From Neptuniibacter marinus (GTDB lineage Bacteria > Pseudomonadota > Gammaproteobacteria > Pseudomonadales > Balneatricaceae), in assembly GCF_001597725.1 (NCBI RefSeq), contig NZ_LUTR01000027.1, positions 1 to 43,516 of the forward strand: 43,516 bases of DNA, read 5' to 3'. Made by a program: the position numbers and the translations under genes. Positions 1 through 43,516 of this stretch are shown here, piece by piece. The notes below the pieces were generated by a model. It ran no database searches, was not told where the DNA came from, and saw only the letters and a list, made by a program, of their open reading frames with translations. Numbering within the stretch: position 1 is the first letter of the stretch; the number at the start of each line of letters is the position of its first letter.

Positions 1-18
1 CGTCACCGCCAGAGCGAC

Positions 19-49
19 AAAAAAGGGACCCTCAGATGAGGATCCCTTT
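19..49 (-). terminator. Intrinsic terminator of the pst-phoU operon
   Basis: Read on the minus strand, a hairpin (arms 22-33 and 38-49, one C/A mismatch, four-base loop AGAT) is followed by a run of six T (24-19). It lies about 65 bases after the phoU stop codon and closes the operon. No other phosphate gene such as phoB or phoR follows inside the window. Confidence 0.85.
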
Positions 50-114
50 ATGATTAAAAAATTGTGGGACAGCAGTGGCCCGGAGGCTGTTTTTCATCGC
101 ATGAGTTAAGCTAT

Positions 115-852
115 TTATTCATTACCATCTGAGTCAGATGTAACGGCGCGCTTAATTTGTTTAAGGCTTCCGTGACGCACATCAGTACCGCTAACAAGGT
201 AAATCAAGTGGGTTGCCATCGCTCGGGCATGTTCAGATATACGCTCTAGGCTACGTAGTACCCAGATTACATTCATAACGCTAGAGATTGAGCGTGGATC
301 TTCCATCATAAACGTTGCAAGAGAACGCATAGCCGAGCGGTATTCCTGATCGACAGATTTATCCATTTTTGCCACACGGTAAGCGAGCTCCGCATCATTA
401 CGAGCAAATGCAGTTAATACATCTTTAACCATTTCACGGACTAAATTGCCAATATGGCGAACCTCTTGGTAGCCGCGAGGAGAGCTGCCTTCTTCAACCA
501 ACTCAATGGCATGGCGGCAGATACGACTTGCTTCATCGCCCATGCCTTCTAAGTCTGAAACCGCTTTTGATACAGCAATAATTAAACGTAGATCGCTTGC
601 AGCCGGTTGACGGCGAGCAATAATCATTGTGCATTGCTCGTCTATAAGAACTTCCATCTCATTCGTTTGTTTATCAACTCGACGAGATTGTTCAGCGAGT
701 TCCGCATCACCATTTAGTAGCGCATCAATACAATCGTGAACTTGACGTTCGACCACGCCGCCCATGGTAAGGAGCTGAGTACGAATTTGTTCCAGCTCTT
801 CATTGAATTGCTGGGAGATATGCGTGGAATAATCTTCTGTTTTAAGTTCCAT
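115..852 (-). CDS. phoU: Phosphate transport system regulatory protein PhoU
   Basis: PhoU is a cytoplasmic all-helical protein that links the Pst transporter to the PhoR sensor kinase and prevents toxic phosphate uptake when phosphate is plentiful. The 245-residue length is normal for the family. The two three-helix repeats are visible, each with its acidic metal-binding stretch (EGMGDEASRICRHAI near residue 105 and LERISEHARAMATHLI near residue 207). It is the last gene of pstS-C-A-B-phoU, 20 bases after pstB, and is followed by a terminator. It is presumably induced with the rest of the operon by PhoB under phosphate limitation. Confidence 0.97.
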   Translation of the reverse strand: MELKTEDYSTHISQQFNEELEQIRTQLLTMGGVVERQVHDCIDALLNGDAELAEQSRRVDKQTNEMEVLIDEQCTMIIARRQPAASDLRLIIAVSKAVSDLEGMGDEASRICRHAIELVEEGSSPRGYQEVRHIGNLVREMVKDVLTAFARNDAELAYRVAKMDKSVDQEYRSAMRSLATFMMEDPRSISSVMNVIWVLRSLERISEHARAMATHLIYLVSGTDVRHGSLKQIKRAVTSDSDGNE

Positions 853-872
853 GATTTTTATCCTTCCCCAAA

Positions 873-1706
873 TTAACCGTAGCGGCCAGTGATGTAGTCT
901 TCAGTTTGTTTCTTTTCAGGGTTAGTGAAAAGCGTATCAGTTACACCAAATTCAATCAGATCACCCATATACATGAAAGCCGTGTAATCAGATACACGGG
1001 CTGCCTGCTGCATGTTGTGAGTTACGATCACTATAGTGAAGTCTTTCTTCAGTTCGTGGATCAACTCTTCAATTTTTAGTGTAGAGATTGGGTCTAATGC
1101 TGAAGCGGGCTCATCCAATAGCAATACTTCAGGTTTTACCGCAATGGTACGTGCAATAACGAGACGCTGTTGCTGACCACCGGACATACCTAATGCACTT
1201 TCATGTAGACGATCTTTTACTTCGTCCCATAACGCCGCAGATTTTAGTGCCCATTCAACGGTTTCATCGATAACGCGTTTTTTAGTGACGCCTTGAATAC
1301 GCAGGCCGTAAGCCACGTTTTCGTAGATCGATTTAGGGAACGGATTTGGTTTCTGGAACACCATCCCTACGCGACGGCGCAGTTCAGCAATATCGACACT
1401 ACGATCATAGATATTATCTTCATCAAGTAGAATCTGGCCTGTGATATGGCAATCATCAACCAAATCATTCATGCGGTTGAAGCAACGTAATAATGTTGAT
1501 TTACCGCAACCGGATGGACCGATAAACGCTGTTACACGATTTTTCGGGATTAGCATATCAATACCGTGTAGGGCTTCGTTATCGCCATAACGCAATTTTA
1601 AATCTTTCACCTCAAGCGCCAAGTTTTCTTCCTTGAGGTTTAATGTTTGGTGGTCACGCTGCAAAGAAGAGATATCAATTGCGTGTGTTTTAGCTTCGCT
1701 AGTCAT
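873..1706 (-). CDS. pstB: Phosphate ABC transporter ATP-binding protein PstB
   Basis: This is the ATPase subunit of the PstSCAB high-affinity phosphate importer, working as a dimer on the cytoplasmic face of PstC/PstA. All ABC motifs are present: Walker [10 protein letters not shown] near residue 83, Q-loop VFQKPNPFP, signature MSGGQQQRL, Walker [14 protein letters not shown] and switch VTHN. At 277 residues it is slightly longer than E. coli PstB because of an N-terminal extension of about 25 residues before the ABC fold. The Q-loop sequence with NPFP is typical of PstB and separates it from other ABC ATPases. It lies between pstA (37-base gap) and phoU (20-base gap). Confidence 0.98.
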
Positions 1707-1743
1707 TTTAGCAACCTTTTAAAAAATTAAGTCCGACTTCTAG

Positions 1744-3432
1744 TTACATTTCAAGCGCTTTGAATTTTTCACGCAGGTGATTTCGAATCTGAATTGCTGT
1801 CAAATTTAGCAATGCGATTACGATCACTAGCAGAAGCGCCGTTGCGTATACCAGCGGACGAGCCGCTTCAACGTTGGGGCTTTGGAAACCTACATCGTAG
1901 ATGTGGAAGCCCAAGTGCATAAATTTCTGATCTAAATGTAGGTATGGGTAGTTCAAATCCAATGGTAGGCTTGGTGCCAGTTTGACCACACCAACCAACA
2001 TTAATGGCGCTACCTCACCGGCAGCTCGCGCAATAGCCAGTATGACACCGGTCATTATGGCGGGGCTTGCCATTGGAATAACGATTTTCATCAGGGTTTC
2101 GAACTTCGTTGCACCGAGTGCTAAAGATCCTTCACGAACTGCGCGAGGGATACGTGTTAAGCCCTCTTCAGTCGCAACGATAACCACTGGAACGGTTAAC
2201 AGTGCCAATGTAATAGAAGCCCACATAAGGCCGGGTGTTCCGAATGTCGGAGCTGGCTTTGCTTCTGGGAAGAAGGCGTCATCTATATGACCACCTAAAA
2301 AGTAAACAAAGAAACCAAGACCAAATACACCGTAAACGATCGAAGGTACACCCGCTAAGTTGTTTACCGCGATACGGATAAGGCGGGTAACAAATCCTTG
2401 TCTTGCATATTCACGTAAATATACAGCAGCAACCACACCAAATGGCGTAACGATAACAGACATGATGAGAACCATCATTACTGTACCGAAGATTGCAGGG
2501 AAGATCCCCCCTTCAGTATTAGCTTCACGTGGATCTGTTGAGACGAACTCCCAAAGTTTTTGGAAGTAGTGCACAAGTTTGCCACCAAGGCCCATATCAT
2601 TCGGCAGGAAAGCACGGACAATTGAGGCTATTTTAAATTCAACAACTTGTCCATTAGCGATCTCAGCGGTAATGCTGTCACGATTAATTGCTTTGTATAG
2701 TGCGAGTAGTTCACTCTGAAGACTCTCGTATTCAGCATCTAATTCTAGACGGCGATCCGTAATTGCTTGGTAGGGTGCAGTCTCTACGACCTCTTTTAGC
2801 TGTAATGAGCGTTCTTTCAAACGAAGACGTTCAAGCTCATAGTTGATTGAGCTAATTTCGCCCTTCTCAATATGATCAATCTTCTCTTGAATCGACGTTA
2901 CCCGCTCAATACGGTTTTGTAAGGCATCCCATAAAATCTGGTATTCAGGGTTGCTTTCGTAACCGTCATGGCTAGCAACTAATTTCCCTTCTTCCTTAAT
3001 GCCGCGAAGGTAGCCGTAAAAATTACCCCATTCACGACGTTCTGCCGTAAATAGCATTTCCGGTTTTTCTTGGTTTCCAAGAAAATCATCGATAATCCAA
3101 ATGAAATCGGTACCACCGTGATCACGGTTACCTACTTTCATAAGGGAGCGATGCATCTCTTCAACATTTTCAGCAACGGTGACACCGCTTCCTCGCAGCT
3201 GTTCTGCAGGAACGATCTCTGTTTGTACGCGTTCACCAATTAGACGAACACTGTGATCATTTTCGACATAGGTACCTTGAACTACATCGGCAGGCCAGAA
3301 ATGTCCCAAACCACGAACGGCAATTAGGGAAAGTAACCCAATTACCATGATTAGACAGATCGCTACGGCACCGGCATTAAGCCATACCCAAGGTGCGCCG
3401 GATTTTGTCCATTCTGAAAAAGACTGTCGCAT
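1744..3432 (-). CDS. pstA: Phosphate ABC transporter permease PstA, long form
   Basis: One of the two inner-membrane permeases of the phosphate importer. The C-terminal half (from about residue 312) is a normal PstA permease with several membrane segments and the EAA loop (EGSLALGATKFETLMKIVIP) that contacts PstB. The protein has 562 residues against about 300 in E. coli. The extra part is a region of about 265 residues between the first membrane helix (about 17-39) and the permease core, probably periplasmic, with a strongly predicted coiled coil around 165-250 rich in Glu, Leu and Arg. Long PstA proteins of this kind are also known in Pseudomonas. The extension's function is not known to me. 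Confidence 0.95.
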   Translation of the reverse strand: MRQSFSEWTKSGAPWVWLNAGAVAICLIMVIGLLSLIAVRGLGHFWPADVVQGTYVENDHSVRLIGERVQTEIVPAEQLRGSGVTVAENVEEMHRSLMKVGNRDHGGTDFIWIIDDFLGNQEKPEMLFTAERREWGNFYGYLRGIKEEGKLVASHDGYESNPEYQILWDALQNRIERVTSIQEKIDHIEKGEISSINYELERLRLKERSLQLKEVVETAPYQAITDRRLELDAEYESLQSELLALYKAINRDSITAEIANGQVVEFKIASIVRAFLPNDMGLGGKLVHYFQKLWEFVSTDPREANTEGGIFPAIFGTVMMVLIMSVIVTPFGVVAAVYLREYARQGFVTRLIRIAVNNLAGVPSIVYGVFGLGFFVYFLGGHIDDAFFPEAKPAPTFGTPGLMWASITLALLTVPVVIVATEEGLTRIPRAVREGSLALGATKFETLMKIVIPMASPAIMTGVILAIARAAGEVAPLMLVGVVKLAPSLPLDLNYPYLHLDQKFMHLGFHIYDVGFQSPNVEAARPLVYATALLLVIVIALLNLTAIQIRNHLREKFKALEM

Positions 3433-3458
3433 TAGAATTATCCTCTATTACGCACGGG

Positions 3459-5732
3459 TTAAAGTGAGCCGTATTTCTTACGCAAGCGCTGACGAACCAG
3501 CTCCGCTAGCGTATTCACCATAAAGGTGAATAAGAACAATACGAACGCGGCCAAGAACAAGATACGGAAGTGGGTGCTACCTACTTCAGACTCTGGCATC
3601 TCAACAGCTATATTGGCTGCCAAGGTACGCATGCCTTCAAAGATATTCACATCCATGATCGGCGTATTACCTGTCGCCATTAATACAATCATTGTTTCAC
3701 CTACCGCACGACCCATACCTATCATGACCGCAGAAAAAATACCTGGGCTTGCGGTCGGCATAACAACACGCACTAAGGTTTGCCATGGCGTTGCTCCTAG
3801 AGCTAATGAGCCATAGGACAAGTGTTTTGGCACAGCAAATATCGCATCTTCTGTAATTGAGAAGATGGTCGGGATAATTGCAAAGCCCATGGCCACACCT
3901 ACAACAAGCGCGTTACGTTGGTCGTAAGGAATACCTAACTCACTGGTTACCCAGTAGCGCATCTCTGTACCGAATAGCATCTGCTCTAAATAAGGCGCTA
4001 TAGCAAAGCTAAAGTAGGTTGCTAGGATAATGACGGGTACTAACAGAGCGGCATCCCAGCCATCAGGTATAAGATACCTAATTGATTTTGGTGCCCCAGA
4101 CCAAGCAAAAGCGAAGGCGATAATCGCCGCAGGTAGGACAAGGAGTGTGACGAATATTCCGGCGAGGTTGACCTCCATAAAAGGCGCTAACCATAAGCCT
4201 GCTAAGAAACCTAAGATAACGGTTGGTAAAGCCTCCATTAACTCAATGAAAGGTTTTACCTTGCGGCGCATCGCTGGAACCATGAAATAAGCGGTATAAA
4301 TAGCCCCGCAAATCGCAAGCGGTGTGCCAAATAGCATGGCATAGAATGCCGCTTTAAGAGTACCAAACGCTAGAGGCATCAAGCTGTATTTAGGTTCAAA
4401 GTCATTTGTAGAAGCAGAGGACTGCCAAGTGTACTCAGGCTCTTCATAGCCTTCGTACCAAACTTTTTCCCAAATAGCGCTCCACGAAATTTCAGGATGT
4501 TCGTTATGAATCGCCCATAAGGTTAGCATATTGTCCTGTTCTACTAGCAGTGCGTTAGAACGCGGCGCTAGTGCAATCATATCGGCATTGCCTTCAGTGA
4601 TTGCTGCACTTAATGAGGTACGATGTGCCGTTGTGCTGAAGAACGACAGTTGTCCTTCTTCAGAAATAGTGACAAAACCTTTACGGCGGTGTTCAATTGA
4701 GATTGAGCTCACCGCAGTATTACCATTTTCGAAGCTACGAACCTTAGTCATCACCCATTGGTTTTTATCATTACGTACTAAAAACCACTGGCTGGTTACA
4801 CCTAGATCATCAGAGATAAGCAGTGAGTTACCCCCTAGTAGCATTTCGAATGAAGTAATATTGCCGGTAGTCGCGTCAATAAGCTGAGTAATAGCGGGGC
4901 CGCCTTCAGCCTTCATATTAACAATACCCAGCTTGCCACCATCACTAGCAATCATCATCCAGTTGCGATCAGGCATCAATAAAAGCTTTTTCGCTGAGAT
5001 GTTCATGTTAGGTAGCGCAAAGGAGTTGGTTTCTGCAGACACTTCATCGGTGATGATATTGAGTGAAAGAGTCACCTCTGTAGCTGTCAGCTTAGATTTC
5101 TGGCCCCCGACGATTGTCCATTCGTCTTCACCACCATTTAAGGCGAGAACGTCCACTGGACCTTCACTTATAGTGATTGGCTCAGTGCCAAGAGGGTAAA
5201 CGACCTCAGGCGAAATGACGCGAATACCATCAGGGTATGTGGATTTGTAGGATTGTTTAAATACTAGCGCTTCACCGTTGCTGAAGCCTAAGGCAAAAAT
5301 ACCACTGTATTCTGACGCAATAGCAAAGCTAGTAACGGTTGCACCGGCAGGAACATTAATAGTCTCCTGCTTGATTACATCACCGTTAAGAGTATTGAAG
5401 AACACAAGTTGGCCTAGATCTGTGATCCGTAAACCTATTTCCGCTTGTTCCTCCATTGTAAGGTAAAGTGTCTTACCTTCGCCTGGGACGGAATAGGGTG
5501 CAACCTGTTGATTATTCTCCTGCCACCTTTCTATATCTGCTGATTCAAATAGAGGCGCTACTTCATAGAGTAGATAGAAGAAGATCAGCAGAATGGCTAC
5601 GATTACACTGATTCCACCGAAGGCTATGCCTGCCGCTGCAAACTTATCTTTCAGTGCGCGTATGCTTCTGTTTCGCTTAGCGGCTGGCGTATTAAAATCC
5701 AACTCGGCTGAAGCTATATTGTCTTTACTCAT
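3459..5732 (-). CDS. pstC: Phosphate ABC transporter permease PstC, long form
   Basis: Partner permease of PstA. The C-terminal 300 residues carry the permease core, including the EAA loop (YGSLALGATPWQTLVRVVMP). The N-terminus has a cytoplasmic stretch, one membrane helix (about 36-58), then roughly 380 residues that should be periplasmic before the core begins near residue 450. This domain is beta-rich, with repeated short strands and turns (for example LISDDLGVTSQWFLV and VTISEEGQLSFFS), and looks like a propeller of WD40/PQQ type. E. coli PstC (319 residues) lacks it; Pseudomonas-type PstC has a similar extension. It is 26 bases upstream of pstA. Confidence 0.95.
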   Translation of the reverse strand: MSKDNIASAELDFNTPAAKRNRSIRALKDKFAAAGIAFGGISVIVAILLIFFYLLYEVAPLFESADIERWQENNQQVAPYSVPGEGKTLYLTMEEQAEIGLRITDLGQLVFFNTLNGDVIKQETINVPAGATVTSFAIASEYSGIFALGFSNGEALVFKQSYKSTYPDGIRVISPEVVYPLGTEPITISEGPVDVLALNGGEDEWTIVGGQKSKLTATEVTLSLNIITDEVSAETNSFALPNMNISAKKLLLMPDRNWMMIASDGGKLGIVNMKAEGGPAITQLIDATTGNITSFEMLLGGNSLLISDDLGVTSQWFLVRNDKNQWVMTKVRSFENGNTAVSSISIEHRRKGFVTISEEGQLSFFSTTAHRTSLSAAITEGNADMIALAPRSNALLVEQDNMLTLWAIHNEHPEISWSAIWEKVWYEGYEEPEYTWQSSASTNDFEPKYSLMPLAFGTLKAAFYAMLFGTPLAICGAIYTAYFMVPAMRRKVKPFIELMEALPTVILGFLAGLWLAPFMEVNLAGIFVTLLVLPAAIIAFAFAWSGAPKSIRYLIPDGWDAALLVPVIILATYFSFAIAPYLEQMLFGTEMRYWVTSELGIPYDQRNALVVGVAMGFAIIPTIFSITEDAIFAVPKHLSYGSLALGATPWQTLVRVVMPTASPGIFSAVMIGMGRAVGETMIVLMATGNTPIMDVNIFEGMRTLAANIAVEMPESEVGSTHFRILFLAAFVLFLFTFMVNTLAELVRQRLRKKYGSL

Positions 5733-5821
5733 GGCGCGTTGGTCCTGAGGTTAACTGAATTTACGGCGCGTACAATATTAAAAGTTTGTTACACCAATGT
5801 TACAGAGGGTGCTTTAAGCGA

Positions 5822-5849
5822 AATAAGGGGGCCTAAAGGCCCCCTTATT
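5822..5849 (-). terminator. Stem-loop between pstS and pstC (partial terminator or mRNA stabiliser)
   Basis: A perfect 12-base-pair inverted repeat (arms 5822-5833 and 5838-5849, loop TAAA, GC-rich core GGGGGCC/GGCCCCC) lies 24 bases after the pstS stop codon. On the minus strand only a weak T stretch follows (TTATTTC), so complete termination is unlikely. Such hairpins after the binding-protein gene commonly let the first gene be expressed far more than the permease genes. That reading is inference. Confidence 0.7.
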
Positions 5850-5873
5850 GATGTCAAACGTGTTCGAGGCGTA

Positions 5874-6845
5874 TTACATGCCTAGAGCAGCCATCTGTTT
5901 TTTAACTACAGCAGAAGGTAGAGGGATGTAGCCATCTTTAACTACAACTTCTTGACCTACTTTAGACATAACCATTTTCAGGAACTCTTTCTCTAGTGGT
6001 GCTAGAGGCTGACCAGGCTTTTTGTTCACGTATACGTAAAGTGAACGCGCTAGTGGGTAAGTGCCGTTAAGTGCATTTTCTGGTGTAGCTTCAACAAATG
6101 CAGTGCCTTCTTTCTTTGTCAAAGGAAGTGCGCGGACAGAGGCTGTTTTGTAGCCGATACCGGAGTAACCGATGCTGTTCAAAGAAGTAGATACAGATTG
6201 AACTACAGAAGCAGAACCTGGCTGTTCGTTAACGTTGTTTTTGAAATCACCTTTACAAAGTGCTTTCTTTTTGAAGTAACCGTACGTACCTGATACAGAG
6301 TTACGGCCGAAGATCTGAACTGTTTTATCAGCTAAAGAGCCTGTTACGCCGGCATCACCCCAAATAGAAATGTCGTTTGCAGCGCCACATTTACGAGTAG
6401 AAGAGAAGATCGCATCAACTTGCGCGATAGTTAGGCCTTTAACTGGGTTATCTTTATGAGCGAATACCGCTAAGGCATCGATAGCAACAGCTACAGGTGT
6501 TGGTTTATAGCCGAATTTTTTCTCAAAGGCTTCTAGCTCTTTGTCTTTCATTTTACGAGACATAGGGCCAATGTTAGATGTGCCTTCAGTTAGTGCTGGT
6601 GGAGCAGTAGAAGAACCGGCAGCCTGAATTTGGATGTTAACGTTAGGGTAGTTGCGTTTGAACTCTTCAGCCCACAATGTCATTAGGTTAGCAAGTGTGT
6701 CAGAACCTACTGAGGAAAGGTTACCAGAAACACCGGAAGCCTTAGTATAAACAGGAAGGTTGTTATCTAGAAGGTCAGATGCATTTGCAGCTACGCAGGT
6801 TGCAGAGATAGCAACAGCAGCAAATAACTTTTTCATAGGTTTCAT
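5874..6845 (-). CDS. pstS: Periplasmic phosphate-binding protein PstS
   Basis: Binds phosphate in the periplasm and delivers it to PstCA. A signal peptide is visible ([22 protein letters not shown], cut near residue 22). The phosphate-contacting loops are present: [10 protein letters not shown] near residue 46, AGSSTAPP near residue 80, and [12 protein letters not shown] near residue 179. The 323-residue length is typical of the Pseudomonas type. A Shine-Dalgarno CTGGAG lies 6 bases before the start. It is the first gene of the pst operon, directly behind a Pho box, and is separated from pstC by a strong stem-loop, so it should be the most abundant product. Confidence 0.97.
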
Positions 6846-6895
6846 GTAAAGCTCCAGAGAGTCTTAATATTTGTGTGAAAGTTAATATGCGGAGA

Positions 6896-6929
6896 ACTAT
6901 AAGGGGCTTTAATGACAAAAATGTGACAA
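6896..6929 (-). promoter_or_regulatory. Pho box and -10 element of the pstS promoter
   Basis: Read on the minus strand, two 7-base direct repeats TTGTCAC (6929-6923) and TTGTCAT (6918-6912) are separated by 4 bases, giving the 11-base period of a PhoB box (consensus CTGTCAT-N4-CTGTCAC). Ten bases further comes TATAGT (6901-6896), a good -10 element at the spacing expected where PhoB replaces the -35 contact. The pstS start is about 50 bases beyond. Confidence 0.88.
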
Positions 6930-7111
6930 CACAAAACATTTTTTAAAAAGTGAACGTTTTTTCAATATGGGGTTTGAATGATTAATACTTTTGTATAGTC
7001 TTCGACTAATATTGATAAATAGCCCAGCGAGCTTTGTAAGCTTGATGGCATACGCTACCAAGTGAAGTTGGTTAAATAGCGTTAGTACGCTCCTGTCGAG
7101 GTGACTTAATA

Positions 7112-7510
7112 ATGATATTAAATGATGATGAAAGCCTACAGCCAGAAGGTGAGCTGAGTTTACAGCTACCAGCGGCTTGTGATGCCACAAATATGTTTGG
7201 TGACGTTTATGGAGGTTGGGTGTCTGCGAAGATGGTACAAGCATCAGAGATATTTTCTGCTCGTCTATCTAAAGGTCGCATCTCTACTGTATCTATTGGT
7301 CAGATGGCATTTATGTCCCCGGTTCGTGTGGGCACTATTATGTCGTTCTATACTCAATTGGTAGAGACAGGTCATACCTCTATGCGTATCAAAGTAGAAG
7401 CTTGGGGTTGCTGCCCTGATGGTACGGAGTTGCGTAAAGTGACCGAGGCTGAGTGTGTGCAGGTTGCGATTGACGGTCATGGGCATATTCGTGGTTTGGA
7501 TGCCTTCTAA
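7112..7510 (+). CDS. YciA-like hot-dog acyl-CoA thioesterase
   Basis: The protein should hydrolyse acyl-CoA to free acid and CoA in the cytoplasm. It has 132 residues, the same length as E. coli YciA, and the same early pattern: an N-x-FGDVYGGWV segment (residues 27-36), where the Asp is the expected catalytic acid and the following helix ends in KMVQAS, and a later SPVRVGTIMSFYTQLVE strand pair. A good ribosome-binding site GAGGTGA (7098-7104) fixes the start. It stands alone, divergent from pstS and convergent with the following membrane-protein gene. The natural acyl substrate cannot be read from the sequence. Confidence 0.85.
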   Translation: MILNDDESLQPEGELSLQLPAACDATNMFGDVYGGWVSAKMVQASEIFSARLSKGRISTVSIGQMAFMSPVRVGTIMSFYTQLVETGHTSMRIKVEAWGCCPDGTELRKVTEAECVQVAIDGHGHIRGLDAF

Positions 7511-7552
7511 TCTTGTTGATAGCGCAACGTTATAAGTTTGTTAGATCAAGCA

Positions 7553-8782
7553 TTAACCAAAAAACCAATAACCGACACTGATCGCGGCGATAATACCGGC
7601 TAAATCAGCCGTTAACCCGCAGGCTATTGCATGACGGGTATGGCGTATTCCCACTGAACCAAAGTAAACGGCCAGCACATAGAAGGTTGTTTCGGTTGAG
7701 CCTTGAATAATCGATGCGAGATAAGCAGGGAAGGAATCGACACCATGGGTGTTCATTGTTTCTAACATCATCGCCCGAGCACCGGAGCCGGATAATGGTT
7801 TCATGATTGCGGTTGGGAGGGCGTCAGCAAAGCGCGTATCGAACCCTAAAGCACCTAAGCCTTCACGCAGAAGCCAGATAAACCCCTCTAAAGCTCCACT
7901 CTCCCTCAGTACGCCTATAGCTACCAGCATCGCAAGTAGATAGGGGATGATCTTAATCGCTACCTCAAACCCCTCTTTTGCACCCTCAATAAATGTCTCA
8001 TAGACGTTGACCTTCTTTATATGCGAAATCAATAGAAAGCCGATAACGGCGGTGAAAATTGTAAAGTTCCCAACAAGGGAGGATTGGCGCTGTAATTGAT
8101 CCACCGTGAGGGTGGAGAAATAACCGATAAAGGCGAGTAAAAAGGCAATAAACCCACCGATGTAGAGCAGTGTTACACGTTCCCATAGCGGTATTTTCTG
8201 TACAAAGCTTACTGCCAATAATCCTGCTAATGTAGAGCAACATGTAGCAATTAGAATAGGGATAAATACAGAGGTTGGGTCACTAGCACCTTGTTGAGCT
8301 CGGTAGAGAAAGACGGTGATTGGGAAGAGGGTAACTGAAGATGTATTTAGGACTAAAAATAGAATTTGTGCATTACTGGCTGTATCTTTTTGCGGATTTA
8401 GCGCCTGTAAATCACGCATCGCTTTAAGTCCTAAGGGGGTTGCTGCATTGTCGAGCCCAAGGATATTAGCCGAGAGGTTCATAGTCATAGAGCCTAAGGC
8501 TGGATGGCCTTTAGGAACGTCTGGCATTAAGCGAGTAAACAAGGGACTTATTCCGCGGGCGAACTTATCCACAAGCCCAGAGCTTTCAGCTAACTTCATC
8601 ATCCCTAGCCAAAACGCTAACGTGCCAATTAAGCCAATGGATAACTCGACAGAGAGTTTTGACATATCAAATGTAGATTGAACAAGGCGTTGAAACACAC
8701 CGGAATCATCTAGCCAAAGCCACTGATACAAAGCAGCACTAAAGGCGATAAGAAAAAAGCTGAGCCATATGCGTTGTAGCAT
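7553..8782 (-). CDS. Nucleoside-recognition (Gate) domain membrane protein, SpmA-SpmB fusion type
   Basis: A 409-residue polytopic inner-membrane protein. The two halves resemble the spore maturation proteins SpmA (first about 200 residues, motif LGLDNAATPLGLKAMRDLQ near 110) and SpmB (second half, motif KPLSGSGARAMMLETM near 330), each with a Gate/nucleoside-recognition domain. In non-sporulating gammaproteobacteria such fused proteins are common and their function is unproven; transport of a small solute is a reasonable guess. It is a single gene, with no obvious partner, pointing towards the thioesterase gene from the other side, 42 bases from its stop codon. Confidence 0.8.
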   Translation of the reverse strand: MLQRIWLSFFLIAFSAALYQWLWLDDSGVFQRLVQSTFDMSKLSVELSIGLIGTLAFWLGMMKLAESSGLVDKFARGISPLFTRLMPDVPKGHPALGSMTMNLSANILGLDNAATPLGLKAMRDLQALNPQKDTASNAQILFLVLNTSSVTLFPITVFLYRAQQGASDPTSVFIPILIATCCSTLAGLLAVSFVQKIPLWERVTLLYIGGFIAFLLAFIGYFSTLTVDQLQRQSSLVGNFTIFTAVIGFLLISHIKKVNVYETFIEGAKEGFEVAIKIIPYLLAMLVAIGVLRESGALEGFIWLLREGLGALGFDTRFADALPTAIMKPLSGSGARAMMLETMNTHGVDSFPAYLASIIQGSTETTFYVLAVYFGSVGIRHTRHAIACGLTADLAGIIAAISVGYWFFG

Positions 8783-8904
8783 TAGATTCCCTGCTAATAG
8801 TCGGGGTCAACGGTCGATTTGAGTATAACGAAACGCGACATCAATGATATGGGCTAGGTTTCTATTTAGCAAAACAGCGGATGATGATATGAGCGATGTT
8901 ACCG

Positions 8905-9864
8905 CTATATATCCATTCTGTTTTGAAGGTGTTCAAACTGCTGTTCAATTGTATCTAAGTTTGTGTGCATATAGTCCATAAAGGCTTTCATGGCTGGGGT
9001 CGGATATTTTGATTCTGGGTAAACCACAGACCAAGAACGATTTAATGGGAAACCGTTCAATGAGATAGCGTGAAGATTTTTAAGTCTCAGTTCCGCTAGC
9101 AAGCTGAGCTTAGGCAGAACCGCGACCCCTAAACCTGCGATAACCGCATGTTTAATGGCTGCATTTGAGCCTAATTCCATCACCCCCTTCAGTTTTAAGC
9201 CGTTTTTGAAACAATGATTTTCCAAGGCTAAGCGAGAACCTGAGCCTGCTTCACGTAGTAATAGCTGACTATTAAGAAACTGCTGCGGAGAAATGTTTTT
9301 TTGCGTTATAAATGGATGATTTGCAGGTACAACTGGAACTAGCTCATTGTTTAAAAAAGGTAAAACTTTCAGTGGCCTGTTTTCTGGTACAAGGCCCATA
9401 ATTGTTAAATCATCTCTATTTTCTTCCATACGTTGTAAGGCTGTGGCGCGGTTAACAACGGAAACGGTGATATGAACATTAGGATGTAAAATTGAAAAAT
9501 CTTTGATCAGATAAGGCACTACATATTGTGCAGTACTAACCGCCACGAGTCGGAGATCGCCTGCGACTTTACCTTGTTGTTCGCTCAGATCGATTTGTAG
9601 TTTTTCGAGTTCTCTAAAAATAGATTCAGTGTGTACCGCCAGGGCTTCACCTGCACCTGTAATGTATAAGCGCCTACCAACATATTCAAATAAAGGTGAG
9701 CCAAGGGCCTGCTCTAATTGCCGGATTTGCCCACTCACAGCCGGTTGGGTTAAGCCTAATTTCTCACCGGCTTTACTGTAATTTAGTGAAGAATAAACCG
9801 CATGAAATACCTGAAGTTGCCGGAATGTTAAGCGATTAGCGATGCGAGGTACTGTGTATTGCAT
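8905..9864 (-). CDS. LysR-type regulator of the pyruvate carboxylase genes (PycR-like)
   Basis: A LysR-family transcription factor of 319 residues. The N-terminal winged helix-turn-helix is clear (LTFRQLQVFHAVYSSLNYSKAGEKLGLTQPAVSGQ, in two parts around residues 13-46), followed by a periplasmic-binding-protein-like effector domain from about residue 95. The HTH is close to CbbR-type LysR proteins. It is divergent from pycA with a 115-base gap holding an 18-base palindrome suited to LysR binding. In Pseudomonas aeruginosa a LysR gene (pycR) occupies the same position beside pycA-pycB, so control of those genes is the natural inference. The effector is unknown. Confidence 0.9.
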   Translation of the reverse strand: MQYTVPRIANRLTFRQLQVFHAVYSSLNYSKAGEKLGLTQPAVSGQIRQLEQALGSPLFEYVGRRLYITGAGEALAVHTESIFRELEKLQIDLSEQQGKVAGDLRLVAVSTAQYVVPYLIKDFSILHPNVHITVSVVNRATALQRMEENRDDLTIMGLVPENRPLKVLPFLNNELVPVVPANHPFITQKNISPQQFLNSQLLLREAGSGSRLALENHCFKNGLKLKGVMELGSNAAIKHAVIAGLGVAVLPKLSLLAELRLKNLHAISLNGFPLNRSWSVVYPESKYPTPAMKAFMDYMHTNLDTIEQQFEHLQNRMDI

Positions 9865-9884
9865 AAGCTATATTTCATTCTATG

Positions 9885-9902
9885 TATAAGGTAGACCTTA
9901 TA
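9885..9902. promoter_or_regulatory. LysR-type operator palindrome between pycR-like gene and pycA
   Basis: A perfect palindrome TATAAGGT-AG-ACCTTATA lies 20 bases upstream of the lysR start and 77 bases upstream of the pycA start. It contains the T-N11-A core typical of LysR-family operators. Its position lets one protein repress its own gene and control pycA. Confidence 0.7.
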
Positions 9903-9979
9903 GTAAAACAAAAAAATAACGATTTCTTCTTTTAGTGATAGCCAATTACGCTGTGATTCTCGCTGTTGAGGAAAAGGTT

Positions 9980-11395
9980 ATGTTGAAAAAAGTTTTGATT
10001 GCTAATCGAGGGGAGATCGCCGTACGTATTGTACGAGCCTGTGCGGAGATGAGTATCCGGTCGGTAGCGATCTACACGGAGCCGGATCGTTATGGGCTGC
10101 ATGTTAAGCGTGCTGATGAGGCTTATTCGTTAGGTGATGATCCATTAGCCGGTTACTTAGATCCTTTGCGGATTGTAAATCTAGCCTTAGAGACCGGTTG
10201 TGATGCGATTCATCCAGGCTACGGGTTTTTATCTGAAAATCCTGAACTTGCTCGGTTATGCGAAAAGAACGGTGTAATTTTCATCGGGCCTAAATCGAGT
10301 GTTATACATGGCATGGGTGATAAAACTCAAGCTCGTGACAGTATGCGAGCAGCCAATGTACCGGTAACGCCGGGTTCAGAAAGCAATCTGAGTGGGCTAG
10401 ACGAGGCGTTGGCGCTTGCTAAAGAGATTGGCTATCCCGTCATGGTCAAAGCAACCTCCGGTGGGGGTGGGCGAGGAATCCGTCGTTGCGATAGTGATGA
10501 AGAACTGATCACCCAATTTCCCCGTGTCATTTCTGAGGCAACGAAAGCGTTTGGGTCTGCTGAAGTGTTTATGGAGAAATGTATTGTTGATCCTTTGCAC
10601 ATCGAAGTCCAAATTTTAGCGGATAGCCATGGCAATGTAATCCACCTATTTGAGCGTGACTGTTCTATACAACGCCGAAATCAGAAACTGATTGAGATTG
10701 CACCAAGCCCTCAGTTATCCCAAGAGAAACGGGAATATATCGGTGATTTAGCGGTACGCGCGGCAAAAGCAGTTGGTTATGAGAACGCGGGAACAGTGGA
10801 GTTTTTGATCTCGGGTGATGATGTCTATTTCATGGAGATGAATACGCGTGTTCAGGTTGAGCATACTATTAGTGAGCAAATTACTGGGGTTGATATTGTT
10901 CAAGAACAGCTGCGAGTGGCAGCGGGTTTACCGTTAAGCTACAAACAAGATGATATTCAATTTCGTGGTTATGCATTGCAGTTCCGAATTAACGCGGAAG
11001 ATCCGAAAAATGACTTCTTACCTAGTTTTGGCCGAGTGAGTCATTACTACGCGCCTGGGGGCCCAGGTGTGCGAGTCGATACGGCTATTTATACCGGTTA
11101 TGAGATACCGCCTTATTACGATTCGATGTGTCTTAAATTGGTTGTTTGGGCCCTATCTTGGGATCAGGTGATCGCCCGTGGTCAGCGTGCATTAGATGAC
11201 ATGCGTCTACACGGTATTAAAACGACCGCGGATTATTATCAGCAGATCCTACGCCATCCAGATTTTAAGGATGCCAATTTTAATACGAGTTTTGTGCCGA
11301 ATCATCCAGAACTGCTGGATTACTCCGTGAAACGTCACCCAAGTGAAATAGCTTTAGCTATTGCGAGCGCTATCGCCGCCCATGCTGGTTGGTAA
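9980..11395 (+). CDS. pycA: Pyruvate carboxylase subunit A (biotin carboxylase)
   Basis: Carries out ATP-dependent carboxylation of biotin with bicarbonate, the first half-reaction of pyruvate to oxaloacetate. The ATG at 9980 (471 residues) is preferred over a GTG at 9935 because it follows GAGGAAAAGG and begins with the family start MLKKVLIANRGEIAVRI. The biotin carboxylase order is complete: N-terminal domain, ATP-grasp with glycine loop SGGGGRGIR near residue 160, FERDCSIQRRNQKLIE near 225, and active-site MEMNTRVQVEH near 282. It could in principle be AccC, but the partner is a carboxyltransferase-biotin carrier gene 18 bases downstream, so pyruvate carboxylase fits much better. Confidence 0.93.
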   Translation: MLKKVLIANRGEIAVRIVRACAEMSIRSVAIYTEPDRYGLHVKRADEAYSLGDDPLAGYLDPLRIVNLALETGCDAIHPGYGFLSENPELARLCEKNGVIFIGPKSSVIHGMGDKTQARDSMRAANVPVTPGSESNLSGLDEALALAKEIGYPVMVKATSGGGGRGIRRCDSDEELITQFPRVISEATKAFGSAEVFMEKCIVDPLHIEVQILADSHGNVIHLFERDCSIQRRNQKLIEIAPSPQLSQEKREYIGDLAVRAAKAVGYENAGTVEFLISGDDVYFMEMNTRVQVEHTISEQITGVDIVQEQLRVAAGLPLSYKQDDIQFRGYALQFRINAEDPKNDFLPSFGRVSHYYAPGGPGVRVDTAIYTGYEIPPYYDSMCLKLVVWALSWDQVIARGQRALDDMRLHGIKTTADYYQQILRHPDFKDANFNTSFVPNHPELLDYSVKRHPSEIALAIASAIAAHAGW

Positions 11396-11413
11396 GAGAA
11401 ATAGGATTAAGTT

Positions 11414-13204
11414 ATGACTACGAAAAAGATAGAAATTACCGATGTTGTTCTGCGAGATGCGCATCAGTCTCTTATCGCTACCCGTATGCGAACAGAGGAC
11501 ATGCTACCTATTTGTGAAAAATTAGATAAAGTGGGATATTGGTCGTTGGAAGCATGGGGTGGAGCAACCTTTGATGCCTGCATTCGCTTCCTTAAAGAAG
11601 ATCCTTGGGAGCGTTTGCGTCAACTTCGTAAAGCCTTACCTAATACCCGCCTTCAGATGTTGCTACGAGGTCAGAACTTACTAGGCTATCGCCATTATGC
11701 GGATGATGTTGTCGACCGTTTTGTGCAGAAAGCTGCGGACAATGGTATTGATGTGTTTCGTGTCTTTGATGCATTGAATGATCTTCGCAACATTGAGCGT
11801 GCGATGAAAGCCGTTAAAAAAGCAGGCAAACATGCGCAGGGAACTATCTGTTATACCACTAGCCCTGTGCACACTAATGAACTCTTTGTACAGCAAGCTA
11901 TTGATCTGAAAAATATGGGGGCTGACTCGATTGCCATAAAAGATATGGCAGGTCTGCTTAGCCCTTATGATACTTATGCTTTGGTTAAAGCGATAAAACA
12001 GGCCGTTGATCTACCTTTAGTGGTACATAGCCATTCTACATCAGGACTTGCACCGCTCTGTCAAATGAAGGCTATTGAAGCCGGTGCTGATGTAATTGAT
12101 ACCGCGATCTCCTCATTTGCTGGTGGTACAAGCCATCCTGCGACTGAATCCCAAGTGGCTGCGTTGAAGGGCAGTAAGTTTGATACAGGATTAGATCTTG
12201 AGTTGTTATCGGAGATAGCAGATTATTTCCGAGAAGTACGTAAAAAATATCATCAGTTCGAAAGTGAGTTTACACGCGAGGATATATCAGTACAGATCAA
12301 TCAAGTTCCAGGCGGCATGATGTCTAACTTAGCAAATCAGCTAAAAGAGCAAAACGCATTGGATTCTATTCGTGATGTGTTTGCTGAAATCCCCCGTGTA
12401 AGGAAAGACCTCGGTTATCCACCATTAGTTACGCCAACCTCTCAAATTGTTGGAACCCAAGCAGTCTATAATGTATTGGCGGGGCAGCGGTATAAAACAA
12501 TTACTAATGAAGTTAAGCGCTATTTACTCGGTGGATATGGCCGCCCACCTGCGCCTGTAAATGCTGAGCTACAACAGCAGGCCATAGGCGCAGAAGTCAG
12601 CAATGAAGGACGTCCAGCGGATTTATTAGTACCTGAGTTCCAAAAATTAAGTGATGAGATTGGCTCGCTGGCTAAAAATGAGGAAGATGTACTGACCTAC
12701 GCTATGTTCCCTGATTTAGGCAAGGAATATCTACAGCAGCGTGAAGCGGGAACCTTAGAGCCTGAGGTTCTGACTGCTCTTAATAGTTCGCCAGCTCCCG
12801 TTGCAGCGTCTGAATTTTTAATCGATGTTCACGGCGAGAGCTATGAAGTGGCTATTACAGGTGTGGGTGATGCGGGTACTGGAAAGCGTAAGCTTTATAT
12901 ATCACTTGATGGTATGCCTGAAGAGGTTGTGTTCGAAGCCTTAAATGAGTTTGTTGCTGATGATACCAAAGGGCGAAAACGTGCAACGGACCCAGGTCAT
13001 GTTAGTGCGGCAATGCCGGGTAATGTAGTTGAGGTATTAGTGCAAGAGGGTGACACAGTGACCGCAGGTCAAGGGGTTATGGTGATTGAAGCGATGAAAA
13101 TGGAGATGGAGGTTCACGCGAACGTGGATGGAACGGTTAAGGCGGTTTATGTTCAAAAAGGGGACCGTGTTACCCCTGGCGAGATTCTGATTGATATTGG
13201 TTGA
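11414..13204 (+). CDS. pycB: Pyruvate carboxylase subunit B (carboxyltransferase plus biotin carrier)
   Basis: Moves the carboxyl group from biotin to pyruvate, giving oxaloacetate for the TCA cycle and gluconeogenesis. The N-terminal HMGL-like carboxyltransferase barrel shows the metal-site residues (VVLRDAHQS near 11-19, AIKDMAGLL near 175, VVHSHSTSG near 205). A conserved carboxylase region follows, and the C-terminal biotinyl domain has EAMKMEME with the biotinylated Lys at 562. Homologues are often annotated as oxaloacetate decarboxylase alpha, but there are no oadB or oadG sodium-pump genes here and pycA is directly upstream. A terminator follows 10 bases after the stop. Confidence 0.93.
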   Translation: MTTKKIEITDVVLRDAHQSLIATRMRTEDMLPICEKLDKVGYWSLEAWGGATFDACIRFLKEDPWERLRQLRKALPNTRLQMLLRGQNLLGYRHYADDVVDRFVQKAADNGIDVFRVFDALNDLRNIERAMKAVKKAGKHAQGTICYTTSPVHTNELFVQQAIDLKNMGADSIAIKDMAGLLSPYDTYALVKAIKQAVDLPLVVHSHSTSGLAPLCQMKAIEAGADVIDTAISSFAGGTSHPATESQVAALKGSKFDTGLDLELLSEIADYFREVRKKYHQFESEFTREDISVQINQVPGGMMSNLANQLKEQNALDSIRDVFAEIPRVRKDLGYPPLVTPTSQIVGTQAVYNVLAGQRYKTITNEVKRYLLGGYGRPPAPVNAELQQQAIGAEVSNEGRPADLLVPEFQKLSDEIGSLAKNEEDVLTYAMFPDLGKEYLQQREAGTLEPEVLTALNSSPAPVAASEFLIDVHGESYEVAITGVGDAGTGKRKLYISLDGMPEEVVFEALNEFVADDTKGRKRATDPGHVSAAMPGNVVEVLVQEGDTVTAGQGVMVIEAMKMEMEVHANVDGTVKAVYVQKGDRVTPGEILIDIG

Positions 13205-13214
13205 AAACCCCATT

Positions 13215-13253
13215 AGTCTGCGGATCGAGTTATTGATTTCGCAGACTTTTTTT
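13215..13253 (+). terminator. Intrinsic terminator between pycB and the carbonic anhydrase gene
   Basis: A perfect 8-base-pair stem AGTCTGCG/CGCAGACT (13215-13222 and 13240-13247) with a 17-base loop runs into a stretch of seven T (13247-13253). The next start codon is only 18 bases later, so no promoter fits between them. Confidence 0.85.
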
Positions 13254-13271
13254 AGATACGAGTGAGTTATT

Positions 13272-13937
13272 ATGGAAAAAATCATTAAGGGTGTGCTGGA
13301 TTTTAAACTCAATGTTTACCCAAAGCGGAAAGATCTTTTTGGTGAGCTTGCTGATCAAGGGCAGAGCCCAGAAATACTTTTCATTACCTGTTCCGATTCA
13401 CGGATTGATCCTAATCTAGTTACAGGATCCCATCCTGGGGATCTCTTTATTTGCCGTAATGCAGGTAATATTATTCCGCCTCATAATAATGAAACCGGTG
13501 GTATGACCGCTTCGATCGAATATGCGGTAGCTGTACTAGGAGTGCGGCATATTATTATCTGTGGTCATACCGACTGCGGTGCGATTAAAGGCGCATTGGA
13601 TATTGAGGCGTTAAATGGGTTGCCTCATGTTAAAGAGTGGCTTGGGCATTGCCGTTCAGCGATGGAGATTGTTCGTGAGCGTAATGGAATTCCTTGGAAC
13701 CAAGGAGTTGATTCTTGTCATTTAAATGAAGCGATTGAAGAAAATGTACTGCAACAAGTTCAACATCTTCGCACCCATCCTGTTGTTGCCGCTAAATTAG
13801 CGACGGGAAAAATTGAGATTCATGGTTGGGTTTACGATATTAAGTCAGGTTCCATACGCTGCTGTCGCCATAACGATAATGAATTTAGCGACTTTCACGA
13901 GCTTTATGCGGAGCTGATTTCTAGTCTTTCGGAATAG
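13272..13937 (+). CDS. Beta-class carbonic anhydrase
   Basis: Interconverts carbon dioxide and bicarbonate in the cytoplasm. The zinc-site motifs of the beta class are all present: CSDSR near residue 40 (Cys, and the Asp-Arg dyad) and GHTDCG near residue 98 (His and Cys). The 221-residue length is typical. It follows pycB by 67 bases, which makes functional sense because pyruvate carboxylase consumes bicarbonate. An intrinsic terminator lies between them, so it is transcribed either by read-through or from a promoter inside pycB. The start ATG follows GAGTGAGTT, a moderate ribosome-binding site. Confidence 0.95.
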   Translation: MEKIIKGVLDFKLNVYPKRKDLFGELADQGQSPEILFITCSDSRIDPNLVTGSHPGDLFICRNAGNIIPPHNNETGGMTASIEYAVAVLGVRHIIICGHTDCGAIKGALDIEALNGLPHVKEWLGHCRSAMEIVRERNGIPWNQGVDSCHLNEAIEENVLQQVQHLRTHPVVAAKLATGKIEIHGWVYDIKSGSIRCCRHNDNEFSDFHELYAELISSLSE

Positions 13938-13947
13938 GAATCATCTT

Positions 13948-14457
13948 TTATAGGTTTCCGCTGCGTATGGCTCGTACTAGAGCTACTAGCTGAGTGATGC
14001 GGGCATTACTCAGTTGTCGATAGTCTAAATAAGGACATAGAATCAAAGGTTGTTGAGTACTGACTGCAAAATGCTCATCTAACCACGTTAGGTGAGCAAG
14101 CTTTAATTGTTTAGCGTAGGCCTTTCCTGCCACTATATGGATGGTATCTGCCTGTTCGAAAGAGGGTGGAGAGAACAGCAAAGCTTCTCTGCTTTCTGCC
14201 TGAAATAGAAAGATGTCGCGGTAATCCTGCCAAGTGAATGTTGCATCAAATTGTTTATTTTCTTGGTAAAGCTCAAATAGAAACTTAGCACTTACATTAA
14301 ATATTTTACGCCAATGGTTACCCGTTGCTTGCCCTATGTAGTGTGCTTCCTCGGGCCGAAGTGCTTTGATGGTTGATAAGTTTTGGTAATCATCAAGGGG
14401 TGGCCTATTAGCAATATAGATAGCAAGGTTAAAATCTTTAGCGCCAAAGCCGACCAT
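13948..14457 (-). CDS. Conserved hypothetical protein, function unknown
   Basis: A 169-residue soluble protein that I do not recognise with confidence. It has no signal peptide or membrane segment. It is rich in aromatic residues; notable stretches are KALRPEEAHYIGQATGNHW near residue 31 and a C-terminal LILCPYLDYRQLSNARI. The sequence is not of low complexity and reads as a real gene, lying between the carbonic anhydrase (convergent, 10 bases apart) and another minus-strand gene. The ribosome-binding site before the chosen ATG is weak, so the start is uncertain. No function is proposed. Confidence 0.7.
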   Translation of the reverse strand: MVGFGAKDFNLAIYIANRPPLDDYQNLSTIKALRPEEAHYIGQATGNHWRKIFNVSAKFLFELYQENKQFDATFTWQDYRDIFLFQAESREALLFSPPSFEQADTIHIVAGKAYAKQLKLAHLTWLDEHFAVSTQQPLILCPYLDYRQLSNARITQLVALVRAIRSGNL

Positions 14458-14516
14458 ACAAAATGTTCCGATGTTAATGAGGAGCGTTATCGTTATTTCA
14501 GGTCAAGTAGAGTAGC

Positions 14517-14867
14517 CTAATGTCGCTGCTCTATCTCATTCATTAAGATTGAATCTGCATCAAGTGTATTAATGGAAACCTCGCCATCAACTGGAATATC
14601 CCCAGTCAACTGTAAAGCGATATAGCGCATACAACAGACTCTTAGAAAGGATGTAAAGTTGCCTAAGTCATGCCCTGCATCGATTGATTCATGATAAAGA
14701 CGGGTAAGCATCTGGGGAATATTCATCTGATCCCGCTGAGCGATATTTTCTAGAGTACTCCAGAAATAATTTTCCAGACGAACGCTAGTAACCATACCGT
14801 CTATACGAAGAGAGCGAGTGCTGCTTTTCCATAACTCAGGATTCGCGTTGATAAATAATTTACACAT
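14517..14867 (-). CDS. Ribbon-helix-helix domain protein
   Basis: A small 116-residue protein. Residues 25-90 fit the ribbon-helix-helix domain seen in many proteobacterial small proteins (strand SVRLENYFWSTLENIA, then helices NIPQMLTRLYHES and NFTSFLRVCCMRYIALQL), so DNA binding as a dimer is possible. The remaining C-terminus is acidic. A Shine-Dalgarno AGGTAG lies about 12 bases before the ATG. No toxin-like partner is adjacent, so there is no direct support for a toxin-antitoxin role. It is 59 bases upstream of the unknown gene on the same strand, and the two may be cotranscribed. Confidence 0.75.
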   Translation of the reverse strand: MCKLFINANPELWKSSTRSLRIDGMVTSVRLENYFWSTLENIAQRDQMNIPQMLTRLYHESIDAGHDLGNFTSFLRVCCMRYIALQLTGDIPVDGEVSINTLDADSILMNEIEQRH

Positions 14868-14920
14868 GAAGAGCGGCTACCTGATCTAAAGGATAGGTGT
14901 TTTATTATAGAGGTTTTTTA

Positions 14921-14952
14921 AAGAGCGACTACCTTAAGGGGTAATCGCTCTT
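14921..14952 (-). terminator. Stem-loop after the DJ-1/PfpI gene
   Basis: An inverted repeat with 12 paired bases and one mismatch (arms 14921-14933 and 14940-14952, core AAGAGCGA/TCGCTCTT) starts 5 bases after the DJ-1 gene's stop codon. Only three T follow on the minus strand, so it is a weak or RNA-protecting terminator. Confidence 0.5.
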
Positions 14953-14956
14953 AGTC

Positions 14957-15526
14957 TTACTTATTTAGTAAAGCGATAAACTGAGATAGCCATGCTGGAT
15001 GAGCAGGCCAAGCAGGGGCTGTTACTAAATTCCCATCAGTAATAGCGGCGTCGATCGCTATCTCTGCATAAATCCCACCGGACTGGTTTATTTCAGGCAT
15101 ACAAGCGGGATAGGCGGAGCAGTTTTTCCCTTTTAATACGTCAGCGGCTGAGAGTATTTGTGCGCCATGACAAACCGCAGCGACTGGTTTGTTCGTTTCA
15201 AAGAAATGCTTCACCATTTTTAGAACATTAGGATTAAGGCGTAAATATTCAGGCGCCCGTCCACCTGGAATAACTAAAGCATCGTAATCGTCTGGCTGAA
15301 TATCGGCAAAAGAGGCATTCAGGGTGAACTTATGGCCAGGCTTTTCGGTATAAGTTTGATCTCCTTCAAAGTCGTGAATTGCTGTTGCGACAGTGTCTCC
15401 CGAAACTTTATTTGGGCAGACCGCATCGACGCTGTGACCGACGGCTAAAAGTGTTTGAAAGGGCACCATTGTTTCGTAGTCTTCAGTGAAATCACCGGTG
15501 ATCATCAGAATTTTTTTATTGTTCAT
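14957..15526 (-). CDS. DJ-1/PfpI family protein
   Basis: A 189-residue member of the DJ-1/PfpI superfamily (type 1 glutamine-amidotransferase-like fold). The nucleophile elbow AVCHGAQ puts Cys119 next to His120, an acidic residue sits at Glu15 (GDFTEDYE), and the GGRAPEYLR segment around 88-96 is typical of the YhbO/PfpI branch and near relatives. Members act as deglycases, glyoxalases or hydratases in stress protection; which applies cannot be told from sequence. A good ribosome-binding site GGAG precedes the ATG. It is divergent from the response-regulator gene across a 446-base gap containing palindromes. Confidence 0.88.
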
Positions 15527-15661
15527 GGTTTGCTCCGTATGAATTTAGGTTTATCTCTTCGCACAAAATAACAGGCATCAGATCAGAGGAGGTATTAGAG
15601 GGTTACTACGTGGTTTTATGGTGTAAGGGTAAGTACGGGGACGATATACGGTGAATCGATG

Positions 15662-15729
15662 TCGTTTAATTATTAATAACTACGTTAGTATAAAAAAACT
15701 GTAGTTACTTATTAAACGATCGTTTTAAT
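15662..15729. promoter_or_regulatory. Palindrome cluster upstream of the DJ-1 gene (possible TetR-type operators)
   Basis: The 446-base gap 15527-15972 has no gene. It contains a long imperfect inverted repeat, arms 15662-15683 and 15701-15719, sharing TCGTTTAAT and TAACTAC blocks around a 17-base loop. Overlapping its right arm is a near-perfect 19-base palindrome ATTAAACGATCGTTTTAAT (15711-15729). The half-site CGTTTAAT thus occurs three times. Such AAACGATCGTTT dyads are common TetR-family operators, but no tetR gene is in the window. Confidence 0.5.
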
Positions 15730-15880
15730 GTAACAAATAGGCTTTATTTATCAGATAATTAGTGGTTTTTACTTTTCTACAAAGATTAGATCTTGAAAAG
15801 AGTAACTAAATGCGAGAGTCTATGGCAGGGCTGATTTACTATAATAATAGGTAGTGTATGGATAATCAGATTAGGCAGAC

Positions 15881-15959
15881 AGATCTCAAACAAAACCTTT
15901 TTATGCTAAAAGGTTTCACTAGGGTGTTCTCTCTTCAGACTCATCGTTCCTTGAGATCT
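15881..15959 (+). promoter_or_regulatory. Structured leader of the response-regulator/TPP-enzyme operon
   Basis: Perfect 9-base arms AGATCTCAA (15881-15889) and TTGAGATCT (15951-15959) enclose a hairpin AAACCTTTT/AAAAGGTTT (15893-15901 and 15908-15916, six-base loop) just before the start at 15973. A TATAAT sits at 15840-15845. It does not match the c-di-GMP-I or TPP riboswitch consensus as I know them. Confidence 0.45.
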
Positions 15960-15972
15960 AACCAGAATAGCT

Positions 15973-18456
15973 GTGAGCAATATGACGGGTAATCTTCAGC
16001 TATTACTGGTTAATGGTGATCTTGAACAATCGGAGACACTATCTACTTATTTAACAGAAAATACTGGCTTTAATGTTATTGTGGCACGCTCAGGTACTGC
16101 TGCGGTTGGAATGTTAAAGCAGTTACGAATTCATTGTGTTGTTAGTGATATTTATTTAGAGGGACTAGATGGTTGGCGATTAGCCCGTATGGTTCGTTCA
16201 GGCATATTTAATTGTAGTGCCGATATTCCTTTTATTATTGTTTCCTCTACCTGGTGTAAGCGCATTGCTGAAAAAACAGCTCGTGAGTTCGACATCGACC
16301 ATCTTTTACCTTTCGAACAGTACCCCCGCCTTAAAGAATTATTGGAACAGCCAGCTGCTCTTCATCGGGAATTACGTAAAGATAGGATTTTAGCTATAGA
16401 GGATACGGCTGAGACTGCACACCTTGTACAGAGAATATTACAACAACGTTTTGAAGTTGATATAGCCTCAGATGGTATCAGTGGTTTAGCACAATGGCGT
16501 GAGAAAAAGCATCCAATTGTTCTACTTGATGTGATGTTGCCGGGCATGTCGGGCCCTGAAGTTATGGAGCAGATATTAGCTGAAAACCCTGCGCAAACTA
16601 TTGTAATAATGACGGCTCATGGCACTATGGATTTGGCCGAGAGTTTAGTGCTACAAGGTGCCGCTGACTTTATTAGCAAACCGTTCCAAGCTAATCAATT
16701 ACGTAAAGTGTGTGAGATCGCGGCACATAGAGAAGATTTTCTTATCAGTAATGAGCAGTTTGCAGAGACGGTTGCTCATCTGGAAGAAAGTAAAGAGGCA
16801 CTGGAGAGTTTAGCGCAAGAGCACAGGAATATTCTTGATAACCTGACTACCGGTGTTTTAGAACTTGATAGCCAAGGGCGTATTGTTTTTGTGAACAAAG
16901 CTTGGTTACAAATGATAGGTGAAACTGAATTTAGCGCTTTGGGTAGTGACTTTATTGATGTTGTGTATATAGACCCATTAAGTTCGACACATGAGATTAA
17001 GCATGCGCTTACCCGTATTATTGCCAAGCCGAGTGAACGTTTTCGACTCGAATTTAAAATTAAAGATAAGTTTAACGAGGCGATTTGGGTTGAGGCTCGT
17101 TTCAATGGAATGCAGCGTAAAGGGCAAGCGCTGTCAGTTTTTGTAGCGGTTGATGATATATCGGCTAGACGAAGAGCTGAACAGCGCCTAGAACATTTAG
17201 CGATGCATGATAGTTTGACGGGGCTACATAACCGTTACTTCTTTGATAATGAGTTAATGCGCGTGGCAGCTTTTGCTCGTTATAGCCAGATCCAGTATGC
17301 ATTGCTGTATATAGATTTAAATCATTTCAAAGCGATCAATGACACCCAGGGGCATCAGAAAGGCGATATTGTTCTTAAAGATGTCGCCGAGAAATTACAG
17401 CAGCGTATGACAGAAACAGAAAGCTTGTTTCGTATCGGAGGTGATGAATTTATTCTCCTTTTAAGTGATACCGATTCACAACAGGCTTATGATATTGCTA
17501 TACATATTTGCAAGCTGATTGAGGAGGAGCAATATCAGTTTGATGATCAGGTTTTTAAAGTTAGCTGTTGTGTAGGTATCAGCTTGATCGATGGCAGTCT
17601 TGAGAAGCCACAAGATTATTTACAGCGAGCGGACATCGCCTTATATGTAGCTAAACGTTATGGCCCAGGTGGTGTTCATTTACATACTGAACAGGATCAA
17701 GAGGGCGATGATGTACGCTTGAGTATGCACTGGTTGTATACCGTAAGGCACTCCATTGAACGGGATGATATCGTCCTTTATTATCAACCGGTTTATCACA
17801 TCCCCACTGGTACTATTGCTTATTATGAGGCGCTTGTACGTTTAGTGATTGACGATAAACTTGTGTATCCGGGCGAGTTTATTTCGGCTCTTGAGCGTTT
17901 TCAGGAAGCGTCGTTATTGGATAAGCATGTTATATCGAAAGCGATAAAAACCTTAGCGGATTATCCGAGACTGCCTAAGCTTGCAATAAATTTATCGGCT
18001 CAAGCCTTCCATAATGAGCAACTCGTACCCTTAATAGAGCAAAAGTTAGCTGAGTATAATGTTGATCCGGCGCGGGTTATTTTTGAGCTGACAGAGAGTG
18101 CGAGTTTAACCAATTTGAGTGCGACCCAAGCTATGGTGAAAACTTTAACTGAAATGGGTTGTGCTTTTTCTATCGATGACTTTGGCACCGGCTTTAGTAC
18201 CTTCTCTTATCTAAAATCATTCCCTGCGGAGACAGTAAAGATAGATGGTTCTTTTGTTAAAGAGCTGAAGAATAGTGATATTGATCGTGCCTTAGTCCGC
18301 TCTATTAGAGACGTGGCATGGACGCTTGGAAAAATGACAGTGGCTGAATTTGTTGAAGATCAAGAAACGCTCGACCTATTGAAAGAGTTTAAGGTTGAAT
18401 ATGCCCAAGGTTATTTTCTTGGTAAACCCGCCCCCATAGAAGCTTTAGGTATCTAG
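15973..18456 (+). CDS. REC-REC-PAS-GGDEF-EAL response regulator (c-di-GMP enzyme)
   Basis: A cytoplasmic 827-residue protein expected to make or break cyclic-di-GMP under phosphorelay control. Domains in order: receiver 1 (9-125), receiver 2 (137-250), a short coiled linker, PAS (285-400), GGDEF (405-570) and EAL (585-825). Receiver 1 has Asp59 but lacks the acidic pair (NGD) and the conserved Lys. Receiver 2 is complete (Glu143-Asp144, Asp186, Thr214, Lys236). GGDEF is intact at 489-493 without an RxxD inhibitory site. EAL is intact at 619, with NLSAQ, ELTE, DDFGTGF and VAEFVE, so phosphodiesterase activity is likely. The start is GTG, with an ATG three codons later possible. The opposing operon's kinase has no receiver and is the obvious candidate partner. 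Confidence 0.92.
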   Translation: MSNMTGNLQLLLVNGDLEQSETLSTYLTENTGFNVIVARSGTAAVGMLKQLRIHCVVSDIYLEGLDGWRLARMVRSGIFNCSADIPFIIVSSTWCKRIAEKTAREFDIDHLLPFEQYPRLKELLEQPAALHRELRKDRILAIEDTAETAHLVQRILQQRFEVDIASDGISGLAQWREKKHPIVLLDVMLPGMSGPEVMEQILAENPAQTIVIMTAHGTMDLAESLVLQGAADFISKPFQANQLRKVCEIAAHREDFLISNEQFAETVAHLEESKEALESLAQEHRNILDNLTTGVLELDSQGRIVFVNKAWLQMIGETEFSALGSDFIDVVYIDPLSSTHEIKHALTRIIAKPSERFRLEFKIKDKFNEAIWVEARFNGMQRKGQALSVFVAVDDISARRRAEQRLEHLAMHDSLTGLHNRYFFDNELMRVAAFARYSQIQYALLYIDLNHFKAINDTQGHQKGDIVLKDVAEKLQQRMTETESLFRIGGDEFILLLSDTDSQQAYDIAIHICKLIEEEQYQFDDQVFKVSCCVGISLIDGSLEKPQDYLQRADIALYVAKRYGPGGVHLHTEQDQEGDDVRLSMHWLYTVRHSIERDDIVLYYQPVYHIPTGTIAYYEALVRLVIDDKLVYPGEFISALERFQEASLLDKHVISKAIKTLADYPRLPKLAINLSAQAFHNEQLVPLIEQKLAEYNVDPARVIFELTESASLTNLSATQAMVKTLTEMGCAFSIDDFGTGFSTFSYLKSFPAETVKIDGSFVKELKNSDIDRALVRSIRDVAWTLGKMTVAEFVEDQETLDLLKEFKVEYAQGYFLGKPAPIEALGI

Positions 18457-18484
18457 TATCTAAGGGGTTTGCCGGAGTCGCAAA

Positions 18485-20272
18485 ATGTTGGAGATCGAAC
18501 TCCCTATTGATATTAATCATAACTCTCTAGATCAGAATTCGCGGGAGAGTAATCAAGCGACCTCTCTCGGTGAAGGCGCTTGTTATAGTGATTTACTGGT
18601 AGAGTATCTCAATCAAATTAATGTCAAAAAGGTCTTTGGTGTCCCTGGGGGGGCGATTGAACCCTTTTTTGATGCCGTAGCTAGACAGTCGCATGCAAGA
18701 CAGATAGATATGGTTATCGCTCGGCATGAAGCTGGAGCGGCATTTATGGCTGATGGCTATGCGCGAGAAGTTCACTCTCTCGGTGTGTGTTGTGCCACGA
18801 CAGGGCCGGGGGCGACAAATCTTATCACCGGCGTAGCAAGTGCCTATGCGGATAATATCCCGATGTTGGTTATTACTGCTCAAACGGCACTTCCAAAGTT
18901 TGGCAAGCAAGCTTTGCAGGATAGCTCTAGTACCGCAATTGATACTGTAGGTATGCTGCGTTATTGCACTAAATTTAATACCTTGATCTCTCACCCTGAT
19001 CAGTTCGAACATGCGCTTATTTCCGCTATTATGGCGGCAAATACAGCACCAAGAGGCCCTGCACATCTGAGTGTGCCTTCTGATATTTTTAACACCCCTC
19101 TTGTTGAGAAACCTATAGTTCGCTCCCATGCTTTGCGTCAACATTTGGTGACTAGTGACCCAGCTAGCCAAGACAAACTGCGACAAGAGCTCTTAGCGGC
19201 CAATAGAGTTGTGATCTTACTAGGTGACAACTGTTATCAGGCCAGCAAACAGATTATTCAATTTGCTGAAACCTTTAACATCCCTGTGATTAGTGGGCCT
19301 ATGGGGAAACGTTGGATTGATGAGCGACATCCGTTGTATTGTGGTGTCTTTGGTTTTTCTGGCCATGATCAGGCTAGAAAGCTTGTTATGGATCAGCAGT
19401 ATGATTTGTTGTTAGCGGTAGGTACCCGATTAAGTGAACTAGGAACTAATGGTTGGACGCCCTCCATACTTAATAACAAGCTGATTCATATTGATAGTAT
19501 CTCGCAGTATTTCAATCAGTCGAGTATGGCCCGACTTCATGTGTTGGGCCCTCTGCCGCAATTATTTGCGAAATTAACGACTCAACTTCAGGGTAAGGAA
19601 CGCGTTGACCGCTGGTGGGAGTGTGATACTCGTACAGAGACAGGGCTTTTAAACCAAGCAGAAATGGATCTTGCGCGTAGCTCCGATCTACCCTTAAAGC
19701 CGCAACGCCTATTTCATTATTTAGGTGAAACACTTCCTGAGCAAACAAGAATTTTTATTGATGCAGGTAATGCTTGGGCTTGGGCGACTCATTATATGTT
19801 GCGCAGTGATGATCAAGGTTATTACCGTATCGCTATGGGTTATGGTTCTATGGGCTGGGCTATAGGCTCATCTGTAGGGTCTGCAATTGCCAACCCTAAT
19901 GCGCCCCATCTATGTATTACTGGAGATGGTAGCTATCTTATGAGTGGTCAAGAAATTACGGTGGCTCAGCAGCAAGGTGTGCCTTTAGTGATGATTATCT
20001 TAAATGATAGTGCGCTAGGAATGGTCAAGCATGGCCAACGTTTAGGAGGGGCTGAGCCTATAGGTTTCGCGCTTCCGGTCATCGATTATGCCGCGATGGC
20101 CTCTTCAATGGGTATCCAGAGTATAGGTATAGATTCGTTTGACGCGCTAGATAAGCTTGATTTTTCCGCGCTATTTTCTCGTTCGGGTCCCACATTAATT
20201 GATGTAAAAATCGACCCTGAAGAGGAGCCGCCCATGGGCGAGCGGATTAAAGGATTAGCCTCGAGTAAGTAA
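18485..20272 (+). CDS. Thiamine diphosphate-dependent enzyme, acetolactate synthase-like (orphan)
   Basis: A 595-residue protein of the acetolactate synthase/pyruvate oxidase family. The three domains are clear: an N-terminal pyrimidine-binding domain with catalytic Glu82 (RHEAGAAFMADGYAR), a middle domain, and a C-terminal diphosphate domain with GDG at 480-482 and Asn507. It ends with DPEEEPPMGERIKGL, an acetolactate-synthase-like tail. No small regulatory subunit (ilvN/ilvH) or reductoisomerase gene is near, and about 30 extra residues precede the fold, so a housekeeping IlvB role is unlikely. It lies 28 bases after the c-di-GMP gene, behind GGAG, and ends 13 bases from the convergent citrate-synthase-like genes. 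Its donor and acceptor substrates are unknown. Confidence 0.85.
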   Translation: MLEIELPIDINHNSLDQNSRESNQATSLGEGACYSDLLVEYLNQINVKKVFGVPGGAIEPFFDAVARQSHARQIDMVIARHEAGAAFMADGYAREVHSLGVCCATTGPGATNLITGVASAYADNIPMLVITAQTALPKFGKQALQDSSSTAIDTVGMLRYCTKFNTLISHPDQFEHALISAIMAANTAPRGPAHLSVPSDIFNTPLVEKPIVRSHALRQHLVTSDPASQDKLRQELLAANRVVILLGDNCYQASKQIIQFAETFNIPVISGPMGKRWIDERHPLYCGVFGFSGHDQARKLVMDQQYDLLLAVGTRLSELGTNGWTPSILNNKLIHIDSISQYFNQSSMARLHVLGPLPQLFAKLTTQLQGKERVDRWWECDTRTETGLLNQAEMDLARSSDLPLKPQRLFHYLGETLPEQTRIFIDAGNAWAWATHYMLRSDDQGYYRIAMGYGSMGWAIGSSVGSAIANPNAPHLCITGDGSYLMSGQEITVAQQQGVPLVMIILNDSALGMVKHGQRLGGAEPIGFALPVIDYAAMASSMGIQSIGIDSFDALDKLDFSALFSRSGPTLIDVKIDPEEEPPMGERIKGLASSK

Positions 20273-20285
20273 GCCGCTGTTTAAG

Positions 20286-21110
20286 TTAAGGGCTTGGCAA
20301 ATCACGAGGCGCTACACCTGTGTAGATAATATCTTGGCACTGTAAAGGCAAATAACTTCCCGCTGTATTATCTGCCGCTTCGGCATAACAGGCGTGGACT
20401 CCAGCACTTACCCAAAGCGCCATAATGCGGCTTAGATCTGGATCAGAAAAACCTTGGTCGGCAAGAAAGGCTGCCATATATCCCCCAAAGTTAATCGACT
20501 CACCTTCTTGAATCGTTAAATATTCACTGATCTCTAGTGCTAGGCTCTCATGGGGGCCTATCTCGAAACCTAGTTCTCTGCTTAAGCGATACATTGCTGT
20601 AACACGCTCATCCCCTTTAGCTATAGGGCGGGCAAAGCCAGGGAGACTGTGATTATTCCCTTGTCTGTTTTGAATAAGTTCAAATAGCGTTTGCCCTTGA
20701 TTTTTATCTTCTCGGGCTTGTTGAATGAATTTTAGACAAGGGGTGATAACGCCTGGGCCATAAAGTAATGCATCTGATGCTTGGATTCCTGCACTAATCG
20801 CTGCGACAGGGCGTGTTTTTACCGATCCGGCTAATGCCGCTATTTGATTGCACCATATACGTGAATCGGGCCAGCTCAAACAGCTAAAACAGTTTTCCAA
20901 CCAAGTGGCTAAGTTTTTATCAGGCAGACGCCCCGTGGTATTTAAAACCAGCAGTTGGAACCAAGATATTTGACCGATTAGGTCGTCCATCATCGAGTAT
21001 CCGTGGTTATAGACTGCATCGCCGATCTTCCAGCCCCCTTTATTGCTGGTGATTTTATTTCGATGTTGATCCCAATGCTTCCAGCAGGGATCCGTCTTAT
21101 TTGATGACAT
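20286..21110 (-). CDS. Citrate synthase-fold protein lacking canonical catalytic residues (second of pair)
   Basis: A 274-residue protein resembling the short citrate synthase/citryl-CoA lyase family. The match is anchored by LPGFARPIAKGDER (156-169, family pattern PGFGH-x-DPR) and SINFGGYMAAFLADQGF (206-222, family pattern NVDGAxAALLxDLGF). All three catalytic positions differ: the HGG His region reads YGPGVITPC (116-125), the GFGH His is Arg161, and the NVD Asp is Gly209. It overlaps the end of the upstream paralogue by 14 bases, suggesting translational coupling and perhaps a heteromer. It may be a pseudoenzyme, an acyl-CoA sensor or an enzyme with changed chemistry; the sequence cannot decide. 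Confidence 0.78.
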   Translation of the reverse strand: MSSNKTDPCWKHWDQHRNKITSNKGGWKIGDAVYNHGYSMMDDLIGQISWFQLLVLNTTGRLPDKNLATWLENCFSCLSWPDSRIWCNQIAALAGSVKTRPVAAISAGIQASDALLYGPGVITPCLKFIQQAREDKNQGQTLFELIQNRQGNNHSLPGFARPIAKGDERVTAMYRLSRELGFEIGPHESLALEISEYLTIQEGESINFGGYMAAFLADQGFSDPDLSRIMALWVSAGVHACYAEAADNTAGSYLPLQCQDIIYTGVAPRDLPSP

Positions 21111-21921
21111 AGTTTTCCTCGGCTAGGAAGGGCATTTCAGTAATCGGGCTATTCGATTTTTCTGCTGCTTGTGCTGCAATACCTGGTGCACAGGCTATTT
21201 GGAAAATAAGTTCCCCTGTATAGGGAGTAAAACCTAAGTCGAGCAGACATGCGCCAGCTAGGCCTGCGATTCTCCAGCTTAACGTTAGCTCTTCATCTAT
21301 ACCGTCCAGCATCGCGTGCGCCCAACGTAAGTGAGGGCCCGGAGAACAGTGATTAAAAACGTTATCGGCGATTTTTTGTGTATAGTTATCAATGCTGCCA
21401 TAGAAGGTACCAAACCCTGGCGCTGGAATAATGTCTCCTTCATCGGTTTGAGCTACGAGTATTTTGGCTGCTTGGGTTAATGCTTGTGCGCCCATTCGAG
21501 GTGTGACTTGCTGATTATTTTGTAGGTATTTCATCGCTTGGAACACCTCATGGCTACCTCCTTGTTCACCACTGAGTACGTTTAGTGACAAAGGAAGAAT
21601 GTGGCTAACATGAGTTTTACTTACAGCGGCATTCATTGCAGCTCGACAGGCATTATGCCGAGGTCCGGGATGAATAAGGCTTGTTAATAAATGTTCAAAT
21701 AGCTGATGCTGCTCGGGAGTAGGTAGTTCACCCTGAAACATAAGGAAGAGCACTTCGGTATAGCTGCGATTATTAATTAAAGCGAGGTGTTCGTAACCGT
21801 GGCAGCGTGCCTCACTTACAGTGTATGGATTGGTTGTTGAGGGTGTTTCCTGCCAGATGGATGTGCTAGTTTTTTCACAGAAGGCATCGTTACGGCTATG
21901 TTCATCTACTTTTTTTACCAT
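21097..21921 (-). CDS. Citrate synthase-fold protein lacking canonical catalytic residues (first of pair)
   Basis: A 274-residue citryl-CoA-lyase-like protein. Family landmarks in order: HGYEHLALINNRSYTEVLFL (41-60, with GELPTPEQ after it), LSGEQGGSHE (116-125), APGFGTFYGSID (167-178) and a helix IAGLAGACLLDLGF (218-231). At the three catalytic positions of citrate synthase it has Gln120 in place of His (a His124 lies nearby), Thr172 in place of His, and Arg217 (SWR) in place of the Asp of NVD. It is the fourth gene of the minus-strand run, 28 bases after the TonB receptor gene and overlapping its paralogue. Divergence from the sister copy is large, so this is an old duplication. Confidence 0.8.
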   Translation of the reverse strand: MVKKVDEHSRNDAFCEKTSTSIWQETPSTTNPYTVSEARCHGYEHLALINNRSYTEVLFLMFQGELPTPEQHQLFEHLLTSLIHPGPRHNACRAAMNAAVSKTHVSHILPLSLNVLSGEQGGSHEVFQAMKYLQNNQQVTPRMGAQALTQAAKILVAQTDEGDIIPAPGFGTFYGSIDNYTQKIADNVFNHCSPGPHLRWAHAMLDGIDEELTLSWRIAGLAGACLLDLGFTPYTGELIFQIACAPGIAAQAAEKSNSPITEMPFLAEENYVIK

Positions 21922-21949
21922 GGTTACTCTAAATCTCTATAGGTAAATT

Positions 21950-24076
21950 TTAGAAGCGATACTCTATTTCAGCCCAAATACTTCTGCCTTCGAGTGGGTA
22001 ATCATCAGGAATGGAGCTGCTTGAAGGTTCGCTTGCATAAGTATCAAACAGATTTTTTACGATCAATGCGAGTCGTACCTGTTTTTTTAACATGTCGTGT
22101 GTGACCTTCGCATTGACCCAATGGTAATCGCTGACCTTAGCTCTATTGTCCCCTTCCTCTCTTTCTCTAGAGCCTATCCAATAATGTTGGAGAGAGCCTG
22201 ACCAGTTAGGTGACAGTGTGTAATTTAAGTCTATATAAGTGCTATGTTGAGGTACGTTAGCAACAGGCATATTGGTATCTGCATTTGTTGCATGTTGGTA
22301 GGCATAGTTGGCGTTGAGGCTGAGCTGTGGATTAATTTTCCAATCCCACTCAAGTTCAGCGCCGTAACCATCTTGATTACCTATATTTTGATATTGGATC
22401 ATACTCCCGGTGGTTACCGTATCAATAAGGTCTGTGGCGGTATAACTGTATAGACTGAGTCTTAGGTTGGTATCGAAATGAGGGCGATAATCAAAGGCTA
22501 ATTCATAGGTCTCGATCTCTTCCGGTTTTAAGTCAGGATTACCCAAAGCCGCTGGATTATTAATTAGATGTTGTTCACTGAAAGAGGGTGCACGGAACGC
22601 TGTGCCGTAAAGTAGGCGGGTTGTTAAGTTGTGTTGAGTAAGCCACACCAAGGCCAGTCGAGGGTTGAGGGTGTTACCAAAATCTGAATAGTTATCCCAG
22701 CGTAAGCCGGCCGTAAATGACCAGTCATTATTTAACTGCCACTGATCCTGGGCTGACAGAAAGTATGCAGTTCTTCGTTGGGGTTGCAGATAGATATCGG
22801 CACTACCGCTTACGTTAGTCAGTGTTCCGTCTACTGTACCTTCTGAGCCATCGATAACACCGGGGCCAAAGTTTTTATACTCTTCAGTGCGGATCTTGTC
22901 TTGGCTCCAGCCTGATGCAATCCTTATAGTGTGATTATCGTAGCCTGAATAGATACCGGCGAGCTCTAAACGTGTAGTTTCAGCTAGGGAGTAGGGGTTG
23001 CCTATATACCCATCAGTAAAGGTGACAAGGCCGGAAAAGGGGTCAGAAAAGGCGTTTCCATCACTCCCAATCGGTAAGGCACTACCTTCTGGGAAAAGTA
23101 AGAAGTAAGAGTCACTAACCGTTCTCAGGTAAGATAAATCAGCTTTGAAATTGAAATGATTTGTTAGATCTTTGTCATAGTTAAGATGAGTTAGAAACTG
23201 TTCTGCATTTTGATAACCGGTGGAGTCTATTGCGAGAGATCCCCCTTGGCCGACCCCTGCGCTATCCTGCTTCCAATACCAGTTTTTCCAAGACCAATTA
23301 CCTAGTGATAGATCAAGTTGTAGATTCGTGACGTCATAGCCCGTTTGTAAGGCGTTAGGGGCTTCGGATGCACTGGTTCCGTAGAGGTCATCGAAGGTTG
23401 ATTGTAGGTCTGTATTTACAATGCGGCCACTATCTCCATCACTGGTTTGATTGTCGAGTGAAAATGAGACGGAGAAGTCATCCTCAACAAATCCTTTTCG
23501 TAGCCAAGTGTCTCTACTGTCAAAACTGCCAACACGTATACCCGCTGCACCTTGTTGGTTTTCTGCTGCCGTGCGGGTAATGATATTGATCACGCCGCTA
23601 AAAGCGTCAGCGCCATAGACCGCAGACCCTGGGCCTCGAATAACCTCTATACGGCTGACATTGCTTACCGGCATGCGAAAGGTAAAAGCAAGGCCACCGT
23701 TGTAGTTATGTTTTAACTCAATACCGTTAAGTAAGATTAATATCTGTGGGTTGAAGCCTGTTTGTATTCCTCGGACTGAAAGTACGGGGTCTAGGCGGCT
23801 TAAATCGGATGGCATTAAGTGTAGGCCGGGTATACGCTCTAAGACTTCGAACAGGTGGGTTACACCCATAGATGAAATCGTTTCTGCGTTAATAACACTG
23901 GCTACTGAGGGCGCTTTGCTGATCGGTGTATGTGTTCCTGTAGCAATACTAACTAAGGCCTCCTCGCCAAAGAAATCTGCAAATTCGCTTCCTGGGGCGA
24001 AGTTGTTCTCTTCAGCCGCAGTAACCTGGGCAAAGAGAGATGTTAGCAGTGTGAGTATGCTTAGCCTTTTTTTCAT
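21950..24076 (-). CDS. TonB-dependent outer-membrane receptor
   Basis: An outer-membrane beta-barrel of 708 residues taking up an unknown ligand with TonB energy. The ATG at 24076 is chosen over an upstream TTG because a signal peptide starts there (MKKRLSILTLLTSLFAQVTA). The plug domain is clear: EALVSIATGTHTPISKAPSV, then ERIPGLHL, LSVRGIQTGFNPQILILLNG and RIEVIRGPGSAVYGADAFSG. The C-terminus ends in the barrel's typical aromatic residue (IEYRF). From memory, receptors with this FFGEEALVSIATGT start often lie beside ABC_sub_bind proteins and sensor kinases or GGDEF proteins, as here, so a role in sensing is possible. Confidence 0.9.
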   Translation of the reverse strand: MKKRLSILTLLTSLFAQVTAAEENNFAPGSEFADFFGEEALVSIATGTHTPISKAPSVASVINAETISSMGVTHLFEVLERIPGLHLMPSDLSRLDPVLSVRGIQTGFNPQILILLNGIELKHNYNGGLAFTFRMPVSNVSRIEVIRGPGSAVYGADAFSGVINIITRTAAENQQGAAGIRVGSFDSRDTWLRKGFVEDDFSVSFSLDNQTSDGDSGRIVNTDLQSTFDDLYGTSASEAPNALQTGYDVTNLQLDLSLGNWSWKNWYWKQDSAGVGQGGSLAIDSTGYQNAEQFLTHLNYDKDLTNHFNFKADLSYLRTVSDSYFLLFPEGSALPIGSDGNAFSDPFSGLVTFTDGYIGNPYSLAETTRLELAGIYSGYDNHTIRIASGWSQDKIRTEEYKNFGPGVIDGSEGTVDGTLTNVSGSADIYLQPQRRTAYFLSAQDQWQLNNDWSFTAGLRWDNYSDFGNTLNPRLALVWLTQHNLTTRLLYGTAFRAPSFSEQHLINNPAALGNPDLKPEEIETYELAFDYRPHFDTNLRLSLYSYTATDLIDTVTTGSMIQYQNIGNQDGYGAELEWDWKINPQLSLNANYAYQHATNADTNMPVANVPQHSTYIDLNYTLSPNWSGSLQHYWIGSREREEGDNRAKVSDYHWVNAKVTHDMLKKQVRLALIVKNLFDTYASEPSSSSIPDDYPLEGRSIWAEIEYRF

Positions 24077-24133
24077 AACGCCTACTTTAAATAACCCCAA
24101 GTTATTGTAGTGGCTGGTGAGTGAATTACCAGC

Positions 24134-25705
24134 TTAATACTTTTCTTCATTGGGTATAGTTATCCAGAATGTAAAAACACTACCCTTATTGGGTTTGCTT
24201 GATACAGTGACGGAACCTCCCATCATTTCGGCATAGTGTTTTGCTATAGCCAGTCCTAGCCCGGTGCCTCCATACTTGCGTTTTACACTTCCGTCGACCT
24301 GTTTGAACTTATTAAATACTTGAGCAAGCTGTTCTTTAGGAATACCTATTCCTGTATCGGCGACTTCCCAATAAATTTTATTTTGCTCCAGATAGCACTT
24401 AAGAGAGATCTCTCCCTGCTCTGTGAATTTGCAGGCATTTGATAATAGGTTGAGTAATATTTGCTGAATCTTTTCTTTGTCTACATTTAAGTAAAGATCC
24501 CCAGAAGGGTGGTCGATGGTGAAACGATTTTTATTTTTTGCGGCCAGTGGACGTATAGTATTTTCAGTCTCTTTGATTAGATCGGTGAGTGAGCATTGCT
24601 GTGCGCTCAGATCCATTTTACCGGCTTCACATTTAGCTAAATCTAAGATGGCGTTAATTAGGTTTAAAAGCCGCTGTGAAGAATGTAAGGCTGAATTAAG
24701 GTCCTCAACTTGAGCGTCAAATTCAGGATGTATTTCAAGCTCTTCTGTAACCAATTCAATATAACTAGTTACAGCTTGTAGAGGAGTGCGTAGTTCGTGA
24801 CTGATATTGGCTAGGAACTCCGATTGAGTCCTCATGGCAACTAATGCTGTATCACGCGCGGCGACTAGTTCATGAGTACGGACTTCAACTTCAGATTCAA
24901 GGCCTGTGTTTAATTCTATGAGCTTGTTTTCTTGCTGCTCTAAGGAGTTCATCATGGCATTGAAGCTTCTCGCCATTTGTTGAACTTCTCTAGGCCCTTC
25001 TATTTCTGCAACTAGATGATCGCCTGAGGTTTGTGCCTCATTCATCGTTTCAGATAGTTGGGAAAGGGGGCTTGTTAGATGACGAAGTCCTCTATTTAAG
25101 AGCCAGATTAACAGTATGGATATGATTAACGTGACGAGCAGATTGTAGATGATGAGGTTATTAATCAGCTTAACAAGGGACTCTTTGGACACTTTAATCA
25201 TAACGTAACCAAGTAGCGATTTTGTATTGTTCTCTAAACTGAATTCTTGAGCACCGCTATCGTTGCTTAATGGATCGGTATTTTCCAAGTAGACGGGGGC
25301 GGCAATAAACCAAGCGCTTCCTGTATTTTTGACTGTCGTGGCGGCGTTAATCGGGAACCAAAGATCTAAGTCGGAATTTTTCCAATCGACATCCCCTTGC
25401 TTAAGCAATAGATCTAGGCTGTCTGAGAAAATAGCGACACCAGTAACATCGTTGAAGCCTAGTACCTGGGATAGAGCGTCATGTGCATTTTCTTTGCTTG
25501 CAGTGATCAAGGAGAGCACGCTGAGATGGGCTAAGTTATCAGCTATGCGTAATGAATTTTGCTGCAGAACTTGTCGGGATTGATTATACGAGACCCATAC
25601 CGCGGTGACTGAGCTGGTAATAGAGAGTAGGCAGATAGATACAATCAGAAACAAGAGCAGTTGCTGCCAAATACTTTTATGTCTGTGTCGACCAAAAAAT
25701 ATCAT
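24134..25705 (-). CDS. Membrane sensor histidine kinase (HAMP-HisKA-HATPase)
   Basis: A 523-residue inner-membrane kinase. Membrane helices lie at about 16-38 and 185-203, with a periplasmic sensor region of about 145 residues between them. A HAMP domain (204-260) leads into a short coil, then HisKA with His303 (NISHELRTPLQ) and an ATPase domain with LLNLLSNACKF, VADTGIGIP and GTGLGLAIAKHYAEMMGG. No receiver domain is attached, so the phosphoryl group must pass to a separate regulator; the REC-REC-PAS-GGDEF-EAL protein encoded about 6 kb away is the nearest candidate. It lies 9 bases after the ABC_sub_bind-type gene and 57 bases before the TonB receptor gene, consistent with one operon. Confidence 0.92.
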   Translation of the reverse strand: MIFFGRHRHKSIWQQLLLFLIVSICLLSITSSVTAVWVSYNQSRQVLQQNSLRIADNLAHLSVLSLITASKENAHDALSQVLGFNDVTGVAIFSDSLDLLLKQGDVDWKNSDLDLWFPINAATTVKNTGSAWFIAAPVYLENTDPLSNDSGAQEFSLENNTKSLLGYVMIKVSKESLVKLINNLIIYNLLVTLIISILLIWLLNRGLRHLTSPLSQLSETMNEAQTSGDHLVAEIEGPREVQQMARSFNAMMNSLEQQENKLIELNTGLESEVEVRTHELVAARDTALVAMRTQSEFLANISHELRTPLQAVTSYIELVTEELEIHPEFDAQVEDLNSALHSSQRLLNLINAILDLAKCEAGKMDLSAQQCSLTDLIKETENTIRPLAAKNKNRFTIDHPSGDLYLNVDKEKIQQILLNLLSNACKFTEQGEISLKCYLEQNKIYWEVADTGIGIPKEQLAQVFNKFKQVDGSVKRKYGGTGLGLAIAKHYAEMMGGSVTVSSKPNKGSVFTFWITIPNEEKY

Positions 25706-25714
25706 CTATATGCC

Positions 25715-26674
25715 CTAAAATCCGGATTGAGGAAAAGTCTGATAAAAAGAGTTTTTCATTGTTGCGTTATATTCTAAGCCTAAGTGGGAGGCGGTTCTCA
25801 AGTTCACACCCACTTGTCGAGTTAGGGATAGTTCTACACCAGGACCTTTCTCTCCCTTCTTCATATTTGCCACCATACGGGCCAAACGGGAACCATCCTG
25901 CATATTGTCGGGGAAAAGGGTAAAAAGGAAACCACGACGGACATGGCCTGGTTTACTCGAGAAAACGACAAAGTTTCTATCCCAAGATTCGCGCAGTAAT
26001 AGGGGCAATATGACGTTTTCGTTAGCAGTGGTCGTATCTAACGGTAACCAAATAGCATCAGTCAGGCTGTCCGCTTCTTGCAATATTGTTTGATAGCGCT
26101 CAACGGCCTCACCTAAATCAGCAACTTTAGCGGTAATGAGCTTTAGCTTCTTTTTGGCGGCTGCGCGTTGTGCTTTTTCAATCAGCCATTCACTTTGGTC
26201 TGTGTATACCACGTGAACTTGGCGAGTGTTTGGCGATAGTATTTTTAATTGATCAAACAGGTTTGCAGGATCTGCGATTAAGCTGACACCAGATATATCG
26301 TTGGGTCTTATAGGTAGAGCCCCCGTAACAAAAGGGTATTTTCCTCGGAGGGTATTGTTGTATGCATAACCTCTGCGTCCTAAAGTGATAACTCGGTCAA
26401 CACCATCGGTGTCCATTTTGTTTAGCAGGGCATCGGGAGCTAGAGGTTTATCTATAGAGTATTTAATCACTTTCCCTACATGCTGAGTTTCAATCCCTTC
26501 AATTATTTGTTCAAAAACCTGTTGGTAGGGTGGTGGTAGATCGGGGTATATAACCGCAAGCGTTGCCGCCGCTAATGGATAGCTGAGAAAGGTTAAGCAT
26601 AAGGCTATACAGGGCAAGAGCCATCGACAGATGAGTTGCTTAGGTCTATAAAAAATCCGTTTAATTCTTGCCAT
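25715..26674 (-). CDS. Periplasmic ABC_sub_bind-family protein, probable sensor partner
   Basis: A 319-residue exported protein with a long N-region and a hydrophobic core (about 17-36, ending ALA-like PLAAA), then a two-lobed binding-protein fold of the ABC_sub_bind family (segments AVIYPDLPPPYQQVFEQI, RVITLGRRGY, NDISGVSLIADP, DAIWLPLDTTTA). No ABC permease or ATPase gene is nearby, so transport is unlikely. Being the first gene of the run, directly before the histidine kinase, it could instead bind a ligand and present it to the kinase. The ribosome-binding site before the chosen ATG is poor. Confidence 0.82.
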   Translation of the reverse strand: MARIKRIFYRPKQLICRWLLPCIALCLTFLSYPLAAATLAVIYPDLPPPYQQVFEQIIEGIETQHVGKVIKYSIDKPLAPDALLNKMDTDGVDRVITLGRRGYAYNNTLRGKYPFVTGALPIRPNDISGVSLIADPANLFDQLKILSPNTRQVHVVYTDQSEWLIEKAQRAAAKKKLKLITAKVADLGEAVERYQTILQEADSLTDAIWLPLDTTTANENVILPLLLRESWDRNFVVFSSKPGHVRRGFLFTLFPDNMQDGSRLARMVANMKKGEKGPGVELSLTRQVGVNLRTASHLGLEYNATMKNSFYQTFPQSGF

Positions 26675-27044
26675 AAGCAGTGATTGGTCTGCATCTATTT
26701 TGTATGAGATTTAGAGGGAGGAAGGTAAAATTCAGATAGTCTTATTGCTTCCTATGGACCTAACGCGCACTTTTTTGACAAGTATAACCTGAATTGATAT
26801 TGATCTCGATAGGTAGGTTTAACGGTACAGATAAACCAAGGAAAGGGGCTTTTATACTGCTAAAAACTGTGTCTATTTTTGCATGGTAAGATCAGACAAG
26901 GGTTGAGACAAATAAGAATGATCTATCTATAGATCTTGTCTGCTTTATTAGGCTATATGGTGTAAGAGACCCTCCGCGACACTGTAGATATCAGAGGGCC
27001 TTTTAGTGACTATTTATAAGCCGATGATTATAAGCTAATCAGGT
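26675..27044. other. 370-base gap with dyads; no gene seen
   Basis: No credible coding frame. On the plus strand there is a consensus -35 TTGACA (26775-26780) with a poor -10 (TATTGA, 26798-26803, 17-base spacer). Inverted repeats are CAGACAAG/CTTGTCTG (26893-26900 and 26935-26942) enclosing GATCTA/TAGATC, and a weak CCCTC/GAGGG hairpin (26970-26998) followed by four T. It should also contain the minus-strand promoter of the sensor operon, which I could not assign. Confidence 0.4.
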
Positions 27045-27923
27045 TTAAAATTTACCGTTGTTGTTTTTCCATGTGTCTTTGGTTGGTATTGCTTCGATGG
27101 TGTCCCAATGCTCGGCGATTTTTCCGTTTTCTACCCGAAAAAGGTCATAAAAAGATGTGTGTTGCTCTGCGAAACTGCCTTCGCTCACCACTAAAACAAA
27201 GTTACCTTCTCCCAGAACGTGGTGGACTTTTTCATACTTCATCTGAATACCTTGTTTTGCAAGGGCTTCCAATGCTGCCCCTAATCCAGATAAACCATCG
27301 GCAATATTAGGGTTATGTTGAATATAGTGGTCACCATTAAAGTAACTTTGTAGTTTGCTCATTTCACCATTGAGTAAAATATCAGTCACAAAGTTTGTAA
27401 CGAGCGTTTTGTTGGCTGCACTTTTGCTAAGGTCTGTTACCTCTAGAGCACCATCGATCATAGTACGACCACTCGGGTTTGTAGTTTTCGGTGTCTCTTG
27501 AAGGTTATCCCAATGTTCAACAATTAAATCATCTTCAAAACGGAAAATATCAAAACCTATTTTAGGTCCAAAGAAATTATATTCCGTATGGGTGAAAACG
27601 TAGTTACCGTCTTGGAATGCGCGGACTGTATTTACCTTCGCTGAGTTTGCCGGTAGGGCAGCTAATACTGCGCCGAAACCGCTTAAACCATCGGCAACTG
27701 CTAAGTTGTGTTGTGTATATTGGTTAGGGTTTATATAGGAGACAGGCTTTGATTCATTCGTCTCTATGCTTTTAAGCAAGTCGACCACTTTTTGTTTATA
27801 ACTCATTTGCGTTTCTCCTGTTTCTGCCATTGTGTTGGATACGCATGTAGTGGCGAGTAATCCGGCGATTACCGTGCAGCGTATGGTTTTGATCATTGTT
27901 GTTTTACTGTTTTTTAGGTTCAT
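27045..27923 (-). CDS. Exported protein with two tandem SnoaL-like domains
   Basis: A 292-residue protein with a signal peptide (hydrophobic stretch in the first 35 residues ending near VSNTMAE) and two homologous halves of about 120 residues. Both halves carry QYTQHN or HYIQHN, then ADGLSGFGA or ADGLSGLGA, and a DIFRFED or DLFRVEN strand ending in EHWD. This is the SnoaL-like (NTF2-like) fold; single-domain relatives are a group of predicted small-molecule enzymes of unknown substrate. The ATG at 27923 is used because the longer frame begins with TTG; an ATG at 27896 is also possible. It is divergent from an AraC-type regulator, which probably controls it. Confidence 0.82.
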   Translation of the reverse strand: MNLKNSKTTMIKTIRCTVIAGLLATTCVSNTMAETGETQMSYKQKVVDLLKSIETNESKPVSYINPNQYTQHNLAVADGLSGFGAVLAALPANSAKVNTVRAFQDGNYVFTHTEYNFFGPKIGFDIFRFEDDLIVEHWDNLQETPKTTNPSGRTMIDGALEVTDLSKSAANKTLVTNFVTDILLNGEMSKLQSYFNGDHYIQHNPNIADGLSGLGAALEALAKQGIQMKYEKVHHVLGEGNFVLVVSEGSFAEQHTSFYDLFRVENGKIAEHWDTIEAIPTKDTWKNNNGKF

Positions 27924-28095
27924 GTGGGTTATGTCCAAATAAGATAGAAACCGCTATTAGCTCGTGGTGTATTTATGTCTAGTTCTCTTTTTCTTTAGCT
28001 ATCTTCTTAGAAATAGTGCCTTATGGAGAGGTAGCTATATTGTTTATAATGATCAAAATCGAGCGTTTATTAAAAATATGTGATTTGGGAAAGTG

Positions 28096-28980
28096 ATGGA
28101 GCCGATTAAACAGACCTCATTTGAAAATAAAGAACTAACCGCTTTAGGTATTGAGCCTATTCGGCTGGAAGATATGCGTGATAAGTTGCCAGCGGTTGCC
28201 GAGCGGCTTGAGTTTTACATATTGATATTAGTGACAGCAGGTAGCGGCAAGCATAGTGTGGATTTTGTTGAGTATGGGTTATCGACGGGCTCATTGCTGT
28301 TTGTGCGCCCAGGTCAGGTTCAGGAGTGGAGTGATTATGCTGAGTTAGATGCTGAAGTGGTGTTGATTGATCCTAAGTCGTTACCTTATGGCGATAATAT
28401 GTATGCAGCGGATAGCAGCTTACTGGCACTTGATCGTTGGCAGAATTGCACCTTATTACCTAGCTCGCTTTATGATGACTTATTGGCTGCATTGTTAAGA
28501 CTAAGGCGGGATTTTACTGCTTTTAATGGCTCCCAGTTGGATATTGCGTTGGTGAGGCATGAAGTATTAAGTATTTTGCTTCGTTTAGCCCGTTGGCAGG
28601 ATCAGCTCTCATCAATGGTCAGCCTGCCTAGTCGATCACAAAAGACATACCAGCTTTTTATTCAGTTGTTAGAGCAACAATATACTGCGCAGCATAGTCT
28701 GAATTATTATGCGCAGCGTCTAGGTTATGCACAAAGTACTTTAAGTCGCGCCTGTCTAAAATATGAAGGGGTCTCTGCAAAAGTAGTTATAGATCGTCGT
28801 ATTGCTTTGGAGGCACAGCGAATTTTAGCGCATAGTCGTGCATCGGTGGCTGAAGTGGGGTTTTATCTAGGTTTTAGTGAGACGACGAACTTTATCAAAT
28901 TCTTTAAACGTGTACTTGGCACAACCCCAAGCGTTTTTCAGCGAAATGCTCGGGGAAATCATAACCCTAATCCTATATAG
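28096..28980 (+). CDS. AraC-family transcriptional regulator
   Basis: A 294-residue regulator with an N-terminal cupin-like ligand domain (about 1-175, including GSLLFVRPGQVQEW) and a C-terminal pair of helix-turn-helix motifs (YYAQRLGYAQSTLSRACLK near 213 and VAEVGFYLGFSETTNFIKFF near 255), the usual AraC arrangement. The ATG at 28096 follows GGGAAAG with good spacing; a GTG one codon earlier is equally in frame. It is divergent from the SnoaL-like exported protein across about 170 bases, so control of that gene is likely. The inducer is unknown. A hairpin with seven T follows its stop codon. Confidence 0.9.
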   Translation: MEPIKQTSFENKELTALGIEPIRLEDMRDKLPAVAERLEFYILILVTAGSGKHSVDFVEYGLSTGSLLFVRPGQVQEWSDYAELDAEVVLIDPKSLPYGDNMYAADSSLLALDRWQNCTLLPSSLYDDLLAALLRLRRDFTAFNGSQLDIALVRHEVLSILLRLARWQDQLSSMVSLPSRSQKTYQLFIQLLEQQYTAQHSLNYYAQRLGYAQSTLSRACLKYEGVSAKVVIDRRIALEAQRILAHSRASVAEVGFYLGFSETTNFIKFFKRVLGTTPSVFQRNARGNHNPNPI

Positions 28981-28997
28981 AATAGGGCTGTTTTTTT
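28972..28997 (+). terminator. Intrinsic terminator after the AraC gene
   Basis: A short stem CCTAT/ATAGG (28972-28976 and 28982-28986, loop ATAGA) with an alternative CCCTA/TAGGG pairing precedes seven T (28991-28997). The T run reaches the uvrD stop codon from the opposite strand. Confidence 0.6.
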
Positions 28998-31206
28998 ATA
29001 TAGTTTGTAGATTTGCAAACCCAACCACTAACCATTTACTCCCTTCATAGTCGAAATTCACTTGCACTCGAGCTTTAGCACCAGACCCTTCAAAGTTTAG
29101 CACTGTACCTTCACCAAACTTACTGTGGTTAACACGTTGCCCTAGCGCCAGATTTGTTTCGGGAATTTCACTGCTACTGAGTGAGTTACTACCAAATAGA
29201 CTACTGCCAGAATCATTGTAGCGGCTAGTCATTGGCCGACTAACGCTAGCGTTGAGGCGCACCTCCTCAATCAGTTCATTTGGAATCTCTTTAATGAAAC
29301 GAGAGGGGCGGTTGTAATTATCTTGGCCATGTAAACGGCGTGATTCCGCATAAGTGATGTAGAGCTTTTGCATAGCGCGGGTAATCCCGACGTAACAGAG
29401 GCGGCGCTCCTCTTCGAGGCGGCCAGGTTCCTCGATAGACATCTTGTGTGGAAAGAGACCTTCCTCAACCCCCGCTAAGAAGACTTGAGGGAATTCTAAG
29501 CCTTTGGCTGAATGTAAGGTCATTAACTGGACACTATCTTGGAAATCATCAGCTTGGGTGTCGCCGGAGTCTAAGGCTGCTTGATCTAAGAATGCGGCGA
29601 GTGGAGAGTTAAACTCCTCATCCAAAAACTCATCCCACTGACTGTTAAACTGCTTGGCAGCGGTGACGAGTTCCTCTAAGTTTTCGATTCGGGACTGGGC
29701 TTTTTCGCCTTTCTCTTTTTTATGGTGTTCAACCAAACCTGCATGTTGAATCACATGTTCTGTTTGTTCATGGAGCAGGGTGTCTTCGGTGTCTTGTGCC
29801 ATTTGGTTAATTAAATCGATAAATGACTGTAGAGCATTGGTGGCGCGAGCGGGCAAGCGTTTTAGCTCTACAATCTCATTTGATGCGCGCCACATCGAGA
29901 TCGATTGGCTACGGGCATGTTCACGAATGATTTCCACCGTACGTGTACCTATACCGCGTGTAGGCACATTAATAACACGCTCCATGGAGGTATCATCATC
30001 TCTATTGTTAAGTAAACGTAAGTAAGAGAGGGCGTTTTTAATTTCTAAGCGTTCATAAAAGCGTTGGCCGCCATATATACGATAGGGAACACCACTGCGA
30101 ATCAGTGCTTCTTCAAGTACCCGGGATTGAGCATTAGAGCGATAGAGAATGGCACATTCTCTACGCACATTGCCGTCTTGCACCCATTTGCTAATCTGAT
30201 CGACGATAAAGCGTGCTTCATCTTGCTCATTAAATGCAGAGTAGAGCGAGATAGCTTCGCCTTCGCCTGCATCGGTATGGAGTTCTTTCCCTAGACGGCC
30301 TTGGTTATTACGGATGACTTCATTGGCTGCACGTAGAATTGTTTCAGTCGAGCGATAATTTTGTTCAAGTTTAATGGTTTCTGTGCCGGGGAAATGGATA
30401 GAAAGATTTTGAATATTTTCTATCTTTGCGCCACGCCAGCCATAGATGGATTGGTCATCATCGCCTACTGCCATTAGTTTACGTTGCCCACCGCATAGCA
30501 TCTGTAACCATGCATATTGGATGCTATTCGTGTCTTGAAACTCATCTACTAAAATGTAACGAAAACGCTCCTGATAGTGAGCGAGTAGCGCAGGGTTTTT
30601 ATCTCTTAGTAGTTCCAGTGAGCGTAGTAATAGCTCGCCAAAATCTATCATACCGCCTCGTTCACAAGCGGCTTCATAGGCTTGATACATGGAAAGCATA
30701 TTTCGATCAGTTGGATCGTTACGGGGCTCTATATGTTTTGAGCGTAAGCCTTCATCTTTTTTATCGTTGATGTACCACTGGAATTGGCGCGCTGGCCAGC
30801 GCTTATCATCCAAGTTCATCTCTTTTGCTAGACGCTTGATGACACGAAGCTGGTCATCGCTATCCATAATTTGGAAGTTTTCTTGTAACCCTGCATCTTG
30901 CCAGTGAGCACGTAATAAACGATGGGCTAAACCATGGAACGTGCCAACCCACATGCCTTGTGGATTAATGCCGAGCAACTCTTCTATACGGCCACGCATC
31001 TCTTTGGCGGCTTTGTTGGTAAAGGTAACAGCCATAATCGAGTAGGGTGACATCTTTTCGATCTGAATAAGCCATGCAATACGATGGACCAGTACGCGAG
31101 TTTTACCAGAACCTGCGCCAGCAAGGACAAGGAGGTTCTGTACGGGCGCTGTTACGGCGCTACGCTGGGCATCATTTAGCGAATCGATTATATGGGTTAC
31201 GTCCAT
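28996..31206 (-). CDS. uvrD: DNA helicase II UvrD
   Basis: A superfamily 1A 3'-5' DNA helicase that removes the incised strand in nucleotide excision repair and the nicked strand in mismatch repair. The 736 residues are close to E. coli UvrD (720). Motifs are in place: Q-motif LNDAQRSAV (10-18), Walker A GAGSGKT (30-36), AVTFTNKAAKEM, Walker B ILVDEFQDTN near 220, GDDDQSIYGWRGA, EQNYRS, and LMTLHSAKGLEF near 567. The C-terminus holds the Tudor-like domain typical of UvrD/PcrA (RVNHSKFGEGTVLNFEG), which binds RNA polymerase. That tail favours UvrD over Rep. It is a single gene, with a hairpin before it that ends thrB. Confidence 0.96.
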   Translation of the reverse strand: MDVTHIIDSLNDAQRSAVTAPVQNLLVLAGAGSGKTRVLVHRIAWLIQIEKMSPYSIMAVTFTNKAAKEMRGRIEELLGINPQGMWVGTFHGLAHRLLRAHWQDAGLQENFQIMDSDDQLRVIKRLAKEMNLDDKRWPARQFQWYINDKKDEGLRSKHIEPRNDPTDRNMLSMYQAYEAACERGGMIDFGELLLRSLELLRDKNPALLAHYQERFRYILVDEFQDTNSIQYAWLQMLCGGQRKLMAVGDDDQSIYGWRGAKIENIQNLSIHFPGTETIKLEQNYRSTETILRAANEVIRNNQGRLGKELHTDAGEGEAISLYSAFNEQDEARFIVDQISKWVQDGNVRRECAILYRSNAQSRVLEEALIRSGVPYRIYGGQRFYERLEIKNALSYLRLLNNRDDDTSMERVINVPTRGIGTRTVEIIREHARSQSISMWRASNEIVELKRLPARATNALQSFIDLINQMAQDTEDTLLHEQTEHVIQHAGLVEHHKKEKGEKAQSRIENLEELVTAAKQFNSQWDEFLDEEFNSPLAAFLDQAALDSGDTQADDFQDSVQLMTLHSAKGLEFPQVFLAGVEEGLFPHKMSIEEPGRLEEERRLCYVGITRAMQKLYITYAESRRLHGQDNYNRPSRFIKEIPNELIEEVRLNASVSRPMTSRYNDSGSSLFGSNSLSSSEIPETNLALGQRVNHSKFGEGTVLNFEGSGAKARVQVNFDYEGSKWLVVGFANLQTI

Positions 31207-31323
31207 TGCTACTCTTCAGTCACTGTATAAATAATCAGTGAAGGATTATAACAGTTGCTATGGAGTTTAATAGTAACTAAGGGGGATGGATGAGATGAAT
31301 TACCTTAATGCATAGAAGGTTAA

Positions 31324-31363
31324 AGCCCCTGTAAGATGAAAAGATCTATATACAGGGGGGGCT
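31324..31363 (-). terminator. Stem-loop after thrB
   Basis: An inverted repeat CCCCTGTA/TACAGGGG (31326-31333 and 31351-31358, extended by an outer AG/CT pair) begins about 9 bases after the thrB stop codon. On the minus strand it is followed by CTTTAACC, a short T stretch, so termination is probable but not strong. Confidence 0.55.
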
Positions 31364-31371
31364 GGCGTAAA

Positions 31372-32331
31372 TTAGTCGGGCAATTGGCTGGGGTGTTGGC
31401 GCCTGAATAGTAAAATTCGTTTGAGCTCATCAGGATCTTTTAGTTTTTGTTCACTATTTTGATCTAACCAAGGAATGAGTCGCGAGAGCCAAAAGCGCAT
31501 GGCGGCGGTACAGCTCAGCACTGCCCAAGCTTCTCGGTCTCCTTCAGTGAATGGGCGAGCTTCATTGTAAGCCTTGAGTAGAGCCTCCTCCCGTTGGTGG
31601 TCAATTGAACCGTCGGGGTTGCTACACCAATCATTAGCAACAATCGCTAGATCGAATAACAGAAAGCCGGTAGCTGCGTTGTATAGATCTAATACAGCGC
31701 TGACATCGGTTCCCTGAAAAAGCACATTGTCATGGAATAGGTCACCGTGAATTGTGCCTACTTTTATATCACTCGGGTTATCTCTAAGTTGATCAAAGCG
31801 TTGTACTTCCTCTTTTAATAACTTTTGGTCATCCGTCGATAGCTTAGGTGCAATCAGCTCACTTTCTCGACGCCACCAGAAAACACCGCGGTGTGCTTGC
31901 CGTTTTAAATAGAAGTCGGCGGCGGCAACGTGGAACTCGCCTAAAACTTTACCAATAGCCGCACAGTGTTCCGCTGTTAACTCTGATTGACCAACATGTT
32001 CGCCGTAGAAGCGAGGTTGGATGGCTGCTGGACGGTTTTTTAATTTTTTAAGGCCGATACCATTACGATCATGTATCGCAAAAGGCACATCTATATCTCT
32101 ATCGGATAACCATTGGCAAAGCTCGACAAAGTAGGGAAGCTCTTCATAATTGAGCTCTTCAAAAAGAGTAAGCACATACTCCTTTTGTATGCCTTGCTTT
32201 TCCAGGGATAGGAAATAATTGGTATTTTCAATACCGCCTTCAATACCCTTAAAGTTGACCAAAAAACCAAGATCAAAATCGCGTAGAAATTGGTTCAGAT
32301 CATCTTCATGTAGTTGTGTATAAACAGCCAA
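31372..32331 (-). CDS. thrB: Homoserine kinase (ThrB, APH-fold type)
   Basis: Phosphorylates homoserine in threonine synthesis. The 319-residue protein belongs to the aminoglycoside-phosphotransferase fold, the type found in Pseudomonas and relatives and unrelated to E. coli ThrB. Motifs: GIEGGIENTNYFL near 30-42, catalytic loop GTIHGDLFHDNVLF near 194, and AVLDLYNAA near 215 for the metal site. The start appears to be TTG (MAVYTQLHEDDLNQF), because the family begins just here and no in-frame ATG lies nearby. It is 36 bases downstream of the DUF2782 gene, with which it is probably cotranscribed, in the polA neighbourhood conserved in Pseudomonas. Confidence 0.93.
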   Translation of the reverse strand: MAVYTQLHEDDLNQFLRDFDLGFLVNFKGIEGGIENTNYFLSLEKQGIQKEYVLTLFEELNYEELPYFVELCQWLSDRDIDVPFAIHDRNGIGLKKLKNRPAAIQPRFYGEHVGQSELTAEHCAAIGKVLGEFHVAAADFYLKRQAHRGVFWWRRESELIAPKLSTDDQKLLKEEVQRFDQLRDNPSDIKVGTIHGDLFHDNVLFQGTDVSAVLDLYNAATGFLLFDLAIVANDWCSNPDGSIDHQREEALLKAYNEARPFTEGDREAWAVLSCTAAMRFWLSRLIPWLDQNSEQKLKDPDELKRILLFRRQHPSQLPD

Positions 32332-32367
32332 AAGTGTTACTCAAATAGTGGTTAGTGATTGCTGTAA

Positions 32368-32646
32368 TTACCAGCGGAATAGCACCCATTTAGGGATTAA
32401 CATTTGCGACGCTTCTTGGCGGATAAAATTGCCTTCACCCGGTGCAGGCACTAGGTAATATTCTTTGCCCTGTTTTGGAACCACTTTAATCTCTTTTAAT
32501 TCACCGTTTATGCGGTACTCGTAGTAGGTTTTATCTGAATCATTGTAGATAGTGATCTGTGGCTCATTTTCATCTACAAGGGGAGGTACTTCCGCTTGTG
32601 CGAGAGGTGTAATTAATAGTAAAGCAGCTAATAGTAGCTTTTTCAT
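32368..32646 (-). CDS. DUF2782 family small exported protein
   Basis: A 92-residue protein with a clear signal peptide (MKKLLLAALLLITPLAQA) and a short conserved domain: EPQITIYNDSDKTYYEYRIN, a glutamine-rich-neighbour stretch KVVPKQGKEYYLV, and a C-terminal IPKWVLFRW. The family is conserved beside thrB and polA in Pseudomonas and other gammaproteobacteria, and its function is unknown. It is divergent from polA with a 97-base gap and runs into thrB 36 bases downstream. The link to threonine synthesis is only positional. Confidence 0.9.
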   Translation of the reverse strand: MKKLLLAALLLITPLAQAEVPPLVDENEPQITIYNDSDKTYYEYRINGELKEIKVVPKQGKEYYLVPAPGEGNFIRQEASQMLIPKWVLFRW

Positions 32647-32743
32647 AACGCTTCCTTCTTTAAATATATGAAGACTTCTTCTTTAGGCGATTTAATTTAT
32701 CGACTATGATCAGTCCCTGATGATAACTAACTCGGGTTTACAG

Positions 32744-35506
32744 ATGAGCGAACAGCGCCAAATATCCAACTCTCCTCTTATTCTAGTCGACGGCTCCTCG
32801 TATTTATACCGCGCTTTTTTTGCTTCTCAGCAAGCAGACTTAAGAAATTCAGCTGGTGTGCCTACTGGAGCGATCCGAGTGGTCACTTCTATGCTAAAAA
32901 GCCTGATTAAGCAGTATCCAGATAGCCCTATAGCTGTCATCTTTGACGCAAAAGGAAAAACCTTTCGTGATGATATTTATAGCGACTATAAAGCGCAACG
33001 CCCGCCGATGCCAGATGATCTTCGCAGTCAAGTAGAACCAATTCACCAGATAGTGAAGGCGATGGGTATGCCTCTGATTGTAGAAGATGGAGTTGAAGCG
33101 GATGATGTTATTGGAACGCTTGCCTATCAAGCAAGCCAACAAGGCGTTGATACGATTATTTCTACGGGCGATAAAGATATGGCGCAGCTCGTAAATAAGC
33201 ATGTCACGCTCATTAATACCATGACCGATACATTAATGGATGTTGATGGTGTCAATGAAAAATTTGGTATTCCACCTGAACTCATCATCGACTTTCTCGC
33301 ATTAATGGGGGATAAGGTGGATAACATACCAGGGGTGGCTGGTGTTGGTGAAAAAACGGCACTGGCGCTCTTGCAGGGTATTGGTGGCATTAAAGACTTA
33401 TATGAAAACCTCGATAAAGTTGCTGATTTAGGTTTCCGTGGTGCAAAGACCATGGCTAAAAAACTAGAAGAGAATAAAGATAAAGCGGAACTCTCCTATC
33501 TATTGGCAACGATTAAGCTTGATGTTGAGTTACATGAAACTATATCGGACTTTAAAAAGCCTGAACCTGACACTGAGGCTTTAATAAAACTCTTCGAAGA
33601 GTTCGAGTTCCGTTCCTGGCTTGTAGATCTTCAATCCGGAGGTGGAGCTTCTGCTGAGTTAGTTGCGGAAAACAGTGCGATGCCAGTAGCGCCTGAAAAA
33701 GTTGAATATGAAGTTATCTTTGAAGAATCGGAATTAGATCGTTGGATTGAAAAGTTATCCACAGCTGAATTGTTTGCTTTTGATACAGAAACCACCAGTT
33801 TGAACTATATGGAAGCTGAGTTGGTAGGCGTTTCTTTTGCGGTTGAAGCGGGCTACGCGGCTTATGTTCCTGTTGCACATGATTATATGGGAGCGCCTGA
33901 ACAGATTAGTCGTGAGCGCTTGTTAGAAAAATTAAAACCTTTATTGGAAAGCAGTGAGCATAAGAAAGTAGGTCAGCACATTAAATACGACATGAATGTA
34001 TTGGCTAATTACGGCATTGAGATGCAAGGTATTGCCTTTGATACAATGCTGGAATCTTATGTGCTCAACTCGACCGCATCGCGCCATGATATGGACAGTT
34101 TAGCCGATCGTTATTTAGGTATTAAAACGGTTAAGTTTGAAGATATTGCCGGCAAAGGTAAAAAACAGCTGACATTTAATCAGATTGAACTGGAACAAGC
34201 GGGCCCTTACGCCGCTGAAGATGCGGATGTTACCCTGAGATTACATCAAGCAATTGCTGCGCAACTTAGCAAAGATGAAAAGTTATCTAAGGTCTTTTCT
34301 GAGATTGAAAAACCATTAATTTCTGTGCTTTCTCATATAGAGCGTAACGGCGCTTTAGTAGACCCTAATGTGCTAGGGGAACAAAGTATTGAGCTGGCTG
34401 CTCGCATGATTGAATTGGAGCGGGAAGCCTACGAGATTGCAGGTAAAGAATTTAATTTAGCCTCGCCCAAGCAGCTTCAGCAGATATTGTTTGAAGAACA
34501 AGAAATCCCTGTCATTAAAAAGACGCCAAAAGGGGCGCCGTCTACAGCGGAAGAGGTGTTGCAAGAGCTAGCACTTGAATACCCGCTCCCTAAATTGATC
34601 TTGGAGCATCGTAGTCTAAGCAAATTGAAATCGACCTATACCGACAAGCTGCCGTTGATGATCAATCCACGTACTCAACGTATCCATACCTCCTATCACC
34701 AAGCGGTGACTGCGACAGGACGGTTATCTTCAACGGACCCGAATCTACAGAATATTCCTGTTCGTACACAAGAAGGGCGCCGAATTCGTCATGCTTTTAT
34801 CGCGCCTGAAGGGTATAAAATTGTTGCTGCGGATTACTCGCAAATTGAGCTGCGGATTATGGCGCATCTATCGCAGGATAAAGGGTTGTTAGAAGCCTTC
34901 TCTAAAGGAGCCGATATTCATAGTGCGACGGCAGCGGAGGTATTTAAGGTTGAACTCAGCGAGGTAAGCAGTGATCAGCGACGTAGTGCTAAAGCGATCA
35001 ACTTTGGCTTAATCTATGGGATGTCGGCTTTTGGTTTAGCTAAGCAGCTCGGCATTAGTCGCAAAGAGGCAGGACTATATATAGAGCATTATTTTGCTAC
35101 CTATCCTGATGTGCAGAACTATATGGATGATGTGCGTGTTAAGGCGCAGGAGCAGGGTTATGTAGAAACCTTATTTGGCCGTCGGTTATATCTTCCTGAG
35201 ATCAAAGCTAAAAATGCGATACGTCGACAAGCGGCAGAGCGAACCGCGATCAATGCACCTATGCAGGGAACAGCTGCCGATATTATCAAACGGGCAATGG
35301 TATCTGTGGATAATTGGTTAGCGAGAGCTGATTATGATGTTCGTATGATTATGCAGGTGCATGATGAGTTGGTCTTCGAGGTACGTGAAGATCAGGTTGA
35401 TGATTTTGTGGGCGAGGTAAAGCGGCAGATGACGGGAGCTGCTGATTTGGATGTACCACTCTTAGTTGAAGCCGGCGTAGGTGATAATTGGGAACAGGCT
35501 CATTAA
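32744..35506 (+). CDS. polA: DNA polymerase I
   Basis: Fills gaps and removes RNA primers in replication and repair. The ATG at 32744 (920 residues) is preferred to one at 32720 because the family begins [15 protein letters not shown] a few residues in. Three domains: 5'-3' exonuclease (about 1-290, with [12 protein letters not shown] and [10 protein letters not shown]), 3'-5' exonuclease (about 320-510) and polymerase (about 530-920, with [32 protein letters not shown] and [11 protein letters not shown]). The proofreading residues are retained ([26 protein letters not shown]), so all three activities are expected. It is a single gene, divergent from DUF2782-thrB and convergent with engB. Confidence 0.97.
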
Positions 35507-35553
35507 ATTTATATTTAGATTGAACTATTGCTATAAACAAGCGTCACAGATTT

Positions 35554-35663
35554 AGAGCTATATTTTTTACATTTATTCTAGCTGTAGCTCTTTCCAGCGA
35601 GTATGTATTAAAGCCCTGCGGTATCAGTCGTTACTCTTTTAACGATTCCCAGGGCTCTTTTTT
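35554..35663 (+). terminator. Two stem-loops between polA and engB, the second with a T tract
   Basis: First hairpin: AGAGCTA/TAGCTCT (35554-35560 and 35585-35591). Second: an outer stem AGCCCTG/CAGGGCT (35612-35618 and 35650-35656) containing an inner stem TCGTTA/TAACGA (35628-35633 and 35640-35645), then CTTTTTT to 35663. It can terminate polA, and, less well, engB from the other strand. The arrangement might instead be a small RNA; see findings. Confidence 0.65.
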
Positions 35664-35679
35664 GCCTTCTAAATCTCAG

Positions 35680-36321
35680 CTATTCCATTTCAGGTTGATC
35701 ATTCTCAGGTAGAAGCCAGCTATCTAACCGCTGACGAAGTTGATCAACATTTTGCTTTTTCAGTGCGGAGAATGTTTGCACTGTCACAAGGTCACCTAAT
35801 ACTTCACTAAGTTCCTTGCGGATTTTTAGCAGTGTTGATTGAGCGGGCCCTTTCTTTAACTTGTCAGCTTTGGTCAATAATACATGTAGTGGCATATGGG
35901 AGGATTGGCACCAGCCGATCATCATGTGATCGAACTCTTTCATCGGATGACGTATATCCATAACTAATACGACTCCTTGCAAGCATTGACGCTTTTGCAG
36001 ATATTCATCAAGATGTTGCTGCCAATGCTGTTTCATCTCAATGGGGACTTTAGCGTATCCGTAACCTGGTAGGTCGACGATACGTAAATCTTCAATATTG
36101 AGATCGAAAAAGTTTATTAACTGGGTTCGGCCAGGTGTTTTTGATGTGCGGGCTAATTTCCCGTTGTTTGTAAGTGTGTTAATCGCGCTAGATTTGCCCG
36201 CATTTGAGCGGCCAGCAAACGCAACTTCGGCGCCTACATCTTCCGGACACTGATGTAATTTTGCCGCGCTTTTATTAAATCGTGCGCTGTTATAGTGAAC
36301 GGTTAATTGATCTGATGACAT
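35680..36321 (-). CDS. engB: Ribosome biogenesis GTP-binding protein EngB (YsxC/YihA)
   Basis: A GTPase needed for large ribosomal subunit assembly and, from this, cell division. The G motifs are present: G1 GRSNAGKSS near 37, G3 [10 protein letters not shown] near 84, and G4 LTKADKL near 150. The 213 residues are normal. It faces polA from the opposite strand, the order seen in E. coli (polA-spf-yihA) and Pseudomonas. Divergent from the cytochrome c4 gene with about 210 bases between them. Confidence 0.97.
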
Positions 36322-36532
36322 ATTTTGGGCCGCTTTTTTGGTAATCGCTACTAAAGGAACAGAGATTGTCGTTCCAGTTTGTGTGGATATTGGTTTATAA
36401 TTGCGCCAATTTTACCTGCGATCAGGATTTAGCTCTAGTCTGCAGGGAAGTGAGGATAACATTGGTCAACGTAAAACTATTAGTGTTTTACATAGATCAA
36501 ACATAATTTTAATCAAGAGTCTGGGTTCGTCG

Positions 36533-37138
36533 ATGAATAAACTACTGATTAGCTTGCTTGTGACCATAGGTCTTACTGGTGTAGCTCATGCGGCAGGTGA
36601 TGCCGCTGCAGGAAAAGGCAAAACGGCTGTGTGTGGAGCTTGTCACGGTGCTGACGGTAACAGCGCTATAGCAAACTTCCCTAAATTAGCAGGTCAGAAT
36701 GAAGCTTATCTGATCAAACAGCTTAATGAAATTAAAGCAGGCACTCGCCCAATTGTGGAAATGACAGGCCTACTTGATGCGTTAAGTGATCAAGATATAG
36801 CTGATATCGCTGCTTACTTTGCAAAACAGCAAGGTACAGTAGGACACGCTGCCAAAGATTTAGTTGAGCAAGGCGAGAAGATCTACCGTTCCGGTATTGC
36901 TGCTAAAGGTGTTGCTGCTTGTACAGCATGCCACGCTCCAACAGGTCAAGGTAACGACCAAGCTGGTTTCCCTGCTATTGGTGGACAGCACGCTGCATAT
37001 ACAGAAAAACAGTTACATGCTTTCCGTACAGGTGAACGTGCTAACGATCCTCAAGGTATGATGCGTGATACCGCTGGTAAACTAAGCGATGCAGAAATTA
37101 AAGCAGTTGCTAGTTATATCCAAGGACTGAGTAAATAA
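36533..37138 (+). CDS. Cytochrome c4 (diheme)
   Basis: A periplasmic diheme electron carrier that can feed terminal oxidases such as cbb3. The ATG at 36533 is used because the signal peptide begins there (MNKLLISLLVTIGLTGVAHA); the frame opens further upstream with a TTG at 36401, which is not credible. The mature protein of about 181 residues has two CxxCH motifs (CGACH near residue 35 and CTACH near residue 125) and axial Met candidates in each half, the usual two-domain c4 layout. The region 36322-36532 includes a TATAAT at 36396-36401 that may be the promoter. A perfect terminator follows. Confidence 0.95.
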   Translation: MNKLLISLLVTIGLTGVAHAAGDAAAGKGKTAVCGACHGADGNSAIANFPKLAGQNEAYLIKQLNEIKAGTRPIVEMTGLLDALSDQDIADIAAYFAKQQGTVGHAAKDLVEQGEKIYRSGIAAKGVAACTACHAPTGQGNDQAGFPAIGGQHAAYTEKQLHAFRTGERANDPQGMMRDTAGKLSDAEIKAVASYIQGLSK

Positions 37139-37152
37139 ATTCAGTTCGAGTT

Positions 37153-37182
37153 AAAAAAAGGCAGCGTAAGCTGCCTTTTTTT
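37153..37182 (+). terminator. Bidirectional-looking terminator after cytochrome c4
   Basis: Seven A, a perfect stem GGCAGC/GCTGCC with a four-base GTAA loop (37160-37175), then seven T (37176-37182). The A and T tracts extend the stem. It separates the cytochrome c4 gene from dsbA. Confidence 0.92.
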
Positions 37183-37269
37183 GTAGATGTTTTTCTGACA
37201 AGATGGAACTTTATCGTCTGCTGTTATGTCTATTCTTAATTCAGTTGATTGTTCGGAGCATAAAATAGA

Positions 37270-37893
37270 ATGAAAAAAATTGGCTTTATATTGATCGCTT
37301 TGTTTTTGCCGTTACTTGTTCAAGCAGAAGATTACCGTGAGGGTGTGCACTACGTTAAGTTAACAACGCCTGTACGCACGATTGATCAGAGTAAGGTAGA
37401 AGTGGTTGAGATGTTTGGTTATCCATGTCCCCACTGTAATAGCTTCGAGCCTTACATTAAAAGCTGGAACAGTAATCAAGCGGATGATGTGAACTTTGTT
37501 CGTATCCCTGTAGTTTTTGGGCGTAGCTGGGAGCCGATGGCACGTGCTTTTTATGCATCAGAGCTTATGAAAACGTTAGATAAAACGCATGAAGCTACTT
37601 TTCATGCGATTCATGTTGAGCGTCGTCGCTTTTCTGGTATGAATGACTTTTCTGAGTTTTACGCAAATTTAGGCCTTGATCGTGGCCAGTTTGATAAAAT
37701 GTATAACTCCTTTGCGGTTAACATGAAGCTAAAGCAAGGCGACTCTAAGCTGCGTGGTTACGGTGTTGAAGGTGTACCGGCAATGATTGTTAATGGCAAG
37801 TATCGCATTAGTGCTCAGATGGCGGGTGGTCAGCAAGAGATGTTAAAAGTAGTGAATTTCCTAATTGAGAAGGAACGCTCCGCAGCCGAGTAA
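37270..37893 (+). CDS. dsbA: Periplasmic thiol:disulfide interchange protein DsbA
   Basis: Introduces disulfide bonds in exported proteins, being re-oxidised by DsbB. It has a signal peptide (MKKIGFILIALFLPLLVQA), a thioredoxin fold with active site CPHC near residue 53 (EMFGYPCPHCNSFEPY), a helical insertion, and the cis-Pro loop GVEGVPAMIVNGKYR near residue 170. The 207-residue length is normal. It stands between two strong terminators (37153-37182 and 37906-37934), so it is a single-gene unit. The gene order cytochrome c4, dsbA, diguanylate cyclase matches Pseudomonas aeruginosa. Confidence 0.96.
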   Translation: MKKIGFILIALFLPLLVQAEDYREGVHYVKLTTPVRTIDQSKVEVVEMFGYPCPHCNSFEPYIKSWNSNQADDVNFVRIPVVFGRSWEPMARAFYASELMKTLDKTHEATFHAIHVERRRFSGMNDFSEFYANLGLDRGQFDKMYNSFAVNMKLKQGDSKLRGYGVEGVPAMIVNGKYRISAQMAGGQQEMLKVVNFLIEKERSAAE

Positions 37894-37905
37894 ACCTAAA
37901 GATTT

Positions 37906-37934
37906 AAAAAAACGCCCTTCATGGGCGTTTTTTT
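37906..37934 (+). terminator. Intrinsic terminator after dsbA
   Basis: Seven A, the stem ACGCCC/GGGCGT with a TTCAT loop (37912-37928), then seven T (37928-37934). It lies 12 bases after the dsbA stop codon. Confidence 0.92.
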
Positions 37935-38028
37935 ATATCTGTTTGCTATAAGCCCTAGTGCGAATTAGTTAGTTAGACTAACATAAGTTCAGACTGGATT
38001 TTTGGTTTCGATGTCCTGGGGATTTAGA

Positions 38029-39618
38029 GTGGCAGAAGAAAAAGTTGATTGGAAAAAGAAATATAGGGAATTGACTCAAGAGTTGGAACAACAAGAGCGC
38101 AAAAGTGCCGATGTTGAGAGTCAGCTGCGTCAACTTGCTAGCTATTTGACGGTTGCCCTAGAAGGGGAAAGTCCGCAGTTTGATACTGAATTATCCCAGT
38201 TGAAGCCTCTACTGCAGAAAGCGTGTATGGAAAACCTATCTGCTTTGAGGCAAACGACCAAACGTGTTGAAAAGCAAGTTAAAAGTAGAGTTGAGGTTAA
38301 GGATAAGCAAGCGCAAGAGGTTGTTGCTGCACTGTTAAAGTGGGTACGCATGTTACGTACCCAAGTACAAAGTAGCGGTGCCCAGAATGTTCTTGATTCG
38401 CTTGAAACTCGAAGTCATGACATCAATGATAAAATTTATGGGCTGCCGGGTTTACTTGATGACTTGATTGAGTTGCAAAGTCATGTTGAGAGCGGCAGTG
38501 AGGGTGATACGGCTTTTGAAAAGAGTCATTTCTCTTTAGACAACACCGCCTCTACCGATGCGCTCGGTGAGGAAGTTCGCATACTGTTAAAACATATAGG
38601 GACCGAGCTTCTTGAGCTTATAAGTGGGCTTAGCGTTCCGAAAGAAGATGCGCCTGATGCACGAGAGTTAGTTCAACGTATTGAAAAAGGTTTTGAGCTG
38701 CCCCATTTACCTGAGATAGTTCACCTTATTGTTCAATTGGTTATCAAGTCGACTAGTAATACTAGCGATGATTTTGAAAATTATTTAGTAGAATTAAGCT
38801 CTAGATTGACCGAAGTTCAGACCTTTGTTGTGGATAGCCGTCAAGAGCAGCAAGAGATTGGTCAGAATCAGCGAGAGCTTGACCAGCAAGTGCGCCAAGA
38901 TGTTAAGCAACTGAACCATACGGTTAAAAATACGAATGATTTAAAGGATCTCAAAAACGCGGTCTCGTTTCAGTTAACCGGTTTGATGCGAGCAATGGAC
39001 AGCTTTAAAAAGAAAGAGGAGGAGCGTGAAAGTCGGTTGCAAGGTCGATATGAGGATCTAATCTCAAAAGTTGATGAGATGGAGCAAGAAACCCGCAAGG
39101 TGAAAGCTCATATGGAAGAGGAGCGTCTGCGCGCAAGGACTGATCCGTTGACTGGCTTACCAAACCGTGCCGCGTATGATGAATATATTGTCCAAGAATA
39201 TGAGCGTTGGTCGCGCTACCGTACGGCGTTTACTGTTGTTGTTGCGGACCTAGATCTTTTCAAAAGTGTAAATGATAACTTTGGACATCTTGCCGGTGAT
39301 AAGGTTTTACGTTTAGTTGCTAAGGTTATTACCAAAAGTATTAGAGTGACTGACTTTGTTGCTCGTTATGGAGGTGAAGAGTTTGTTATTATCCTTCCCT
39401 CAACATCGGTCACTGAAGCCGTGCAGGCGATGAATAAACTAAGACTTTCATTGGCGAAAAGCCCATTTAATTTTCATGGTAAGCCTGTTGGGATCACAAT
39501 GTCTTTCGGGGTGACTGAGATTAAAGAAGGTGATTCTTTAGAGGAAGCTTTTAACCGCGCTGATGCGGCACTGTATCAAGCTAAGGAAGATGGTCGTAAT
39601 TTAGTCCGAGCTAACTAG
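38029..39618 (+). CDS. Diguanylate cyclase, DgcH-like (coiled coil plus GGDEF)
   Basis: Makes cyclic-di-GMP from two GTP. The GTG at 38029 (529 residues) is preferred over TTG at 38002 or ATG at 38011 because GGGGA precedes it at good spacing and relatives begin with this region (AEEKVDWKKKYRELTQELE). A long helical, coiled-coil N-terminal part (about 1-360) without membrane segments leads to a GGDEF domain with LTGLPNR, active site GGEEF (about 448-452) and an intact inhibitory site RVTD (about 439-442), so product feedback is expected. It occupies the position of P. aeruginosa PA5487 (dgcH), near dsbA. Confidence 0.93.
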   Translation: MAEEKVDWKKKYRELTQELEQQERKSADVESQLRQLASYLTVALEGESPQFDTELSQLKPLLQKACMENLSALRQTTKRVEKQVKSRVEVKDKQAQEVVAALLKWVRMLRTQVQSSGAQNVLDSLETRSHDINDKIYGLPGLLDDLIELQSHVESGSEGDTAFEKSHFSLDNTASTDALGEEVRILLKHIGTELLELISGLSVPKEDAPDARELVQRIEKGFELPHLPEIVHLIVQLVIKSTSNTSDDFENYLVELSSRLTEVQTFVVDSRQEQQEIGQNQRELDQQVRQDVKQLNHTVKNTNDLKDLKNAVSFQLTGLMRAMDSFKKKEEERESRLQGRYEDLISKVDEMEQETRKVKAHMEEERLRARTDPLTGLPNRAAYDEYIVQEYERWSRYRTAFTVVVADLDLFKSVNDNFGHLAGDKVLRLVAKVITKSIRVTDFVARYGGEEFVIILPSTSVTEAVQAMNKLRLSLAKSPFNFHGKPVGITMSFGVTEIKEGDSLEEAFNRADAALYQAKEDGRNLVRAN

Positions 39619-39673
39619 CATCTGCTGCTGTCTTTGTTGTATTAATATAATTTTTAATTAAGGTTCCTCTGCT

Positions 39674-41308
39674 GTGAAGCGTCTTTCACGTATTCTAAGA
39701 ATAATCCAAGTGTTTGCTCGTTATCGTCTTGATACGATATTTTTAGGGTTGTCTTTACCTTGGTACGTTCGTATTTTATTTTGGTTATTACCTTGGCGTT
39801 TGTTTATTCGCGCATCTAAGCCGGAAGCGGTTCGTATCCGATTGGCTTTAGAGGCTTTAGGACCTGTTTTTGTTAAATTTGGTCAAATGCTTTCCACTCG
39901 CAGAGATCTTCTTTCCGATGAACTCGCGGCAGAGTTGAAAAAATTACAAGATCGAGTGCCTCCTTTTTCAGGCCCTCAAGCCCAGAGTTTAATTGAAACT
40001 GCATTGGGGCAGCCCGTGTCTGAGCTATTTTGCCGGTTTGAGGTTGAGCCATTGGCGTCGGCGTCCGTTGCTCAAGTTCATGAAGCGACTATGTTTGATG
40101 GGCGAGATGTGGTTGTTAAGGTTATCCGTCCAGGAATTAGCAAAACGATTAGAAAAGATGTAGATCTCCTATTTACCTTAGCGCGCCTTGTACATGGCGT
40201 TTGGGCTGAGGGAAGGCGTCTTCGGCCTGTAGAGGTTGTGGCTGAATATGAGCAAACTATCTTTGATGAATTAGATCTGCGTAAAGAAGCGGCTAATGGT
40301 TCGCAGCTACGACGTAATTTTGATAATAGTGATGTTCTCTATATCCCCGAAATTTACTGGGATTTTACCCGTTCAAATGTGCTCGTTATGGAGCGTATCC
40401 ACGGCATTCCTGTGGCCGATCTTGAACAGTTAGCGGCTCAACATACAGACATGAAGTTGCTTGCAGAGCGGGGCGTAGAGATCTTTTTTACCCAAGTGTT
40501 TAGGGATAGCTTCTTTCATGCCGATATGCACCCAGGCAATATTTTCGTTTCTCGCAACAACCCTTCGCAGCCCCAATATATAGCGGTGGATTTTGGGATT
40601 ATTGGTTCGTTGACACCGGAAGATCAAAGTTACCTTGCACGAAACTTCTTAGCTTTCTTTAAGAGAGATTATCGTTTAGTTGCTCAACTGCATGTGGATT
40701 CAGGTTGGGTGCCTGCAGATACTAATGTTGATGCATTTGAAACAGCGATTAGAAGTGTCTGTGAGCCTATATTTGAAAAGCCATTAAAAGAGATCTCTTT
40801 TGGGCAAGTTTTACTTGGGCTATTTCAGACTGCACGGCGTTTTAATATGGAAGTGCAGCCACAGCTGGTATTGCTCCAAAAAACATTGTTAAATATCGAA
40901 GGGCTAGGCCGACAGCTTTACCCCGACCTTGATCTATGGAAAACCGCAAAGCCTTTCCTGGAAAACTGGATGAAAGAGCGTATGGGGCCGAAAGGCGTTT
41001 ACCGCACTATTAAGCAGCAAGCCCCCGATTGGTTAGAAAAACTTCCTCATATGCCGCAACTTGTCTTTGATGCTCTAAATCAGGTGCGTAATTTAGATAA
41101 TATTAGACTAAGGGATCTGCGTGCTTATCAACAAGCGAAAGATGAGTTAGAGGCTAAGAGTAAGCATCGTACCTATCTAGCGATACTTTTTATTGGCGGT
41201 AGTGTTATTACAGCGAGTCCAGAACTACAGGTTTGGTTGTGTGAGTTACCTGTAAGTAGTTGGCTTTTGGCTATTTTGGGTGGTGCACTTTTATTTAAAC
41301 GAGATTAG
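39674..41308 (+). CDS. ubiB: UbiB, atypical kinase/ATPase for ubiquinone synthesis
   Basis: A membrane-associated protein of the ABC1/ADCK family needed for ubiquinone biosynthesis, acting as an ATPase. It has 544 residues. The KxGQ motif ([15 protein letters not shown] near 66), the SVAQVHEA loop near 128, the [11 protein letters not shown] catalytic segment near 287 and VDFGIIGSL near 310 are all present, and two C-terminal hydrophobic helices (about 500-540) should anchor it. The start is a GTG at 39674, supported by AAGG upstream and by the family's N-terminus. In Pseudomonas ubiB is followed by hisI-hisE-tatABC; here hisI is missing. Confidence 0.96.
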
Positions 41309-41393
41309 GCTATCCCTCTGGGTATGGTGGAAGTAATATTGTTCGGGTATGCTTCCGCAACAAAAATTAGCATAGATAAAAGAGCGATATGAG

Positions 41394-41726
41394 ATGAGTG
41401 ATGTATTAACTCAGCTGGGCAAGGTATTAGAAGAGCGGAAATCTGCATCTCCAGATAGTTCATATGTCTCAAGCTTACATGCGAAAGGTTTGAATAAAAT
41501 TCTTGAAAAAGTGGGCGAAGAGGCGACCGAAACTATACTGGCTGCAAAAGATGCGCAGGTTAGTGGTGATAACAAAGATGTTATTTATGAAACAGCCGAC
41601 CTTTGGTTTCATAGTCTAGTTGTGTTGTCACATTTAGGTGAGAATCCTCAGGTAGTATTAGATGAATTGGCGCGACGCTTTGACCTTTCTGGCTTAGAAG
41701 AAAAAGCATCGAGAGTAAAAGGCTAA
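41394..41726 (+). CDS. hisE: Phosphoribosyl-ATP pyrophosphatase HisE
   Basis: Second step of histidine synthesis, hydrolysing phosphoribosyl-ATP to phosphoribosyl-AMP. The 110-residue MazG-like fold is clear: [20 protein letters not shown], then [18 protein letters not shown] and [14 protein letters not shown], carrying the acidic metal-binding residues. The gene is separate from a HisI domain, and no hisI gene lies in the 85-base gap after ubiB, unlike in Pseudomonas. It is followed at 59 bases by tatA. Confidence 0.95.
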
Positions 41727-41785
41727 GGTCTATTTGATAAATTAAGGTGATCTTATCGCCTCTGATTTCACGACGGAGAATAACA

Positions 41786-42037
41786 ATGGGTTTAGGCGGT
41801 ATTAGTATTTGGCAGCTTCTGATTGTTCTTGCCATTATTGTTTTGATTTTTGGTACTAAAAAATTCAAAAATATTGGCAGTGACTTAGGTGGAGCAGTCA
41901 AAGGCTTCAAAAAAGCGATGAGTGATGAAGAAAAAGCTCAGGAAGAAGCTGATAATAAACAGTTAAAGCAGGATGATGCCGATTTTACTGATGCGAATAA
42001 AGCAGATGTAAAAGAAGAACAGAAAACTGATAAATAG
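41786..42037 (+). CDS. tatA: Twin-arginine translocase subunit TatA
   Basis: Forms the size-adjustable pore of the Tat system for export of folded proteins. The ATG at 41786 follows CGGAGAA; an upstream GTG would add 13 residues before the membrane helix and is not credible. The 83-residue protein has the standard form: one membrane helix ([19 protein letters not shown]), the glycine hinge, an amphipathic helix ([15 protein letters not shown]), and a charged tail. tatB follows after 13 bases. Confidence 0.96.
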
Positions 42038-42050
42038 TTGGCCACGATAA

Positions 42051-42422
42051 ATGTTTGATATCGGTTTCGCCGAAATATTGATTGTTGCGGTCGTCGCATT
42101 GGTTGTTCTGGGCCCAGAAAAGCTGCCGTCTGCTGTACGGACTCTCGGCCTCTGGGTGAGTCGTATTCGGCGTACCGTCGGTGCTATTCAATCAGAGATA
42201 AGTGAAGAGCTTAGAATTGATGAGGTAAGAAGGGCGACATCGATTAAAAAAGATGAACTAGAAAAAGAGCTGAACGATATGCGCCAGCCGTTTGGTGTAT
42301 TGGATGATGATTCACCTATTGCGGCAAAAACGACATCGCCTGAAGAGTTGAAGGAGTCAGAAGGGACGTTAGCAAAGACTGATACGGTAGCCGGTGACGA
42401 AATGGGCAAGGTTGATAAGTAA
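42051..42422 (+). CDS. tatB: Twin-arginine translocase subunit TatB
   Basis: Forms the signal-peptide receptor complex with TatC. The 123-residue protein starts MFDIGFAEILIVAVVALVVLGPEKLP, a membrane helix with the TatB-type Glu near residue 8 and the GPEKLP hinge, followed by an amphipathic helix and an acidic, poorly conserved tail. Its stop codon overlaps the tatC start by one base (TAATG), implying translational coupling. Confidence 0.96.
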   Translation: MFDIGFAEILIVAVVALVVLGPEKLPSAVRTLGLWVSRIRRTVGAIQSEISEELRIDEVRRATSIKKDELEKELNDMRQPFGVLDDDSPIAAKTTSPEELKESEGTLAKTDTVAGDEMGKVDK

Positions 42423-43270
42423 TGAGTAATCAGCAGAAAGCCTCAGAGAAAGATCAAGAGTTGCCTTTAATTAGTCACCTTGTCGAGCTGCGCCAGCGAT
42501 TAATGTACGTATTATTAATCATCTTTGGTGTTTTTTTAGGGTTGTTCTATTTTGCCAATGACCTTTATACCTATCTATCTACACCCCTGACTGCATTGCT
42601 GCCGGAAGGCACTAGCATGATAGCAACCGATGTGACTTCGCCATTTTTTGCGCCATTCAAGTTGACGCTTGTTGCGGCAATTTTTGTAGCAATGCCTTTT
42701 ATATTGCATCAAATCTGGGGATTTATTGCGCCGGGCCTCTATCAGCACGAAAAGAAATTTGCTGTCCCTTTGCTGGCTTCTAGTATTTTTCTGTTTTATG
42801 CAGGCATTGCCTTTGCTTATTTTGTTGTATTTCCACTGATCTTTGGTTTCTTTACCAGTGTTGGGCCGGAAAATGTGGCAGTGATGACGGATATCAGCAG
42901 TTATTTAAATTTTGTTCTAAAACTATTCTTTGCATTTGGAATTGTTTTTGAAATACCTATAGCCACCTTATTGTTGATCTGGTCAGGTGCGGCTACCGTT
43001 AAAGGGTTACGGAATAAGCGTGCCTATGTGATTGTTGGCTGTTTTGTTTTAGGTATGTTGTTGACGCCGCCCGATGTCATTTCGCAAAGTTTATTGGCAC
43101 TACCTATGTGGCTACTCTTCGAAGCTGGAATTATCTTAGGTGTTATTTTCGTGAAGCCTACTAAAGATGAAGAAGATGGCGACGCTGACGATAGCGAAGA
43201 AAAAAACGACGATGATGACTATACATACGAAGAAGATTTTGAGCGGACGATGAGAGATATGAAAGATTAA
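42422..43270 (+). CDS. tatC: Twin-arginine translocase subunit TatC
   Basis: The polytopic receptor for twin-arginine signal peptides. Six membrane helices are visible, and the N-terminal SHLVELRQRLMYV, which contacts the RR motif, is intact. The 282 residues include an unusually acidic C-terminal tail (about 30 residues, rich in Asp and Glu: DEEDGDADDSEEKNDDDD) beyond the last helix. It is the last gene of the ubiB-hisE-tatABC run, followed by a strong terminator. Confidence 0.97.
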   Translation: MSNQQKASEKDQELPLISHLVELRQRLMYVLLIIFGVFLGLFYFANDLYTYLSTPLTALLPEGTSMIATDVTSPFFAPFKLTLVAAIFVAMPFILHQIWGFIAPGLYQHEKKFAVPLLASSIFLFYAGIAFAYFVVFPLIFGFFTSVGPENVAVMTDISSYLNFVLKLFFAFGIVFEIPIATLLLIWSGAATVKGLRNKRAYVIVGCFVLGMLLTPPDVISQSLLALPMWLLFEAGIILGVIFVKPTKDEEDGDADDSEEKNDDDDYTYEEDFERTMRDMKD

Positions 43271-43304
43271 AAGCTCCTCTGTTTAATTGAAGAGAGTATT
43301 CGGG

Positions 43305-43333
43305 TGCCGCTTATGTAACTAAGCGGCATTTTT
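43305..43333 (+). terminator. Intrinsic terminator after tatC
   Basis: A perfect 9-base-pair stem TGCCGCTTA/TAAGCGGCA (43305-43313 and 43320-43328, six-base loop) followed by five T (43329-43333). It lies 34 bases after the tatC stop codon and closes the operon. Confidence 0.9.
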
Positions 43334-43446
43334 GTATCTACAATAGATGTTTTAGGTAAAATTGATCGCGGGCTAACCAGTTTTCTGATGATTGCTCGCT
43401 TATTTAATCTTTTTACCTTTATTTCACAGTTTTTTAAGATTGCCTG

Positions 43447-43474
43447 TTGACGTTGTTTGGGAAGTGTCTATAAT
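43447..43474 (+). promoter_or_regulatory. Strong rrn-P1-like promoter pointing off the right edge
   Basis: A -35 TTGACG (43447-43452), 16-base spacer and perfect -10 TATAAT (43469-43474), followed by a GC-rich discriminator TCGCCGTCC as in gammaproteobacterial rRNA promoters. AT-rich sequence (TTTTTTAAG) just upstream could be an UP element. The 42 remaining bases contain no gene, so the transcribed gene lies outside the window; a ribosomal RNA operon or tRNA is the best guess. Confidence 0.6.
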
Positions 43475-43516
43475 TCGCCGTCCTTGCTAAGGGAGGCCTG
43501 CAAAGCAGCGCTGAAT

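Follow-up and report, generated by a model that had tools for sequence, protein, structure and literature searches.

Two co-inherited proteins of predicted citrate synthase fold with replaced catalytic residues, encoded in a conserved TPP enzyme and TonB receptor cassette

The closest described relatives of the two proteins considered here, A and B, are the citryl-CoA lyase of Hydrogenobacter thermophilus (PDB ID: 6hxp) and the corresponding module of ATP-citrate lyase. These resemble A and B in size (about 270 residues) and in predicted fold, and have in common with B the glycine of the GxGH motif, the asparagine of N-x-D and the arginine of D-P-R, the last of which is paired with Arg169 of B in two alignments and stands three columns away from it in the alignment of the catalytic site. 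Unlike 6hxp, A and B have the catalytic His/His/Asp residues replaced, are two unlike proteins instead of one, and are found in a cassette together with a TPP enzyme, a TonB receptor and a sensor. An incomplete triad is also seen in five short proteins of the PRK06224 type (L220, L221, L224, L225 and L227; judged from a sequence pattern and, in four cases, by eye), but these keep the GxGH histidine, lack both HGG and N-x-D, and branch elsewhere in the tree.

The TPP-dependent enzyme encoded beside the pair is nearest to BbmA (8x3x), CsmA (8x3z) and acetolactate synthases, but misses the AHAS cut-off. BbmA (E = 4e-85) and CsmA (E = 4.1e-81) are the nearest solved sequences, and no paper on either as a TPP enzyme was found in the open-access literature searched. 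The logic of the sensing genes is presumably analogous to that of autoinducer-2 sensing by LuxP/LuxQ, where we take a periplasmic binding protein and a histidine kinase to read a small signal; the protein families are different, and the cassette adds a TonB receptor and candidate synthesis genes. No description of the cassette itself was found in the open-access literature searched, although a paper elsewhere could exist. Passages of PMC3751524, PMC7522526 and PMC2864759 that name citryl-CoA lyase consist of rows in tables or a comment about carbon fixation, and have nothing on the cassette.

Citrate synthase is a textbook catalytic fold; in the present case two diverged copies have lost its machinery, and one of them has fixed another set of residues. 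The pair has stayed together, and for the most part with the TPP enzyme, across a number of proteobacterial lineages and in some further phyla. Should the cassette indeed produce and detect a compound, this would amount to a new use of the citrate synthase fold and to a previously unknown metabolite and signalling route, with bearers among marine bacteria, iron oxidisers, cable bacteria and magnetotactic bacteria.

The gene pair, its predicted fold and its descent

The window, the whole 43,516-nucleotide stretch of Neptuniibacter marinus DNA that was analysed, carries the genes of A and B side by side (Table 1). A GAGGAAA stretch precedes the ATG of B and is located within the 3' end of A. A sequence-only reading of the window had given the length, coordinates and strand of both genes and their short overlap, all of which are borne out by the sequence. 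The nearest named record is Neptuniibacter sp. 1_MG-2023, with 99% identity over B.

Table 1. Location of the cassette features in the window
Feature	Coordinates	Strand	Remarks
Response regulator	15973..18456	+	Two REC stretches, PAS, GGDEF, EAL; adjoins the TPP gene; recurs in some loci
TPP-dependent enzyme, acetolactate-synthase superfamily	18485..20272	+	Glu82 and GDG motif present; distinct from housekeeping AHAS
Protein B	20286..21110	-	274 aa; citryl-CoA-lyase fold (predicted); fixed remodelled site Tyr117, Arg161, Asn207; Gly209 in the Asp column
Overlap of A end and B start	21097..21110	-	14 bp
Protein A	21097..21921	-	274 aa; citryl-CoA-lyase fold (predicted); His/His/Asp sites are Gln120/Thr172/Ala219
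TonB-dependent outer-membrane receptor	21950..24100	-	ATG at 24076 gives a signal-like start
Sensor histidine kinase	24134..25705	-	sCache_4, HAMP, HisKA, HATPase_c
ABC_sub_bind (PF04392) protein	25715..26674	-	N-terminal hydrophobic stretch; no adjoining permease gene in the listed ORFs

By sequence, A and B are only marginal members of the citrate synthase superfamily. The match to the Pfam profile PF00285 lies above the cut-off of 27 for A (30.7 bits, E = 2.3e-07) and below it for B (22.2 bits, E = 8.2e-05), and both proteins score far below the cut-offs of the NCBIfam PRK06224 citryl-CoA lyase models (at best 74.6 bits against 212 for A, and 62 bits against 245 for B). These models were matched by all 81 B members scanned, with a best E-value of 1.8e-20; bit scores were available only for the first of them. 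Among solved structures, 6hxp is the best relative of both proteins (E = 6.4e-11 for A and 6.2e-10 for B). The single-chain AlphaFold2 models (pLDDT 94.1 for A and 90.9 for B) have the fold of the superfamily, as predicted structures, and Foldseek returns 6hxp as the top match of each, with TM values of 0.72/0.77 for A and 0.77/0.82 for B. The profiles and the predicted structures thus support the initial placing of both proteins with the short citrate synthase/citryl-CoA lyase fold.

The pair recurs in other genomes. Among 57 near relatives, window included, matches at E < 1e-20 to A and to B coincide in 11 genomes, in every one of which the two genes are neighbours and keep their order. In a sample of 321 genomes of the class, B reaches 130 bits, a threshold set at a gap in the score distribution, in 36 genomes; A is found in 35 of the same 36, and the two genes are adjacent in 33 of these 35 (counts and adjacency were read by eye from printed rows). 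At the looser limit of E = 1e-5 the same sample gives B in 40 genomes and A in 136, the A matches being mostly short and lying in frames of ordinary citrate synthase length. The sole genome of the 36 with B and no detected A is G234. The two genes lie on different contigs in G252, and in G192 A is found with the TPP gene about 516 kb from B (loci L203 and L204); B there has an IS66 transposase gene close by, and A a gene belonging to the same cluster, which suggests a rearrangement. Weak single relatives of A or B (39 to 73 bits) occur outside the cassette in G245, G147, G056 and G323; no TPP or TonB matches were found in the stretches around them, and they were left out of the counts.

Comparison of the window with Neptuniibacter pectenicola, the one pair informative for this measure, gives dN/dS values of 0.046 for A and 0.030 for B, with dS near saturation (3.3 and 3.8). 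The 99%-identical strain differs by three synonymous changes and one nonsynonymous change in A, and by five and two in B, which are too few to weigh much. Decay of the pair was rejected on account of its recurrence across the near relatives and the 321-genome sample, together with the low dN/dS. The sequence-only reading had called the genes conserved and coupled rather than decaying, and the co-occurrence and adjacency in the class sample agree with it; other genomes with the same pair are indeed found, and both uniqueness to this genome and relaxed selection are contradicted by the distribution and the dN/dS values.

On a wider scale, one genome from each of 84,980 species was scanned for B with one peptide pattern, which gave 253 relatives. 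The best 80 of these were kept, and comprise 57 Pseudomonadota, 13 Thermodesulfobacteriota, 3 labelled Myxococcota, 2 Nitrospirota, 2 Acidobacteriota, 1 Bacteroidota and 2 without a phylum; the single Bacteroidota relative is on a 4.3-kb MAG contig and is possibly misbinned. A was found in 81 of 85 loci, and in all 81 A-B pairs of this first locus set it lies upstream of B on the same strand. In a tree of 82 rows built by a quick method, A forms one clade (support 99) and B another (support 100), both apart from citrate synthases and citryl-CoA lyases. The two clades split in parallel into subclades (support 90 for A1 and at least 96 for the others), with long branches that make the placings unsure. 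On these alignments, A and B are two old, distinct and co-inherited clades. Spread on plasmids was rejected, as B had no tblastn match among 72,556 plasmid records.

Catalytic sites of the two proteins

To locate the canonical positions, the A and B rows were aligned with seven short relatives bearing His/His/Asp. In A of the window these positions are occupied by Gln120, Thr172 and Ala219. The initial assignment of Gln120 and Thr172 stands; Arg217, which had been taken for the Asp site, falls in the column of the asparagine of N-x-D, and the HMMER alignment, as read, agrees on Ala219 as the Asp column. In B the HGG stretch reads YGPG (Tyr117-Gly118, with no histidine), the histidine of GxGH is replaced by Arg161 and the aspartate by Gly209, exactly as first described. 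The site alignment places Gly118, not Tyr117, in the column of the HGG histidine; there is no histidine at the site either way. Neither window protein has any of the three canonical residues in these sequence alignments.

The absence of all three residues holds for both window proteins, but it is not a general trait of A. The first histidine is retained in 48 of the 82 rows of A1, the window's branch, in 1 of 22 rows of A2 and in none of the 4 beta-type rows; the window's own lineage has glutamine there. The column of the second histidine holds Ser or Thr in 70/82 A1 rows, Pro in 20/22 A2 rows and His in 1/4 beta-type rows, and in the Asp column Thr, Pro or Ser predominate across the relatives. 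Since the site of A is variable, and one catalytic histidine is present in those 48 rows, some members of A may have kept part of the old chemistry.

The substitutions of A vary, and those of B are fixed. The B alignment has 117 rows, of which 115 are distinct (two records are duplicated, L212 being the same as L110 and L213 the same as L114), and excludes rows of the second set below 80 bits or 200 residues, including the broken B of L210. Eleven positions are identical in 117/117 rows: Pro81, Arg84, Trp86, Asn88, Tyr117, Gly118, Gly158, Arg161, Arg169, Asn207 and Gly237. Cys241 and Arg269 are kept in 116 of the 117. A catalytic His or Asp is found at the canonical sites in none of the rows, the Asp column being occupied by Asn, Ala, Gly, Leu, Val, Thr, Ser or Cys. 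The site of B is, as its alignment reads, remodelled and not eroded, and its invariant arginine residues suggest an anionic ligand.

It is hardly credible that A and B only seem to lack the catalytic residues through misalignment and are in fact an ordinary citryl-CoA lyase or citrate synthase. The predicted fold is the same and the first histidine persists in many A1 rows, but the complete lack of His and Asp at the sites of B, the scores far under the citryl-CoA lyase cut-offs and the separate citrate synthases of the genome all speak against it. As part of the explanation favoured here, A and B would no longer carry out citrate-synthase chemistry.

The TPP enzyme and the surrounding cassette

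The TPP enzyme has the three domains of its superfamily (PF02776, PF00205 and PF02775), and E82, D481 and N507, which we take to be the catalytic glutamate and residues of the TPP motif, are found in at least 95% of 84 rows. Its score against TIGR00118 is 312.5 bits, below the AHAS cut-off of 538.35, and it is not the housekeeping AHAS. A bona fide AHAS is encoded elsewhere in the genome, on contig C31 (862.1 bits), as are two citrate synthases; replacement of the normal citrate synthase or AHAS by the cassette proteins was rejected because both are encoded elsewhere.

The content of the cassette was counted, as profile matches within 9.5 kb, in the 42 loci where B is flanked by 9 kb or more on both sides. 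All 42 have A, 40 have the TonB receptor, 38 the TPP enzyme and 30 the PF04392 binding protein. The matches missing for the TPP enzyme (4 loci), the receptor (2) and the binding protein (12) may be missed genes, as the genes of the relatives were called by a simple ORF script; A itself is missing from the gene maps of L195, L198, L202, L206 and L208, yet was detected there by other searches. L115, one of the 4 loci without a TPP profile match, has the TPP enzyme in two overlapping frames at 8250-9100 (BLAST), from a broken gene or a sequencing error. The window kinase was matched by BLAST in 47 of 85 loci and the GGDEF/EAL regulator in 43 of 85, some of the matches being about 25% identical and possibly paralogues.

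The TPP and A genes, or the B and TPP genes, overlap in some loci, and in L198 (G093) a continuous frame of 886 residues (7776-10433) holds a full TPP enzyme followed by A, which is a natural fusion, in a single case, if the draft is right. The link to the neighbouring TPP enzyme, made by the sequence-only reading, is upheld by this fusion and by the census; the wider cassette, with its TonB receptor, binding protein, histidine kinase and c-di-GMP regulator, had been missed.

The same genes are kept together at a distance. A second, distant clade retains the TPP enzyme, A, B, the TonB receptor and the binding protein in most loci, and in many of these TPP, A, B and TonB form one gene run with the binding protein adjoining. 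The order is TonB-A-B-TPP-binding protein in all four beta-type loci, where the genes touch or overlap, by 1 to 4 bp from TonB through TPP, and a histidine kinase follows the binding protein in both of the two scanned. The gene beside the binding protein is a histidine kinase in L191, L193, L201, L275 and L278 (Pfam, five of five scanned). In L193 (G206) the binding protein is followed by a 1364-residue protein (14375-18469) that combines kinase, receiver, GGDEF and EAL, a fusion that ties the sensor to c-di-GMP.

A few loci depart from these arrangements. The cassette of L210 (G090) looks broken, with TonB, TPP and B as fragments. Between TonB and B there are a transposase, a cohesin/TSP3-repeat protein and one gene without a match in L114, and an Hcp, a phosphoribosyltransferase-like protein and a DprA-like protein in L122; none of these was counted to the system. 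Genes for ribosomal L25, PRPP synthetase and YchF lie near B in L195.

The ties between the pair and the TPP enzyme bear on two alternatives. According to the first, A and B are non-catalytic regulatory subunits of the TPP enzyme, which bind an organic acid or acyl-CoA and act as a switch or scaffold in the manner of AHAS small subunits. The absence of the canonical catalytic residues from the window pair, the fusion of A to the TPP enzyme, the retention in B of the asparagine of N-x-D and several arginines, and the lack of an AHAS small subunit among the neighbour families identified are all consistent with such a role; the eleven invariant positions of B are more like those of an active or strictly ligand-specific site, and there is no evident reason for two unlike proteins, so that we consider this reading rather unlikely. 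The second has A and B as a heteromeric enzyme that performs new chemistry on the citrate synthase fold without dependence on the TPP enzyme, the cassette doing no more than collect successive steps, and is very unlikely. It is compatible with the Tyr/Arg/Asn set fixed in B and with the 4 of 42 loci that have A and B and no TPP profile match, but is opposed by the TPP-A fusion and by the overlapping TPP-A or B-TPP genes.

A candidate make-and-sense system

A crude hydropathy test finds membrane segments in the binding protein and the kinase, and none in the TPP enzyme, A or B. The last three look cytoplasmic by this measure, and by Pfam and hydropathy the receptor, binding protein and kinase belong to the envelope. 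No inner-membrane permease was found among the neighbours scanned and no exporter among the neighbour genes identified, many neighbours and neighbour families being without identification. With cytoplasmic-looking enzymes, a receptor and sensor in the envelope and no permease identified, the simplest reading is that the enzymes of the cassette make what the receptor and sensor recognise. Judged by gene content, the ligand would be self-made and bound by the cassette's own receptor or sensor.

From the conservation of the pair, the loss and remodelling of its sites, the cassette and the predicted fold we infer the following course of events. A and B would assemble into a heteromer and act together with the TPP enzyme encoded beside them. 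That enzyme would make a carbanion from a 2-oxo acid, and the pair, chiefly B through its invariant Tyr/Arg/Asn, would hold an anionic acceptor or product. The product is presumably a small molecule, for which an acyloin-type compound is a natural guess with such a TPP enzyme, and may sometimes be reduced by a neighbouring SDR. It would then exit the cell, and the cognate TonB receptor would return it to the periplasm, where it may be a ligand of the PF04392 binding protein, with the histidine kinase relaying its presence to c-di-GMP or another output. As a whole, a heteromer that works with the TPP enzyme, with a product recaptured and sensed by the cassette, is the best explanation we can offer, and we hold it at somewhat less than an even chance. 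The broader proposal is of a new and widespread signalling (or metallophore-like) system of Gram-negative bacteria that works through a small molecule: the compound would be made by a TPP enzyme together with a citrate synthase-fold heteromer of re-invented site, recaptured by the cassette's own TonB receptor and sensed by a binding-protein/kinase pair linked to c-di-GMP. We consider this somewhat less probable again.

The receptor and sensor could also serve a catabolic or scavenging cassette, where TonB imports a compound, the binding protein and kinase sense it, and the TPP enzyme with A and B degrades it. TPP enzymes can also cleave C-C bonds, the receptor is present in 40 of the 42 loci and the sensor is accompanied by a periplasmic binding protein. 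An ABC-type ATPase family is found in 5 of 85 loci (one member scanned) and, in the second set, an ABC-F-like family (two members scanned) in 7 of 34; the ABC-type ATPase genes, present near this minority of loci, leave room for an uptake step into the cytoplasm. We nevertheless consider degradation unlikely, as neither an inner-membrane permease nor a catabolic gene set was seen among the neighbour families identified, and several of the optional genes resemble tailoring enzymes.

With regard to these optional genes, an SDR is present in 13 of 42 loci and, under the favoured make-and-sense reading, could tailor the product. Of 85 loci, 6 have a sulfotransferase family and 5 an O-methyltransferase family, a single member having been scanned from each family; a carbamoyltransferase and an Asn synthase occur in one locus each. 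The SDR and the other tailoring genes are confined to a minority of loci and may be bystanders. As regards regulation, Fur control was rejected, as no match to a 19-base consensus was found at up to 3 mismatches, and so were riboswitches, the window having no Rfam match at gathering scores.

In L043 a carbamoyltransferase gene (1918-3681) lies immediately downstream of A and B. In the second clade, the chemotaxis genes MCP, CheB, CheR and CheW are found near the cassette of L186, L187, L188 and L191, which may fit a sensing role or be due to chance.
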